This document shows positions 1 to 64,000 of a stretch of 64,000 bases of DNA, piece after piece. Origin of the DNA: Aristophania vespae. Its GTDB lineage: Bacteria; Pseudomonadota; Alphaproteobacteria; Acetobacterales; Acetobacteraceae. The DNA is taken from contig NZ_CP047652.1 of NCBI RefSeq assembly GCF_009906835.1, forward strand, positions 1,736,001 to 1,800,000, written 5' to 3'. How positions within the stretch are numbered: position 1 is the first letter of the stretch; the number at the start of each line of letters is the position of its first letter. The notes under the pieces were generated by a model that saw only the letters and a list, made by a program, of their open reading frames with translations, made no database searches and was not told where the DNA came from. Made by a program: the position numbers and the translations under genes.

Positions 1-1
1 C

Positions 2-1057
2 CATCGTGACCATTTAGGCCATTTTATCCAGTGGAATTCACAATGGACATCTCGCCTTTCTACTGAAATTGGAATGAGAAGCGATGTTGTCATGATGAAT
101 ACTGGTGATGTCTCTCCCTATAATATGGGCGGGATGGGACATATGATGACAGGCCACATGATGGGTATGGGCGATGATGCCAAGGCTGCCAAAGCCTTTA
201 ATGCTTCTAAAAGAGGACGCACAGACGCTAATTTTGATGCCACCGTTATTATTCGTTACAAAGCCACGAATTACCTCACAATAGAGGGTGGCTATGCCCG
301 CAAAACACGCTCACCCAATCTCTATGAGCGTTATAGTTGGGGGCGTAGTGGTATGTCTTCGCGTATGATTGGCTGGTTTGGTGATGGAAATGGTTATGTT
401 GGCAATCTTAACCTAAAGCCAGAAATTGCCAATATTGGTAGCATTACCTTCCGCTTCCATGATCCTTATCAGCAACGTTGGGAATTCATGGTGCAACCTT
501 ATTTCAACCATATCCATAATTACATTAATGTGGAAAAAATTGCCTCGCTCGCAAATGGATTTAACCAGCTGCGCTTTGTCAATCATAACGCTCAGAATTA
601 TGGAATTAATGCCTCTAGCCGTGTACAACTATGGAGTAATAACCGTTTTGGCACAGGCCAATTTACAACCACATTAAATTGGGTGCGAGGTCAGGATAAG
701 ACTTCACACACAGGGCTTTATCAGCAAATGCCTCTTAGCGGTATTATTGGATTGCATGAAAGTTATGGCCATTGGTCTGGTCGTGCTGAGCTGACATTAG
801 TAAAAGCCAAGCGATCTGTTGACTCAATTCGCAGCGAAGCCCGCACACCTGGTTATGCTTTGTTAGGCCTTGGCGCTGGCTATAGCTGGCACACTCTACG
901 CCTAGATGTTGGATTAGATAATCTGCTGAATCAGCGCTATTTTCTCCCCCTAGGAGGGCGCATGGTCACTGATAAAAACCACCCTACAGGAACATTGCCA
1001 TCGCCTGTTCTCGCCATGGGGCGCTCGGTTAATCTGACATTGAGGGGAAGTTTCTAA
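2..1057 (+). CDS. TonB-dependent receptor, C-terminal part (probable copper/metal receptor)
   Basis: The reading frame is open from base 2, so the gene starts left of the window and only the C-terminal ~351 residues are here. They look like the outer half of a TonB-dependent beta-barrel: alternating aromatic strands, a 'TRSPNLYERY' stretch typical of these receptors, 'NLNLKPEIANIGSITF', and a strand ending in a terminal Phe (LTLRGSF). An extracellular-type loop near the left edge is full of Met and His (GGMGHMMTGHMMGMGDD). Such loops occur in the OprC/NosA copper receptors, and the ARKTRSPNLYERYSWG / NLNLKPE spacing also recalls that family, so uptake or binding of copper across the outer membrane is the likely role. 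Substrate is inferred. The last codons and the stop lie in the first unit of a tandem repeat, and a hairpin overlaps the stop codon. Confidence 0.85.
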   Translation, partial: HRDHLGHFIQWNSQWTSRLSTEIGMRSDVVMMNTGDVSPYNMGGMGHMMTGHMMGMGDDAKAAKAFNASKRGRTDANFDATVIIRYKATNYLTIEGGYARKTRSPNLYERYSWGRSGMSSRMIGWFGDGNGYVGNLNLKPEIANIGSITFRFHDPYQQRWEFMVQPYFNHIHNYINVEKIASLANGFNQLRFVNHNAQNYGINASSRVQLWSNNRFGTGQFTTTLNWVRGQDKTSHTGLYQQMPLSGIIGLHESYGHWSGRAELTLVKAKRSVDSIRSEARTPGYALLGLGAGYSWHTLRLDVGLDNLLNQRYFLPLGGRMVTDKNHPTGTLPSPVLAMGRSVNLTLRGSF

Positions 1058-1100
1058 CTTCCCCCCCCTTCTCTTTGAGGGAGCTGGTCTCTAGCTCCCT
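1044..1100. terminator. Bidirectional hairpins at the end of the TonB receptor gene
   Basis: Two stem-loops follow each other. One has arms GGGGAAGTT / AACTTCCCC at 1044-1052 and 1056-1064 and spans the TAA stop. The other has arms AGGGAGCT / AGCTCCCT at 1078-1085 and 1093-1100 with a 7-nt loop. The second hairpin recurs at 1285-1307 in the next repeat unit. Neither is followed by a long T run. Confidence 0.55.
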
Positions 1101-1488
1101 AAATGAACGGTGTCCCGTTTCTCGGCTAATTTCGCCTGTTGCTGGCATTCACGATAACGCTGACATTGAGCTTTCTGATAGAAACCACCATCCTACGAGA
1201 ACATTACCATCGCCTGTTCCTCGCTACGGGGCGCTCGGTTAATCTGACATTAAGGGGAAGTTTCTAACTTCCTCCTTCTCTTTGAGGGAGCTGGTCTCTA
1301 GCTCCCTAAATGAACGGTGCCCCGTTTCTCGGCTAATTTCGCCTGTTGCTGGCATTCACGATAACGCTGACACTGAGCTTTCTGATAGAAACCATCCTAC
1401 GAGAACATTACCATCGCCTGTTCTCGCTATGAGGCGCTCGGTTAATCTGACATTAAGGGGAAGTTTCTAACTTCCCCCCTTCTCTTTG

Positions 1489-1511
1489 AGGGAGCTGGTC
1501 TCTAGCTCCCT
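1489..1511. terminator. Third copy of the 8-bp hairpin, overlapping the trhO stop codon
   Basis: Arms AGGGAGCT (1489-1496) and AGCTCCCT (1504-1511) with loop GGTCTCT. The minus-strand stop of trhO (1502-1504) lies at the base of the loop. It probably terminates or protects the trhO transcript. Confidence 0.5.
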
Positions 1512-2434
1512 AAATGGACGGTGCCCCGTTTCTCGGCTAATTTCGCCTGTTGCTGGCGCTCACGATAGCGCTGACGTTGAGCTTCTGTGCGTTTTCCATA
1601 ACAATGAGGGCAGCTCACACCTTCCTCAAATTGAGGAGACGCCTTATCCTCTGCACTAATGGGATTACGGCACGCATGGCATAACTCATAATCACCTGGA
1701 ACAAGCCCATGCCCAACAGACACACGCTGATCGAACACAAAGCACTCACCATCCCATAGGCTTTTTTCCTGAGGGATTTCCTCAAGATATTTTAAAATGC
1801 CGCCTTTAAGATGGTAAACTTCGTCAATTCCTTCCATTCGGGCAAAAGCTGTCGATTTTTCACATCTTATGCCACCAGTGCAGAACATGGCAATTTTTGC
1901 TTTTCTACCCTGTGCTTCGATTTCCTGACGTTTTTGACGAAACCATTCAGGAAATTGACGGAAAGTTTGAATATCGGGGTTAATCGCCCCTTTAAACGTG
2001 CCAATCGCTACTTCATAATCATTTCGTGTATCCATTAGGATTGTGTCTGGATCAGAAATTAGATCATTCCATTTCTGAGGCTCTATATAGCGCCCAACAC
2101 ATTCTAATGGATCAATATTTGGCTGACCCATTGTGACGATTTCACGCTTTAAACGCACTTTTGTACGCAAAAACGGCATTGAAGGCGCACGCGATTCTTT
2201 ATATTCCAGATCAGCGCAACCAGGAAATGTACGTATATGGTTTAAAACTTGTTCAATCCCCTCATCACTTCCGGCAATTGTACCGTTAATGCCTTCATGA
2301 GCTAAGAGAAGAATACCTTTTACGCCTTCTTTTTTGCATAAATCACGCAAAGGACCGCGTAAATCCTCAGGCTTTTCAAAAGGGGTAAAACGATAAAGGG
2401 CGACAACGCGAATAGGTAAAGACGTATCAGACAT
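1502..2434 (-). CDS. trhO: tRNA uridine(34) hydroxylase TrhO (YceA, rhodanese family)
   Basis: A 310-residue protein that matches TrhO/YceA along its length. TrhO makes 5-hydroxyuridine at position 34 of tRNA in an O2-dependent way, giving the precursor of cmo5U/mcmo5U. An N-terminal acylphosphatase-like domain (about 1-95, with [14 protein letters not shown]) is followed by a rhodanese domain (about 125-225) carrying the active-site loop '[14 protein letters not shown]'. A C-terminal tail has a Cys pair set ([16 protein letters not shown]), as is common in this family. The start ATG at 2434 is preceded by GGGAGAGA. The last residues come from the outermost unit of the tandem repeat, so the extreme C-terminus may be polymorphic. 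The gene stands alone, converging on the TonB receptor gene. Confidence 0.93.
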
Positions 2435-2571
2435 CAGACTCTCTCCCTGATTTGGAGTTTGACTTCTTATTAACAGGCTCCCCGCATAAGAAACAGCCCT
2501 CTATTATACAAGATTATCGCTAAAATGCTGCTCTTTTACATCTTAGCACATCTCTAACGTCTTTTATTTCT

Positions 2572-4983
2572 CTATTGAACAATCTCTCCACTCTTGGAGA
2601 TCAACTGTATTACAGTCTTGGGTGGAAGAGGTCCTGCAAAGAAAAATCCCTGCACTTCTGAACAGCCTAGACCGACAATATAATCATATTGTTCCCGGCT
2701 CTCTACACCTTCTACAGTCAAGGAAATACTGAGATCAACCGCTAGGTTAACTATCCCTTTTACGATTGTAGCTGCCCGTTGGTCACGTAACATATCGCGA
2801 ATAAAGAGGCGGTCCAATTTAATTTTAGAAAACGGGAAGAAATATAAATAACCCAGGCAAGAAAAGCCTTTTCCAAAATCATCCAGAGCAATAGCCATAC
2901 CACGATCACGCAATTTATGAAGCTTGGCAAAAGTAGCAGCACTCTGCTTCATAAAAATTGTTTCCGTAACCTCAATCTGTAAACGATGCGGAGGAAATTT
3001 TGTTCCATCCAATACGATTAGCCATTCATTAATAAAGTCTTTTCTTAAAATTTGACCAGGAGAGAGATTAATGGACAAAATAAGATGTTCTGGCCAGGAA
3101 GCAGCAAACTCCGTTGCTTTAGCAAGCACGAACAGACCAAGCTTTTGTATGAGACCTGACTCTTCAGCAATGGTAATGATTTGTTCGGTTAAAATACGCC
3201 CATAAAGGGAATGTTTCCAGCAAAGAAGAGCTTCGAAACCACGGAGCTTTTGTGTTTGCGCATCATAAAATGGTTGATAGCGTAAAGAAATTTCGCCTTC
3301 ATCAAGTGCTAAGGACAAATCACGCAATAAACTCAGTTTTCTTTGTGCTAATGTCTCAAGTTCAGAATCAAAGAAAACAGCACAGTTGCCACCACGTTTT
3401 TTGCCCTCATAAAGCGCCAAATCACTTGCAGCCAGTAAATCCGTAACTGTTTCCATACCTCCTTTTGTGAGAACAATGCCAATACTCACTCCAGGTGTCC
3501 AACTAGCACCTTCTTTTATCGTAATCGGCTTGGAAGTAATGGCTTTTATCAAATCCTGGGCAATAAGGTTGGCTTTCTCCTTAGAGGTTTTTTTATTGAT
3601 GAGAACAAACTCATCTCCCCCAATGCGATAAAGCGTATCTCCCTCTCCCAAAATTTTATTAAGTGTAATGGCTATTTGAGAGAGAACATAATCACCTGCA
3701 TGATGCCCATATTGGTCATTAACGCTTTTAAAACCGTCAAGATCAATATTCAAAAGAGCAAATACCTCTTGTGACTGCTCTGCCTCGACCAGATAAAATT
3801 CCATGTCATCAAAAAAGGCCGTCCGATTAGGGAGATTTGTCATTTCATCATGACGTGCTCTAAAAGATGCTTTTCTGTGGATATTATGAATATGAGTAAC
3901 GTCTGTTCCTACCCCACGATACCCGACAAATTTTTGGTCCTGAAATAATGGTCGCCCACTTAATGACCAATAACGTGTTTCATTTTCTTTTTGTACTTCC
4001 ACAATCAAATCACGAAAAAACAGCCTTTGTTCTAAACACTCTTTCAGGCGCTCCATATCTTCAAAAAAGCTTTTTCCTTTATTTTGGCTGGCTTTTTGCA
4101 GCATGATTTCCACAAAAGGCTGCTCATAAAGGACATCTTCCTGAACATTTAGTGCGTGTTTAAAAGAGGGAGAAACGCCCGTTAAAGCGCCCTCATCATC
4201 AGTCTCCCACAACCAGTCTCCGGCAATATCACTTGTATCACCTAACAACAGGGTTAAAATAGCATTTCGTTGTTCCAAATAATAACGTTTGATTAAATAA
4301 CCGATTAATAATTCTCTTATAAGCGCACAACTTAAAACAACAATACAAGTATAAATAAAGAATATTATTGCACCTAAAAGATACAAAGTTTCATGATGAA
4401 ATTTTGCCCAGTCATACAAAATAACGGCACATGTGCCCAACCCCACAACGGCAGAAAAAAGGGCTGAAGCCCCCGCTACAGGTAAAAACAAAACAGCACT
4501 TGCCATTAAAGCCATAACGAGAAGGCAGGCGATAAGTTGCCCTATATCTGATTCTTTTGGAAAAATAGTGACAAGGATCGTCACCCAAAAAATTCCAAGA
4601 CATAGAGCAAAGAGCCGTAGCACATAAATAGCAGGAGCACGCATTAAATGCTGCTCTTTGACAAAAAAGAAATAAGCTGACAGCGCAATAATGAGAATGG
4701 CCGTAAATATTAACGAAATAGAAGCAACACTACCTGACACGTCCCATAAAAAGAATGTGAGACAAAATGCCACTATAAGCTGCAACACAGCAAAAATTGG
4801 CGCAAAACTGTGCAATATATGGGCTTTAATTGTACTAATAGCTGGATCTACTGGGTTTATTTTGTAGATATTTTTGAACATTGAGACCAAAAAGGGCCCA
4901 AAACCACGATATTGCGTTAAAACATTACCAAGATTATCAGAGGTTCTATATAATCTTTCGTGATCTTTTCCAGCCGCTTTCAT
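2572..4983 (-). CDS. Membrane-bound PAS-GGDEF-EAL protein (c-di-GMP turnover)
   Basis: An 803-residue signalling protein. Residues ~50-230 contain about six to eight hydrophobic segments that form a membrane sensor. A PAS-like region (~255-365) comes next, then a GGDEF domain with intact 'RIGGDEF' (455-459) and an EAL domain starting at 'FEALLCW' (~584). The EAL part keeps the usual catalytic residues: NLSPGQI, EVTETIF, DDFGKG, KLDRLF, VEGVES and QGFFF. Both synthesis and hydrolysis of cyclic di-GMP are therefore possible. The usual RxxD inhibitory site upstream of GGDEF reads GEGD, so product inhibition is probably absent. The start ATG has a strong AGGAGG 8 nt upstream. It is transcribed singly and is followed by trhO in the same direction after a 137-bp gap. 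The signal it senses is unknown. Confidence 0.9.
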   Translation of the reverse strand: MKAAGKDHERLYRTSDNLGNVLTQYRGFGPFLVSMFKNIYKINPVDPAISTIKAHILHSFAPIFAVLQLIVAFCLTFFLWDVSGSVASISLIFTAILIIALSAYFFFVKEQHLMRAPAIYVLRLFALCLGIFWVTILVTIFPKESDIGQLIACLLVMALMASAVLFLPVAGASALFSAVVGLGTCAVILYDWAKFHHETLYLLGAIIFFIYTCIVVLSCALIRELLIGYLIKRYYLEQRNAILTLLLGDTSDIAGDWLWETDDEGALTGVSPSFKHALNVQEDVLYEQPFVEIMLQKASQNKGKSFFEDMERLKECLEQRLFFRDLIVEVQKENETRYWSLSGRPLFQDQKFVGYRGVGTDVTHIHNIHRKASFRARHDEMTNLPNRTAFFDDMEFYLVEAEQSQEVFALLNIDLDGFKSVNDQYGHHAGDYVLSQIAITLNKILGEGDTLYRIGGDEFVLINKKTSKEKANLIAQDLIKAITSKPITIKEGASWTPGVSIGIVLTKGGMETVTDLLAASDLALYEGKKRGGNCAVFFDSELETLAQRKLSLLRDLSLALDEGEISLRYQPFYDAQTQKLRGFEALLCWKHSLYGRILTEQIITIAEESGLIQKLGLFVLAKATEFAASWPEHLILSINLSPGQILRKDFINEWLIVLDGTKFPPHRLQIEVTETIFMKQSAATFAKLHKLRDRGMAIALDDFGKGFSCLGYLYFFPFSKIKLDRLFIRDMLRDQRAATIVKGIVNLAVDLSISLTVEGVESREQYDYIVGLGCSEVQGFFFAGPLPPKTVIQLISKSGEIVQ

Positions 4984-5043
4984 AAAAGCTTCCTCCTTCT
5001 AATCCTGTCTTGATTAGTAAAGAGATTAACTTTACGAAGCGTT

Positions 5044-5075
5044 AAAGCCCTCTTATGTAAATGAAAGAGGGCTTT
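5044..5075. terminator. Hairpin terminator after the O-heptosyltransferase genes
   Basis: Perfect 11-bp arms AAAGCCCTCTT (5044-5054) and AAGAGGGCTTT (5065-5075) with a 10-nt loop, 23 bp beyond the stop of the 5098-6504 gene. It marks the 3' end of the minus-strand accessory operon, and the next minus-strand gene (GGDEF-EAL) begins 61 bp further on. Confidence 0.75.
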
Positions 5076-5097
5076 ATCTTACTCGCACTATAAAAAA

Positions 5098-6504
5098 TTA
5101 TTTCCTTGATTTTGTTTTTTTATTCTTTTTGGGGTCTAGTTTGTAGTCGGCACATAAGCGCTCAATAGTTGCTATAACGTAACTAGGTGAAATTGCTTTT
5201 GTGCACTCAAACTGTCGCGATGTGCCTTTATGACGAGGACAGAAAATATACTCGTCATGTTTAAAAGGCGTTCTAATATCATGCCAGCAACTATTACATA
5301 CGTGAGTTGAAAAAACACGATAAGGATTATCAAACTCATTTATGGGATGTGTAAAACCGCTAATCATTACAACAGGTGTTTTTACTGCCCATGCAAGCCA
5401 GGAAAGTCCTGATGAAAGTCCTATAAAGAAATCTGCATGTTTAAGCCAGCGTGCGCGCTCACTTAAAGGACGCTCTCCCGTTTCATCTTCAACGCCATAA
5501 GGAAGACTATTCCAATAAAGCTGGTAAGCTATGACAGGTTCTTTATCAATACAGATAACGCGATACCCTTTTTGTTTTAGGTACGCAACGATATCCATCC
5601 ACCCTGTAGGATGGTTCCAATATTTACACGCTGATGAGGCTTGAACAGCAATAACGACGTAAGGCTCCGCAATAGGCCGTTTATCAGCCTGCGCAATATC
5701 AACCAAGGGCGCTTCTTCTGTAGGGTCAACACCCAAAATATAGCCTGCTGTACGGTGCAGCCCCACCATACGAAAATCTGCTGGCTGCCATTTATTATCC
5801 TGATCATGGAAATAGAGACCAATATAATAGGTCGCATAAAATTCATGACGAATTTTTTCATATTCTTCGCGCGTTACACAACGCACGTCAGGATAGACGG
5901 GCTGTAATAACTCTTTGATGGGCTCAACCATCATGACTGTTAATTCACATTTATGCTGTTTGGCAAAACGTACAGCATAAGGAAACCAGCCTAACGTATC
6001 GCCAAGTGTGCCACCTGGCATAATGACCGCTACTTTTTTACCCGCTGCATTAAAATCATGGCTCCAAAAGAGCTTACCATTTTTCTCGATTTCTATACGT
6101 GCCTGAAAAAAATGCCGTTTGATGGACAGGATCTGAACATCCCCGCCCTCTCTTTCATAAAGAAGGCTCTGCGTTTCTGTATCTTTTAAACGCATTTTCC
6201 AGTCACCGGGAGGAAGGTAAATCCGGGCACCCGCATTAAAGTCATAGCGGATTCCTTCCGGTCCTTCTTGCGTTAATCTAGGAACAGGCTCTGGAAAAGG
6301 TGTCGCCCCCATGAGAATCGGGGCCTGAGGCTGTTCTTTTTCCTCCTCAATAGTGATGTTCCCCTCAGAACTTACAGATTCACTGAGGGATATATCGGGC
6401 ATTTCTGTTGATGTACTCTGCACCGCCACGGGTGTTTCAGAAAAATCTTCTCCCTTTAAATGAATAATGTCTTGGAGAATGCGATCTTTTGAGGTCTCTG
6501 TCAC
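5098..6504 (-). CDS. Autotransporter strand-loop-strand O-heptosyltransferase (TibC/AAH-like)
   Basis: A 468-residue protein resembling the bacterial autotransporter heptosyltransferases (TibC, AAH), which transfer heptose from ADP-heptose to Ser of strand-loop-strand repeats in the cytoplasm before export. After a ~75-residue Ser/Glu-rich leader comes the typical 'LTQEGPEGIRYDF' and a beta-rich N-terminal domain, then a GT-B fold with 'MPGGTLGDTLGWFPYA' and 'FIGLSSGLSWLAWAVKTPVV'. The C-terminal part has a four-cysteine set (CNSC, then FCPRHKG, then FECTKAIS) that matches the iron-binding Cys motif of this family. The start is taken as GTG at 6504, whose GTGA overlaps the stop of the upstream paralogue. 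Within the operon the evident acceptor is the SLS-repeat/Hint protein at 17593-21433. Confidence 0.9.
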   Translation of the reverse strand: MTETSKDRILQDIIHLKGEDFSETPVAVQSTSTEMPDISLSESVSSEGNITIEEEKEQPQAPILMGATPFPEPVPRLTQEGPEGIRYDFNAGARIYLPPGDWKMRLKDTETQSLLYEREGGDVQILSIKRHFFQARIEIEKNGKLFWSHDFNAAGKKVAVIMPGGTLGDTLGWFPYAVRFAKQHKCELTVMMVEPIKELLQPVYPDVRCVTREEYEKIRHEFYATYYIGLYFHDQDNKWQPADFRMVGLHRTAGYILGVDPTEEAPLVDIAQADKRPIAEPYVVIAVQASSACKYWNHPTGWMDIVAYLKQKGYRVICIDKEPVIAYQLYWNSLPYGVEDETGERPLSERARWLKHADFFIGLSSGLSWLAWAVKTPVVMISGFTHPINEFDNPYRVFSTHVCNSCWHDIRTPFKHDEYIFCPRHKGTSRQFECTKAISPSYVIATIERLCADYKLDPKKNKKTKSRK

Positions 6505-7660
6505 GACTGAACTCCAAAACCAGGAATTGATTTAATAACCGATTTCACATGGTGCAAGGAAATGCTTCTACCACATTCAAACATCCGGTCAGTGCCCTTA
6601 TGATTGGGGCAAAATTGTCGATCGGTTGTTTCCAGGGTTTTTGTCACATCATTGGCGCAGCCATTACAAACATGACGGTTAATGACACGATAGGGCGTAT
6701 AAAACTCATTATAGGGCTCGGTGTACCCACTAATCATTACCACTGGTGTTTCCACTGCCCAGGCAAGCCAAGAAAGCCCAGATGAAAGTCCTACAAAAAA
6801 ATCTGCATGTTTGAGCCAGCGTGCACGCTCGGTTAAAGGACGTTCTCCCGTTTCATCTTCAACGCCATAAGGAATTGGGCGCAACATATCACCACTTCCT
6901 TCAATACGGCTGCGATCAATACAAATAACGCGATAGCCATTTTCCTTTAGGAATTTGACAATTTCAGACCACCCCGACGGATTATGCCAATATTTGCTCA
7001 TGCCCGAAGCTTGCGACGCAATACAAACGTAACGCTCCTTAATGGGGCGTCCCCAGGATCTGCTACAACATTGGGGCGTCTTTCATGAGGGGATAGTCCT
7101 AAAATATAGGCCCCCATCACGGCTAAACCTACCTGACGATAATCATTGGGCTGAAAATTGCGATCATGATCATTGAAAAATACGAGAACTTTATATTGTG
7201 CATAATAAAAACGATCATCTTCGCTATCAGGCCCTATAAAGCGAATATGAGGATAAGCACCAGACAATAACGGGACTAGATTTTTATTGACTTTACATGT
7301 CAGACGACATCCATGACGCTCCTGAAAGGCAATGGCATGGCCAACCCAAGCCAGATGGTCTCCCAAGCCTCCAAGCTCCATAGAAATAAGCACTTCTTTG
7401 TCTTGTAATTCACAAAGATGGGTAAAGATAAGCTTGTCTTCTTTCCAAACTTTAAATTCAAAAGGCACGTAAAAACGTTTTGAACTTTGAACTAAGCTTG
7501 AAGACTCAATCTTATGTTGAAATAAAAGACTATCAGTCTGGCTATCATATAATTCTATGCGCCACTTGGCCCCATCAGGCACCCAAACACGACAACCATC
7601 CTGGAAATCATAGCGGATACCCTCTGGGCCTTCTTGCGTTAACACACCGTCATTATTCAT
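6501..7660 (-). pseudogene. Second SLS O-heptosyltransferase, split by one frameshift
   Basis: Two reading frames (6998-7660 and 6501-7001) make up one 386-residue O-heptosyltransferase closely related to its downstream neighbour. Shared features include 'LTQEGPEGIRYDF', 'ELGGLGDHLAWVGHA', 'FVGLSSGLSWLAWAVETPVV' and the same four-Cys motif (CNGC, FCPNHKG, FECGRSIS). The frame is lost near the GGGG run at 7044-7047 (plus strand). Adding one base there gives 'DAPIKERYVCIASQASGMSKYW', which aligns with the intact paralogue. It lacks the long N-terminal leader of the paralogue. If the break is real, only one heptosyltransferase is active, but a missed base in the run is at least as likely. It starts 68 bp after the FAAL gene. 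Confidence 0.85.
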
Positions 7661-7728
7661 TTGCCTAGCCCATATCCTTTAACAAGATTACTGTCTTTAA
7701 CTGATTGTAAAATATGCCTGATCAAGCC

Positions 7729-9552
7729 CTATAAAGTTACTGAAGGCAGGTCGAGTATGTTCAATGCCTCGAGCTCTTCAGTCGAAAAATGCTGTTCCTC
7801 TATAATAGGTAGTGTTTTTTGTTTAAATGCCTCCTGAGTGGCCATTAAGCGAATTTTACCGCTCGGCGTACGGCTAATGCCGCCAGTGCGCACTAACACA
7901 ATTTTCAGTGCTTTTACCGGACAGATTTGTTTAATGGCACGTGCCATATTTTTTATGAGGGTAAATTTCTGGTCCGATATAGCTGACGATGATATTTCTC
8001 CCAAAACACAAAGCGCTTGGTCATCCCAGAATATAGCTAAACCACGAACAGTAAATTGAGGGCATTTTTGACGGATAACACTCGCTAAATCATCAGGATC
8101 AAAACGACGCCCCCCTATCAGAAGACGATTTTCCAATCGGCCGGTAACATAGAGATTTCCCTGATGAATAAAGCCAGTATCACGACTCCTAAAATAAAAG
8201 TCGCCCTTTAATGGAAGATTAAACCGTTCCTTATTTTCCTGCTCACGATTGAGATATCCAGGCGAAATACTGGGGCCACTCAACCATAATTCTCCGACCC
8301 GATCCTCACCTAAATCTTCGCCCGTTTCTGGGTCAACGACAGCAATTTTATGGCCTTCCAGCGCCATACCGCAATTTGCCAATACACGTTGATCTGATTC
8401 ATCCTTGGGTGGGATAACTAATCCTTTTGTAAGGCCTGCTCTTGAAAAAGCCTTAAAAGTAACGACAGAATCACCGCGTTTTTCCTGCACGGCAACATGC
8501 TGCCCCCCACTGGCAAAGCCAAGGGTTGTCTCAGCCATTCCATAGCCTGAATGAATAAGTTTCTTACTAACACCCACGCTAGAAAAACGATCTATAAACC
8601 CTTCGACCGTGTCACATTCAATCATCTCAGCACCGATAAGAGAACGCCACCAGCAGGAAAGATCAAGCGTTTTTAATGTGTCTTCTGAAACAGTCCTGGT
8701 ACATAAATCATAAGCAAAATTGGGGCTGGCTGTAAAAGACACACGATATCGGCTTATAATTTTTAGCCAACGCTCAGGCTTTTCAATAAAATGAAACGGA
8801 GACATGAGCATACAAGGCCCGCCGGCAGTCAGCCCGACCAGCAAACCTGTAATAAGCCCCATATCATGCGATAATGGGAGCCAGCTTACTCCCAGGGCTC
8901 CGTCATAAAAGCCAATTCTTCCTAGCATAAGAAAGAGATTATAGCCCAGATTGCTATGCGTGATCTGCACCCCGCGTGGCCGTCCCACTGAACCCGACGT
9001 ATATTGCACAAAGGCTACATCATGCATATCAGCAGCGTGATGACGATAAAGTGGCTCTGTTTTTTCAGCCCCCTCAATCGGAATCCATTTTACTGCCGGA
9101 GCGCCTTTAGGCATCGTACGTCTAAAATCGAGTAATGTTTGACGCAGACCAATCACAGCAACAGCCTGTGAATCTTCTAAAATATCAACAAGGCGTGTAA
9201 CACTTTCAGGCGCAGTAGGATAAATGCCTGAAATAGGAATCATATTGGCATAAACACAGCCAAAAAAACCAGCAATAGCCTCTAGGCCATTTTCAAAGCA
9301 TAGCACAATATGAGAACGCTCAGGCGCAAAACGTGCAATGAGGCCAGCCACACGACACGCCCATTCATGAGCTTGAGCCAGCGTCATATCCTGAGTGACA
9401 TTTTCGCCATCGCCAATATAGCTAAATTGTTTGAAATCGGGCGTTATAAGCGCCCGATAACTTAGCATTTCATCTAGCGTAGAACTTTTCCAGTCAAGGA
9501 GTAGACGACCATCTTTATGCCTATAAAGATGGTAATCCTCTATTTTGTTCAT
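7729..9552 (-). CDS. Fatty acyl-AMP ligase (FAAL, FadD32-like)
   Basis: A 607-residue ANL-superfamily enzyme of the FAAL type. FAALs activate free fatty acids as acyl-adenylates and load them onto an acyl carrier protein of a partner PKS instead of onto CoA. Visible motifs are the ATP loop 'YTSGSVGRPRGV', 'SWLPLSHDMGLITGLL', the A5-type 'SGYGMAETTLGFA' followed by the FAAL-like insertion region, 'LWLSGPSISPGYLNREQ', 'RDTGFIHQGNLYVTGR', and the C-terminal catalytic lysine in 'RTPSGKIRL'. Its ATG overlaps the stop of the PKS gene by 4 bp, and an AAAGGAGGAGGG Shine-Dalgarno sequence lies inside the PKS 3' end, so the two are translationally coupled. The natural role is to supply the starter acyl chain to that PKS. 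Chain length cannot be read from sequence. Confidence 0.92.
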   Translation of the reverse strand: MNKIEDYHLYRHKDGRLLLDWKSSTLDEMLSYRALITPDFKQFSYIGDGENVTQDMTLAQAHEWACRVAGLIARFAPERSHIVLCFENGLEAIAGFFGCVYANMIPISGIYPTAPESVTRLVDILEDSQAVAVIGLRQTLLDFRRTMPKGAPAVKWIPIEGAEKTEPLYRHHAADMHDVAFVQYTSGSVGRPRGVQITHSNLGYNLFLMLGRIGFYDGALGVSWLPLSHDMGLITGLLVGLTAGGPCMLMSPFHFIEKPERWLKIISRYRVSFTASPNFAYDLCTRTVSEDTLKTLDLSCWWRSLIGAEMIECDTVEGFIDRFSSVGVSKKLIHSGYGMAETTLGFASGGQHVAVQEKRGDSVVTFKAFSRAGLTKGLVIPPKDESDQRVLANCGMALEGHKIAVVDPETGEDLGEDRVGELWLSGPSISPGYLNREQENKERFNLPLKGDFYFRSRDTGFIHQGNLYVTGRLENRLLIGGRRFDPDDLASVIRQKCPQFTVRGLAIFWDDQALCVLGEISSSAISDQKFTLIKNMARAIKQICPVKALKIVLVRTGGISRTPSGKIRLMATQEAFKQKTLPIIEEQHFSTEELEALNILDLPSVTL

Positions 9553-12500
9553 CCCTCCTCCTTTGAAACATCATCAGCCCCAATAAGAGGAGTTTTACTT
9601 GCATTAAGCGTAGCCGCCTGCCGTAAAAGAGAGCGTGCCATTTCGATAATGGTTTCATTACGCGCTAACACAACAAGCGATACGTCAACACCAAATTCCG
9701 AACGAATGGCCATTTGCAGCTCAACCCCCGCAAGAGAGTCGATTCCAAGCTCTGAAAGTCTTGCCCCATCACCAATTGTCTCGGGGTCAATTTGTAATAC
9801 GGACCCTAACTGCCCTTTCAGACGAGCCAGTACGTAATCTAATCTTTCTGACTCTGGCAGAGAGAAAAGAATATTTAATGTATCGGAAAGGCCACCCTTA
9901 CGGCTTTCCTGCCGAACGGGAGCAAAACGAGCAACCCCCTCGAGCCATGTTAACGCCCCGAAAGCTCGTGACCAGTCAATATCAACAATGGAAAGGCTTG
10001 GCTGATCAACACGCAATAAGGCAGGTAACAAGCTGAGAGCTTTTTCTGCTTTAATTGTTTTGACACCCGCAACGTCAAATATACGATTTGCGGCCTCATT
10101 ACGCACTAACATCCCAACATCACCAATAGCGCCCCAACCAACGGCAATGGCTGTCTCGCCTTTTTGGCGACGTTTTTCGGCAAGGGCATTTAACCAGCCA
10201 TTGGCAGCAATATAAGAACTTTGACCAGGATTACCGATTTCAGTTGTAAAAGAAGAATAAAGAACGAAGTAATCCAGCTCTAAGCCTTGCGTTGCCTCGT
10301 CTAGCGCCTCTGCTCCAAGAACTTTAGGTGCCATAACGCGTTCAACACTCTCTGGTGTCAGGTTGGCGACAATCATGTCATCAACAACACCTGCCGCATG
10401 AAACACACCACAAAGCGGTTTTTCTGACGCATTAACGGATTTAACAAGCTTTTTAACGGCTTTTTTATCCGTCACATCCACTAGGTGAATATGAACCTCA
10501 ACACCAAAAGCCTTAGCGGTTTCTTTCAATGTTTCTAGAGCCTCTTGCATTTCAGGCTGGCTTGGCAAGCGACGCCCCAAGAGATGTAATGCACCGGCTC
10601 CCTGACGCAAAAGTGCTTCGGCTGTTTTAAGTCCAAAGCCGCCCATGCCCCCTGTAATGAGATAAGAACCATCAGCCTTAATCTTAGGCGGTTCTTTTTT
10701 CATTGGGCGTGCCTGAACATTGCTCAGGTCCTCAAATGAGAGGATTACTTTCCCAATATGCTTCGATGATGCCAGGAAACGGAACGCTTCCACAACCTCA
10801 GAAGCAGGAAAGACCGTATGGGGCAAGAAGCTGATTTTATTCGCCCTCGCACAATCGATAATTTCAGTAAGAATACTTCTTCCCACCCGCTCATCAGGCA
10901 TGAGGCGGTCCATATCAAATGAGAAGAAAGAAAGATTTTCGTTAAAAGGCGTGAGGTCAAGGCGACGATGTTCAACAATATCGCGCTTACCAATTTCTAT
11001 GAAACGACCCAAAGGTGCCACCAAATGCAGACTTTGTGTCAAAGCCTCGCCCGGGAGGGAATTGAGTACAACATCAACCCCCCGTCCATTTGTCGCCTTT
11101 CGAATACCATCAACAAATTCTAACGTGCGAGAATCCCATACGCCCGCGCAACCTTGTTTTCTTAGATAGTCTCTTTTTTCTTCGCTACCGGCAGTGGCAT
11201 AAATTGTTGCCCCTTTCATAAGCGCTATTTGAATAGCGGCCTGGCCAACGCCACCAGCACCCGCATGAATAAGAACGCTCTCACCTTTTTCAAGATGGGC
11301 CAATTTTAACAGCACATACCAGGCTGTAACGTAAACCAGTGGGGCTCCCACAATAGCAGGTTCTGAGTAAGCCAGAATTTCTTCAGTAAGGGGAATGGTG
11401 CAAAGATCAAGCCCATCCACATTACAGACCCGATAAAGGCTGAAGCTCTCAGGATAGATAAAGAGTAATTTCTCTCCGACTTTACGTTTTGTAACGCCTT
11501 CGCCTACAGCCACAACCTCTACAATAGATTCCATACCCAGATGGTCACCATTATAGGTTCCCTCCACCACTGATTCTGGCAGCAGGGACATTGCTTTTAA
11601 AATATCTTTAAAATTAAGACCGGCATGGGTAGTGCGAAAAACAACTTCACCTGGGCCAGGCTTAGGCACTTCATAAGCCTGCCAGCTCAAAGATTCCAGC
11701 GTTCCTGATGAGCCCGGCTTTAAGCGGATCCCTAAATGGCCATCCTGGCTCCCTTCCAATGTTTCAAAAGGCACAGGTGCAGGTTCGGGATTTAAATTAG
11801 GTTTAATGAGGCGCTCGACGTAACGCTTCTCATCACGGAGGGCTACAGTATCTTCTTCTATAGCTTCTGTAACAAACTCTGCCGCTAGATCTTCTAGCAT
11901 GTCCTCGGGCAAAATCTGCGGAAGATCGATTGATCTTATCGCAAGATCAATGCGCTCACTCTGAACACCCCGGAAAAAGCCTGTTAGGGCACGTTGTGCA
12001 GGTGACACTAACTCATCATACCCCGGGACATGATACGCATTGTGCGTCACAATAATTAATGGCAAACGTTTATGGCGTGTGCGGGTTGGTATTTTATTGA
12101 CGAAGGCTAATGCTTTTTGTACGGCCTCAATCGCAGACTGCTCGCCATTTTTATCTGGATCATGCAGATAAATAAGTGAGCGCAATTCCAAAATTTTCCT
12201 ATCATTCTCCAGTAAAGTGACAAGGTCATCTTGTTCGGTCGAAGGATAAGAAAGAACGTCCGCGCCACATTCAGTCAGGAGTGTTTCCAGGCGTGAAGCC
12301 AGATCACCAGCTTTACCAATCAGAGCAATTTTAAGCGGTTCACTTAACAGCATTTGCCGCTCAGTCATTACCCAGGAAGGTGCTAGTAAAAGACGCCCTA
12401 CGCGGCTTTCTTCATCATGCCCGGCCCGCGCTAAACGACGGCATTTCAAACCCAGAATCTCTAGAACAACCTCCCCCTCTTTATCATAAAGAGTGAGGTC

Positions 12501-15500
12501 AGCTTCAACACGTTCAGTAGAGCGATATTTTGGTTTAACAACAACAGTGACTGCCTCACATTTCTGCCCCATATAGCTCACACGGCGCATCTCTGTAGGG
12601 ACAAATAAGCTGTCATTATGACCTTCCAGCGGGAAGGCCCCAATCATCGCATGCATTGCACCATCTAAAAGTGCAGGATGAATGAAATAATTTTCTAGCT
12701 CGGATTTTTCAGCCTCTTTGAGCGAAACCTCACCGATAGAAATATTTTCGCCACGATAAAGAGCTGTTAGTGTCTGGAAAGAAGGACCGTAACCCATGCC
12801 ATGGGCAGCCAGTTCTTCATAAATTTTAGGCCCTTCAAAGCGAGTCAGCCCCTGCTTGACTACCTCAAGATCAATTTGATCTTTTTTCCAAGGGGCCGCT
12901 TGCAGCAGCGTAACCTGGCCATGGACCTGCCAATCTCCATTATAGGCTATAGTCTCGCTTGTAAAACTCAGCACACGTGATTCTGAGTCAAAACACCAGG
13001 CCACAACAGGCACAGACCCTTCTTGTAAAACAAGCGGAGCCGTAAGGCGCAGATCTTCTAAAATAGCTGGTGCTTTTGACTCAATTTGTTCGTGAGCTGC
13101 CAAAGCTGCCTCAATATAGGCAGCCGCAGGAAAGAGGGTAATATTATCAATACGATGATCAACCAGCCAGGGCATAATCACAGCCGAAATATTAGCCTGC
13201 CAGGAACGGCCAGAGTTTAACGAAGCTGTTCCCAAAACGGGATGAATGGCAAGATCCAAACGATCACGACGGGATGCCTCCATTTCCTGCCATAATTCAT
13301 TTTCGACACACCAGACATATGGCGGTAAAGCAACACGTGAAGGCCGCATGATCCAGCGCCAATCCGGCTCTGCACCACCTAAAGTAAGATTTATTAATGC
13401 CGCGGTGAGTGTTTCCTGATCATCTTCTTTCCGACGCAAACTCGGACAAACCGCTATGGTATGGCGCGTTTCCTCAGCACTTATTTTGATAGAACTTGCC
13501 AGAACAGGATGAGCAGCAATTTCTAAGAAGACTGGAAATTCATCTTTTAAAAGCTGGCGTGTAACCTCTAAAAACTGCACAGGCTCTCTGGCATTCTGAT
13601 ACCAGTATGCAGCATCATGAGGGGCATTTTCCTCCCATTTTTGGCCCGTTACTGTAGAGTAAAGTGGGCAATGAGGTTCTTGGCTTTCAAGGTCAGCTAA
13701 AGAGGAAATCAAATCGGTTTTGATTTCTTCCATAAAGGGGCTGTGATAAGGAAGCTCTACGCGTAAAAAACGCGTGAAAATGCCTTTTTCTTCCCAATCC
13801 TTGGCAAGGGATTCTAGAGACTCTTTCTCGCCAGCTAATGTGCATGATTCAGGAGCATTAATGGCGGCAATAGCGACTTTATGACCAAAAGGCTCAATCG
13901 CTTCTTTTAAGGACTCGGCACTAAGACCCACAGCCAACATCGTGCCTTTGCCCTCAAGGCGGGCTTGCAAACGACTGCGATGATAAATGACCTTAACAGC
14001 ATTTTTTAGGTCAAGAGCACCGCTGACATAGGCGGCAGCAACTTCACCCACGCTGTGGCCTGTAACGGCCCCTGGCTCTATACCTTTTTGTTTAAAAAAC
14101 TCTGCTAAGCAAATTTGTAATAAGAAGATGGCTGGCTGAGAAATAGCCGTTTCCTGAATACGAGACTCTTTTTCAGAACGGGCTAGTTCTTTTAGAATAG
14201 ACCAACCTGAAATTTCCTGAAATTCCTTATCGCATTCTTGCGCTAGACGACGAACAGAGCCCGTAGCCTTTTTTAGAAACTGGCGCCCCATGCCCCACCA
14301 TTGTGGGCCCATGCCAGAAAAAACAAAAACTGGTTTTGTTTTACGATCTGTAACAGCATCTCCTACAAAAAGGGCAGGATGTTTTTCGCCTTTTTCAAAA
14401 GCCTCAAATGCTGCCAGGGCTTCTTCTGCCTCATTTCCCCCTGCACTCGGTAAAATTACAGCGCGATGACGAAAACGGGTACGATAGGCCGCAGCAGAAA
14501 AGCAAAGCTCTTCCCAGCTTGTAAAAGCCTCGCTTTTTATGAGTTCAGCATAATTATGTGCTGTACCCTGCAATGATTTTTCAGAAAATGCAGAGAGCAC
14601 CAAAGGAATACGCTTGAAAAAACCTGTTGCCTTTACATTTTTAACACGGAATTTCTGCGCAACTTTCCTTTGTGCATTTTCCTTTTCAGCCAAAGTAGGG
14701 CGGCGTAACAGCGCAACGGCATTCGTCCCACCATAGCCAAAAGAATTCACAAGAGCATAAAGCTCTTCACTCTCCGGTAAAAATGCGGGTTTATCTTGTG
14801 GAATGGCCAGACGATATTCATCAAAAGGTATGGCTGGATTTAGTTCTGTTAAATTCGCTTGAGGTGGCACTTGCCTATGCTCAAGACAAAGCAACGCCTT
14901 AAGGACACCTAATGCGCCTGCGACAGCCTCTGTATGGCCAAGATTAGCCTTAATAGTCCCAACAACAACATCTTCACCTTTGGCCTTATGTTGCCCAACA
15001 GCACGCGCTATAGCCTTGGCCTCGATTGGGTCGCCTACAGGTGTGCCTGTACCATGAGCTTCAACATAAGCAATTTGGGAAGGCTCCACTCCTGCCTTGC
15101 GCATAACCTCTTTCATGAGGTTTTCTTGTGCATCGGCATCAGGTAGCGTGATGACGGCTGTGCGGCCATCCTGATTTACACCCGTGCCACTAATCACGGC
15201 ACGAATATCATCACCATCACGCATAGCATCTTCTATGCGCTTTAAGGCAAAAAGAACGCAGCCTTCTCCGCGCCCATATCCATCAGCAGACGCATCAAAA
15301 CTTTTTGAGCGGCCGTCCTTCGCTAAGAAATGCCCTTTAGACATGAGCATGGCCGTTTGTGGGGAGAGCATAAAATTAACGCCACCAGCAATAGCGACGT
15401 CACAATCCCCTAGCAAAAGCCCATTACAGGCCTGAGCTAGTGCCACGAGTGAAGAAGAGCAGGCTGTATCAATAGCCATTGCTGGCCCTTGAAAACCATA

Positions 15501-16004
15501 TACATGGGCCAAGCGTGCTGCCAGCATGGTCATAGATGCCGCAGTAGCTGCAAATTGATCACGGATTTGAGCCCGCATAAAGGGGCTACCGCATAAAATT
15601 AGATGATCCTGAGTAAAGCCGCCAATAAAAACGCCTGTACGAGACCCCTGTAGGTCAGCCGGTAAGAGAGCTGCATTTTCTAATAACCGCCAGCTAACAC
15701 CCAATAAGAGGCGCTGCTGAAAGTCCATTTGCATTCCCTCTCTTGGGGAAATACCAAAGAAGAGAGGCTCAAAATCATAAGAATCATGATTTAAGAAATT
15801 TCCCCAGCGCATACTTGTTTTGCCGGGCGTCTGGTCTATAGGATCGTAAAAATGTCCTATACTCCAGCGATCAGGCGGGACTTCGGTTGTCGCGTCGCGA
15901 CGGTCGAGCAAAAATTGCCAAAGGTCATTTGTGTTACCTAAATGTGAAGGCAATTCGAATCCTACGCCAATGATAGCAATTTCACCCGATCGCTTCATAC
16001 TCAT
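9549..16004 (-). CDS. Type I polyketide synthase, one fully reducing module (KS-AT-DH-ER-KR-ACP)
   Basis: A 2151-residue single-module PKS. Domains in order: KS (~6-435) with Cys182 in DTACSSS, His317 in EAHGTGT and His357 in GHTEAV; AT (~560-860) with Ser651 in GHSVGEV and a substrate motif YHSP; DH (~920-1200) with His950 and Asp1114; ER (~1430-1760) with the NADPH motif GAGGVGQAA; KR (~1775-1965) with GGMGGFG, Ser/Tyr catalytic residues in 'YSSFTTEIGNPGQSSYIAAN'; ACP (~2060-2130) with phosphopantetheine Ser2090 in LGIDSLAG. The DH motif is HxxxNxxxxP, with Asn where Gly is usual. There is no thioesterase or reductase release domain. The layout fits iterative formation of a saturated or branched acyl chain, as in mycobacterial lipid PKSs, primed by the adjoining FAAL. 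Extender choice is not clear. Start: two in-frame ATGs (16004, 15998) after AAAGGAAAA. Confidence 0.93.
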   Translation of the reverse strand: MSMKRSGEIAIIGVGFELPSHLGNTNDLWQFLLDRRDATTEVPPDRWSIGHFYDPIDQTPGKTSMRWGNFLNHDSYDFEPLFFGISPREGMQMDFQQRLLLGVSWRLLENAALLPADLQGSRTGVFIGGFTQDHLILCGSPFMRAQIRDQFAATAASMTMLAARLAHVYGFQGPAMAIDTACSSSLVALAQACNGLLLGDCDVAIAGGVNFMLSPQTAMLMSKGHFLAKDGRSKSFDASADGYGRGEGCVLFALKRIEDAMRDGDDIRAVISGTGVNQDGRTAVITLPDADAQENLMKEVMRKAGVEPSQIAYVEAHGTGTPVGDPIEAKAIARAVGQHKAKGEDVVVGTIKANLGHTEAVAGALGVLKALLCLEHRQVPPQANLTELNPAIPFDEYRLAIPQDKPAFLPESEELYALVNSFGYGGTNAVALLRRPTLAEKENAQRKVAQKFRVKNVKATGFFKRIPLVLSAFSEKSLQGTAHNYAELIKSEAFTSWEELCFSAAAYRTRFRHRAVILPSAGGNEAEEALAAFEAFEKGEKHPALFVGDAVTDRKTKPVFVFSGMGPQWWGMGRQFLKKATGSVRRLAQECDKEFQEISGWSILKELARSEKESRIQETAISQPAIFLLQICLAEFFKQKGIEPGAVTGHSVGEVAAAYVSGALDLKNAVKVIYHRSRLQARLEGKGTMLAVGLSAESLKEAIEPFGHKVAIAAINAPESCTLAGEKESLESLAKDWEEKGIFTRFLRVELPYHSPFMEEIKTDLISSLADLESQEPHCPLYSTVTGQKWEENAPHDAAYWYQNAREPVQFLEVTRQLLKDEFPVFLEIAAHPVLASSIKISAEETRHTIAVCPSLRRKEDDQETLTAALINLTLGGAEPDWRWIMRPSRVALPPYVWCVENELWQEMEASRRDRLDLAIHPVLGTASLNSGRSWQANISAVIMPWLVDHRIDNITLFPAAAYIEAALAAHEQIESKAPAILEDLRLTAPLVLQEGSVPVVAWCFDSESRVLSFTSETIAYNGDWQVHGQVTLLQAAPWKKDQIDLEVVKQGLTRFEGPKIYEELAAHGMGYGPSFQTLTALYRGENISIGEVSLKEAEKSELENYFIHPALLDGAMHAMIGAFPLEGHNDSLFVPTEMRRVSYMGQKCEAVTVVVKPKYRSTERVEADLTLYDKEGEVVLEILGLKCRRLARAGHDEESRVGRLLLAPSWVMTERQMLLSEPLKIALIGKAGDLASRLETLLTECGADVLSYPSTEQDDLVTLLENDRKILELRSLIYLHDPDKNGEQSAIEAVQKALAFVNKIPTRTRHKRLPLIIVTHNAYHVPGYDELVSPAQRALTGFFRGVQSERIDLAIRSIDLPQILPEDMLEDLAAEFVTEAIEEDTVALRDEKRYVERLIKPNLNPEPAPVPFETLEGSQDGHLGIRLKPGSSGTLESLSWQAYEVPKPGPGEVVFRTTHAGLNFKDILKAMSLLPESVVEGTYNGDHLGMESIVEVVAVGEGVTKRKVGEKLLFIYPESFSLYRVCNVDGLDLCTIPLTEEILAYSEPAIVGAPLVYVTAWYVLLKLAHLEKGESVLIHAGAGGVGQAAIQIALMKGATIYATAGSEEKRDYLRKQGCAGVWDSRTLEFVDGIRKATNGRGVDVVLNSLPGEALTQSLHLVAPLGRFIEIGKRDIVEHRRLDLTPFNENLSFFSFDMDRLMPDERVGRSILTEIIDCARANKISFLPHTVFPASEVVEAFRFLASSKHIGKVILSFEDLSNVQARPMKKEPPKIKADGSYLITGGMGGFGLKTAEALLRQGAGALHLLGRRLPSQPEMQEALETLKETAKAFGVEVHIHLVDVTDKKAVKKLVKSVNASEKPLCGVFHAAGVVDDMIVANLTPESVERVMAPKVLGAEALDEATQGLELDYFVLYSSFTTEIGNPGQSSYIAANGWLNALAEKRRQKGETAIAVGWGAIGDVGMLVRNEAANRIFDVAGVKTIKAEKALSLLPALLRVDQPSLSIVDIDWSRAFGALTWLEGVARFAPVRQESRKGGLSDTLNILFSLPESERLDYVLARLKGQLGSVLQIDPETIGDGARLSELGIDSLAGVELQMAIRSEFGVDVSLVVLARNETIIEMARSLLRQAATLNASKTPLIGADDVSKEEG

Positions 16005-16030
16005 GCAACTTTTTTCCTTTATTTTTACCC

Positions 16031-17530
16031 TTAAGAGTCTGATTCTTCTTTAGCTTTTAGAAAAAGTGATACTGAGGCTCTCAACTTTTCACGATCTACA
16101 AAACCTATTGTTTTATATGGAATTGTTTCAACCCAAATAACAGTTACTGGCGGCAAAGCAGGATAGCGTTTTCGCAGTGCTTGAGAAAGCTCATTTCCCA
16201 CCAGATCTTCATGCGTAATAAGTGCGCAATATAAAGATTGTTCGCCTTTCTCATTACGATAAATAAAAGACGCTGCGTCCGAAATAACGGGATCAGCTTT
16301 CAGAATGGAATCTATGACTGACAAGTCAAACTTGGCCCCTCCCAGTGCAACGAGGTCATCAACACGTCCGGTTAGATGAAGCTCATAATTCTGAGAGAGA
16401 AACCCCCTATCACCAGGATAAAACCACCCCTCACGAAAACGTGTCGCGCTAAATTCTGGCTCATTATAATAAGAGCGCGCCATGCCTGAAGCACGAAGAC
16501 GAATAATCCCGACATCTCCATATGGAAGAGGCCTGTCATTTTCATCTACAATTTCAACACTGGCCCAGGGGAGAATATTACCAACACTCAGCTCATTTTT
16601 ACGCAGTGCAGCCCTTTTTTCTGAAACAAGGCCGCATTCGTCTGTGCCATAGGCGATAGTAACGTGTGATGTTAGTTTCTTAAGTGTTTTTTCCAATAAA
16701 TTATTTGATAAAGCCGCCCCTACGATTGTTAAGTGAATCTGGGAAAGAGGCGCCATTGAAGGGGGTAATATTTTTATAAGATGTTCTAAGTGGGATGGAG
16801 TCATCACGACAAAAAGTGGCGTGCCGCGCACAACCTCTGAGCCAACATTTTGACTGTCAGTTTCTCTTACCGTCGTAACACTCGCCAAAGCCGCAGCAAT
16901 CATCAAAAAGGCACTGTGAGAAGCAGCACCAATTGTGCAAAGCAGGTCAGGTTTTTCTATATTCTGACGTAGGTTGGATAAAACTGTCGTACTATCCTGG
17001 TAGATTAAGCGTAAGATAGCACTCTCAATTTCTGAAAAACTAAAAGCAATAGCGTGGAATTCTTTATCTGTTCCCGCTGCTATTGAAACACGACATAAAT
17101 CATTTGGATCTACCGAAACCGGAGGGAAATAAGACTCCGGACCGTCATCCTCAACCCCGGCAAGCACCTTACGAAACCATTTATCGTCAAGTGAAAGGAT
17201 TTTTTCTTTTGAGGAAAGATCACCACCACTTGAGATAATGAGATCGGGATTTAAAAGAGCAAGAGCTTGTTCAGGAACCTCTGAATCAGGCAAAGATGCA
17301 CTCGCCAAACCTAGACGGGACAGGGCCAAAAGCAACAGCCAATGCCGCCATAAGTCAGGACATTGCACAGCAATAAACGGTGCAGACAGTCCTCTTAAAT
17401 TCTGCAATGCTCGCGCAACACGACTCACTGAAGCTTCTAGGCGTGCAAAACTACATTGCCGCGCGAGTCCTCCGAACGCCAGCGCATCTTTATAGCGCTG
17501 CGCATTACGGAGGACAAAACGATCAAACAT
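16031..17530 (-). CDS. AMP-binding (ANL) superfamily protein, catalytic motifs degenerate
   Basis: A 499-residue relative of acyl-CoA synthetases and adenylation domains. Recognisable parts are 'IAYGTDECGLVSEKRAAL' in the A5 position, 'VGNILPWASVEIVDENDRPLP', 'REGWFYPGDRGFLSQNYELHLTGRVDDLV', and a small C-terminal domain. Two essential motifs are lost. The Ser/Thr/Gly-rich ATP loop reads SIAAGTDKEFHAI, and the catalytic lysine motif (normally GKxxR) reads G-Phe477-V-D-R. Normal adenylation is therefore doubtful; the protein may be a binding or scaffold partner, or may use an adenylate made elsewhere (for example by the FAAL). It lies 26 bp before the PKS gene and 62 bp after the SLS-Hint gene in the same direction, so it very likely belongs to the same pathway. 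Confidence 0.8.
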   Translation of the reverse strand: MFDRFVLRNAQRYKDALAFGGLARQCSFARLEASVSRVARALQNLRGLSAPFIAVQCPDLWRHWLLLLALSRLGLASASLPDSEVPEQALALLNPDLIISSGGDLSSKEKILSLDDKWFRKVLAGVEDDGPESYFPPVSVDPNDLCRVSIAAGTDKEFHAIAFSFSEIESAILRLIYQDSTTVLSNLRQNIEKPDLLCTIGAASHSAFLMIAAALASVTTVRETDSQNVGSEVVRGTPLFVVMTPSHLEHLIKILPPSMAPLSQIHLTIVGAALSNNLLEKTLKKLTSHVTIAYGTDECGLVSEKRAALRKNELSVGNILPWASVEIVDENDRPLPYGDVGIIRLRASGMARSYYNEPEFSATRFREGWFYPGDRGFLSQNYELHLTGRVDDLVALGGAKFDLSVIDSILKADPVISDAASFIYRNEKGEQSLYCALITHEDLVGNELSQALRKRYPALPPVTVIWVETIPYKTIGFVDREKLRASVSLFLKAKEESDS

Positions 17531-17592
17531 CCTCGCTCCTATAGACGCAGTTTGGTCTTAATATCTCACCCGAGAACCCAGCACAAAATGTG

Positions 17593-20500
17593 CTAGGCGC
17601 TTAGGGCAGGAGAATCAGAGACAGAAGATATAGGATATGGGCCGCCTGCCTCAAGCTGAATAGAGAGCAGCATCCTCTCTCCTTCTGGGACGTAACATTC
17701 AGGAAGAGGTAAGAAAGCGTCACCCATTGTCCAGCGATGAGGTCCAGCTTCAACCACACTCCAGCCAGGCAGATTATCACGCTCTAAATGAGCCGTAACA
17801 TCTATTTCGCGCCCACCAACCCACAACTCAACCTTACCGACAAGAACGCCAAGATCGCGGCGGTCATCAATGAAGGGTCCAATTGTTGCAGATGGTCTAA
17901 AGCTATTGGAAACTAGCCTTACACCACGCGCATTAGCCGGCAGATAGAAAATGGCGCGACCATTACTCTCACGACTTTTCTCAATAACTGTTCCATTATC
18001 CAAGATCAGACGCAATTGTGAATCTTCAGTGTAGTTTTGTTTCTGGGCTTGAAGATCTGCCTCTTTGTACCCCAGACTGACAGCACGCTCGCGGAAGTTA
18101 TTATAAAGTGGCTCAACAAAATCACGACTTACCTCTAGAGGTGCCGCTGCATCATTATGCCATGTCAGTTCTCTTAAGCGAACGATACGTCCCATATCCT
18201 CATTTTCGGATTTAATGGAACGACGCTCACCCGTATTGAGGTAGCTTTCAGTCAGGGTATTATTTGCCCAGATAACGGAATGAAGCTCTGTTTCAACATG
18301 GTAATAATCATAGCTCTCCTGGCTATAATCATACCGGATTGAAGCGCCATTAACCAACATACGTGCAGGAACAAAGCGCCCTTCAAGATAGAAACAATGT
18401 TCAGGTGTGACAAACAAGTCTTGAGATGGCACACCAGGTGCAAAGGCATCTTTACAAACCTGAACGGCCCAGCCAGCTAACTCATCTGGCATGTTTTTGT
18501 TAACAACGCTATGGCGTTTCAAGACCGAAGTGACTTCACGCACTGACTTTTGTCCATTTTCATAGACAAAAATGCGATCACCTTTTTTGACATTTTCAAC
18601 TGCTGTCTCACCTTTTTCAAGGCGCAACAAGGTTCCAGGTAAGAAACATTTATCATAGATGATAATGGTATTACCATATCCGTCATCTAATAATTGGAAG
18701 CCATTATCAGGTGAGGATTGACCCTCTGAATCAGGGTAATTACCCATAAGATCCAGCGTCCAGGTCTGGCCATTTTCCGTAACGACAAGCTTACCATTCT
18801 GCACGAAAGTCGTGCCTTCGGAATCGTATTTAAATCCTAGAATTCTCAGACGGGCATTATAACCCATTGAGGTCTGGGTCATGACCGCGCCGCTTTCAAT
18901 GGTGAGAATCCCACCTAGAGAGCCAGACTGCACCGCACCCACGATTGTTGTGGAGGTCATGCTACCGCCAGAAGCAGTCCTGCTAGCGTCATCTTTACTT
19001 GTAATGACAGCTCCAACAGATGTTCCGCCAGAATAAACTGTTAGGCTATGGCCATCCGTAACGGTTGGACCACCAACCCAGCCACCACTTGCAACCGTGA
19101 TGCTAATAGCTGAAGCACCTGAAAGGAACAGACCCGACCCACCGGCAAGAATCTGCACATCTCCCACAGTTGCGCCGGCTTGAACCGTGCCATAACCGCC
19201 AGAAATAACAAGCTGATCAACAACACCGCCAACAACAGCACTACCAGCCGTTGTAACAGTTGCACTGGTGAGAGTGCCACCAGAAATAACAGTAGCTGTA
19301 CCCCCTGATGCCACTAGCGCACTATCAAGTGTGCCGCTTTCATCAATAGTGACAGCACCACCAGAACCCGATGCAAATGCGATGGTGGCGCTGCCGACAT
19401 GACCACCAGAGGCAATCTCTACCTGACCACCAGAAACCAGAGCACTACCGACTTCACCACCATTATCAACAAACATTGAGCCAGGGACAAGCATTGCCCC
19501 GCCAACATTTCTATTGGTTGTGATTGTAGCGGTGTCGATAGAACCACCACTTTCGACAATAACCTCACCGCGGCGCGTGGCAACAGCATTATTGATATGA
19601 GCGCCACCATGCACGTAGAGTCTACCACCAGCAGAGGCTACAACATCGTCAAGCCCCGCTCCGCTCATAATGTGCAAGTCACCATGATGATATTTTGGAT
19701 CATTGATGACAGTTGTGTAATCGCCCCTGACGAAAGCCTGGTTGCCCTGGATTTGAGCGCCAGAGAAGAGATAGGCCGTACCACCACTTATAAAGAGGTC
19801 ATTAATATAACTGTCAGCACCTGCGCTGATAACACCGCCTTTTTGCACAGAAACATGCTCAATAGCAGCACTAGATAGAATTATTGTACCTGCTGCATTT
19901 GGAACAGCGTTGGTCGTATCATCGCCATAGGCCGCAGCACTAAAGACAGAAGCCCCACTGCCGATATCAACCACCCCTGCCCTACCAGCAGAGACGACGC
20001 CATTTTGAATAACCGCCCCGCCCAGGAAGGATAAATGACCCTGGTTATTAGGGTCACCAGTCACGGCGATTGCGCCAGCCGTGGCGCCGGAGTTCATAAC
20101 CGCCTCACCACCGCTAACGGTCAATTTATCAACAAAGGCACCTGATAATATAGAACCAAGACCACCACTATTGACTGTGATGTCGGAGCCTATGGCTCCG
20201 TTCTGCATTACTAATTCACCGCCATTGATCTGCAACCCGCCACCGGAGCCGCCATTTTCAATGACAATTTTACCATTATCTACGTTAGTGCCAGACCCCA
20301 GGTAACCGCCAGACTGAACATCGACATAGCCGCTATTTACCGTTTGTAGAGCTACACCACCGCTAGAGACATATACCTCACCGCCTGACTGCACCGTAGT
20401 TTGTATCGCCGAACCACCATCAGAAATCAGCTCAACACCACCAGAGGTAATGACAGAACTTGTGGCATAACCATCTGAGCCAACAATTTCGGTGCCGCCA

Positions 20501-21433
20501 CTTAAAACGGTATTACCGACACTATAGCCTTTTGAATAATTACCAGCAGATGTTGAGTGATCAGATGTAAGAACCGATTCGTAAGTACCACCGGCAACCA
20601 GAACCGTGCCACCAGAACCGGCAGTAATACCCACGCCCGTCGCACCAGAAACGAGAATCTGTCCCCTCCTAATGCGGTAGAACGCGACGCCAGACCACCA
20701 TTGACCAATTGAGTAGCGCCGTGGCCGCTAAATATATTCCCAAAAGTTTGCCCATTTGACTGAACGAACTGGAGCCCGCGATAATCGCCCCCTACAACAG
20801 TACCACCTTTACCAACGGCCACCATGGAGCCTTCTTCAAAGGTGCCCCTGAGATAAAGCCACCACTACCCTGAACGTTATAGCCCTTAATTTTAAAGCCT
20901 GGACCACCACCGCCTGCCAGACCATAACCGCCAGAAAGAACATGAGGGTCAAAGAAAGTACCGCCAGAATTTAGCCCACCCATGGCCCCGCCACCATTAT
21001 TGGTAATAATGGTCGCAGCAAGCGCGCCAGAGGAACCAATTACAGCGCCACTGACCACCCCGCCCTGAGCCGCAGCAATAGAGGCGTTAGAGCCAGCATA
21101 ACCGCTATAAATGGTAGACTTGTTAACCGAAGCAATCGTCGCACCGTCAAGGGCTGTCGCTCCAGAAATAAAACCACCATCAGAGGAGATGATAACAGAA
21201 GGTTCATCTGTACCTCCTGTTCCGGTCCCCGTGGCGATAACGTTAAAGTAGGTGCCTTTCCCAACTTTAGCAAAAGTCGCGCCCGACGTGACACTGATAC
21301 TCTTGCGCCCCTGATCATCCTTATAGCCGGCATCTACACCAGGTTTGAGCTTGCTGATTATAGAGCTAATAATTTCTGGAATGTCTGGAATTATATTGCT
21401 AGCGCTTATTGAAATATCTAATTCGTCTGGCAT
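17593..21433 (-). pseudogene. SLS-repeat surface protein with C-terminal Hint domain, split by two frameshifts
   Basis: Three overlapping frames (20792-21433, 20502-20825, 17593-20634) join into a 1280-residue protein when one base is added at each of two CCCC runs (20845-20848 and 20663-20666 on the plus strand). Residues ~60-900 are AIDA-type strand-loop-strand passenger repeats built on 'V-x-SGG' and 'x-SGGxxx' units, known targets of O-heptosyltransferases. A Hint_2-type domain begins near residue 928 (CFLPGTLLRL; Cys codon 18646-18648), with 'FVTPEHCFYL' and a later 'HSVIWANNTLTESYL'. The last ~190 residues form a domain with 'VRLVSNSFRPS', 'DDRRDLGVLV' and 'RWTMGDAFLPLP' often seen after Hint in acetic acid bacteria. 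No Sec signal peptide and no autotransporter barrel are visible, so the export route is unknown. The rich GGC/GGT repeat DNA makes base-calling errors likely. Confidence 0.85.
18880..21300 (-). repeat. Degenerate SLS (AIDA-like) coding repeats
   Basis: A run of roughly 20-residue protein repeats, each containing a Gly-Gly turn preceded by Ser or Asn (SGG, AGG, NGG). At the DNA level the repeats are too divergent for exact tandem copies, but plus-strand 'ccaccagaa' and 'ccgcca' words recur throughout. The repeats supply the Ser-rich acceptor surface expected for O-heptosylation. Confidence 0.75.
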
Positions 21434-21481
21434 GAAAGGGCATCCCTAAAACAGGCTTCGTAGTCTTTTCTGGCTTCTTTC

Positions 21482-21510
21482 AGAATACAATAAAGAGTGT
21501 ATTTTTACAA
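21482..21510 (-). promoter_or_regulatory. Possible sigma-70 promoter for the SLS-Hint/PKS operon
   Basis: On the minus strand TTGTAA (21505-21510) and TATTCT (21482-21487) are separated by 17 bp, about 50 bp ahead of the SLS-Hint start codon at 21433. This is in the only sizeable gap (180 bp) in the minus-strand block between 5 and 25 kb. The match is four of six bases in each box, so it is only a candidate. Confidence 0.3.
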
Positions 21511-21613
21511 GAAAAAAGGAAACAGCCTGCCTCTTCTTACCTATTGAATCAAAATAGACAGAGGATTTCATTACTAATTGTGTAAAATTTGTGGCAACTT
21601 CATTAACACTATA

Positions 21614-22570
21614 TTATTTACTTAATAAAGGTAGATAAACTTTAGACAGGCACTTCTTTATTTTGTCTTTATTATAAAAAGCCACGGTTTTGCGTCCTTC
21701 AGAAATTTGCCTTTTATAGAAAGAGGTCTGATTCACAAATCCATCTAAAGCCTGAGCCATCGAGTCAGCAAAAGACTCTAATGCCTCTGTAAGATGCCAG
21801 GCACCATTTTGAGAACGTGCATAGTCAGAGACTCCACCACCCTGCAAACCTATAAAAGCGCAATTCAAAGCCATTGCTCTAAGGCCCATCAAACCTGTTG
21901 TATCTAAATGTGACAGAGAGACACATACAACAGATCTACCCAGCAACTCGGTAATTTCTGATTGTTTTTTACCCTCAACATCATGCCAGGCAATATTAGC
22001 GTAATGAGGATATTTATTTTTTATAATCCCCAATATGACAAACCAAAGTCCAGAACTATCATGGGTTAATTCTCTTTCAAGAATACACATCGCCATAAGT
22101 TTTTTTGGCTGAGGAACGTAAAGTTCTGTATCAATAAATGGTGTAATGAGCGCTACGTCCTCTAATCCCATTACTGATTTCAAAAAATTCATAGCCCATT
22201 GATTAGGGACTATAACTTTTAATATATCCCATTTTTCCAATAACGCTTTATTGATTTCGTGATGAACCATTAAATAAGGGTCATGGCAATATATTAGTTT
22301 CTTGCAAGGCCAATTTGCTTCAAGTGATGGTTTTAACTTCTCTAAAGCATGTATGGGAAATATGACAACATCTGACGAATTTAAAGAAACCTCTACAGTG
22401 TGTACGGACTCCGTTACATAGGACTCTAGTAAAGACGGCATCCCTGCCGGTTGAAAAACGCGCGCATCAATGCCTATTTCTCTCAAAAGTTTGGCTTGCT
22501 GATAAATTAATTTAGTTGCTTCAGATGAGTCTGTCTTTGGTACACAATTTAAGAAAATAACGCGCGCCAT
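21614..22570 (-). CDS. Glycosyltransferase-like protein, diverged GT4-type copy
   Basis: A 318-residue paralogue of the next upstream gene (22633-23613): both begin with 'RV(I/V)FLN', share 'LLxExGI', 'NWPCxKxI(Y/F)C', 'VPxxWA', and the 'V(V)xPxxDTxLxxPxPKKL' block. In the usual GT4 E-x7-E region this copy reads 'LDTTGLMGLRAMALNC', with Asp/Thr and Arg in place of the two Glu residues. It may be catalytically weak, or may act as a partner of its neighbour. It lies 62 bp downstream of that neighbour and 180 bp ahead of the SLS-Hint gene. The base composition is noticeably AT-rich compared with the PKS genes. A role in glycan addition to the SLS protein or to a lipid is inferred from context only. 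Confidence 0.6.
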   Translation of the reverse strand: MARVIFLNCVPKTDSSEATKLIYQQAKLLREIGIDARVFQPAGMPSLLESYVTESVHTVEVSLNSSDVVIFPIHALEKLKPSLEANWPCKKLIYCHDPYLMVHHEINKALLEKWDILKVIVPNQWAMNFLKSVMGLEDVALITPFIDTELYVPQPKKLMAMCILERELTHDSSGLWFVILGIIKNKYPHYANIAWHDVEGKKQSEITELLGRSVVCVSLSHLDTTGLMGLRAMALNCAFIGLQGGGVSDYARSQNGAWHLTEALESFADSMAQALDGFVNQTSFYKRQISEGRKTVAFYNKDKIKKCLSKVYLPLLSK

Positions 22571-22632
22571 AATATTCTTTCTTTTAAATTATTGAATAGT
22601 TATTATTGAGCGATGATTACTTCACAAAAGAA

Positions 22633-23613
22633 TCACAGAGTTACCAGCGGGCGTTTTCTATTAAGCAAATCCTGATAGCTTTCTTTTAGGGCACGCCTGG
22701 CTAAAGTCTCATTATATCTTCGAGCTGTACTAATGGCGCTGTCCTGAATCTTTTTAAAGACCTCTAACTGGCGAGCCTGTCCTTCAATTGCAAGAGCCAG
22801 AGAGCCGACCAAACCTTCTATATCTTCTGGAGAATGCCAAAACCCATTTTGAGGTGTTGCAAAATCAAGCCCACCTTCTCCGTGGAACCCTACGGTCACG
22901 CAGCCCGAAGCCATGGCCTCAAGTGCCGTAAGTCCCAGAGATTCTGAGCGCCCTAAAGCAAGGCAAATGGCTGATTCGCCCATTAGTTCTGCAACCTGAT
23001 TTTCCGTATAGCTACTAAGATTAACCCAGGGGACTTCGGCTAAATGAGGATATTTCAATTTCAAGCAGTTTTTTATCAACGTCTCGTAAGACGAAATATA
23101 TTTATGGTCATTCCATTTCCAGGAAGCCGAAACAATCTGTAATTTTTTGGGTCGTGGGTAAAATAGTGCCGTATCCACAACGGCTGGCACGACTTTGACA
23201 TCATCAAACCCTATAACAGACTGAATAGACTGCTCAGCCCATTTACTGGGAACAATAATGCTTTTGATACCCCAGCTTTTAAGGTCGCTCGCTGTGACAT
23301 TATAGGAATAGAAATAAAACGGGTTTTGGCAAAATATAATTTTAGTGCACGGCCAATTTAGAGACACTGTCTCTTTAAACCATCCATTTAGTGTTTCTGG
23401 ATATACGGCAACGTCATGGGCATGGAGTGTTACGTCTTTACAGGCCAGGGCACGCTGTACAGGATCTTTTAAAAGGTCAGGTGGGCCAGAGGGCTGTAAA
23501 ACGACAGTTTCTATCCCCTCTTCGTTAAGCAGGGCCGCATGGCGATAAGTCGTTTTAATACCACCCGTAAAAATGTCTTTTGCAAAGGCGTTCAAAAAAA
23601 CAACGCGACCCAT
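22633..23613 (-). CDS. Glycosyltransferase, GT4-like
   Basis: A protein of 326 residues with a GT-B style N-terminal domain ('MGRVVFLNAFAKDIFTGGIK', 'LLNEEGIETVVLQPSG') and a C-terminal nucleotide-sugar half. The latter carries 'ALGRSESLGLTALEAMASGC', which has the E-x7-E motif of GT4 retaining glycosyltransferases. I choose the ATG at 23613, preceded by GAGATAAG, over the GTG two codons upstream. The stop of the DsbD-like gene lies 36 bp upstream, so the two may be co-transcribed. Acceptor and donor are unknown. Position at the head of the SLS-Hint/PKS block suggests work on the same product. Confidence 0.75.
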   Translation of the reverse strand: MGRVVFLNAFAKDIFTGGIKTTYRHAALLNEEGIETVVLQPSGPPDLLKDPVQRALACKDVTLHAHDVAVYPETLNGWFKETVSLNWPCTKIIFCQNPFYFYSYNVTASDLKSWGIKSIIVPSKWAEQSIQSVIGFDDVKVVPAVVDTALFYPRPKKLQIVSASWKWNDHKYISSYETLIKNCLKLKYPHLAEVPWVNLSSYTENQVAELMGESAICLALGRSESLGLTALEAMASGCVTVGFHGEGGLDFATPQNGFWHSPEDIEGLVGSLALAIEGQARQLEVFKKIQDSAISTARRYNETLARRALKESYQDLLNRKRPLVTL

Positions 23614-23649
23614 AAACACTTATCTCTATTTTGCTCCCCCTACGCGTTG

Positions 23650-25830
23650 TTAGGAAGGATGATTGAGGATGGCTAAAATCGAAGATGGTGTTAACACTTG
23701 TGGAAGAATTTTGCCAAACGATTTTTCTTTTGCCTCCCCTTTAGCAGACAGCCTTCTTTTTTCATAATAAACGTATAGAGGCACGCCATCACGCCCATAT
23801 TTATTGAGATACTGCGTAATTTCTGTATCGCGGCGGGTCCAATCTCCCACTAAAATAACGACATTATGGTCTTTAAAAGCTTTTGAAACAGAAGGGGATT
23901 TTAAAGCAACACGCTCATTAACAAGACATGTTATGCACCATGAAGCTGTCATATCGACCAAAACCGGTCTGCCTTCATTACGGAGTTCTTCCAAACGTTT
24001 TTGGGAAAATGTCTCCCAACCTGATGGTAATGACGACGTGGCGTTGATTTTCTCTCTCAACCCGCCATCAGGAACTACAGAACCCTGCGTAAAGACCAAT
24101 ATGGCAGCAGAGGCACCCAGTGCCATAACAATGCCGCCATAGCAAAAACGGCTAAAATTCTTTTTCCCGCCATGGGCGTCATTTCTTTGTGCCAAACCAT
24201 AAAACCATCCAGCGAGAGCCAGGCAAATGGCAATGGTTGTCATAAATACTATAAAATGAGGACCAACCTGTACTGTTCCAATCCATAAAAGCCACAGACT
24301 TGTTGCCAAAAGCGGAAAGGCCAAAAACTGCTTAAAAACCTCCATCCAGGCTCCTGAACGAGGCAGAAAATTGACGGCACGAGGGACATTAGCCAGTAAA
24401 ATATAAGGAAGAGCCAACCCCAGCCCCATAACAACAAAAATAAAGACCCCTATAAAGGCTGAATGAGATAAAGCAGCAGCTATGGCAACACCCATAAATG
24501 GTGCCGTGCAGGGGGTAGCGACAAAAACGGCCAAAAAGCCTGTTACCATTTCCTGCCACTGATGTGTTTTATTGGTCTGTTCTTCTAAAGCCTGGTTATG
24601 GCTTGCTATGGTTCCTAACCGAACCCCCAGCCTTCCTAACCCAATATGAAACACACCAAAGAGATTTAGGGCCAAAAGCATCAGCCCCCACCCCATAGCC
24701 GCAACAAAATAAGGGGATTGAAACTGGAACCCCCACCCAATACTAGCCCCCAAAGCTCGCAAAATTATCAATACTGCACCGAGAAAGGCAAAACTGATAA
24801 TAACGCCCAAGGTATAGTAAAAAGCGCTCTTCTGCCTTTCTCGGCGCTCAGCATCTTTCAAATGTGACAGAGACAGTATTTTCATTGCCAATATTGGAAA
24901 GACACAGGGCATGGCGTTAAGGATAATCCCCCCTAAAAAGGCAAAAAGGAGGATGAGCCCTAGTTTTTGTGTTTTAGCGTCTTTGAAACTGGAAAGCGTT
25001 TTTTCGGTCGTGATATTTAAATAACTTTCCTGCCCCTGCACGTCTTTAAGGAACAAAACACCTTTTATTGGCTTTTCACCTAATGGTCCTTTTAATGAAG
25101 AATCAGCTTTTAGAGAAAGAGATAATTTTCCTTTGGAAAGACGAAGATTTTGTAGGGTATCTGGATTAACAAAGCCTGATTCTTCTGGGAAAAAATATGC
25201 CTGACTGATTGTTTGAGGAGAGAGTTCTTCACCCTCTAAAATCAGCTTTCCATCAGACGATAATCTTGCCCTGAAAGGCGATGGTTGGGGGAGCTTTTGT
25301 TCAGCTTGTTTGAAAAGAACTGTTTCTTTTTGGGCTTCAAGCGGTTGAGAAAATAAAGGGAGAGCAAGGGTAAAATCTCCCTCTTCTGGCACGCAAATAG
25401 TCGCACAAACCAACCATTGGGCATGAGCTTTAATGCTAATATCTTTTTGGGCCTTAATAACGGTTTTTCTGGAAAGGAGAACGTCGCCGTTATAGGCATA
25501 AGCCGTTAAGTCCCCTTCTTTTAAGCGCTGTGGAGCTGGCCAGTTTATGGGGCCAATTTTCGCGCTACCCCCTGATATTTTAAGATCAAAATGAGGTGGC
25601 TCCCCCGCTGCACCAGGGTTTATCCAGTAACTATGCCAGCCTGGTTTTAATTTTAGAAATAGGCCAATTTTAATGGAGCCATCTGCGCTAATAGCATCAT
25701 GATCTGCGACGAGGCGAGCCTGCACGTGAGGTGTTTGCACAAGATTTGACTGAGCCGCATAAACATTCTCACCCCCAAGCCATAAAAGAGCAAAAAGAAT
25801 AGCACTCAAATATCGAATCAAAGCCGTCAC
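23650..25830 (-). CDS. dsbD: DsbD/ScsB-type thiol:disulfide interchange protein
   Basis: A 726-residue inner-membrane electron carrier that passes reducing power from cytoplasmic thioredoxin to periplasmic thiols. An N-terminal signal is followed by a periplasmic immunoglobulin-like DsbD domain with a Cys pair in 'WLVCATICVPEEGDF'. Next comes a multi-helix CcdA-like region with Cys in 'MPCVFPILAMK' and 'ATPCTAPFMGVA', and a C-terminal thioredoxin domain with 'TASWCITCLVN'. This ordering is that of the DsbD/ScsB family. The longest frame opens with GTG at 25830, but AAGGGG sits too close to it. A TTG at 25821 (residue 4) has better spacing and starts directly before the signal peptide. It lies 97 bp after the propeller gene and could serve disulfide-containing exoproteins or cytochrome maturation. 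Confidence 0.88.
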   Translation of the reverse strand: MTALIRYLSAILFALLWLGGENVYAAQSNLVQTPHVQARLVADHDAISADGSIKIGLFLKLKPGWHSYWINPGAAGEPPHFDLKISGGSAKIGPINWPAPQRLKEGDLTAYAYNGDVLLSRKTVIKAQKDISIKAHAQWLVCATICVPEEGDFTLALPLFSQPLEAQKETVLFKQAEQKLPQPSPFRARLSSDGKLILEGEELSPQTISQAYFFPEESGFVNPDTLQNLRLSKGKLSLSLKADSSLKGPLGEKPIKGVLFLKDVQGQESYLNITTEKTLSSFKDAKTQKLGLILLFAFLGGIILNAMPCVFPILAMKILSLSHLKDAERRERQKSAFYYTLGVIISFAFLGAVLIILRALGASIGWGFQFQSPYFVAAMGWGLMLLALNLFGVFHIGLGRLGVRLGTIASHNQALEEQTNKTHQWQEMVTGFLAVFVATPCTAPFMGVAIAAALSHSAFIGVFIFVVMGLGLALPYILLANVPRAVNFLPRSGAWMEVFKQFLAFPLLATSLWLLWIGTVQVGPHFIVFMTTIAICLALAGWFYGLAQRNDAHGGKKNFSRFCYGGIVMALGASAAILVFTQGSVVPDGGLREKINATSSLPSGWETFSQKRLEELRNEGRPVLVDMTASWCITCLVNERVALKSPSVSKAFKDHNVVILVGDWTRRDTEITQYLNKYGRDGVPLYVYYEKRRLSAKGEAKEKSFGKILPQVLTPSSILAILNHPS

Positions 25831-25875
25831 CCCTTAAAATAACTATTTTGCCCTAAAACGCCTTTGAACCCAGAA

Positions 25876-25905
25876 ACATCATTGTTTCATGTGAAACAAT
25901 GATGT
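25876..25905. promoter_or_regulatory. parS-like palindrome (candidate ParB binding site)
   Basis: Positions 25883-25898 read TGTTTCATGTGAAACA, which differs from the widely conserved chromosomal parS sequence TGTTTCACGTGAAACA at one central base. The symmetry extends outward, giving 13-bp perfect arms (ACATCATTGTTTC / GAAACAATGATGT) around a 4-nt centre. It lies in a 97-bp non-coding gap between the propeller gene and dsbD. No T run follows on either strand, so a rho-independent terminator is less likely. No parA or parB gene is in this window. Confidence 0.6.
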
Positions 25906-25927
25906 CCTCAATAATCAAAACCAAACT

Positions 25928-27339
25928 TTAGCGCATAATTCCTGTATGACCGATGCTATAGCGCCCCGGCTGTGGCCAAACTGTCAGACCATGAGGCTCG
26001 GCCCTACCGGAATTTCTTTGACTTTTCCGCTCTGCGTGTCAATCGCATAAACCACATCATCAAAACGCCCAGATAGCCATAAAGTGCGACCATCAGCACT
26101 GACATTACCCATATCAGGACTGCCTCCCCCTGGAATAGGCCATGTTGTGACGACCTGTTCTGTAAAGGCTGAAATGACAGAAACACTTCCTGGTCCATGT
26201 TTTTGGCCATGAACTTTGTGGCTTCCTCTGTTAGCAGCATAAATCAGGCCACCATCCCTGCTTATATAGAGACCATGAGTGCCAATGCCTGTTGGAATAA
26301 AACCAGTTTTCTTAAATTTATCGCCATCAACAATAAAAACCCCATCAGCCATCATATCTGCCACATAAAATTTATGGCCATCGCGAGCTGTTAAAATATC
26401 TTGAGGCATTCCTCCTTTATTGAGGGCTAACATTGCTATTAACTTGTGATTAACTGTGTCGACCTTTGCAATATATCCACTAAATTCGCAGGTAAAAATA
26501 GCGTAACGTCCATCTATAGAAAATGCAGCATGATTTACCCCACTACAAAGCGGCACATTTACCGAAGCCTTTAACGCCATTGTGTGAGGGTCACGGAAAT
26601 CCAGGCGACGACGGGCTTCTGCCACGACGATGGCATTTTTTCCGTCCGGCGTGAAATACATATTATAAGGATCATCAACAGCGATGGCACGCCCAGTTTT
26701 ACCCGTTGCAGGATCAATTGGCGTCAAAGAGCCATCTGTCCGTCTTTCACTATTATTAGTGACCCATAAAGTACGCAAATCCCACGCTGGCACTACGTGC
26801 TGGGGCGAATAGCCAACGGGCAACGTATCCACCACTTTCATGGTTTTAGGGTCAATAACCGAAACGCTATTACCTCTCACATTAGGAACATAAACGCGTT
26901 CCAAATGATCTTTTACAATAGGTGATAATTTATCAGCCCCTTCTGTCTCACTATAAATATCATCCGGATTAATGACAGGTGGCATACCCTTAAGGGTCTG
27001 AATAGCATTTACGACAACAGGCTTAGTCTCTTCTGCATGAGGCCGGCGTTTGAGGAAATATAAGTCTTTTCTCTTTTTCAGAAAGTCACTTTTTACACCT
27101 AAATGTGACTCTTTTAAGTGAGTCTCGTTTTTTTCTGTATGTGCAGTGACAGAGCTATCTTTAGGGACAATTGGTTCGGGGGCTGTTTCTTTGGGCTCCG
27201 ATGGGCGCTCCGTGATAACGGGCATACCATCAATATATTGACTATGAGAATAATGGAGTGAGGGGAACGCGCTTTGTGCTTTTACTGAACCAACAGCCGC
27301 AAAAGCGCAGAAAAAAGTAAGAAAAAAACTGCGCCTCAT
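25928..27339 (-). pseudogene. YVTN-type beta-propeller periplasmic protein, frame lost near C-terminus
   Basis: A signal peptide (MRRSFFLTFFCAFAAVGSVKA) leads into a Pro/Glu-rich linker and then a seven-blade-like propeller of YVTN repeats ('VYVPNVRGNSVSVIDPKTMKVVDTLPVG', 'LWVTNNSERRTDGSLTPIDPATG'-type blades). The uninterrupted frame stops at 25984. Adding one base at the CCC run 26002-26004 continues it to 25928 with 'PHGLTVWPQPGRYSIGHTGI', a natural closing blade giving 470 residues. The start ATG overlaps the stop of the creatininase gene by 4 bp and has AGGAG ahead of it, so the two are coupled. Function is not known; such propellers often bind redox or carrier partners in the periplasm. 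Confidence 0.75.
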
Positions 27340-28214
27340 AGATGACTCCTGTTAAATAATCTAATTGCCTTTACAGCCTCATTAAGCTGCATTTCAATTC
27401 CCCACCGACCAATCTCAGCGCTCGCTGGTCTAGGATCACCCCCATATACACCATCTGCTATTCCTGGCTTAGGGGCCTGTTTTAAAGCCTTAAGGCGCAC
27501 AAGAGAAGGATCAACAGCCAATGTAAGAGAGGTATCACTCAAATCCGCATGCTGACCTAGAAATGGTTTTAGCCCTTTTTTGGCTAATAATTGGGCATAG
27601 CTATGAGGAATGACGTCGTAATAATTTTTCACATAAAGAAGGCGTGCTTGTGCACCCTCTTTTTGCCATTTTCGGTTTAGTGACTGAGCAATTTGGGCAA
27701 GTTGTTTTTGATATCCACCATGATCACCCAAAAGAACAATTGTCTTAAAACCCTGCACCTTCAAACTTTCTGCAATTCCTTCTAGCAGCCCTGCAAAAAC
27801 ATGAGGTGGAATTGATAATGTGCCTGCAAAACGCATATGAGACTGACGTGGGTTTGTCGATCCCTCTGGCACATAAGCAATAACAGGTGCTACAAACGTG
27901 CCACCCAAATTGCGTGCAATCTCTCCGGCTAAATAATGCACTCGCCTATTATGTTTATCGACAGCAATATAAGGACCACTCTGCTCAGTACCCCCTATTG
28001 GTACGATAACTGTGGTGCTTCCCTCTTTTAAAGCCTGGGTTATTTCAGTCCAGCTATGGCATCCAAGCTCAAATTCTGCATTTTTCTGCTCGCAACTTTG
28101 CGCAAAAGCAAAATTCACGCAAAAACTGCTTATTAAAACCAACAGGGTTATTTTTAGAAAATCTGTTTTATCATTGAGCAGCCTCCAGCGGAGGAGAGGG
28201 GTAAAATGCGCCAT
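27336..28214 (-). CDS. Creatininase-family exported protein
   Basis: A 292-residue frame with a creatininase/MftE-like amidohydrolase fold. Metal-binding type motifs are 'VIVPIGGTEQSGPYIAVDKHNRR', 'LLGDHGGYQKQLA' and 'GQHADLSDTSL'. A hydrophobic segment (FLKITLLVLISSFCVNFAFA) indicates export. The start is unclear. The open frame reaches ATG 28214, but no ribosome site precedes it. A better start is an ATG at 28174, 7 nt after GGAGG and overlapping the flavoprotein stop as ATGA, if one base is missing from the run at 28166-28169. Members of this family hydrolyse amide bonds, including C-terminal residues of the mycofactocin peptide. The substrate here is unknown; the neighbours hint at modification of an exported peptide or protein. 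Confidence 0.75.
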   Translation of the reverse strand: MAHFTPLLRWRLLNDKTDFLKITLLVLISSFCVNFAFAQSCEQKNAEFELGCHSWTEITQALKEGSTTVIVPIGGTEQSGPYIAVDKHNRRVHYLAGEIARNLGGTFVAPVIAYVPEGSTNPRQSHMRFAGTLSIPPHVFAGLLEGIAESLKVQGFKTIVLLGDHGGYQKQLAQIAQSLNRKWQKEGAQARLLYVKNYYDVIPHSYAQLLAKKGLKPFLGQHADLSDTSLTLAVDPSLVRLKALKQAPKPGIADGVYGGDPRPASAEIGRWGIEMQLNEAVKAIRLFNRSHL

Positions 28215-29778
28215 ATCGCCAGTTAGCTACCTCAGAAGGTTCATCTTCAAGACAGGAAGATGCCTGTGGAGGGTAAAAGATGTTCTCAAAATCCTCGCCC
28301 TTCATAACACGCTCAACCAATCTTTCAAAAACATAAAGATTATCTCTTAAAAGCTTCATAACACTTTCATTATTATTATTTTCACAGATAATATCTCTGT
28401 TCATCATCGCTTCGATTGAAGGACCCAGCGGAATAAAGTCTTTTGCCTTTTTTTGACAAAGCTTAAAGTCTTCACTTTTTACGTAATTTAGGAACTTATG
28501 AAAACTTTCTTGCAAAGGTGAAAATATTTTCAAACTATCACAGAGAAAATCTAGCTCATTTAATTTGTTATTCATAAAAATAACGCAATGATAAGCAAAG
28601 TAAAAAATAGCATCCATATTTGTCTTTGCATATAAATAATACCAGCTATCAAAACCAGCATATGAATTATAATGGCAAGATACAAAAGACGTAATCATAG
28701 ATGATAAAAAATCATTATATAGATCAATATATCTTTTCGTCTCTTCTCCTCTTAAATAAGCGGCAATAGTATTACATACCATTGTATTTTCATAAGCTAT
28801 GAAATCTGTTCCATTTGAATAGAGGGGATCAATAAAAGCTTTTGCTTCGCCTATAACAGCCCAGTTGTCGTGTGATATAAACTCGTCAGATACATATGTA
28901 TATCTACGAAAATACTTGAAATCGAGCACAGCGTAATTTTTGCTCATTAACTCATTATAAAGCCCTAACTGGTTAGATTTTAACCATAAAAAAGCCTTTT
29001 CCTGATTGATAAGATCTCTAGCATTATGAATATTTTCATCAAAAACAATGCCTATGCTGGTTTTTCCGCCAGCTAAAGGAATAAGCCAAACCCAATAGCC
29101 ACGACCCATTAGATGCACAGTGCTGTGACTACGATTAAAGCCTTTAAAAACATTCTCTGAAGAGTCTGAAACATAAAAATTATTAAGATCTACAAAGCCA
29201 TCAACCCGGAACCAAACAGCAGAATGGGTCAATGGAAATTCTGTTTTAAAGTTGAATTTTTTGGCCAAACAACGCCGGCGCCCAGAAGCATCTACCATCC
29301 AACGCGCTTTAATAAGCTTTTGCTCACTATTTTGGTCAAGTGCTACGATGTGATGGAGGCCGTCTTTTTTTTCTACATTTATAAAACGATGATTTTCGTG
29401 AATAACAACCTTATTCTTAACAAGCTCATAAAGATCATTTTCTAAAAGACCACGATCCATCTGATAAGCTTCATGGTAAGGAGTGCCCTCTATTCCCATT
29501 TCTTTATAACTTACGCCGTCACTATCAGTATGTAAGATGCGCAAGCCCATTTTAACGATATGTTTATTTTGCAAATAATCTTTAAGGTGCAGACTCTCAC
29601 GTAAATAGTAACTTCCTATCTCAACGGCCGATTCTCCAACTTTGTGAACCGCCAAAGGATTTGGAAAAGATTTATCATGAATAAGACATACGCTCACATC
29701 CCCAAGCTCTAGGGACATTTGACGAGCTAGGCTTAACCCGGCCAATCCCGCACCAATGATCGCGACATCATAAACCAT
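28171..29778 (-). CDS. FAD-dependent monooxygenase/halogenase-like protein
   Basis: A 535-residue flavoprotein. An N-terminal FAD-binding 'GAGLAGLSLAR' follows directly on the start, with 'HKVGESAVEIG', 'WMVDASGRRRCLAKKF' and 'VIGEAKAFIDPLYSNG' further on. The 'YWVWLIPLAGG' element matches the WxWxIP motif of flavin-dependent halogenases and their non-halogenating relatives. No signal peptide is seen. The DNA is clearly more AT-rich than that of neighbours, which may indicate transfer. Its stop overlaps the likely start of the creatininase gene, and this in turn overlaps the propeller gene, so the three form one unit. Halogenation, hydroxylation or reduction cannot be told apart from sequence; a cofactor or peptide-modifying role is inferred. 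Confidence 0.75.
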   Translation of the reverse strand: MVYDVAIIGAGLAGLSLARQMSLELGDVSVCLIHDKSFPNPLAVHKVGESAVEIGSYYLRESLHLKDYLQNKHIVKMGLRILHTDSDGVSYKEMGIEGTPYHEAYQMDRGLLENDLYELVKNKVVIHENHRFINVEKKDGLHHIVALDQNSEQKLIKARWMVDASGRRRCLAKKFNFKTEFPLTHSAVWFRVDGFVDLNNFYVSDSSENVFKGFNRSHSTVHLMGRGYWVWLIPLAGGKTSIGIVFDENIHNARDLINQEKAFLWLKSNQLGLYNELMSKNYAVLDFKYFRRYTYVSDEFISHDNWAVIGEAKAFIDPLYSNGTDFIAYENTMVCNTIAAYLRGEETKRYIDLYNDFLSSMITSFVSCHYNSYAGFDSWYYLYAKTNMDAIFYFAYHCVIFMNNKLNELDFLCDSLKIFSPLQESFHKFLNYVKSEDFKLCQKKAKDFIPLGPSIEAMMNRDIICENNNNESVMKLLRDNLYVFERLVERVMKGEDFENIFYPPQASSCLEDEPSEVANWRYGAFYPSPPLEAAQ

Positions 29779-29930
29779 GGTTGTTCTTCTTCATTTACAA
29801 TAAAGGATAAAAAAACAATTTAGTCTATTTATATAGCCAATTTTCTGATTATACTTACTACCATATAGAATATTGGAGCAAGTTCTTTCGTGAGCCACTA
29901 TTTAAACCATAAATCTTACAGATTCACCCC

Positions 29931-30476
29931 ATGAATTTCCCCCTCTATTCTGATCCGGAAACAGTTGATAGCGCCGCGCATCTCATTCAGGTAGCACTCA
30001 CACCTGTATTTATGCTCTCTGGTATTGGTACACTCATAAATGTATTTAATACCCGCCTTTCACGCGTTTCAGACCATCTTGAAGATATCAGCAAAAGACT
30101 TGCATCGCCCCCTTCTGAAGGTCAGGAACCAGACCCTTATTTCACGCCAGCACGCTTAAAAGTTCATCAGGCCCGTCTTCGGCGGCGTATATTTGTGCTT
30201 GATATCGCCATTATTCTTAATGGATGCGGTGGGGCCTTTACGTGCGGATCAGCCATAGCGTTGTTTCTAGGCTCCATTAGAGACTCCGTAACATCAACCT
30301 GGCTGATCTTTCTATTTGGTGCTGCCTTATCCTGCACCGTGGCAGCCCTTACGGCTTTTTTAATAGATACTCTTCTGAGTTGGCATGGTCTGAAACATGA
30401 CCGTGAAGATATTCTCCAAAAACGTGAAAAGCTTCTTGCCGAGGCTGAAATGAAAGAAAAGCAGCCGGAAAATTAA
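29931..30476 (+). CDS. DUF2721 membrane protein
   Basis: A 181-residue protein of the DUF2721 family. It has 'AAHLIQVALTPVFMLSGIGTLINVFNTRLSRV' at the N-terminus, a charged middle segment, and two more hydrophobic stretches (~90-110 and ~120-145) followed by a charged tail. It is predicted to sit in the inner membrane. No function is known for the family. The start ATG lacks a strong Shine-Dalgarno sequence. Its stop overlaps the stop of the convergent pstS by 4 bp. Confidence 0.8.
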   Translation: MNFPLYSDPETVDSAAHLIQVALTPVFMLSGIGTLINVFNTRLSRVSDHLEDISKRLASPPSEGQEPDPYFTPARLKVHQARLRRRIFVLDIAIILNGCGGAFTCGSAIALFLGSIRDSVTSTWLIFLFGAALSCTVAALTAFLIDTLLSWHGLKHDREDILQKREKLLAEAEMKEKQPEN

Positions 30477-31540
30477 CCCGGCCATTTTTCCAGAATTGCC
30501 ATTTTCACGTCATGCGGAAGGCCAACATAACCTAAAGCACTATTAAGCTCTTCACCGTGGCTTAATCCCCATTGAAAGAAAGATTTCACGCCTTTTCCTT
30601 CGGCCGTATTGATGTTTTTCTGAGGAATAAGGGCATAGGTTGCTGAAACAATTGGCCACGCATTAGGCCCGGCCTGATCCAATAAATTGACCGTAAAATT
30701 AGGGGAATTTTGCCAGTCAGCCGCCTGAGAGGCTGCCGAGAGGCTTTCTAGGGTAGGTGCGATAAAAACTCCATCGTGGTTTTTTAATTTTGCCACATCA
30801 AGATGGTTCCCTGTGGCATAGGAAAATTCTACATAACCTATACTGCCCTCTGTTTGTTTGACGAGGGCTGCAATACCATCATTACCGCGCGCACCAGCCC
30901 CACCAGGCCATTCAACAAGGGTTCCGGCACCGATCTGCTTTTTCCATTCAGAAGAGAGCTGAGACAGATAAGATGTGAATACATAGCTCGTACCTGACCC
31001 ATCAGCACGATGAATTGGCACAATATCATCATCAGGTAACTTCAAACCCGGGTTTAGAGCGAGAATAGACGCATCATTCCATTTTGTGATTGTGCCATCA
31101 TAAATACCAGCAAGGGTTGGGCCATCAAGCTGTAATGTTCCCTTCACAATATGAGGGACATTTACAATAACAACAACGCCGCTCATGACGGTAGGAAATT
31201 GATAGAGCGCTGCCTTTTTAAGCCCCGCCTCGTCCATGGGCTTATCAGAGGCACCAAAATCTATGGTTCCTTCCATGACCTGATCTTGGCCAGCACTAGA
31301 ACCAATTGTCTGATAATTAACATGAACATTTATATGCGGAAATGCAGCCTCACCCCAGCTTTCATAAACAGGTGCGGCAAAGCTTGAGCCTGCCCCCGTG
31401 ACCGTTACGGCAGCCTTGTGAAAATTGTTTTCACGACTATTTTTGCTTTGAGCGTAACTGACTCCCAAAGAACTCACACACCCTGAAACAATAAGACAGC
31501 CAAGCCCTATTTTGAGGAGTAAAGCATGATTAAACCGCAT
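30473..31540 (-). CDS. pstS: Phosphate-binding protein PstS
   Basis: A 355-residue periplasmic phosphate-binding protein of the high-affinity Pst ABC importer. 'VTGAGSSFAAPVYESWGEAA' and 'GSSAGQDQVMEGTIDFGASD' are the phosphate-pocket signatures, followed by 'ADGSGTSYVFTSYLS' and 'VEWPGGAGARGNDGIAALV'. The leader holds a lipobox-like 'LIVSGC', so it may be membrane-anchored, although 'SYAQS' downstream could equally be a signal peptidase I site. No pstC, pstA, pstB or phoU lies beside it, so the remaining subunits must be elsewhere. Confidence 0.92.
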   Translation of the reverse strand: MRFNHALLLKIGLGCLIVSGCVSSLGVSYAQSKNSRENNFHKAAVTVTGAGSSFAAPVYESWGEAAFPHINVHVNYQTIGSSAGQDQVMEGTIDFGASDKPMDEAGLKKAALYQFPTVMSGVVVIVNVPHIVKGTLQLDGPTLAGIYDGTITKWNDASILALNPGLKLPDDDIVPIHRADGSGTSYVFTSYLSQLSSEWKKQIGAGTLVEWPGGAGARGNDGIAALVKQTEGSIGYVEFSYATGNHLDVAKLKNHDGVFIAPTLESLSAASQAADWQNSPNFTVNLLDQAGPNAWPIVSATYALIPQKNINTAEGKGVKSFFQWGLSHGEELNSALGYVGLPHDVKMAILEKWPG

Positions 31541-31648
31541 AGAGCCTCCAACCGAAGCTGATGATCATTGTGACGTATATGTCGATATCATAACACAGAA
31601 ATAGGAGTCAGATAGTTTTTGGGCTATTTCCATCCGTAAAATATTGTT

Positions 31649-33438
31649 ATGGGCAATTCTGTCCTTAACAAACTCGGCAGGTTGCCAATGATGACACCTT
31701 CGCCCCGTCTTAGGCCTAAAACTATTTTGCTTTCATGCCTTTCTATAGGCACTGCAAACATCTCCCTTTTTACGACTGTGCAAGCCGCCACTAATACAGC
31801 AGATGCTATCACAGTTATGGAAAAGCAGATCCATGCACTGCAAAATCAGCTTAATCAGTTAAAGACCAAACAGGAGGCCGAAAATAAGCGTGTAAGAGCG
31901 CAACTTGCTCAGCAACGGGAACTCATAGAAGCCAACCCCTATGCGTCTCGCGATGCTCTTTTGCATCGCTCTTCAGAAAGCGCTTTCTTAAGCCCTGTCA
32001 GAAATGGGCCCTACCAAAGTAATTTTGCTTTAGGAGGAAGCTTTTTTCTCTCTCCTTCACAGACGGCCCACACACCTAACGGTATTGTTACCGCCACGCC
32101 GCCAGCTCATCCTGACCTATATGGACCGCTCCGTCGTGGTCAAATTCAAATTGGTGGTGTCAGAGTTACGCTGGGTGGCTTTTTGGAAGCTGCAACCATA
32201 TGGCGGTCACGCCAGACCGGCGCTGATATTGCAAGTGGGTTCAACGCTATTCCATGGAAAAATCAGCCCGCCCACCATATGAGCGAATTCCGCCAATCTG
32301 AAAGGCAAAGTCGTCTTGCTGTATTGGTAGAAGGCATGATTACCAAAAAACTTGAAGCAGATGCCTATGTAGAAACTGATTTTCAGGGCGCTGGATCAGC
32401 CTCAAACTCCCGTCAGTCAAATTCTTACGTCCCCAGAGCTCGGGTCGTTTATGGCGAGTTGAAAGATCATGACGATGGTCTTTATTTTTTAGGGGGCAAA
32501 ACTGGTCTCTTATTACCTTATTTAATAAGGGAATGTTTGCACGAGATGAGCAGATGCCTCTGGTCATTGAGGCTCAATATGTGCCAGGCTTTAACTGGAC
32601 ACGTAACCCCCAATTACGTGTTGTAAAGGTTTTTGGGCAAGAAGAGCGTTATGCCCTTGGCCTTTCAATCGAAAATCCAAGCGCCGTTCCGGCAGGCCGC
32701 GCATTTGGCCATGTCACTGATAGTGTTAGCGGAACAAATGTTAATAACCCCAATACTTTCTACACAACCGACCCGGCACCCGATCTTATTGCCAAATTAG
32801 CGGCTGACCCTGGTTGGGGGCATTATGAGCTTACGGGTATAATGCGCTTTTTCAGAAGTCGTTCCAGTAAAGAGGGAGACGGCCAAAACCACACCGTTAT
32901 AGCTGGTGGCGGTGGAGGGGGTATGGTCTTACCTCTTATTGACAAAAGATTATATGCCCAACTTTCCGGGCTTGTTGGTCAGGGTTTAGGGCGCTACGGC
33001 ACATCAAACATGCCTGATTATACATATGGTCCTAATGGTGGACCTGTTGCCTTACCAGAAGCCAACATACTCGTTGGGCTCTATGGCACGCCCTATAATG
33101 ACCTCACGCTCTATGCTTATGCAGGAGCTGAAAAGATATTACGGCGCAAGGCCTTTGACCAGAATGGACAGCATTTTGGTTATGGCAACCGTGGTTATGA
33201 TATGAGCGGATGTTCAACTGAACTTTCAACAGCCTGTGCCGGTGCAGCGAATGTACAAACCGTGGCTCAGGCCACAACAGGGTTTTGGTACACAGCCGCG
33301 AAAGGTGATTACGGGACATTACGTGTTGGAGCTCAATACGCCCATACTTACATTCAGGCTTTTTCTGGCTTTGGAGGAAGACCGCACACAGATGCAGATA
33401 TGCTCTTTATGTCTCTGCGTTATATGCCTTTTAATTAA
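31649..33438 (+). pseudogene. DcaP-like outer-membrane porin, one frameshift
   Basis: Two frames (31649-32626 and 32533-33438) join into a 596-residue protein. An N-terminal leader is followed by a coiled-coil (about 'ITVMEKQIHALQNQLNQLK...') and then a beta-rich barrel, which is the architecture of DcaP-like trimeric porins that take up organic acids or sugars. The frame slips at about 32516-32523; adding one base gives 'LLLPYFNKGMFARDEQMPLV'. The true start may be one of the ATGs at 31688/31691, directly ahead of the signal peptide. Substrate is unknown. It is divergent from pstS and 29 bp upstream of ugd, but a shared role is not evident. Confidence 0.7.
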
Positions 33439-33467
33439 TTGATTCACAAAAATTACGGAACAAAAAT

Positions 33468-34795
33468 ATGCGCATCACAATTATTGGCGGGGGTTATGTC
33501 GGGCTCGTTTCCGGGGCCTGCCTTGCTGCCTATGGTGCGCATATTACCCTGGTTGAAAAAGATCCAGAACGCTTGAAACGGCTGGAAATTGGTGAACTTC
33601 CCATTTATGAACCAGGTTTAGAAGCACTCTTTTCTGAACAAAAAGCACAAAAACGCCTTTCTTTCTGCGCCACTATTGAAGAAGGACTTCGGGGCAGCAA
33701 AGCTGCTTTTATAGCCGTTGGTACTCCAGCACGCCGCGGAAGCGGCCATGCTGATTTAAGTTTTGTTTACGATGTTGCAAAAGATATTGCCCTGACGGCC
33801 CAGAATGATCTTGTGGTGGTGACAAAATCGACCGTCCCTATTGGGACGGGGCGTGAAGTAAGCAGCATTTTACGAACATTAAGACCCGAACTGCGCTTTT
33901 CCGTAGCCTCTAATCCAGAATTTTTACGAGAAGGACAGGCCATAGCAGATTTTATGAATCCTGACCGCGTGATCATTGGATTAGACCGGAACAGCCCGGA
34001 CAAGGGACTCCACGCGCAAAAGCTTCTAACAACCCTTTATCACCCCTTACACACCCTCAAAACAAACTTGTTTTTATGGGGCTAGAAAGTGCCGAACTCA
34101 CAAAATATGCAGCTAATGCCTTTTTAGCCATGAAGGTCACATTTGCTAATGAAATTGCTGATATCTGCGAAGCAACAGGCGCTGATAGTGAGGAAGTACG
34201 TTATGGTATGGGTTTGGATCCCCGTATCAGCCCTGATTTTTTAATGGCTGGACCAGGTTTTGGTGGGTCATGCTTTCCTAAAGATACACAAGCCTTGGCT
34301 GTAACGGCGCGCAAAGTCGGTACGCCCAGTCAATTAGTTGAAACAACAATTGCCGCCAATGATGCCCGTAAACGCCGCCTGGCTGAGAGAGTTTTGACCT
34401 TATTAGGCGACCACATAACGCAAAAAACCGTCGCAATTTTAGGATTAACTTTTAAAGCCAATACAGATGATATGCGCCAGGCACCCGCTCTCACTCTCTT
34501 ACCTTACCTAAATGAAGCAGGTGTAACTTTGCGTGTTTATGACCCACAAGGCATGACGCAGGCGCGTTCTCTTTTGCCCAAAGGAATTTATTTCGCCCAT
34601 AATGCTCTGGATGCTGCAAAAAACTCTGATCTTTTGGTCATTCTTACGGAATGGGAAGAATTTTCTCATATCTCTTTCGAGGAACTTCAAAAAGCCATGA
34701 AAGGGCGGAAGATTCTTGATTATCGTGGATTATGGAAAGATCAAAACGTCTCTGATTATGGTTTTACCTATCACCGCATCGGCAAGAGAGACTAA
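33468..34795 (+). pseudogene. ugd: UDP-glucose 6-dehydrogenase, one frameshift
   Basis: Two frames (33468-34085 and 34076-34795) give a 442-residue UDP-glucose/GDP-mannose dehydrogenase when one base is restored near the CCC run 34054-34056. The enzyme oxidises UDP-glucose to UDP-glucuronate with two NAD+. The NAD fold 'MRITIIGGGYVGLVSGACLA', 'VAVGTPARRGSGHADLS'-type loop, 'STVPIGTGRE', 'SNPEFLREGQAI', the helix 'ESAELTKYAANAFLAMKVTF', the catalytic Cys in 'GFGGSCFPKDTQAL' and the C-terminal 'LGLTFKANTDDMRQAP' are all present. The product would feed exopolysaccharide or lipid A sugar pathways. A hairpin terminator follows at 34831-34862. Confidence 0.9.
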
Positions 34796-34830
34796 AATGT
34801 CATGGCCATGTGGGTATTAAAATTAAAGCA

Positions 34831-34862
34831 TTTAAAAGAGCGTCATAAAACGCTCTTTTAAA
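34831..34862. terminator. Bidirectional terminator between ugd and cysN
   Basis: Perfect 12-bp arms TTTAAAAGAGCG (34831-34842) and CGCTCTTTTAAA (34851-34862) with an 8-nt loop. The A-rich and T-rich stem flanks suit termination for both convergent genes. Confidence 0.8.
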
Positions 34863-34875
34863 TAACTCTACTTCT

Positions 34876-36741
34876 CTAATAGATACCTAATGGCTGCATA
34901 ATGGCCGTCATTAACTCTTTTACTGAAGAGGCTATAGCCTGCTCGGTAGAGAGAGTGATATCTGCATTTAAAGGCGGTTCATAAGGTGATGAGACACCCG
35001 TAAACGCTGCAATAGCGCCTTCACGCGCTTTTACATAAAGCCCTTTAGGATCGCGCTTTTCACAAATATTTTGGGGTGTATTGATAAAGACCTCGTGCCA
35101 CTCTGTGCCAATAATCTTTTTCGCCATCGCACGATCTTCTTGCATTGGAGATACGAGTGCTACAATAACAATATGACCGGCTTCAGCCAGAATTTTTGCT
35201 ACATGCGCCGTGCGACGAATATTTTCCCGTCTGTCCTGAGCCGAAAAACCAAGGTCACTACAGAGACCTACACGCAGGCTATCACCATCTAATACAATAG
35301 CTGAATAACCTCTCTGATTTAACTCTTCTTCAGCAGCACGAGCAATTGTGCTTTTCCCCGACCCTGGTAAACCAGTCATCCAGAAAATACCCGCTTTATG
35401 GCCACGCATTTGGGCACGTTTTTCCTGTGTCACACGGCTTGCGGTCGGATGAATGGCCTGCTGCCCTTCTGCAAGATCTGCAACACCAATAAGCGGCGCA
35501 CCACCAACAATACGTTGGTGACTATCGACTAAAACACCACGCCCATCACTCATGCCAGGAGCAAAGGGGTCAAAAAGCACATTATGTGACGCGGCCAGTG
35601 TAATTTCTGCAAAACCATCGGCTGGTACTTCATCACCTGGATTTAGAGAAAGATCATCTAAATCCACCACAGCATCAATAGAGGCTATGGTTACATCATG
35701 CTCAGCTGTAGATAAGCGCAGGCGAAAAGACTCCCCTACCCGTAAAGGTTCGCTACGTAGCCAAAAGAGCCGTGTCTTTATACGGGCTGAGCACAAGGGT
35801 GCCGCCGCCTCATCCCCTGCAGGGAAAAGCAAATCCCCGCGATCAGGCACCAAATCAGGCTCTAATCTCAGAGCAATAGACTCCCCGGCCCCCGCAACCG
35901 GATAATGGGGAGCATGCCAGCGTGCGACTTCAACAACTAATGCTTCCTGCCCTTGTGCCCCAATAACAAGGCGGTCTCCCTCACGGACAGTACCCCGCTC
36001 GATGCGACCTGCAACATATCGTTTATCATCAAAACGATACACGTCCTGTACAGGCATGCGGAAAGGCAAGGCTAAACGTGGCGCTGGAGGGGGTACATCT
36101 TCCAATACTTCTAATAAAGTAGGGCCGTTATACCATGCAGCCTGCTCTGAGCGCGTCGCAATATTATCGCCATCACGTGCAGAAGCGGGAATTACATCTT
36201 TAACATTTAATTCTAACCGGCCTAGAAGCTGACGAATATCAGCCTCAACCTGCCTAAGAGGTGCTTCTTCAAAATGAAGTCTATCGGCTTTATTGAGGAG
36301 CACAATAACATGACGAATACCAATAAGACGCAATAGCATGGCATGACGGCGTGTTTGCTCACGCACACCTTCCATAGCATCAACGACTAATACGGCTGCT
36401 TCTGCGTCAGCAGCGCCTGTAATCATATTACGTAAAAACTGACGATGACCGGGAGCATCAACAATAACATATTCACGCTGCTTTATACGAAATGGAATAC
36501 GTGTTGAATCTACGGTTACACCCTGATCGCGCTCAATTTGTAAGGAATCAAGCAAAAAGCTCCACTCAATGGTCAAGCCACGCTTACGGCTACTTTCTAT
36601 AATTTGCGTAACACGTCCATCGGGTAAGCTGTCTGTATCATAGAGTAAACGCCCAATGAGGGTAGATTTCCCATGATCAACATGACCAACAATAACAATT
36701 GGCGTACTGACAGCAAGGGTATGAGACAATGTAGAAGACAT
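34876..36741 (-). CDS. cysN: Sulfate adenylyltransferase subunit 1 / APS kinase fusion (CysNC, NodQ-type)
   Basis: A 621-residue bifunctional protein. Residues ~10-430 are an EF-Tu-like GTPase ('[17 protein letters not shown]', '[28 protein letters not shown]', 'LLNKADRL') that drives ATP sulfurylase. Residues ~445-620 are an adenylylsulfate kinase ('[18 protein letters not shown]', '[17 protein letters not shown]', '[14 protein letters not shown]') that makes PAPS. It acts with CysD, whose gene is 16 bp upstream in the same operon, to activate sulfate. The operon order is cysH, cysD, cysNC on the minus strand. Confidence 0.95.
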
Positions 36742-36757
36742 GATTTTCCCCCTGTCC

Positions 36758-37576
36758 TTAAAGATAGCCAGCTACGCGAAGACGCTCAAAAGCATCTTCA
36801 GATTCATGATCCATAGCGCGCCCTGCCCGTTCAGAGGTGCGGCTATTTTCAAGCTCTGCAATCACTTCAGCTACAGTTGAGGCGGTGCTTTCTATAGGGC
36901 TGGTTATATCCTGGTCCCCTAAAGAGCGATAACGTCTGCCATTTTTAGAAAAATAAAGATCAACCAGGGGTATATTTTCACGTTCAATATAGCGCCAAAT
37001 ATCAATTTCCCGCCATGATAAGAGCGGATGAACCCGAACATGCATTCCTTCTTCATAGGGCGTTGCATATTGATCCCAAAATTCTGGCGGCTGATTACGA
37101 ACATCCCAGCGATGACCCGCACCGCGAGGGCTAAAGACACGTTCTTTAGCTCTCGTTGCTTGCTCATCACGTCTGATACCTGCCACAACACCACGAAGCT
37201 GATGCTTTTCGATAAGAGCCGCTAACCCAGCTGTTTTGCGTGCTGCAGATCGTGCCGCAGGAGGAAGAGAAGGATCCATGTCTTCCACAGGGGGGCAATC
37301 ACCTAAAAGCAGTTCAAGATTCCATTTTTTAGTATATTCACTCCGAAATTCGTACATTTCGGGAAATTTCTTGCCAGTATCAACATGCATTACAGGAAAG
37401 GGTACACGCCCCATAAATGCTTTGCGGGCAAGCCAAACCATAACGTTACTATCTTTGCCCAACGACCATAAAAGTGCCATTGGCTTTAATTTACGATAAG
37501 CTTCACGCAGGATAAAAATACTCTGGGCCTCTAATTGGTCCAGCCCATCCATAATACGGGGTTGTACTAGACTCAT
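36758..37576 (-). CDS. cysD: Sulfate adenylyltransferase subunit 2 (CysD)
   Basis: A 272-residue PP-loop ATP pyrophosphatase that adenylates sulfate to APS with the help of the CysN GTPase. '[19 protein letters not shown]' is the PP-loop, followed by '[20 protein letters not shown]', '[19 protein letters not shown]' and '[18 protein letters not shown]', all CysD signatures. It is slightly shorter than the E. coli protein. The start ATG at 37576 follows AGGAGAGG. It lies 42 bp after cysH. Confidence 0.95.
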
Positions 37577-37618
37577 GACGAATTGCCTCTCCTAAGATAG
37601 CCTATTTTGCGGCGTTAA

Positions 37619-38335
37619 TTATGCTTGCCTGGGCACTGGCCGATGAATGCCACATTCCATTTTAACCTTACCCGCCCAACGGCCGGCACGACTGTCCTCA
37701 CCCTCTTTGACAGGCCGTGTGCACGGTACACAGCCAATAGAGAGATAACCTTTTGCGACTAAAGGATGCTGTGGAAGACCCTTTTCACGCATAAAATGCG
37801 TAATATCTGCCTGCTGCCACTGAGCTAGCGGATTAATTTTTACCGTGCCATCTTTTTGCGGTTCGATGACGGGCAGGGCCGCGCGTGTAAGAGACTGCAT
37901 TCTCTTGCGTCCCGTAAGCCAGAGATCAAATTCAGGAAGCACTACTTCTAGCGGCTCAACTTTACGTAATGCACAACAAGCATCAGGATCAAAACCGGCT
38001 AATTGATCTTGAGGGTCACGATCCTTTAAAGCCTCGTCTGAAGGCGATAAAATGCGCAAATTTTTGAGACCTAAAAATTGTACAAGCTGATCGCGATATA
38101 ATAATGTTTCGGGAAAATGACGCTTTGTATCTAAAAAATAGACAGGTATTTGCGGATCATTTTGCGCAAGAAGTGCCAAAAGTACCGCTGATTCAGCTCC
38201 AAAAGAAGAAATAAGAGCAACACGCCCCGCAAATTGTGCCGCTACTTTACTGAGGACCAAAGACGCTGTTTTCTGAGGTGTTTCACCTTCACCGAGTTGC
38301 CTCAATATTCCAAGCTCTTCACCTGTTAGCGCCAT
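37619..38335 (-). CDS. cysH: Phosphoadenylyl/adenylyl-sulfate reductase (CysH)
   Basis: A 238-residue reductase of activated sulfate. It has the PP-loop-derived 'LISSFGAESAVLLALLA', 'YFLDTKRHFPETLLYRD', and the substrate-binding 'WLTGRKRMQSLTR'. A Cys pair (DACCALRKVEPL) plus CVPC near the C-terminus form the CC...CxxC iron-sulfur site that marks the bacterial APS-reductase type, and the last Cys lies in 'ECGIH'. With that cluster the enzyme can often accept APS, so the APS kinase part of CysNC might be bypassed. It is the first gene of the cysH-cysD-cysNC operon. Confidence 0.92.
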   Translation of the reverse strand: MALTGEELGILRQLGEGETPQKTASLVLSKVAAQFAGRVALISSFGAESAVLLALLAQNDPQIPVYFLDTKRHFPETLLYRDQLVQFLGLKNLRILSPSDEALKDRDPQDQLAGFDPDACCALRKVEPLEVVLPEFDLWLTGRKRMQSLTRAALPVIEPQKDGTVKINPLAQWQQADITHFMREKGLPQHPLVAKGYLSIGCVPCTRPVKEGEDSRAGRWAGKVKMECGIHRPVPRQA

Positions 38336-38569
38336 ACTCGTGATTCCTTCTCACCATAGTACTTAGTACAGATCTAGACCTTATTTTCACATATTACAAT
38401 GTAATTTATTATTTATAACTATTCAATTTAGTTTATTTATTCTAAAAGGACAGATTAAAACCGCAGATTATTAGAGCGAAGTTTTTTAAAATTCCCTTTT
38501 AAAACCAGCTCCAGCCTTCTAAGTTGCTTTATTAGTTTTTATTACTCCCTCTATAGTAGGAGTCTTCAT
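38336..38569. promoter_or_regulatory. Divergent intergenic region between cysH and the GIN-like gene
   Basis: A 234-bp AT-rich gap from which both neighbours are transcribed outwards. It must hold promoters for the cys operon and the plus-strand exported protein. I see A/T-rich stretches (for example 38400-38450) but no operator I can name with confidence. Confidence 0.4.
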
Positions 38570-39808
38570 GTGAAAGGGCGTTTGATGTCGCTTTTCTTTG
38601 GGTCTTTAAAGCGTTGTCAGGCAAAACGGCGCCACAATCTTTGGGCTGCCCTCCTTTTGCTGGGAAGCTCTCAAGCTGCATTAGCAGATACACCTGTTCA
38701 TACAATTCTCCCAGGTGAAGAGCTCGACCTTAGTGTACCCTGTGCCATGGTATTGCTTTCAGTAACACCCAAACTGAAAAACAGTGTTACAATTGACGAA
38801 GTCAATGGCGCATCTCCAGAAGTGGTACGCGGCAAAGATGGAACAGAGAATCGGGTAGCCCTAGCACTGCGCGGCTGCAATAAGGGTTCGTCTTTGCATA
38901 TGCATCTATCTCCAAATACGACCTTGACGCTTCATGATAGCCATGATGCCAGAGTTATTATTGAAGGAAGCCTGGCCTCTTTGGAGACTAGCCTTAATGA
39001 CGCCTCCCTTACGGCTGAAACTGTGCAATCACTTGATCTCTCTGCAAGTGGCGACACACAGATTGCAATTCAAAATCTCAATCGCGCGGCCCAGATCGTT
39101 GCCTCTGATAGGTCTCAGCTTCATATTGGTCGGGTAGCCCTCACCGCGCTTTCAGCAAAATTGAGTGGAGCCAGTAACTTACAGGTTGGTTCTGGTCAGA
39201 TCGACACAGCAACCCTTACTTTAACTGATCAAGCAACATCTCATATTTCTGCCCTTATTGGTAAAGCTGTTGTCACAGCTCAAAATACGAGCAAAGTCGC
39301 GTTAGGACCAATTAGAGGGGCCCTTTTCCCAACGGGAACAGGAACGATCGAACAATTACATACATTGGAAAGTGCTCCTGTAACTACGCAACAACAAACA
39401 GGACCTCAGCCTCCCGCACAGACTGAACCTAAAACGCAATCACCAACGCCAACGCCAGAAACTCCAGCTTCAAATAATAATTCTGCGCCAATTAACATTC
39501 CAGCTTCGCAGCCCGTAGATGCCCAGCCTGTTACGCCTCAGCCAGCAAGTACAGCACAACAACCTACCCCCGCTCCTTCTTCCGACAAGGACAGTGAAAC
39601 GAGTGTACCGGCGCCATCCATATCAATTATTCCCACCGAGAAAAAGAAAAGTGAAGACGAATCTGTAGCCCCTTCTTCTGACACCGAGCAAACACAAGAG
39701 GAGCAATCTACCACTTCAGAAGCAGCTTCAGAAACAACAGCTGATACTACTTCAGTAATGCCCGCTACCGAAGACAATAAAACTGACAGTTTAAAACCCC
39801 TACCATAG
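38570..39808 (+). CDS. Exported protein with GIN-like beta-helix and Pro/Ser/Thr-rich tail
   Basis: A 412-residue protein. After a basic N-terminus and signal peptide (LWAALLLLGSSQAALA) come ~220 residues of short strand repeats ('DASLTAETVQSLDLSASGDTQI', 'LSGASNLQVGSGQ'-like) similar to the putative adhesin-head (GIN, DUF2807) fold. Residues ~260-412 are low-complexity, rich in Pro, Thr, Ser, Gln and Glu, and look like a wall- or envelope-spanning linker. The start is GTG at 38570 with AGGAG at good distance; an ATG at 38585 with GAAAGGG is an alternative. It precedes MlaE/MlaF-like genes by 86 bp on the same strand. Function is unknown; an envelope structural or adhesive role is inferred. 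Confidence 0.65.
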   Translation: MKGRLMSLFFGSLKRCQAKRRHNLWAALLLLGSSQAALADTPVHTILPGEELDLSVPCAMVLLSVTPKLKNSVTIDEVNGASPEVVRGKDGTENRVALALRGCNKGSSLHMHLSPNTTLTLHDSHDARVIIEGSLASLETSLNDASLTAETVQSLDLSASGDTQIAIQNLNRAAQIVASDRSQLHIGRVALTALSAKLSGASNLQVGSGQIDTATLTLTDQATSHISALIGKAVVTAQNTSKVALGPIRGALFPTGTGTIEQLHTLESAPVTTQQQTGPQPPAQTEPKTQSPTPTPETPASNNNSAPINIPASQPVDAQPVTPQPASTAQQPTPAPSSDKDSETSVPAPSISIIPTEKKKSEDESVAPSSDTEQTQEEQSTTSEAASETTADTTSVMPATEDNKTDSLKPLP

Positions 39809-39894
39809 AGATAATTTAGAAGGATATTTTTGGTATAATTTAGATCATAAGCTATAAAGCACATGATACTTCTTAAATAACTAGGGACTAAAGC

Positions 39895-40680
39895 GTGACT
39901 CTTGCCCTCCTACCTTTTATTGCCCTTGGTCGTTTTATTCTTTCTGGGATTAAACAGGCAGGTTCCGTCGCGCTTTTTGGACTCAAAGCTCTCATGGGGT
40001 TGATAAGACCGCCTTTTTATTTTGGGACTTTTGCACGCACCTTAGTGGAAATTGGCTTTTTATCTTTGCCCGTTGTTGCACTGACAGCAATTTTTGCGGG
40101 TGCTGTTATCGCGCTGCAATCATATACCGGATTTCGGCAATATCACGCTCAAAATGCCATTGCGAGTATTGTTGTGCTCTCTATTACACGTGAATTAGGG
40201 CCAGTATTAGCGGGGTTAATGGTGGCTGGCCGGGTAGGTGCTGCTCTCTCAGCACAAATTGGTACTATGCGTGTCACAAATCAAATTGATGCTCTCTCAA
40301 CTCTTTCCACTAACCCCATAAAATATCTCGTTACACCACGGCTTTTAGCAGCAACCCTTGCTTTGCCAGTTCTGGTGCTCATTGCAGATATTTTGGGAAT
40401 ATTTGGTGGATTTACTGTTTCTGTCGTTAAGCTTGGCCTGGAACCAGAAACTTATATAAATGCCACCATGACAGCCATTAAATCTTCTGATGTGTTCATA
40501 GGGTTGGTTAAAGCTGCCACCTTTGGGTTTCTTATTGCTTTACTTGGCTGTTACCATGGTTACAAAAGTCGTGGTGGAGCAGAGGGTGTTGGCTCCGCAG
40601 CAACGGCAACAGTTGTCAGCACGTCTATTTTACTTTTACTCTTTGATTATATCCTCACCGATCTCTTTTTCACAATTTAA
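39895..40680 (+). CDS. mlaE: MlaE-type ABC transporter permease
   Basis: A 261-residue MlaE/YrbE family permease with about five to six membrane segments. The family core is visible: 'LPVVALTAIFAGAVIALQSYTGF', 'SITRELGPVLAGLMVAGRVGAALSAQIGTMRVTNQIDAL' and 'GGAEGVGSAATATVVSTSILLLLFDYILTDL'. With the ATPase encoded 26 bp downstream it should move phospholipids (or another hydrophobic substrate) between outer and inner membranes. The start is GTG at 39895 with AGGGA 9 nt ahead. No MlaD-type substrate-binding gene follows; radA is next, so the third component is encoded elsewhere. Confidence 0.9.
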   Translation: MTLALLPFIALGRFILSGIKQAGSVALFGLKALMGLIRPPFYFGTFARTLVEIGFLSLPVVALTAIFAGAVIALQSYTGFRQYHAQNAIASIVVLSITRELGPVLAGLMVAGRVGAALSAQIGTMRVTNQIDALSTLSTNPIKYLVTPRLLAATLALPVLVLIADILGIFGGFTVSVVKLGLEPETYINATMTAIKSSDVFIGLVKAATFGFLIALLGCYHGYKSRGGAEGVGSAATATVVSTSILLLLFDYILTDLFFTI

Positions 40681-40706
40681 TCCTTTCCACTATTAGGTAT
40701 TTTACA

Positions 40707-41495
40707 ATGACCACTCCACGTATCCGCATTCGTGGCCTTAAAAAATCTTTTGGTCCTAAAGTGGTACTTGATGGGATCGATTTAGATGTGCAAGCCGGCA
40801 CATCAATGGTCATTATTGGTGGCTCAGGAAGCGGTAAATCTGTCTTATTGCGCTGTATTTTAGGGATCATTCTCCCTGACGAAGGTACCATAGAAATTGA
40901 TGGAGAAGATATTCTTCGTGCATCACCAATGAGACAAGAAGAATTGAGACGCAAAATTGGGATGTTATTCCAAAATGCAGCTCTATTTGACAGTATGACA
41001 GTCTTTGACAATATCTTATTTGGTCTAAAAGCAAAATCTTCACTCCATCCCCGACGTGATAGGCACAAACTCAAGCAAGAGGCCCTGAGGCTTCTCTCTC
41101 AGGTCGGTCTTGATGAGAGTGTAGCTGCCTTGAGCCCTTCAGAATTATCTGGCGGTATGCAAAAACGCGTGGGACTTGCACGCGCTATAGCTGGACAACC
41201 AGATATTTTATTTTTTGATGAGCCTACAACGGGCTTAGATCCGATTATGGGCGCCATTATTGATGGGCTTATTGTCGATTGTGTCAAAAAACTCGGCTCA
41301 ACTGCTATTGCCATCACTCATGATATGGCTTCTGCTCAGCGTATCGGTAACCAGGCAGCTATGCTCTATAAGGGCAAACTGATCTGGCAAGGGCTTGCAC
41401 AAGATTTGCTGCACTCAAATAATGATATTGTCGACCAGTTCACACATGGGCGTAAAGAAGGTCCTATAAACGTAGAGACTCATCCTACACTTTAA
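40707..41495 (+). CDS. mlaF: MlaF-type ABC transporter ATP-binding protein
   Basis: A 262-residue ABC ATPase. Walker A is GGSGSGKSVLLRCILG, the signature is 'LSGGMQKRVGLARAIA', Walker B is 'DILFFDEPTTGLDP', and the switch His lies in 'AIAITHDMASAQRI'. Sequence and gene order place it with MlaF, the partner of the preceding MlaE-like permease in lipid trafficking. The gene is followed 9 bp later by radA on the same strand. Confidence 0.9.
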   Translation: MTTPRIRIRGLKKSFGPKVVLDGIDLDVQAGTSMVIIGGSGSGKSVLLRCILGIILPDEGTIEIDGEDILRASPMRQEELRRKIGMLFQNAALFDSMTVFDNILFGLKAKSSLHPRRDRHKLKQEALRLLSQVGLDESVAALSPSELSGGMQKRVGLARAIAGQPDILFFDEPTTGLDPIMGAIIDGLIVDCVKKLGSTAIAITHDMASAQRIGNQAAMLYKGKLIWQGLAQDLLHSNNDIVDQFTHGRKEGPINVETHPTL

Positions 41496-41504
41496 GAAAA
41501 TATC

Positions 41505-42935
41505 ATGGCCAAAAAACCCGTCACACGCTTTATCTGCCAAAACTGCCATGCCACTTATTCAAAATGGCAAGGCAAATGTGAAAGTTGTGGCGAGTGGAAT
41601 ACGCTTGAAGAAGAAAAAATAGAAGCCAGTCCCCGCCGTACAGCACCAACAAAGGCTAATGGTCTGACAACAGTCCGCCTGGATGGCAAAACCACGCCAC
41701 CAGAACGCATTAATAGTGGCATTTCAGAATTTAACCGTGTCCTTGGCGGTGGTTTTGTCCCTGGTTCTGTTGTTCTGGTTGGAGGAGACCCCGGCATTGG
41801 CAAGTCAACCCTTATGCTTCAGGCTACCTGTGCACTGGCAAAATCTCAACATGAGGTTCTATATGTTTCAGGCGAAGAAGCCATTGATCAAATTCGTTTA
41901 CGTGCCCAACGTTTAGGGCTTGATACAAAACCCAACGAACTAAATACGTTAGACCTGGCTGCCTCCATCAATGTTGCTGATATCGCTGCAACACTCGAAG
42001 AAAAGCGCATTCACAAAGTTGTTGTGATTGATTCTATCCAAACTATGTGGCTCGAAAATATTGAAAGTGCGCCGGGTTCTGTCTCACAGGTAAGGGCCTG
42101 TGCTTTTGAGCTTATTCGTTTGGCCAAAACGCTTGGCTTCTCACTTGTTCTCATTGGTCATGTTACAAAAGAAGGTGCTCTGGCCGGACCACGCGTTTTA
42201 GAGCATATGGTTGATGCCGTTCTTTATTTTGAAGGAGATCGCGGCCACCAGTTTCGTATTTTACGTGCTGCAAAAAACCGTTTTGGCGCTACCGATGAAA
42301 TAGGTGTGTTTGCCATGACGGATTCTGGCCTCAAAGAAGTACTTAATCCCTCAGCCCTATTTTTAGCAGAGAGACGTGGCAATATTGCGGGTTCAGCCGT
42401 TTTTGCCGGATTAGAAGGCACACGCCCGGTTTTAATGGAAATTCAAGTGCTTCTTTCCACAAAGGCAGGCGATGGTGCTGCTAGAAGGTCCGTTATTGGC
42501 TGGGATAATGCGCGCCTGAGTATGATTTTAGCCGTGTTAGAATCACGATGCGGCGTGAAATTAAACAATATGGATGTTTATCTGAATATTACAGGTGGCA
42601 TTAAAATTAACGAACCAGCAGCTGACCTCGCCGTTGCTGCCGCCCTCATTTCAGCCGCTACGGGCCAGCCAACAGCTTCGGAAGCCGCTTATTTTGGTGA
42701 AATTGGCCTTTCAGGTGAACTTCGCCAGGTCAGTCAAACTGAACTCAGGCTTAAAGAAATGGCAAAACTTGGCTTTCAGCATGCTTATCTTCCCCGCCAT
42801 GTCAGCGCAGTGAATGCACGCCCGCGCCCTCCAAAAGGACTTTCATTGCAAGAGATTGGGCATTTGAGTGATTTGGTGGCGCGTTTCTCCGCAGCGACTC
42901 CCGGCGCTCCGACCTCTACTCAAAAAGAGACCTAA
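41505..42935 (+). CDS. radA: DNA repair protein RadA
   Basis: A 476-residue RadA (Sms). An N-terminal zinc finger (CQNCHATYSKWQGKCESCGEW type) is followed by a RecA-like ATPase with Walker A 'GGDPGIGKSTLML', Walker B 'VVVIDSIQTMW', and the RadA-specific KNRFG motif. The C-terminal Lon-protease-like domain includes 'LNNMDVYLNITGGIKINEPA'. RadA promotes branch migration in recombination. Its stop overlaps the stop of the convergent YigZ-family gene by 4 bp. Confidence 0.95.
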   Translation: MAKKPVTRFICQNCHATYSKWQGKCESCGEWNTLEEEKIEASPRRTAPTKANGLTTVRLDGKTTPPERINSGISEFNRVLGGGFVPGSVVLVGGDPGIGKSTLMLQATCALAKSQHEVLYVSGEEAIDQIRLRAQRLGLDTKPNELNTLDLAASINVADIAATLEEKRIHKVVVIDSIQTMWLENIESAPGSVSQVRACAFELIRLAKTLGFSLVLIGHVTKEGALAGPRVLEHMVDAVLYFEGDRGHQFRILRAAKNRFGATDEIGVFAMTDSGLKEVLNPSALFLAERRGNIAGSAVFAGLEGTRPVLMEIQVLLSTKAGDGAARRSVIGWDNARLSMILAVLESRCGVKLNNMDVYLNITGGIKINEPAADLAVAAALISAATGQPTASEAAYFGEIGLSGELRQVSQTELRLKEMAKLGFQHAYLPRHVSAVNARPRPPKGLSLQEIGHLSDLVARFSAATPGAPTSTQKET

Positions 42936-43531
42936 AAATTTTCTTCTTCTAAAAATGTCAGTGGTTTTTGGCCTCGTGTCATATCACGCAACCAATTTGC
43001 AATGTCATCTTTATAAATAAGGGGCAAAGCCAGTAACAAAGCAGCCCCTTCTGCATCAAAAGTGCAAGATCTGATTTCGACCTGCCACTGTGGTAATTTG
43101 GCTTCTATCTCTGCATAAATAGAAAAAGGGCAATGAAAACTGAGCATAATTCGTTCGATACGCTCAATTTTCTCAGCCTCGCGCAAACAGGCAGCAGCAG
43201 CCCCACCATAAGCGCGAACCAAGCCTCCGGCACCAAGTTTTATCCCTCCAAACCAGCGCGTTACGACCACCATGACATGGTCAAAATCTTGGCCTTCTAT
43301 AGCTGAAAGAATAGGGCGCCCGGCTGTACCTGAGGGCTCGCCATCATCGCTAACGCGAAAACGACCCCCTATTTTAAAAGCCCAGCAATTATGGGTAGCA
43401 TCTGGATCGGCTACCTCATCCAAAAAAGTAAGGGCTGATTTTTCATCATCCACACTCACTGCACGCGTACGAAAAACACTATGTTTTATAACCGATTCAT
43501 GCTCGGCTAGGCCGTCTATTGTCCACGTCAT
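42932..43531 (-). CDS. YigZ/IMPACT family protein
   Basis: A 199-residue protein of the UPF0029/IMPACT family. The N-terminal domain carries the hallmark 'DDGEPSGTAGRPIL', 'HNCWAFKIG' and 'VVVTRWFGGIKLGAGGLVRAY' motifs, and the C-terminal part is a small ferredoxin-like fold. Family members bind nucleic acids or the ribosome and are linked with translation control; the exact bacterial role is uncertain. It is convergent with radA. Confidence 0.9.
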   Translation of the reverse strand: MTWTIDGLAEHESVIKHSVFRTRAVSVDDEKSALTFLDEVADPDATHNCWAFKIGGRFRVSDDGEPSGTAGRPILSAIEGQDFDHVMVVVTRWFGGIKLGAGGLVRAYGGAAAACLREAEKIERIERIMLSFHCPFSIYAEIEAKLPQWQVEIRSCTFDAEGAALLLALPLIYKDDIANWLRDMTRGQKPLTFLEEENF

Positions 43532-43641
43532 GAAACTCTCTTACTTAAAGAAGTAAGTTCTTGCCAGCATCTAAATAATTGCACACAGCTCCAATGGCTT
43601 TTAAGAAGAACAAAAGCTTCATGCTGACTTAAGGGATTGAT

Positions 43642-46232
43642 ATGCTCTCCAGACTGACTCGTGGTTTAAATCATTTTTGTGCATGCCATGCTTATTTGGT
43701 CGTGTCCTTGTTCATCCTTCTTTCTGTCGGCGCAGGATGGTTGAGCTATAACCGCCTTGGCATCACCACCGAAACTGATAAGCTTTTTTCAGATAGCCTT
43801 CCCTGGAAGCACCACAATCATGAGATTGAACGCCTTTTCCCAGGTGAGAAAGATACACTCGTTGCCATTATAAAAGCAGCAACACCTGAAGAGGGGCAGG
43901 CAACGGCTCATGCCCTCACTGAAGAGCTACAAAAAGACAAAGAACATTTTACAAGTGTCAGCGAACCAGCGGCCAACCCCTTTTACACTCAGCATGCTTT
44001 ATTATTTTTAGAAAAACCACAGTTAGACAGGTTATTAGACTCTACAATATCAGCCCAGCCCTTTTTAGGAATGTTGGCGGCTGACCCTTCACTTGTTGGT
44101 TTATTCAAAAGCTTTAACCTGCTCAGTTTAAGTCTCAAATCTGATCAAAAAATCCCTGAAACTTTTGGCAAGACACTCGATAGCTTTGCCAACACACTCG
44201 ATAAAGCCTCTCGCGGCCATGCTGAGCCTCTATCATGGCAAAACTTATTAGCAGGCGACTTAACAGCTATGGGGGGGATTATTATTTTGTCCTCACACAC
44301 CCCAAGCGTGATTTTGCATCTTTTGAGCCTTCTGAAGCGGCCACCACGGCAATGCGCAATGCGCTCAATAATCTTCCAACCATTCATAGTGGCCGCGCTT
44401 CAGCTCTGATTACAGGCGAAGCTAAACTTAATGACGAAGAATTCTCAACTGTTGCTCAGGGTATGGTCTTTGGCCTTATCCTCTCATTAGCCCTTGTGAC
44501 TTTATGGCTCATTCTTGCAGTGAGATCGATCCGTGTCATTGTGCCTATTCTCATCACTCTTATTTTTGGCCTGATTTTAACAACAGGCTTTGCAGCACTG
44601 AGTGTTGGTACGCTTAATCTGATTTCCGTTGCATTTGCTATTTTATTTGTCGGCATTGCGGTTGATTTTGGCATTCAATATGGCGTGCGTTTTCGCTGTC
44701 AGCATGGCGAAAATGGCGAAACTCTTTCCCGCACAGAGGCTATAACACGCACAGGTGCAGAAAGCGGGCCACAAATCTTTGTTGCTGCGTTAGCAACTGC
44801 TGCCGGCTTTATGGCCTTTACGCCTACTCATTTCGTCGGCGTCGCCCAACTGGGGCTTATTGCCGGTGTCGGAATGTTAATCGCGTTTTTCTGCACATTA
44901 ACGCTCTTACCTTCACTTTTAGTTGTATTCCGTGCACATTCCTCAGCGCAAAATCGTGGCTTTAATTTCCTTAAACCAATCGATCAGGGTTTGCGTAAGC
45001 ATCGCTTTATCGTCATTGGTCTTTTTGGCATAGCTGGGGCCATCGGGCTTGGATTTACAACGCAATTACATTTTGATTCCGACCCTCTTCATACTAAAAA
45101 CCCAAATACAGAGGGTATGCGCGCCTTAAAGCTCTTAGAGGCCAATCCTTTAACGACATTTTACAATGCTCAGCTGGTTGTCAAAAATAAAGATATCGCA
45201 ACCCAACAAGCTGACGCTTTATCAAAGCTACCAAGCGTGCATGATGTGTTATGGCTCGGTGCTCTTGTTCCTGATGACCAGCAAGAAAAACTTGCCATGA
45301 TTGAGGATGCCGCAGATCTTTTACTGCCAAGTCTAAATCTTAATGTGTCCGCCCCAACTCCTGATGCGCAGGCCCTTCGCAAGGCAGCTTTGGAGACTGT
45401 ACAAGGCTTTAATGAAGTCGATCCTCAAAAGCTCACCCCTGCGATGAAAAGGCTAAAGGAAGCCCTTCAGCGTTTAAGCAAAGCCCCTGATAGTACAATT
45501 CTGGCCGCTAATGAGGCGCTCACGCAGTTTCTGCCGCTTCAATTAAACCAGCTTAAGGAAGTTCTGCGTCCAACTCCGGTGACGTTTGAAAATATCCCTG
45601 AAGATATTAAACAGGAATATGTCTCTCCTGACGGGCGCTATCGTCTGGTCGTTCACCCTAAGGGGCAAATGTCTGATCCTGCCATATTACATAAATTTGT
45701 AAGTGAGCTTGTAACGATCAACCCTGATATCGCTGGCCCTGCTCTAGAAATTACAGAAAGTGCCAAAACGATTACCCATGCTTTTATTCAGGCTGCCCTT
45801 TGTGCCATCGTTGCAATTGCTATTATCCTTCTGGTTGCACTCCGGCAGGTTATGGATAGTTTTTTAGTGGTTCTACCGCTGATTTTATCCTCTTTATTAA
45901 CGGTCATTCTCGTCATATTAGTGCCAGAACCCCTTAACTACGCCAATATTATCGCGCTTCCCCTGTTACTCGGGGTTGGCGTATCATTTAACATCTATTT
46001 CGTCATGAATTGGCGTGCCGGGTTAAAATACCCTCTTACCTCACCTACAGCACGAGCTGTCATTTTCTCAGCCCTGACAACAGCCTCAGCTTTTGGCTCT
46101 CTAGCGGCATCTGCTCACCCAGGAACGGCAAGTATGGGAAGGCTGTTATTGCTATCTTTAGGTTGCACCCTATTATGCACCCTGTTTTTTATTCCTGCCC
46201 TTTTGCCAAAACGCAAAATAGACGAAAAATAG
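43642..46232 (+). pseudogene. hpnN: Hopanoid-associated RND transporter HpnN, one frameshift
   Basis: Two frames (43642-44409, 44235-46232) combine into an 863-residue MMPL/RND-type transporter. Loss of one base in the G run 44271-44277 explains the break. The N-terminal segment and periplasmic loop ('ISAQPFLGMLAADPSLVGLF') are HpnN-like, as are 'VAFAILFVGIAVDFGIQYGVRFR' and the C-terminal 'ALTTASAFGSLAASAHPGTASMG' helices. HpnN carries hopanoids to the outer membrane, which fits an acetic acid bacterium. A 13-bp hairpin terminator follows. Confidence 0.85.
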
Positions 46233-46275
46233 GGTCATTATGCTTGCTGCCATTGGTGAGCATTTTCTTAAAAGA

Positions 46276-46306
46276 ATATGGCAGGCAGGAAATCTGCCTG
46301 CCATAT
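46276..46306. terminator. Bidirectional terminator between hpnN and mntH
   Basis: Perfect 13-bp arms ATATGGCAGGCAG (46276-46288) and CTGCCTGCCATAT (46294-46306) with loop GAAAT. On the plus strand a GTCTTTTT tail follows. It serves hpnN on the plus strand and lies just past the stop of mntH on the minus strand. Confidence 0.8.
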
Positions 46307-46312
46307 GTCTTT

Positions 46313-47617
46313 TTACACCACCATATCGATGAAAAGCTTGGCATTTAGAACGACAATCAAGCAGGCCACTAACCAAGAAACCCCGACCCAAAAAGGCGAC
46401 AGGACAAAGTTTTTCATTTTCTTTTTACTTGAAACAAAAATGACCAGTGGAATAACGGCAAAAGGCAGCTGCATAGATAAAATAATCTGACTAAAGACCA
46501 AAAGCGACCCTATTTTTCCCTGCCCGTAATACATAATGAAAAAGATAACAGGAATAATAGCTAAGCCGCGCGTTATGATTCTACGCACCCAGTAAGGGAA
46601 CCGTAAATGCAAAAACCCTTCCATTATAATTTGGCCCGCTAATGTTCCTGTAACAGTAGAGTTTGTCCCTGCTGCCAAAAGCGCAATGGCAAAAAGAGTT
46701 GATGCAAGCCCAAACCCTAAAACAGGTGACAATAAGCGCCATGCGTCGCTAATCTCTGCGACATCTTGATGCTCGGTGCCATGAAAGGCAGCCGCAGAAA
46801 CGATTAATATGGCTGCATTAATGCCCAATGCAAAAGTCAGGGCAATTGTACTATCCCAACTGGCCCATTTTATGGCTTCCAGGCGGCCTTTTATATTACG
46901 TTTATAAGCGCGGCTCTGTACTAAGGAAGAATGTAGATAAAGATTATGGGGCATGACCGTCGCCCCCACGATCCCTATGGCAATATAGAGCATCTCTGGG
47001 TTCATCACGATTTGCGATGAAGGAAGAAAGCCTTTGAAAACCGCACCAATAGAGGGAGAAGAGGCAATGAGCTGAATACCAAAACAGACACCAATAATAG
47101 CCAGCAATACAATAACAAATGCCTCTAACGCACGAAAACCAAAGCGCATTAGTAATAAAACCAAAAAAGCATCAATGACTGAAATGCACGTCCCTACCAG
47201 AAGGGAAAAACCAAAAAGCAAATTTAGAGCTACAGCCGTACCAATAACTTCAGCCAAATCACAAGCAATAATGGCAAGCTCGCAGGCTAACCATAAAGGA
47301 ATATTGACCCATCGTGGTAACCAGGCCCGGCAGGCCTGTGCAAGATCATATCCCGTCGCAATTCCTAAACGCGCGGCTAAAACCTGTAATAAAACCGCCA
47401 TGAGATTAGATAATAAAATAACGAAAAGTAGAACATAGCCAAATTGAGCGCCCCCCTGCAGGTCGGTCGCCCAATTTCCAGGATCCATATAGCCAACAGC
47501 AACCATATAACCCGGCCCAACAAAGGCCAGGAATCTCTTTAATACAGAAGCCTTCTGCCCCGGTATTGCAACGAGAGACGGGTCTTGCCGATCATTATCG
47601 CGCATGCGTTCAGCCAT
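46313..47617 (-). CDS. mntH: Nramp-family Mn2+/metal transporter MntH
   Basis: A 434-residue Nramp divalent-metal:H+ symporter with about 11 membrane helices. The helix-1 metal site '[20 protein letters not shown]' and the helix-6 '[19 protein letters not shown]' (with the MPH metal-binding triad) are intact, so Mn2+ (and perhaps Fe2+) uptake is expected. It is a single gene between two hairpin terminators. No MntR box was identified. Confidence 0.93.
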
Positions 47618-47641
47618 AAGAAATAACAGCCCATTTCATAC

Positions 47642-47667
47642 AAAAAAGCTCCTCTGTTAAGAGGAGC
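47642..47667 (-). terminator. Rho-independent terminator of the SQR gene
   Basis: Minus-strand stem GCTCCTCT/AGAGGAGC (47648-47655 and 47660-47667, 4-nt loop) followed by six T residues (47642-47647 as A on the plus strand), 30 bp past the SQR stop codon. Confidence 0.85.
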
Positions 47668-47696
47668 CACGTTAAACCATATTTAAAAATAAGGCC

Positions 47697-48935
47697 TTAA
47701 GACTCAGTATTAACTTGCTTACGGCTTACTTTAGGGTCAATCCCACGCAACATGCCATACCAGTAAAGTTTGGGGAAAATTTTTGCTTTAAAGTTCCAGG
47801 CAATACGACTGGGTTTGCGCTGATCATAACGAAGGCTTGATACAACCTTTCCGCCGTAAAGGAACTCAGCTAATACAACTTTGCCATATGAAACAGTCAA
47901 GGGGCACGCACCATAGCCATCATAACTTGCTTCTAATGGTTCGCCTGCAAGAGAGCTTATAAGATTTTTGACAAGGACTGGAGCCTGTTCACGAACCGCC
48001 GCGGCTGTTTTCGCATTGCTTGTGCCGAGCACATCACCCAGCCCAAAAACTGTCTCAAATTTATTATGACGTAAAGTTGCTGAGTCAACATCTAACCAGC
48101 CAGCTTCATTTGCCAGCACGCTTTGACGCACAAAATCAGGGGCTGATTGTGGCGGCACGACATGGATCATATCAAAAGGCCGGACAATCACTTGGTCTGT
48201 ACCAATAATTTGGAATGTGGCTTCTTTTTTCTCACCATCAATCGCAATGAGATTTTCTTTAAAGCGAAGCTCAATGCCGTAATAATCTACAACTTTCTGC
48301 AATGATGGCACATAGTAATTAATGCCAAATAATTTATCTCCTGCCAGGCAGAACTGGGCTTTAATACGATGCAAAACACCTTCACGCCGCCAATAATCGC
48401 ATGAAAGATAAACCGCTTTTTGAGGCGCGCCTGCACATTTTATGGGCATGGGCGGTTGGGTAAAAATAGCCGTGCCCCCATTGAGATTGCGGACGCACTC
48501 CCATGTATAGGCTGCACCATCACGATCATAATTTGATGTAACGCCGTTGCGTCCTAAAGTCTCTTTTAGCCCGTCAATAGCATCCCAGTTTAGCTGAATC
48601 CCTGGGCACACCACCAAACGACGATATTCTATGACAGCGCCATTATCTAGGGCAACTGTCATGTCTTCAGGGTGAATGGAACGAACGCGTTCGCGAATCC
48701 ACGTTACGCCGTGTGGGATAAGGCCACCTTGCTGTTTAAGTGTAGATGCCAGGGGCATGACACCTGCACCAACCAAAGTCCAGCCTGGCTGGTAAGCATG
48801 AGTGGCAGAAGGGTCGATAACAGCGATTGTCAATTCAGGTTTAGCCCGCCTCAAACGTGCTGCAACGCTTAATCCACCTGCTCCGCCGCCGACAATGACT
48901 ACAGAATAACGTTCTGCATACTGTGTATCTGTCAT
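47697..48935 (-). CDS. Sulfide:quinone oxidoreductase-like flavoprotein (type II SQR)
   Basis: A 412-residue FAD enzyme. It has the N-terminal dinucleotide fold 'VVIVGGGAGGLSVAARLRRA', 'THAYQPGWTLVGAG', 'LVVCPGIQLNWDAI', 'QPPMPIKCAGAPQKAVYLS' and 'FGLGDVLGTSNAKTAAAVR'. Cysteines at 'VCPG', 'IKCAG' and 'GACPL' are placed as in type II sulfide:quinone oxidoreductases, which oxidise sulfide and pass electrons to quinone at the inner membrane. The C-terminal amphipathic region (KIFPKLYWYGMLRG) fits monotopic membrane binding. A small DUF3297 gene and a RidA gene lie upstream on the same strand, so an operon is possible. Confidence 0.85.
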   Translation of the reverse strand: MTDTQYAERYSVVIVGGGAGGLSVAARLRRAKPELTIAVIDPSATHAYQPGWTLVGAGVMPLASTLKQQGGLIPHGVTWIRERVRSIHPEDMTVALDNGAVIEYRRLVVCPGIQLNWDAIDGLKETLGRNGVTSNYDRDGAAYTWECVRNLNGGTAIFTQPPMPIKCAGAPQKAVYLSCDYWRREGVLHRIKAQFCLAGDKLFGINYYVPSLQKVVDYYGIELRFKENLIAIDGEKKEATFQIIGTDQVIVRPFDMIHVVPPQSAPDFVRQSVLANEAGWLDVDSATLRHNKFETVFGLGDVLGTSNAKTAAAVREQAPVLVKNLISSLAGEPLEASYDGYGACPLTVSYGKVVLAEFLYGGKVVSSLRYDQRKPSRIAWNFKAKIFPKLYWYGMLRGIDPKVSRKQVNTES

Positions 48936-48965
48936 ATCATGTCTTCCTTCTGCCTTCAGCTAAAA

Positions 48966-49229
48966 TTATGCTGTTGTATCTTCACTAGTTTCGTTGTCTT
49001 TAAACCATACTTCTACTGACCCGGTCAGCTTTAGAGTCATAGGGCGGCCGTGACGGTCTAGTGTACGACCTACTGCAACGCGAATCCAGTTCTCACTAAT
49101 ACAATATTCCTCGACATTCGTCTTCTCGGAACCTTTGAATTTTACACCAATCCCGCGATTAAGTATTTCCTCATTAAAATAAGGGCTATCTGGATAGATC
49201 GATAAACGATCAGGAAGTGTATCGGTCAT
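48966..49229 (-). CDS. DUF3297 family protein
   Basis: An 87-residue protein matching DUF3297 (opening 'MTDTLPDRLSIYPDSPYFNE', then 'GIGVKFKGSEKTNVEEYC', 'GRTLDRHGRPMTLKLTGSVEVWFKD'). I start it at ATG 49229 because family members begin with (S/T)DTLPDRLS; the frame extends 22 codons further upstream without a better ribosome site. No function is known. It is 40 bp after ridA and 30 bp before the SQR gene. Confidence 0.85.
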   Translation of the reverse strand: MTDTLPDRLSIYPDSPYFNEEILNRGIGVKFKGSEKTNVEEYCISENWIRVAVGRTLDRHGRPMTLKLTGSVEVWFKDNETSEDTTA

Positions 49230-49269
49230 GATTATAAACTGTCCTTTGCTCTGTGAATAGGACACAGCA

Positions 49270-49737
49270 TTAAGAGACTTCGAAAATGGCTTCAACCTCT
49301 ACAGGTGCATTTAATGGTAAACTCGGCACCCCGACAGCAGCCCGGGCATGTTTTCCGGCCTCTCCAAAAATATCCACCGCCATATTAGAGGCGCCATTCA
49401 TAATATGAGCATGATTTACAAAATCTGCACTACAAGCAATAAATCCACCTAAACGCACAATACGCTTTACACGCGAGAGATCACCATTAAGAGCAGCCTT
49501 GATCTGCGCTACGATATTAAGAAAGCAGGCCCTTGCGCACGCAATGCCTTCTTCTTCAGACACGTTTTCACCTAATTTACCTTTAGCCAATAGCTCACCT
49601 TTTTCAAAAGGAAGCTGCCCTGAGACCACTAATAAGTTACCTGTCTGTACTACTGGCACATAATTGGCTACGGGTGCAGCAGCCTGTGGCAAGCTTATAC
49701 CAAGTTCGGCAATACGTCCCTCAGCGCTGGATGACAT
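49270..49737 (-). CDS. RidA family protein (enamine/imine deaminase)
   Basis: A 155-residue member of the RidA/YjgF/YER057c superfamily, of the longer subtype whose members start with a segment like 'AEGRIAELGISLPQAAAPVANYVP'. These enzymes hydrolyse reactive enamines and imines. The start is chosen at ATG 49737 with GAGG 8 nt ahead; an upstream in-frame ATG at 49782 lacks support. The active-site Arg typical of RidA is not obvious in the 'GVPSLPLNAPVEVEAIFEV' end, which is usual for this subgroup, so catalysis is uncertain. Confidence 0.85.
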   Translation of the reverse strand: MSSSAEGRIAELGISLPQAAAPVANYVPVVQTGNLLVVSGQLPFEKGELLAKGKLGENVSEEEGIACARACFLNIVAQIKAALNGDLSRVKRIVRLGGFIACSADFVNHAHIMNGASNMAVDIFGEAGKHARAAVGVPSLPLNAPVEVEAIFEVS

Positions 49738-49818
49738 TTTCTTATCCTCTGTTCCGTCTTTTCCAGAATACAGACTAGCCACCCCCAGGATTTATTCACA
49801 AGTCTTTTTAAGCAAAAA

Positions 49819-51614
49819 TTAAACTGAAAGGCGGTCTTCCCCTGCCAACTCACGACGTGATCGATCCAGTTCTGCTGCGTACCGCCTTAAAGTATATGAC
49901 TCAGTAAGCTGTCCCACAGCTATGCAAGATATATAGTCTTCCACAACAACAAGGGCATCCGCTTCGAACTTCATAAATAATTTTGCTGCTTCTTTAATAT
50001 TCATTTGCGGTGTGAGCATTGCATTCTTCCATGCAGCTAATGCCCCAATCATTTTTTCTTCATCATGACAGGAATGTAAATCTACAATCGAAACCATCCC
50101 TCCATAACGGCCTTCTTCATCAATTAGAATGATACGATGCCCACTCCCCAGAGGATAAAGCGCCTGAGCCTGCAAAACTGTTACTGAAGGGTGTAAACTT
50201 CTTATATGATCACGCATTAGGCTCTGCACAGTCAAAGACCGTATGCACCCAATATCAATAGGTGATCTTATTGACTCACCCCGAAGGTGAAAACGCCAAG
50301 TCGCAAAATTATAGCCAAAAAGGCGCCTTGTCGTGAGCAGGGACAAGACAGCCGCTAAAATAACAGCTCCCCCGATTGAAACCTGCCCCGTCATCTCTAA
50401 GATCATACAGATAATTGTCATGGGAGCACCAATAACGGCCACGGCCATAGCACTCATGCCAATAAGAGCACACATCGTTTCATTTACTGGTGCCAAATCA
50501 TAAGGCGCCAGGATCGCACCGAACCCAACACCAGCCAAAGAGCCAAGGTAAAGTGAGGCAAAAAATAGCCCACCCCGAAAGCCTGAGCCAATCGAGATAC
50601 TTGATGATACTGCCTTCGCAATAAGCAATAATAATGACAATGAGGTAAGATATCGCCCTTCCAGCACCAGGCGCATAGCCTCATGACCCGAGGATAATAC
50701 TGAAGGACTTCCGGCTGCTATTAGCCCTACAATCAGTCCCCCCATAACGGTTTTGACCAAGCAGGCCCTGGTATGCGCCTAAAAAGCCCTTCACTTTGCG
50801 TAACGCCATACATAATGACGATAGCCATCAGAGCGCATATAATGCTTAAGCAAGCAACCCCCAGGCTATCATGCCATTTCATGGAGGATAAGAGGGGAAT
50901 TTTTACCTCATTATGCAATCCCCCAAAAAGCCTGGTTACACCAAGCCCCGTAATAGAGGCCACGGCTATAGGGCAAAGAGAAGAAATAGAATAAGTCCCT
51001 ATGACAAGCTCGAAAGCATAAAAAGCCCCTGCAATGGGCGCATCGAATGCTGACCCTATCGCTCCTGCGGCCCCTGCCCCTACCAGCATGCGCAAATCTT
51101 GGCGCCTGACACGAAATGCCTGCCCTATGCGTGACCCAATGGCTGAGGCTATTTGTGTAAATCCTGCCTCTAATCCAATAGAAGCGCCTACACCGTTTGA
51201 GATAAGGGTCTGAATGACAACTATCAGACTGTCACGCACTGACATTTTGCCACCATGAAGAGCATTGGCCTCAATCGGATCAACAGCATTTCTTTTCATG
51301 ACCTGGGTAATCCAGAGTCCGAAAACACCAATGACCAAGCCACCCAGACCTAAAACGACAAGGCAGCGCCATAATGGAAGAGACTTTAACCCTGACAAAC
51401 GACCACCATTATCAAGGTTATAAAAGACACTATGAGCCAATAAAGTCAGGCGCGTTATAATGACAACGCCAACCCCTCCTAAAGCCCCAATGAGAGCTGC
51501 TAGCAAGGTAAGCCCTATCTCACTTCGTCTCACCACTAAACGCAAAGCTAGCGGAGCATATGACTTACGGCGTGACCAGCCTGTTAATAAGTTCATAACG
51601 TCTTGCCCCCGCAT
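49819..51614 (-). pseudogene. ClC-family chloride channel with CBS pair, one frameshift
   Basis: Two frames (50733-51614, 49819-50760) form a 598-residue ClC protein. The N-terminal membrane half shows 'ASIGLEAGFTQIASAIGS' and 'LVGAGAAGAIGSAFDAPIAGAFYAFE'. The second half carries 'GSGFRGGLFFASLYLG' and 'AVIGAPMTIICMILEMTGQ', then two CBS-type repeats (~470-580) that often bind adenine nucleotides. The break at the T run 50751-50754 (plus strand) is cured by one base, giving 'GPAWSKTVMGGLIVG'. It may be a Cl- channel or H+/Cl- antiporter, useful under acid stress. Confidence 0.85.
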
Positions 51615-51754
51615 TTAACGTTTGTCTCTAATCACGCATGAAGATAGCGTTTAGTGTGACAATAGAAAACAAAATCTGGGCTTTAAATCAGTAAAAGATC
51701 CTATTATCGTCGCCATTTATTAAAATAGCTTTATAGGGTTTGTTATAAGTTATC

Positions 51755-52648
51755 ATGAGTATATTCCAATCAGATATCTGGAAAATAGGCGTTATAGACG
51801 CTCCTCTCTCAGACATCCTTAAAGAAGGGTCACTTTCATCTTTTCACGTTCATTGGTTGCCAGAGGCCGGGTCATTTCGTTTTTTGGCTGACCCTTTTGG
51901 ATTTTGGCATGAAGATATACTTTATTGCTTTGCTGAATATTATGATTACCGCACCCGTAAGGGTGAGATAAAAGCTTTTAGTCTTGATAAAAATTTTCGT
52001 GTCCTCGAACAACGCACGGTTCTTTCAGAACCCTGGCATCTTTCTTACCCTTATATCATAGAAGACAATGGGGAAATTTACATGCTCCCCGAAGGATATA
52101 AATCAGGAAAACTCACCCTTTATCGTGCCAAGAATTTTCCGTGGGAATGGGAAAAAGTGCCAGAATTTTCTTTTCCCTGCGCTGCAATTGATGCAACGCC
52201 CCTATATTATGATGATAGATGGTGGCTCTTTTACGCTCCCCCATCCCCCTCTTTTGCCCGCACTGGTGAGTTGCGCATTGCCTATGCAGATCATCTTTTA
52301 GGACAATGGCAAGAGCTGGCCCCTTATCCTTTTAATAAAGGAAAGGGAAATAGCCGTATGGGCGGCACTCCATTATGCCTTGATGGTAAAGTTTTTTTGC
52401 CAACTCAAAATTGCCTTAACACTTATGGCGGTAACATTCAGTTCATTAGCACATCTCTGCCACTTACAATTCACAGTAAGTTTGAAAACCACACCAAGAT
52501 AACAGCACCACCTCATTTTAAGCGTTTTACTAACGGCATTCACACATTATCTGCAGCAGGCAATGTCACATTTCTGGATGCTAAATATTATGCAAAAAAC
52601 GTCTTGCACCGTGCACTTATTGACTTGCGCTACCGATACTCGAAATAG
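51755..52648 (+). CDS. GINT1-N-like five-blade propeller protein, polysaccharide-linked
   Basis: A 297-residue protein with alternating beta strands and motifs 'FLADPFGFWHEDILYCFAEYYD', 'LSYPYIIEDNGEIYMLPEGY', 'AAIDATPLYYDDRWWLFYA' and 'NSRMGGTPLCLDGKVFLPTQ'. These are the repeats of the domain found at the N-terminus of plant glucosamine inositolphosphorylceramide transferase and in many bacterial polysaccharide loci. The fold resembles five-bladed glycosidase-like propellers. No signal peptide is seen. It converges with a glycosyltransferase gene with which it shares an end (stops adjacent at 52648/52649), so a common sugar pathway is plausible. The catalytic role is not known. Confidence 0.65.
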   Translation: MSIFQSDIWKIGVIDAPLSDILKEGSLSSFHVHWLPEAGSFRFLADPFGFWHEDILYCFAEYYDYRTRKGEIKAFSLDKNFRVLEQRTVLSEPWHLSYPYIIEDNGEIYMLPEGYKSGKLTLYRAKNFPWEWEKVPEFSFPCAAIDATPLYYDDRWWLFYAPPSPSFARTGELRIAYADHLLGQWQELAPYPFNKGKGNSRMGGTPLCLDGKVFLPTQNCLNTYGGNIQFISTSLPLTIHSKFENHTKITAPPHFKRFTNGIHTLSAAGNVTFLDAKYYAKNVLHRALIDLRYRYSK

Positions 52649-53731
52649 TCAGGATTTTATTAAAGTTTGCATACGCGCTAAAACAGCATGGCCGGCATCA
52701 TCAAAGGCTTTTTTGCTATATGTGGTTTTCGCATAAGCCAGGGCTTTTTTTCCTTTTTCCTCTATGAGAGACGGATCATCAAAAATGCGTTTTAACGTCT
52801 CACATACGGACTGAGGTAAATCTTCCCCAAGAGAAAAACCAACATCATTCTGAAGGCTTATTTTCATTTCTCCAACGGGCCGGGCCATTAAAGGCAGCCC
52901 TGTTGCAATAGCTTCATGCGCAGCTAAACACATTCCCTCATATATTGAGGGCTGAGTGTAGAGGTCAATTGTATCCAAATAAGAATAAACCTCTGGAAAA
53001 TAACCTAAAAGCTGGACGTGATCAGTAAGTCCCAAGCGCTGAATAGTCTCTTCTATTCTTGAGCGGTCGCTCCCTTCTCCTAAAATGGAGAATGTAATTT
53101 GATCAGCATATTCAGGGTATTTTCTCATAAAAAGAGCCAACCCCTCTAAAAATAGAGGATAATTTTTGACTTTATCCAACCGCCCTACGCTACCAATCTT
53201 TAAAGGACGATTTTTTGTCCATGGAGCACGGATGATCTCTCTGTCTTCGCTGTAAAAAAGAGGCCAGACCATAATTTTGGAAGGGCTAATCTTCATTACA
53301 TTTTTTACAAAATTACCGACAGCATAAGAATCCGCCAGCCAGACTTTACTTAAATGGCGCCCCCAAAAAGTACAGAATTTCAGACTGGCACTATGCTTCC
53401 AGCTGATAACAGGTAATCTTAATATTGCACCAGCAATTTGACCAACGATTGTTGCTCTCGTCAAAGAGACAACAATAATATCTGGCTTACCTGATTTTCT
53501 TAAAAAACTGATAAGTTTCAAAATCGTTCTGACTTTTGACTTACGTTTTTCAAAGAGGATATTGTAGGAAAAACCTGCTTCTTTCAAACGCAGTGCCGCT
53601 AACATGTCCCCAGCCTGACAGGCTGTTATCTCTATTTCGTGACCTGCCTGTCTAAATAATCGCAGGATCGGAATCATGGCAAATTCCGCACCACCGCCAT
53701 CAAAACTAGTCACTAAATAATGAATTTTCAT
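52649..53731 (-). CDS. GT4 family glycosyltransferase
   Basis: A 360-residue GT-B glycosyltransferase. The N-terminal part has 'VTSFDGGGAEFAMIPILR', and the C-terminal has 'SVGRLDKVKNYPLFLEGLA', 'ILGEGSDRSRIEETIQRLG', 'VQLLGYFPEVYSYLDTIDL' and the E-x7-E motif in 'PSIYEGMCLAAHEAIATGLP'. These are the marks of retaining GT4 enzymes. It probably adds a sugar to a cell-surface polysaccharide or lipid carrier. Donor and acceptor are unknown. It ends base-to-base against the convergent propeller gene. Confidence 0.88.
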   Translation of the reverse strand: MKIHYLVTSFDGGGAEFAMIPILRLFRQAGHEIEITACQAGDMLAALRLKEAGFSYNILFEKRKSKVRTILKLISFLRKSGKPDIIVVSLTRATIVGQIAGAILRLPVISWKHSASLKFCTFWGRHLSKVWLADSYAVGNFVKNVMKISPSKIMVWPLFYSEDREIIRAPWTKNRPLKIGSVGRLDKVKNYPLFLEGLALFMRKYPEYADQITFSILGEGSDRSRIEETIQRLGLTDHVQLLGYFPEVYSYLDTIDLYTQPSIYEGMCLAAHEAIATGLPLMARPVGEMKISLQNDVGFSLGEDLPQSVCETLKRIFDDPSLIEEKGKKALAYAKTTYSKKAFDDAGHAVLARMQTLIKS

Positions 53732-53864
53732 ATTGAGCGGTAGTCCCTATAAATTAAATTCGGTGAAAACTGCAATGATTTTATGAATAAAAGGTTAACC
53801 TTAACGAAGATTAATTCTTCTTTGATCATTTATCAACCATTAACGATACTAAAGGACTAGGCGA

Positions 53865-54652
53865 ATGCGGCTTTCCATACATAAGCAAGCTGACCCAGAA
53901 GACAAGCAAAAAAAGACCGTTATTTTGCTCCATGGTCTTTTGGGGCGTGCTCGCAATTTAGGAATGTTACAACGCGCATTAAGTCCTTTTTTCAACACGA
54001 TCGCCTTTGATCTGCGCTCTCATGGTGACAGCCCCCATGGCCTCTTGGATTACCATGTGATGGCCAAAGATGTACTTGAAACAATGGACCAGTTAAATAT
54101 TTCAAAGGCATCATTGATAGGGCATTCAATGGGGGAAAGGTCGCAATGGCCGTAGCGCTCACAGCGCCAGAGCGTGTGAACAAACTCTGTGTGGCAGATA
54201 TATCTCCTGCCCAGGCCTTACATGGCAGTAAGGAAATCATACAAACTATAAGCTCTCTTTTATTACCGTCTCTTAAAACCAGAACAGAAATTCGTCAGTT
54301 TTTGGTATCTGTTTTGGGAAAAGAGGATATGGCTGACCTGGTTGGCCAAAATATCAATCCTGGAGATCCCGCTTACTGGACGATTGGCTTAAAAGAAATC
54401 ACCCAGAGCCTCAATATTATTGAAAACTGGCCTGATTCTTTTTTTGCTCACCAATGGAATGGCCCAACGTTATTTTTACGCGGAGAGTTATCCCCCTACA
54501 TTCAGCCGAAACATCATCCACTTATCCACAAACTTTTCCCCAAGGCTGATATTGTAACTCTACCTGGCACTAATCACTGGCTTCATGTTGAAAAACCAGA
54601 TGAATTTAACAGCCTGGTTCTTGATTTTTTGAAAAACCATTCGGAGTCATAA
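53865..54652 (+). pseudogene. Alpha/beta hydrolase (YbfF-like esterase), one frameshift
   Basis: Two frames (53865-54155 and 54146-54652) unite into a 262-residue alpha/beta hydrolase if one base is added to the G run 54131-54135, giving the nucleophile elbow 'LIGHSMGGKVAMAVALTAPE'. Other features are the oxyanion-side 'VILLHGLLGRARNLGML', 'FDLRSHGDSPH' and the terminal His in 'LPGTNHWLHVEKPDEF'. It looks like the YbfF type of short-acyl thioesterase/esterase. Substrate is not known. A hairpin overlaps its stop codon. Confidence 0.85.
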
Positions 54653-54662
54653 CGACTCCGAA
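54640..54662 (+). terminator. Hairpin over the hydrolase stop codon
   Basis: Arms TTCGGAGTC (54640-54648) and GACTCCGAA (54654-54662) around loop ATAAC, with the hydrolase TAA at 54650-54652 inside the loop. No T run follows directly, so it may stabilise the message end more than terminate. Confidence 0.5.
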
Positions 54663-54698
54663 CACCCGGTTTTTAAGCAAAAACGAATCGAAAAAAAG

Positions 54699-55547
54699 TT
54701 ATAATCCCAAATCAAGAAGAGCCTGCCGCATGACATTGGGATCAACATCAACCCCTGTCCAATAATGGATAGCCAGTACACCTTGCTGCACTAACATGCC
54801 CAAACCATCCACAGTTATGCATCCCTTTGCTCGGGCCTCTTTTAAGAACCGTGTCTGTGGAGGGTTTGGGATGCCATCAGCAACAATCAATGATGGTTCA
54901 AGCGTGGACATTTCAACATTAGGGATAGCATCTACATTAGGATAAAGCCCTATAGAGGTCGCATTAATAAGAATATCTGTTTCTTCTGGAACTTTCAGGA
55001 CACTATCCCAAGCAATAAAATCTGCTTTTGCTGGAGTTTTATCTGCAACAAGTTGAGTTAATTCCTCACCACGCTGCACATTGCGGTTAACGATTGTTAT
55101 TTTTTCTACTCCAGCGAGCGCCATTTCAACAGCAACGGCACGTGCCGCGCCACCTGCTCCCAAGAGCACGACATTCTTACCTTTGGGATCAACCACTTTC
55201 CGAAGAGCCTGAACAAAACCCTTACCATCCGTATTTTCGCCAATTAAGCGCCCATCGCGGTTTACGACTGTATTGACAGCACCAATAATCTGGGCGGATT
55301 CACCTAAAGCATCTAAAAATTCAATGACTTTCACTTTATGAGGAATAGAGCAGTTAAATCCCTTCCATCCCATAGCCAACGCACCTTTGACTGCGCTGGC
55401 TAAATTATCGGGGCTAACCTCACAATTAATATAGCGCCAATGCAAATTATGGTGGCGATAGGCAGCTTCAACCATCATCACTGTTGGATTTTCAGAAGCA
55501 GGTTGGGCAAAAGACCCTGTTAGGGACGGTAAAAAATCATGAGCCAT
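54699..55547 (-). CDS. Shikimate/quinate dehydrogenase-like protein (AroE family)
   Basis: A 282-residue AroE-family protein. It has the catalytic-type lysine in 'FNCSIPHKVKVIEFLD', the paired Asp in 'IGENTDGKGFVQAL', the NAD(P) fold 'VVLLGAGGAARAVAVEMA', and 'LINATSIGLYPN' and 'TVDGLGMLVQQG'. At the substrate end, where AroE has a 'HSLSP' serine motif, this protein reads 'TGSFAQPASENPTV', so the substrate may differ from shikimate. I start it at ATG 55547 with AAAGGA 8 nt before; the frame extends 24 codons further into the GMC gene's 3' end without a better site. It follows the GMC oxidoreductase gene and might process its product. Confidence 0.8.
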   Translation of the reverse strand: MAHDFLPSLTGSFAQPASENPTVMMVEAAYRHHNLHWRYINCEVSPDNLASAVKGALAMGWKGFNCSIPHKVKVIEFLDALGESAQIIGAVNTVVNRDGRLIGENTDGKGFVQALRKVVDPKGKNVVLLGAGGAARAVAVEMALAGVEKITIVNRNVQRGEELTQLVADKTPAKADFIAWDSVLKVPEETDILINATSIGLYPNVDAIPNVEMSTLEPSLIVADGIPNPPQTRFLKEARAKGCITVDGLGMLVQQGVLAIHYWTGVDVDPNVMRQALLDLGL

Positions 55548-55585
55548 AATATTTTCCTTTTTGATAATTAGGTTGCTAGATTCAG

Positions 55586-57136
55586 TTAGAGCTGGGCATC
55601 CAGAAGCCCCTGCTGCCATTTTTCTTTAAGATGTGCCCCCACACGTAATGCCTGAGCAGCAATCGTTAAGGCTGGATTTAACCCTGCTGAGGAAGGAAAA
55701 AATCCACCATCCACCACATAAAGATTAGGATGGTCATGAGCCTGACAAAAAGAATTCAAGGCTGAACTTTCGGGATCATTGCCCATACGCACTGTCCCAC
55801 ATTGATGAGATGGCGCTTCAATTCCAAAACTGTGACGCATAACCATAGGAAAGCCGAGTTTGCGTATCTTTTGACGCATGGCTTTTACAAACCGGTCATG
55901 ACCTGACCACCCTCCCGGATGGTAAGCAATCTCTATTTCCCCTTCCTTTGAAAAACGGACCTGACTCTCAGCATTTGGTAAATCTTCTGACATAATGAGC
56001 CAGTCTACGGTATGTTTACCTATCATATTGGCTATAGGCACAGGGAAACGCTTGTGAATGGACCGGATCATAGCGCCCTGAATTTTACCCAACATTTGCA
56101 CATTGCCACGTGCAGTTGGGTCTCCAGGAAGGCCATAATAATAATCATTTACTGATATTGTTTTAGGAAAATGCGTTTCATTTAATGAAAAAGGCAGTAC
56201 CCCTATGAGGCCAGTAAGATGGTGGTTCATCAAATAACGCCCCACTACCCCCGAACGATTAGCGACCCCGTTTGGATTTTGCTCAGACCGGGATCTCAGT
56301 AAGATCAAAGCAGAATTAATGGCACCCGCACTTAATACAAAAAGTGGGGCCTCAATAAATTCACGCTTGCCATTATGATCAACTTCGATGGAGGTGATCT
56401 TTTTGCCTTCTTTATCCGTAATAAGGCGTAAAACCTTTGTATTAGTCTGCAAAGCCACATTAGGCAGGTTCAGAATAGGGTTTAACAAACTTGTTTCAGC
56501 ATCACCCTTGGCACCTATAAAACATGGAAAAGCATCACAGGTTCCGCAGCGTTCACATTTACCGCCATCACCAAAATCTACAGCAGATGGCATATGAAAC
56601 GGCTTTAAACCCTGTTTCGCAAGTCCTGCCGCCATTCGTGCAATCACTGGCTCATGAGGGATAGCAGGGTGTGGATAAGGACCAGAACGAGGGGGTTCGG
56701 TCGGATCTATTCCAGCCTGCCCACGTACACCAAAAAGCTCTTCTGCCTGAGCGTAATAAGGCTCTAAATCACGGTATGAAATAGGCCATGCTGGTGAAAT
56801 ACCATCTTCAAAACGTGCTTCTTCAAAATCACTTTCCCGAAACCGGAACATAGCCGTTCCGTAAAATTTCGTATGCCCACCTACAAAGTGATAATGACCT
56901 GGCCTAAAACGCTTTCCATTATCATGTTGCCATTCTTCTTTTGTGCGATAACGGTTTTGAACAAAAACCGCTTCAGCATCTCTATTTTGAGCTTCTTTGG
57001 GAAGAAAATCTCCCCGTTCCAAAATAAGCACGCGCGCGCCTGTTGAAGCGAGCTGATAGGCAACGCCACCACCACCGACACCCGAACCAATAACGACGAT
57101 ATCCGGCTTGATACCCCCGCTACTAAATGAACTCAT
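55586..57136 (-). CDS. GMC family oxidoreductase
   Basis: A 516-residue FAD-dependent glucose-methanol-choline oxidoreductase. It starts with the FAD fold 'DIVVIGSGVGGGGVAYQLAS', then 'HFVGGHTKFYGTAMFRFRESD', 'FVLSAGAINSALILLRS' and the C-terminal 'LYVVDGGFFPSSAGLNPALT', with active-site His in 'APSHQCGTVRMG'. Cysteines in 'CERCGTCDAFPC' (near 195-206) resemble a motif of membrane-linked GMC dehydrogenases and could hold an iron-sulfur cluster. No signal peptide is evident. In acetic acid bacteria such enzymes oxidise sugars, alcohols or polyols. An AroE-like gene follows 38 bp later and a divergent AraC regulator lies upstream, suggesting inducible catabolism. Confidence 0.9.
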   Translation of the reverse strand: MSSFSSGGIKPDIVVIGSGVGGGGVAYQLASTGARVLILERGDFLPKEAQNRDAEAVFVQNRYRTKEEWQHDNGKRFRPGHYHFVGGHTKFYGTAMFRFRESDFEEARFEDGISPAWPISYRDLEPYYAQAEELFGVRGQAGIDPTEPPRSGPYPHPAIPHEPVIARMAAGLAKQGLKPFHMPSAVDFGDGGKCERCGTCDAFPCFIGAKGDAETSLLNPILNLPNVALQTNTKVLRLITDKEGKKITSIEVDHNGKREFIEAPLFVLSAGAINSALILLRSRSEQNPNGVANRSGVVGRYLMNHHLTGLIGVLPFSLNETHFPKTISVNDYYYGLPGDPTARGNVQMLGKIQGAMIRSIHKRFPVPIANMIGKHTVDWLIMSEDLPNAESQVRFSKEGEIEIAYHPGGWSGHDRFVKAMRQKIRKLGFPMVMRHSFGIEAPSHQCGTVRMGNDPESSALNSFCQAHDHPNLYVVDGGFFPSSAGLNPALTIAAQALRVGAHLKEKWQQGLLDAQL

Positions 57137-57254
57137 GACTAATCCTCCTTTATGTATAAAGAAAGTTAAGAGTTCGCCCGGAATATGCCATTCACAAGAA
57201 CCGCAAATACTTGTATGATTGCCGCATTACAAAATCTTTTCAGGACCAGTTCCT

Positions 57255-58220
57255 ATGAAACCCTGGTTTGAAAATTTATCCATTCCTCCTGATAGATCCT
57301 GGCTTCTTTTTGATCGACAGCTCCCAGAATTCTCTTTTAACTGGCATTATCACCCTCAATATGAACTCACTTACACACTAAATAGTGAAGGATTACGTTT
57401 TGTAGGTGATTCAGTTGAAGCGTACGGTCAGAATGACCTTGTACTTATAGGGCCTAACCTGCCTCATGCCTGGCTTTCACGTTCTCTCATTGACGCTAAC
57501 CAGCACCATCACCATGCAATTGTATGTTGGTTTTCTCAGGAATGGGTCAATTCTCTTTTAAGCTTTATGCCTGAACTAAAAAATATTCAGTCAATTTTAG
57601 CAAAAGCACGGCGTGGCCTTCATTTTAGCCCAGAATTTGCTGCAAGCATGAGTGATGATTTTCTCCAGCTTAGAGCCTTACCACCAGAAGAGCAGCTTTT
57701 TTCTTTTCTCAAAATTCTTTTGCGCCTCAGCCAAACCTCCGCTTATATGCCTTTAAGCACCGGGCGTATATCACATGACGTTATTGCTAAAGATCGCTTG
57801 AGGATGGAGCGTATTTTAACGTGGTTGCACGATCATTATGACGCTCCACTCCGTCTTGCTCCCCTGACAAAATTAGTTCACCTCACTGATAGCCAAATAC
57901 AACGCATTTTTAAGCGCAGTACTCACATGTCTATCAGCCAATATATTGCCCATTTGCGTTTGGAAAAATCATGCCAGCTCCTTTCACAAACTGATCTGCC
58001 CTTAAATCATATTGCCCTTAAATGTGGTTTTAGTGATGCCGCTCACTTTTCAAGGCAGTTTCGCTTACTAAAAAATATGCCACCTTCACATTATCGTGCG
58101 CAATTTCATCATTCTGAACGTTCAGAAAGAGGCGACCAGCGATTAAGCCATAAGGCATTACACACCACAGAAACAGAACTTAACGCCATTAAAGACGCAG
58201 CTAAAACAGGCGTTAGATAA
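57255..58220 (+). CDS. AraC family transcriptional regulator
   Basis: A 321-residue regulator. The N-terminal cupin-like sensor (~1-140) contains 'FSFNWHYHPQYELTYTLN', and the C-terminal ~100 residues hold two helix-turn-helix motifs ('LAPLTKLVHLTDSQIQRIFKRS' type, 'HIALKCGFSDAAHFSRQF'). I choose ATG 57255 with AGGA ahead; a TTG 12 codons upstream is unlikely. It is transcribed away from the GMC gene and likely controls it. The last 37 residues (from ~58110) overlap copA in antisense; if a T is missing from the run 58104-58106 the protein would end at 58116 and the overlap nearly vanish. Confidence 0.85.
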   Translation: MKPWFENLSIPPDRSWLLFDRQLPEFSFNWHYHPQYELTYTLNSEGLRFVGDSVEAYGQNDLVLIGPNLPHAWLSRSLIDANQHHHHAIVCWFSQEWVNSLLSFMPELKNIQSILAKARRGLHFSPEFAASMSDDFLQLRALPPEEQLFSFLKILLRLSQTSAYMPLSTGRISHDVIAKDRLRMERILTWLHDHYDAPLRLAPLTKLVHLTDSQIQRIFKRSTHMSISQYIAHLRLEKSCQLLSQTDLPLNHIALKCGFSDAAHFSRQFRLLKNMPPSHYRAQFHHSERSERGDQRLSHKALHTTETELNAIKDAAKTGVR

Positions 58221-60292
58221 CCAAAAGCAGCTAAAGGCAAAGAAAGCACATTATAAATAAAAGCAAAGAAAAGATTTTGCTTAATACGGCTCAATGTTGC
58301 TTTTGAAAGAGAAAGTGCATCAAGCAACGTATTTAAACCATTTTTTACTAAAACAATATCAGCACTTTCTAGGGCAGCAGCGGCACCACTACCCATGGCA
58401 AAACTCAAATGAGCGGCAGCAAGAGCCGGAGCATCGTTAATGCCATCTCCAACCATAGCCACTATGTGATTTTCATCACGCAATCTCGTAATCTCACGCG
58501 CTTTCTGGTCTGGCAGAATAGATGCAAAAACTTTTTCGATACCCAGCTTTTGAGCAACTGATCGTGCTACTATATCCTGGTCTCCTGTAAGGATAACAGG
58601 CTCAATGTGAGACTTTAATAAAGTTTCTATAACGTAATGAGACTCAGGACGCAGCTCATCTTCGAAACATAAAAAACCAATGGCTTTACTGTTTTTTGCC
58701 AAAATAACGACAGACTGTGCCTTTTCCTCTAATTTTTTGAAGTCTTTTTCTGGTAGTTCAATATTATGTTCTGATAAAAATAAAGGCGTTCCTAAAAGAA
58801 TAGTTTCGCCCGCCTTCGATAAGGCCTTTATACCTTTTCCCGGCACAGCCTGAACTTTATCTAATTCCACAGGCGAAATATTTTTCTCTTTTACGTCATG
58901 TCTGACAGCTTCGGCAAATGGGTGCTCTGAATCCTTTTCCAAGGCATAGGACAAAGATAAAATTGTTTCTTTATCAGAACCATCAATAGTGACAATATCA
59001 GTTAAACTTGGTTTTCCTTGTGTCAGGGTTCCCGTTTTATCAAAAACCATCGTTGTTATATGACGCGAACGCTCCAAAGCCTGCGCATCACGAAATAAAA
59101 TACCAGCTCGTGCCCCACGCGCCGTACCGACCATCAGAGCCGCTGGCGTTGCCAAACCTAGAGCACACGGGCAAGCCACAACCAGAACAGAAACTGTCCT
59201 AATAAGGGCATGTGACAATGAAGATAATAAAATCCAGTTACCTATAAATGTTATCAGAGCTATCGCCAGAACAACTGGCACGAATATAGCAGACACCCGA
59301 TCAGCCAAGCGTTGAATATTAGCCTTGGATCCCTGTGCCTGCTCAACCAACCTCGTAATACGAGAAAGAGTTGTTTGCGCCCCTATTTCCGTCGCCCTGA
59401 AACGTAGAATACCATTGCCATTAAGCGTTGCTGCATAAATTTTATCATCTTTCTTTCTCAAAACAGGAAAAGCTTCACCTGTAAGGAAAGACTCATCAAT
59501 TTCTGACTCACCAGACAAAATAATTCCATCAACTGGTATGGCTTCGCCTGGTCTTACAATAAGATGATCTCCTACCCGAAGATCATCGATAGAACATTCT
59601 ATAACTTCGTTATTATATTCTTTATGAGCTATTCTGGGTTGAAGTTTTAAAAGGCTTTCAATACCTGCTCCCGCCTGATGACGCGCACGCATTTCAAGTA
59701 GGCGCCCCAGTAAAATGAGTGTTATAATCATTGTACTGGTATCGAAATAAATTGACTGGGAGCTACCCAAAAACATTATAAGAGCGCTAGAAATATAGGC
59801 TGTTAACGTTCCCAGAACCACGAGAACATCCATATTAGCCGCTTTATTGCGCAATGAAGCCCAGGCTTGACGATAAAAGCGCCTGGCACACCAAAACTGC
59901 ACGATAGACGCCAAAAGAAACTGGCTCCAACGTGGCAAAATATGATGTAGCCCCGGCAACATCATAAGCATTAATGGTAAAGTACAAAAAAGGGCTATGA
60001 GAAAATCTCTTACAACCCCGTGATAATGATCTGAAAATCGTTTTTGTATGTCTTCCTGGCGTATTTGTTGAGAGGGCTGCCCCTCAAACCCTGCATCCTT
60101 AATTGCTTTGACAATCACTTCTATTTTCGGAAGTGACTTACCTTTTTGAGCTCGAATCTGCGCTTGCGAAGCAGCAAAATTAACACTTGCCTCAACATGA
60201 TCCAGGTTATTTAGAACACGCTCTAAACGCCGCGCACATGCTGCGCAACTCATGCCGTCAATGGTAAAATCCATTGTGGAAGGGGCAGCCAT
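58109..60292 (-). CDS. copA: Copper-exporting P1B-type ATPase CopA
   Basis: A 727-residue heavy-metal P-type ATPase. An N-terminal HMA domain has 'GMSCAACARRLERVLN' (CxxC), followed by eight expected membrane helices with the metal site 'VVACPCALGLATPAALM' (CPC), phosphorylation motif 'MVFDKTGTLTQGK', actuator 'LTGEAFPV', and hinge 'MVGDGINDAPALAAAHLS'. The set is that of Cu+ export pumps. The family conserved N/Y and M/S residues in helices 7-8 are visible as 'FAFIYNVLSLPLAAFGYLTP' and 'ASLMALSSVSVVCNALWL'. It lies 92 bp after hisD. The C-terminal 112 bp overlap the convergent AraC gene. Confidence 0.95.
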   Translation of the reverse strand: MAAPSTMDFTIDGMSCAACARRLERVLNNLDHVEASVNFAASQAQIRAQKGKSLPKIEVIVKAIKDAGFEGQPSQQIRQEDIQKRFSDHYHGVVRDFLIALFCTLPLMLMMLPGLHHILPRWSQFLLASIVQFWCARRFYRQAWASLRNKAANMDVLVVLGTLTAYISSALIMFLGSSQSIYFDTSTMIITLILLGRLLEMRARHQAGAGIESLLKLQPRIAHKEYNNEVIECSIDDLRVGDHLIVRPGEAIPVDGIILSGESEIDESFLTGEAFPVLRKKDDKIYAATLNGNGILRFRATEIGAQTTLSRITRLVEQAQGSKANIQRLADRVSAIFVPVVLAIALITFIGNWILLSSLSHALIRTVSVLVVACPCALGLATPAALMVGTARGARAGILFRDAQALERSRHITTMVFDKTGTLTQGKPSLTDIVTIDGSDKETILSLSYALEKDSEHPFAEAVRHDVKEKNISPVELDKVQAVPGKGIKALSKAGETILLGTPLFLSEHNIELPEKDFKKLEEKAQSVVILAKNSKAIGFLCFEDELRPESHYVIETLLKSHIEPVILTGDQDIVARSVAQKLGIEKVFASILPDQKAREITRLRDENHIVAMVGDGINDAPALAAAHLSFAMGSGAAAALESADIVLVKNGLNTLLDALSLSKATLSRIKQNLFFAFIYNVLSLPLAAFGYLTPVLAASLMALSSVSVVCNALWLNRWSPLSERSE

Positions 60293-60384
60293 AATTTTAT
60301 CCTCAAGCTAACTCATCTCAATGGAAAGATGAGCCCTTAAAAGATAAAATCAAGCCTTACCTGTCCTTCAGAGCTTTGACTTAG

Positions 60385-61685
60385 TCATTCCTTAGATAAA
60401 GATTTAAGTCTTTCTGAAAGACTTAGAGCATGGGCTTCAAGCCCCTCTTCATGCGCTAAAATCACCGCCGCCGGACCCACAGCTTTCAGGCCCTCTTCAC
60501 TCGTTTCAATCGAAGTTGTACGCTTTAAAAAATCAAAGACTGACAGGCCAGAGGCAAAGCGTGCTGTGCGGCTTGTTGGTAGAACATGGTTGGGACCACC
60601 AATATAATCTCCCAATGCCTCTGGACAGAAACGCCCCATAAAAATAGCCCCAGCATGACGCACTTTTTGGCTAAAAGCGCGCGCCTCGTCTACCATAACT
60701 TCTAAATGCTCAGGTGCTATAATATTAACCACCTCTGCGGCTTCATCCTCATGACGAACTAAAATAATAGCCCCGTGATGCTCCCAGCTCTTACGGGCAA
60801 TCGCAGAACGCTTCAGGGTTTTTAAGGAGTTTTCTACAGCCTCGGCAACCTTATCGGCAAAATCATTATCAGTTGTGATCAAAACAGATTGTGCAAGCTC
60901 ATCATGCTCTGCCTGAGCCAACAGATCCAGCGCCACTAGATGCGGGTCATTATGACCATCTGCAACAATGACGACTTCTGAAGGGCCTGCAATATTATCT
61001 ATACCAACATGACCAAAAACCTGCCTTTTGGCTTCTGCTACAAAGGCATTACCTGGCCCAACGATACGATCTACTGGTGCGACTGTTTCTGTTCCAAATG
61101 CCAAAGCACCAACAGCTTGCGCCCCCCGATACGATAGACTTCATCTACCTCACATAATTGTGCCGCCGCCATAACAAGAGGATTGAGCACATTATCAGGC
61201 GTGGGCACACACATTGCAACGCGTTTCACCCCCGCAACACGCGCAGGTAAGGCATTCATAAGAACCGAAGAGGGATATGCCGCCTTGCCCCCTGGCACAT
61301 AAAGCCCAACAGCATCAAGTGACGTCCATCGCATACCCAGACGCAAACCAGCATCATCGGTATAATCTACTTCACCTGGCATCTGAGCCTTATGGAAAGC
61401 TTTAATGCGTTGTGCAGCAAGCTCTAGCGCCGCTTTCGTTTCGGGAGAAATCTGGGCTGCAGACTGTGCAATTTCGTCCTTACTAACCCGGATGGTTTCG
61501 GCTGTGAGTGCAAAACGGTCAAAGCGTGTTGTATAGTCACAAAGCGCTTTATCTCCTTTTTGCCGCACAGCACTTAAAATCGCACGTACAGGCTCTATAA
61601 CGGAGTTTGTTTCTTGCCCACGATTAGCCAGAAGAGCTTGCAGGGTCTGTGTAAACTCATCTGATCTTGTATCTAGACGTTTCAT
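60385..61685 (-). pseudogene. hisD: Histidinol dehydrogenase HisD, one frameshift
   Basis: Two frames (61071-61685 and 60385-61104) make a 433-residue histidinol dehydrogenase, the last enzyme of histidine synthesis. The break is at a C run (61122-61127 plus strand); one more base gives 'VYRIGGAQAVGALAFGTETV', the invariant HisD stretch. 'DRIVGPGNAFVAEAKRQVFG', 'AGPSEVVIVADG' and 'HAGAIFMGRFCPEALGDYIG' follow. It lies 14 bp after hisG. The essential role makes a base-calling error far more likely than a true null. Confidence 0.92.
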
Positions 61686-61699
61686 AAAAGCGATTTCCC

Positions 61700-62371
61700 T
61701 TATTGCGTTGAAGATAAAAGCGCAGAGCGGAAACGCTCAATCAGGACACCAATTTCTTCAGGCCTCGTCTTTAAAGCAATTCGGTTGACGATAAGACGGC
61801 TCGTCACATGGGCAATCGTCTCTATTTCTTCTAATCCATTAGCTTTAAGTGTTGATCCCGTATCGACGAGATCCACAATGACATCTGCCATATCCAATGA
61901 AGGGGCAAGTTCCATTGCACCATGAAGATGCACAATTTCGGCATTAATAGCCCGAGAGGCAAAATGGCGGCGCGCAATGGTTGGATATTTGGTCGCAACA
62001 CGCAGGCGAGATTTTCCCTCTGGGGCCTCAGCAGCACTTTCCTTAAGTCGTGCGACAGAAATACGGCATGCCCCTATCCCGAGATCAAGAGGCGCATAAA
62101 GGTCAGGATAATCAAACTCCATCAGCACATCTGCGCCACAAACACCAATATCAGCACCACCATATGCAACAAAGGTTGCAACATCGAAAGATCTTACTCT
62201 TACGACGTCCAAATCTTTATTAGCTGTCGGAAAACGAAGGCGGCGGCTGCTTTCATCAAGACAGTCAGATGCTGGATCAAGGCCTGTATGCAGTAAAACA
62301 GGACGCAGGGCTTTTAGTATTCTCCCTTTAGGAAGAGCGAGAATTAAAGGCGCGCTCTGCTTTTCTGTCAT
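61700..62371 (-). CDS. hisG: ATP phosphoribosyltransferase HisG (short form)
   Basis: A 223-residue short-form HisG, which starts histidine synthesis by joining PRPP and ATP. It holds 'LALPKGRILKALRPVL', 'VRSFDVATFVAYGGADIGVCGADVL', 'RVATKYPTIARRHF' and the PRPP loop 'DVIVDLVDTGSTLKANGL'. Lacking the C-terminal regulatory domain, the short form normally needs HisZ, which is not in the window. hisD follows directly. Confidence 0.95.
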   Translation of the reverse strand: MTEKQSAPLILALPKGRILKALRPVLLHTGLDPASDCLDESSRRLRFPTANKDLDVVRVRSFDVATFVAYGGADIGVCGADVLMEFDYPDLYAPLDLGIGACRISVARLKESAAEAPEGKSRLRVATKYPTIARRHFASRAINAEIVHLHGAMELAPSLDMADVIVDLVDTGSTLKANGLEEIETIAHVTSRLIVNRIALKTRPEEIGVLIERFRSALLSSTQ

Positions 62372-62473
62372 GAAAGGCTCCCAGGCTCAATAAATAGAGA
62401 CAGTAAAAGTTAAAATTAGATCCTCTTATATATCATGACTTAGACAAAGGGGGCCAGAGTAAGAAAAAGCTTA

Positions 62474-63085
62474 TTAAAGAAAAGTCTTTGCCATGGAGCA
62501 GCGTTCTGTCGCTAAACGCGAGGCCATAAGAACAGAACGAGCCTCTTCTATTGCTTTTTCAAGCTCCTGATTGACCACAACATAATCAAATTCTGACCAA
62601 TGAGAGATTTCATCTTCTGCTGCCATCATACGTTTTGCAATTTCTTCTTCACTATCAGATTGCCGCCCTCTGAGACGCGACTCAAGAACATCTAATGAAG
62701 GTGGAAGTATAAATAGCCCAACAACGTCTTCCGGTAAGGCTTTTTTCATTAAACGAAAACCCTGCCAGTCAATGTCCAAAATAACATCCTTGCCTTGGGC
62801 TAAAGCCTTCTCAATAGGGGCACGCGGAGTCCCATAGCCCCGGCCAAAAACCTCAGCCCATTCTAAAAGCTCGCCATTTTCTGCCATTTGACGAAATGTT
62901 GCTAAATCACGAAAATAATAATGCTCGCCTTCTTTCTCCCCTGGGCGGGGGGACCGTGTTGTAACAGAAACCGAGGTGAATAAATTATTATCGGTATCTC
63001 TCAAAGCCTGAGCTATTGTTGATTTACCGGCTCCTGATGGTGCGGCAATAACTAAACATACCCCACGGCGGAAGCTCTGGCTCAT
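62474..63085 (-). CDS. gmk: Guanylate kinase
   Basis: A 203-residue guanylate kinase that turns GMP to GDP with ATP. It has the P-loop 'VIAAPSGAGKSTIAQALR', the GMP-binding 'SVTTRSPRPGEKEGEHYYF', and 'DVILDIDWQGFRLMKKALP'. The family usually has 200-215 residues. I start at ATG 63085 after GAGGGTGAT; an in-frame ATG ten codons upstream is less likely. It lies 102 bp upstream of hisG on the same strand. Confidence 0.95.
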   Translation of the reverse strand: MSQSFRRGVCLVIAAPSGAGKSTIAQALRDTDNNLFTSVSVTTRSPRPGEKEGEHYYFRDLATFRQMAENGELLEWAEVFGRGYGTPRAPIEKALAQGKDVILDIDWQGFRLMKKALPEDVVGLFILPPSLDVLESRLRGRQSDSEEEIAKRMMAAEDEISHWSEFDYVVVNQELEKAIEEARSVLMASRLATERCSMAKTFL

Positions 63086-63303
63086 ATCACCCTCTCTCAA
63101 TAGTGAATTTGGCAAAAAATGACTTAATTATTCACTGGTCCTAAAAGAACATATCGTGAAGCGCCAGTGAAATCGCTCACAACACTGTGTGAATCTGCAT
63201 TTTTAGGTGAATATTTTTTTTATTTCGATTAACATCTATGTAAGACTATGTTGGATTAACAGAGTCTTCTGTGAGACCTTATCGACCTTAAGGAAGCATG
63301 ACC

Positions 63304-63383
63304 ATGGCTTGGAATACACCTAAAGTAACAGAAATCCCCTAGGCGGAGAAATTAACTCTTACGTCTGTGGTGAGAAAAAATAA
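63304..63383 (+). pseudogene. pqqA: PQQ precursor peptide PqqA, one frameshift
   Basis: A tiny gene for the peptide from which pyrroloquinoline quinone is made. With one base added to the CCCC run 63336-63339 it encodes 26 residues, 'MAWNTPKVTEIPLGGEINSY' followed by VCGEKK, including the conserved Glu and Tyr that are joined to form PQQ. As written the frame stops at a TAG four codons after the run. ATG 63304 follows AAGGA at 9 nt; ATG 63298 is too close to it. PQQ serves the periplasmic dehydrogenases of acetic acid bacteria. Confidence 0.85.
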
Positions 63384-63407
63384 TAGATCATCCCCCATTT
63401 AGAGGGG

Positions 63408-63440
63408 AACGGCTGCTCCCCAGAGGGGCAGCCGTTTTCT
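63408..63440 (+). terminator. Terminator/attenuator hairpin between pqqA and pqqB
   Basis: Arms AACGGCTGCTCCCC (63408-63421) and GGGGCAGCCGTT (63425-63436) pair over 12 bp with one bulged T, followed by TTCTTT. Partial termination here would give much more pqqA than pqqB transcript, as is known for other pqq operons. Confidence 0.75.
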
Positions 63441-63499
63441 TTATTTGCCCCTGGCTTTTTCATTAATTGACATATAGGGGCCTGTTTAGAGGAACCTGT

Positions 63500-64000
63500 A
63501 TGATAAAGGTCATTATCCTGGGAGCATCTGCTGGTGGAGGCTTTCCGCAGTGGAATTCGGCAGCGCCGGCCTGTTTGAAGGCCCATCAGGGAGTAGGCGC
63601 CAAAGCGCGAACACAAGCCTCCATTGCCGTAAGTGCTGATGGGGAAAACTGGTTTTTACTCAATGCCTCGCCCGATTTGCGGCAACAAATTCTCTCTACA
63701 CCAGCCTTACATCATAAAGGCTCATTACGGGGAACACCCATTCAGGGCGTGATTCTCACAAATGCTGAGATTGATGCAGTGATTGGCCTTTTGACAATGA
63801 GGGAAAGAGAGCCTTTTACCCTCATGGGAAGTGCCTCTACTTTAAGGCAGCTTGATGCCAATCCAATCTTTGAAGCACTTGACCGTGAAATTGTTACACG
63901 CAGAGTTCTGCCTCTTCAGCATCCTTTCCCGCTAGCCTGCAAAAACGGAATCTCTTCTGGTCTGACATTAGAAGCCTTTACAGTGCCGGGAAAAGCACCG
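63500..64000 (+). CDS. pqqB: PqqB, coenzyme PQQ synthesis protein B (5' part)
   Basis: The first 167 codons of a PqqB-like protein run to the window edge without a stop. It opens with 'MIKVIILGASAGGGFPQWNS', has 'WFLLNASPDLRQQILSTPAL' and 'GVILTNAEIDAVIGLLTMRE', all typical of PqqB, a metallo-beta-lactamase-fold enzyme that oxidises the precursor in PQQ synthesis. The start ATG follows AGAGGA. Remaining pqq genes should follow to the right. Confidence 0.93.
   Translation, partial: MIKVIILGASAGGGFPQWNSAAPACLKAHQGVGAKARTQASIAVSADGENWFLLNASPDLRQQILSTPALHHKGSLRGTPIQGVILTNAEIDAVIGLLTMREREPFTLMGSASTLRQLDANPIFEALDREIVTRRVLPLQHPFPLACKNGISSGLTLEAFTVPGKAP

Follow-up and report, generated by a model that had tools for sequence, protein, structure and literature searches.

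The window, the 64,000-nt stretch of the Aristophania vespae contig analysed here, encodes what we consider fairly likely to be an SLS surface glycoprotein that lacks an evident signal peptide and carries a C-terminal self-processing module, in which a Hint_2 domain is joined by a companion C-terminal domain (CTD). Judged from sequence comparison and a predicted structure, the Hint module is probably self-cleaving and active, on a probably heptosylated surface protein. The original prediction had been that self-cleavage by the Hint domain may attach a lipid to the SLS part. Its first half is supported, in that we find a complete Hint active site in a self-contained cleavage module, and its second half, lipid transfer by the thioester, is not; lipid transfer through Hint is a possible, less likely use of the module.

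An SLS-Hint gene beside PKS and heptosyltransferase genes

The gene and its neighbours were assigned as follows.

5098..6504, minus strand: TibC/Aah-type SLS O-heptosyltransferase (TIGR04414, 574.6 bits, cut-off 200)
6501..7660, minus strand: second TibC-type heptosyltransferase, in two frames (6998..7660 and 6501..7001)
7729..9552, minus strand: fatty-acyl-AMP-ligase-type enzyme (PF00501, E 5.1e-53; NCBIfam FAAL models match below their cut-offs)
9549..16004, minus strand: type I PKS, KS-AT-DH-ER-KR-ACP, mycocerosic-acid-synthase-like (domain scan and co-linearity)
16031..17530, minus strand: diverged AMP-binding (acyl-ligase-like) enzyme (PF00501, E 1.5e-19)
17593..20634, minus strand: SLS-repeat protein with Hint_2 and CTD, 1013 aa read from GTG 20634
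20792..21433, minus strand: N-terminal part of the SLS protein, in another frame (three-frame translation)
21614..23619, minus strand: two GT4-like glycosyltransferases, upstream (PF00534/PF13692, the first matched weakly)

Over aa 7-2129 the PKS aligns co-linearly with mycocerosic acid synthase (E 8.9e-290), and acyl-ligase-type enzymes adjoin, in agreement with the earlier placement of the Hint-SLS protein next to a lipid-type PKS.

The GTG at 20634 is a false start. Three-frame translation places the N-terminal part of the protein upstream, in two other frames, from 21433 to about 20640, and two breaks interrupt the SLS-Hint frame as assembled, between the 20792..21433 part and 20634. By eye, these breaks sit near short G runs. 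The frames in Asaia siamensis and in the ESL0709 relative are open and unbroken. The 2.02 Mb A. vespae genome has one Hint_2 match; the closest relative found was ‘Acetobacteraceae bacterium ESL0709’, and the Hint-protein match in the relative G001 is 69% identical to the window protein. The neighbouring heptosyltransferase gene of the same cluster is also in two pieces and, compared with G001, so are one GT4 gene and another long gene of an exporter locus (L144 versus L145). Since several genes of the genome are in pieces, sequencing indels are a likely cause of the SLS-Hint frame breaks, with gene decay as the alternative; with two breaks in the gene, the strain may fail to produce the protein.

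The Hint protein as a candidate heptosyltransferase target

Within the SLS-Hint ORF we distinguished the following parts, with residues numbered on a 391-aa C-terminal piece (P0001).

18769..20634, minus strand: SLS passenger repeats (TIGR04415, 42.2 bits, cut-off 30; Pfam AIDA stalk model below cut-off)
18229..18648, minus strand: Hint_2 domain, residues 41-180 of the piece, about aa 663-802 of the ORF
18646..18648, minus strand: Cys41 (Cys663 of the ORF), predicted nucleophile of an N-S acyl shift, with Lys-Cys as the predicted scissile bond
18397..18408, minus strand: TPEH block (Thr121, His124), a T-x-x-H motif (sequence and alignment)
18298..18300, minus strand: His157, invariant, putatively at the block-F Asp position by motif comparison
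18280..18282, minus strand: His163, invariant, putatively the block-F His by motif comparison
18247..18249, minus strand: Glu174, invariant, putatively replacing the penultimate His of inteins, judging by where structural alignments stop
17629..18162, minus strand: unnamed CTD of ~180 aa, residues 203-380 of the piece (pLDDT 82-97 per block of ten)

SLS repeats and a TibC-type heptosyltransferase thus occur in one locus, as for heptosylated proteins of the SLS/AIDA kind. The AIDA-I/TibA-type heptosylated self-associating autotransporters share both the repeats (TIGR04415) and the TibC/Aah heptosyltransferases (TIGR04414); they differ in that Hint and the CTD here replace the beta-barrel translocator and in that the window protein has no evident signal peptide. 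Pfam and NCBIfam scans of both ORF pieces gave no C-terminal beta-barrel translocator.

We searched 15 genomes for SLS repeats at E <= 0.001, a setting in which diverged copies of such short repeats may escape the model. Matches appeared in nine genomes, reaching the curated cut-off in four, and eight of the nine (G000, G001, G175, G214, G299, G329, G390 and G373) had their sole SLS match in the Hint ORF. The ninth, G041, had 21 matches over three frames, corresponding to two Hint ORFs and one unclassified frame. SLS matches were absent from the PKS/TibC-bearing G257 and G033 and from the TibC-negative G158, G070, G014 and G061. Because the matches are confined to the Hint ORF in 8/9 genomes, the Hint protein is the obvious, and often the only recognised, candidate target of the heptosyltransferases. 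Relatives of the Hint+CTD query are nonetheless present in the four TibC-negative genomes, so the Hint module evidently also accompanies passengers without recognised SLS repeats.

Conservation and joint loss of the Hint active site

The Hint_2 match (PF13403) scores 99.9 bits at aa 663-801 (cut-off 28.4, E 2.2e-28), and the window protein has the Cys and [TS]xxH of that family. The ORF translation confirms the Cys codon at 18646-18648, the CFLPGT start and the TPEH block, all read correctly before. The domain does lie at the C-terminal side of the SLS protein, as had been stated, though not at its very C-terminus, where the conserved domain of ~180 aa follows. Hint_2 is also as common in the surroundings as had been supposed, with matches at E <= 0.001 in 74 of the 147 genomes searched (own genome included); for G009, 22 matches were reported, a count in which fragments of one domain can count twice.

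We aligned 68 Hint regions including that of the window, 37 from close relatives and 31 from more distant Hint_2 proteins. Cys41 is C in 67/68, with a gap in one fragment, and the same holds for His124, while His157, His163 and Glu174 are each present in 68/68 and position 175 is S or T throughout (68/68). At position 121 every one of the 37 close relatives has Thr, and the 31 others show Ser in 30 cases and a gap in one. The window protein thus shares with Hint_2 at large the conserved Cys, [TS]xxH, two His and Glu and an N-terminal passenger, and its subgroup differs by T-x-E-H (37/37), Thr160 (37/37), His-Ser (36/37 close relatives) and the conserved CTD.

A natural loss of these residues was seen in the set of 31 sequences also usable for structure prediction. 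There, C41, H124, H157, H163 and E174 are all present in 29 sequences, whose eight strictly invariant Hint columns are these five plus V57, P114 and N140, and all five are replaced in the remaining two, by G, Q, P, P and A, with V57, P114 and N140 retained. The exceptional pair has lost 7/16 near-invariant Hint columns (the five active-site residues, Y155 and G141) and has kept 21/25 near-invariant CTD columns. Its members are paralogues from IMG/VR contigs (L102, which L101 duplicates, and L104); they precede, in the same orientation, Hint genes that have the full residue set, and they have at most about 90 residues ahead of Hint, that is, little passenger. As the replacements are identical in both paralogues we counted them as one loss, and the joint loss of the five residues is probably a single event. 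Residues lost together where the passenger is small are what would be expected if they act chemically on the passenger, and their conservation and joint loss support an active N-terminal cleavage site.

The alternative that Hint does not cleave, and is a structural or binding module, we consider improbable. It draws on the residue ahead of the Cys, which is Pro in 20/31 of the more distant Hint_2 regions; a Pro flank is awkward for an acyl shift, and with this frequency among generic relatives not every member of the family may cleave. The window protein, however, has Lys and not Pro before the Cys, and the five polar residues, strictly conserved and jointly lost, speak against this alternative.

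A predicted Hint fold compared with BIL domains, Hedgehog and inteins

Structure prediction, proposed earlier as a check of the active site, gave a Hint fold. The AlphaFold2 model from the 31 sequences had a mean pLDDT of 84.6 and a pTM of 0.80, with 89-98 per block of ten in Hint_2 and values <50 for the stretch ahead of the Cys (residues 1-36), the linker (183-196) and the tail (382-391). A previous model built on just four sequences was of low quality (pLDDT 45.5) and was set aside. In a structure search with the predicted model, residues 38-180 matched BIL domains, inteins and Hedgehog.

The best structural match was the BIL domain 2lwy (Z 13.4, rmsd 2.1, 119 residues aligned), which places the model within the Hint fold of the BIL domains; the window protein differs from them by Glu174-Ser175 in place of His-Asn and by the extra CTD. 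BIL domains are described as mostly yielding cleaved products (PMC7664689). Several intein structural alignments end at Ser175, and their last aligned residue, which would pair with Ser175, we take to be the terminal Asn. Where inteins have a penultimate His and a terminal Asn with a +1 nucleophile, the window protein would have Glu174-Ser175, so splicing or C-terminal cleavage would not be expected.

The Hog domain of Hedgehog shares the Hint fold (1at0: Z 10.4, rmsd 2.6, 117 residues), the CF start, TPxH and a further domain C-terminal to Hint. It differs in that Lys84 of the window protein stands at the place of its general base, Asp46 (D303 in fly), and in that the CTD model is mostly beta. 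To our knowledge, no cholesterol-type nucleophile is known for the window Hint. The pairing of Asp46 with Lys84 comes from a weak hhalign match (probability 19-26%), in register from GDR to NGQ. In the 37 close relatives this column reads Q12, H9, K4, R4, S4 and four single others, with Asp in 0/37, and the 31 other Hint_2 regions have one Asp and eight His. Glu78 had been guessed by eye as the Hedgehog-type acid and was dropped, as the alignment puts Asp46 at Lys84. In the region of the Hedgehog block-F Cys400 (SCYA) the window protein reads DYYHVET; the hhalign alignment stops short of this site. Hedgehog with His at the Asp46 place is described as having stayed active (PMC9163320), so that a lipid-type reaction with His there is conceivable.

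With no terminal Asn, no Hedgehog base and five conserved polar residues, the site has room for another nucleophile. One such use would be capture of the thioester by an amine, a lysine or an amino sugar of another surface molecule, which would tether the SLS protein to the surface or cross-link it. The adhesin-like character of the SLS passenger is in keeping with this idea, against which stands that we found neither an acceptor nor a partner gene, and we regard it as doubtful.

A conserved C-terminal domain accompanies Hint

The CTD follows Hint where Hedgehog has its sterol region and is recognised by the signature RP...GPxxDDRR..G....GW...RWTxG. It gave no match in Pfam, NCBIfam or PDB sequences, nor a significant match among nine proteins of the exporter locus, and it was barely covered in the structure search, in which only residues 38-178 were covered by at least a fifth of the rows. 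The model shows it as predominantly beta, made of nine strands, a single long helix (215-231) and some short ones, and we did not find in it the helix-loop-helix by which the Hedgehog sterol region is described (PMC7242414).

An alignment search found the CTD in 17 of 30 genomes, 16 of which also have Hint_2. A per-genome comparison gave as many CTD as Hint_2 matches in 11 of the 16 (G000, G001, G002, G003, G006, G008, G009, G010, G012, G013 and G014; in both G009 and G010, two pieces could belong to a single domain), and the CTD is the less numerous in five (G004, G005, G007, G011 and G015). A weak CTD match in G016 came with no Hint_2, and other Hint_2 proteins lack the CTD. By these counts the CTD is a common companion of Hint.

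PKS, heptosyltransferase and Hint genes across genomes

We compared 50 hand-picked genomes, 45 with matches to the Hint+CTD query and five without, in counts that ignore kinship. A PKS of the window type (36-100% identity across most of the protein) occurs in 21/50, and TIGR04414 is over cut-off in 33/50, including all 21 with the PKS; this nesting of Hint, TibC and PKS is partly a result of the hand-picking. No heptosyltransferase was found in the five genomes without Hint+CTD, among which G045 carries a PKS at 34-38%. Hint+CTD relatives (E 1e-58 or better) without a window-type PKS were found in 24/50, among them G043 and G047 with a PKS of only 32-37% partial identity; 12 of these 24 also lack the heptosyltransferase, and the nine of them represented in the alignment all keep the active-site residues. 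A lipid PKS as the general partner of Hint was rejected as a rule, given that Hint+CTD relatives occur without it.

Where the PKS is present, it lies within about 8.3 kb of TibC in 21/21 genomes and close to the Hint gene in 13/21 (G000, G001, G379, G274, G248, G009, G315, G205, G085, G284, G399, G030 and G041); here the Hint gene is usually found immediately upstream of the AMP-binding ligase gene. In six of the eight PKS-bearing genera the PKS is linked with ligases, heptosyltransferases and an SLS-Hint-type gene, and the linkage of the PKS with the SLS-Hint/heptosyltransferase system in several genera is real. In genera g33 and g158 (eight genomes) the Hint gene lies apart from the PKS: in the four neighbourhoods compared (G175, G214, G257 and G329) the PKS cluster has the window gene order minus the Hint gene, and G299, G373, G390 and G033 were judged from match positions. 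The Hint orthologue in G214, G175 and G329 adjoins a protein that we took by eye for a leucyl-tRNA synthetase.

Co-location of PKS, hint-domain and heptosyltransferase genes is not new. Such a cluster is already in print (PMC8776678), where no thioesterase is reported for Acetobacteraceae PKSs, beta-group PKSs are described with flanking acyl ligases, a consistently present O-heptosyltransferase and no aminotransferase, and hint-domain proteins are named for Asaia beta-group clusters. The passages of that paper on the beta group treat it as a metabolite cluster and give the hint-domain proteins no role, and the literature searched offered no mechanism for the cluster. In Bombella, the PKS is discussed as an antifungal candidate (PMC8262860).

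These distributions bear on what the PKS product is used for. One alternative is that its acyl chain goes, without involvement of Hint, to the heptosylated SLS protein or the glycan on it, or to a separate coat glycolipid. That PKS and TibC stay together in all 21 genomes, even where the Hint gene is elsewhere, and that the cluster holds glycosyltransferases, speak for this reading; among the cluster genes scanned, however, there was no stand-alone acyltransferase, and we consider it rather unlikely.

The other alternative is the Hedgehog-like one, in which a hydroxylated PKS product attacks the Hint thioester and leaves the SLS fragment with a C-terminal lipid ester. Gene linkage in six of the eight genera with the PKS, SLS matches limited to the Hint ORF in most matching genomes, the CTD at the place of the Hedgehog sterol region and His at the Asp46 place in 9/37 close relatives, a residue with which Hedgehog stayed active (PMC9163320), would all fit. 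So would the flank of the Cys, with Lys in 16/23 rows from PKS-bearing genomes versus 0/9 rows from PKS-lacking ones, a count that leaves out five rows, all Lys, from genomes not searched for the PKS. The Lys may, however, reflect shared ancestry, and the PKS-adjacent Hint copies in G379 and G274 lack it. Against lipid transfer also stand the 24 Hint-bearing genomes without a window-type PKS, the proximity of the PKS to TibC in 21/21 genomes and to Hint in only 13, the complete lack of Asp46 in close relatives and a CTD model that is not helix-loop-helix. The chemistry adds to this: the product of the PKS and acyl-AMP ligases should be an acyl (electrophilic) group on a carrier, in a PKS group reported without thioesterase or aminotransferase (PMC8776678). 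Being an acyl donor as well, the Hint thioester would not react with this product unless the polyketide had a free hydroxyl or amine; a hydroxylated polyketide would sidestep the objection. Lipid transfer via Hint is thus weakened, not refuted, and we judge a lipid ester of this kind highly improbable. Its fullest version, in which the hydroxylated polyketide captures the thioester, the CTD recognises the lipid and Glu174 or one of the two extra His serves as base in place of Asp46, is a very long shot, and if true would make this a bacterial counterpart of Hedgehog lipidation.

Export and a proposed order of events

No evident signal peptide was seen by eye in the N-terminal part of the window protein or in its orthologues. 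Relatives of an ABC exporter protein of the A. vespae genome, at 54-100% identity, were present in 20/20 genomes with the Hint+CTD query versus 6/20 without, where ‘without’ means no match to that query (one of these, G025, has a weak Hint_2 match); two more genomes without Hint+CTD have an ABC exporter at 40-41%. HlyD was over cut-off in 27/27 genomes with Hint+CTD versus 3/5 without. In G000, G001, G205, G351, G030 and G306 an ABC/HlyD pair is followed by genes alike in size and order, which in G000 encode a Sel1-repeat protein, a GT2, a ~300-aa protein with a ChW match and a GT4. This co-occurrence, with ancestry as a confounder, suggests type I-like export of the SLS-Hint protein.

For the self-processing glycoprotein that we favour, we infer the following order. 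TibC-type enzymes would heptosylate the SLS repeats in the cytosol, and the protein would leave the cell, most likely through the conserved ABC/HlyD (type I-like) exporter. Cys41, aided by Thr121 and His124, would then attack the carbonyl of the preceding Lys in an N-S acyl shift, and His157, His163 and Glu174 may stabilise or resolve the thioester, freeing the SLS part just before the Cys. The thioester would then react with water or with a nucleophile that is small or at the surface, an amine being more likely than a lipid alcohol. The CTD would act as the partner of Hint in recognition, export or retention. The PKS/acyl-ligase set would belong to the same glycoprotein pathway and would more probably acylate the protein, its glycan or a distinct glycolipid than provide the Hint nucleophile.

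In the literature searched we found no role for the abundant Acetobacteraceae Hint_2 proteins. New here are the nesting of Hint, TibC and PKS, the argument from a sole target, the active-site set and the CTD. The C-TxxH-H-H-E set and its natural joint loss make a concrete active-site hypothesis, and the unnamed CTD is a target for structural study. Finally, the tie between the PKS and surface-glycoprotein genes suggests that the PKS product is worth seeking at the cell surface.

Altered and extended Hint domains

Hint paralogues with altered active sites were found on viral-database (IMG/VR) contigs:
L102:2100-3329, Hint paralogue (L101 is identical to L102)
L104:2096-3352, Hint paralogue

In both, all five predicted active-site residues (C41, H124, H157, H163 and E174) are substituted and the passenger is short or absent, the C-terminal domain is retained, and a Hint gene bearing the full active-site set lies downstream. 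We also noted that some Hint_2 domains (in L030, L022 and L015) have a further stretch of about 500 residues or longer behind them, in frames that reach the locus end, in contrast to the usual C-terminal position of Hint_2.

Exporter locus and interrupted genes

A conserved ABC/HlyD exporter locus (L144:6861-17657), with similar loci in L145 and L148-L151, also encodes Sel1-repeat, GT2, GT4 and ~300-aa ChW-matching proteins, and may serve export and modification of Hint proteins. Several genes of this genome are interrupted:
L144:1314-4864 and L144:16432-17657, genes each spread over two frames
Window 20634-21433 (-), SLS-Hint gene, two frame changes close to short G runs
Window 6501-7660 (-), second gene for a TibC-type heptosyltransferase, divided between two frames that overlap

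Since both L144 genes occupy two frames, whereas their counterparts in L145 of a relative are single open frames, this comparison suggests that the assembly contains sequencing indels. The frame changes in the SLS-Hint gene could reflect assembly indels or decay. PKS-adjacent TibC-type genes in relatives are present as two intact copies in most cases seen.

PKS cluster surroundings

SLS heptosyltransferases lie near a PKS of the window type (9549-16004, (-)) in 21/21 PKS-bearing genomes checked. Further genes adjoin the cluster:
Window 23650-29778 (-), DsbD-like, beta-propeller, creatininase-like and flavin halogenase-like genes

The DsbD-like and beta-propeller genes also do so in L082, L083, L085 and L086. 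For Bombella, PMC8262860 discusses a PKS of this kind as an antifungal candidate; a surface role for the window-type PKS is worth a test.
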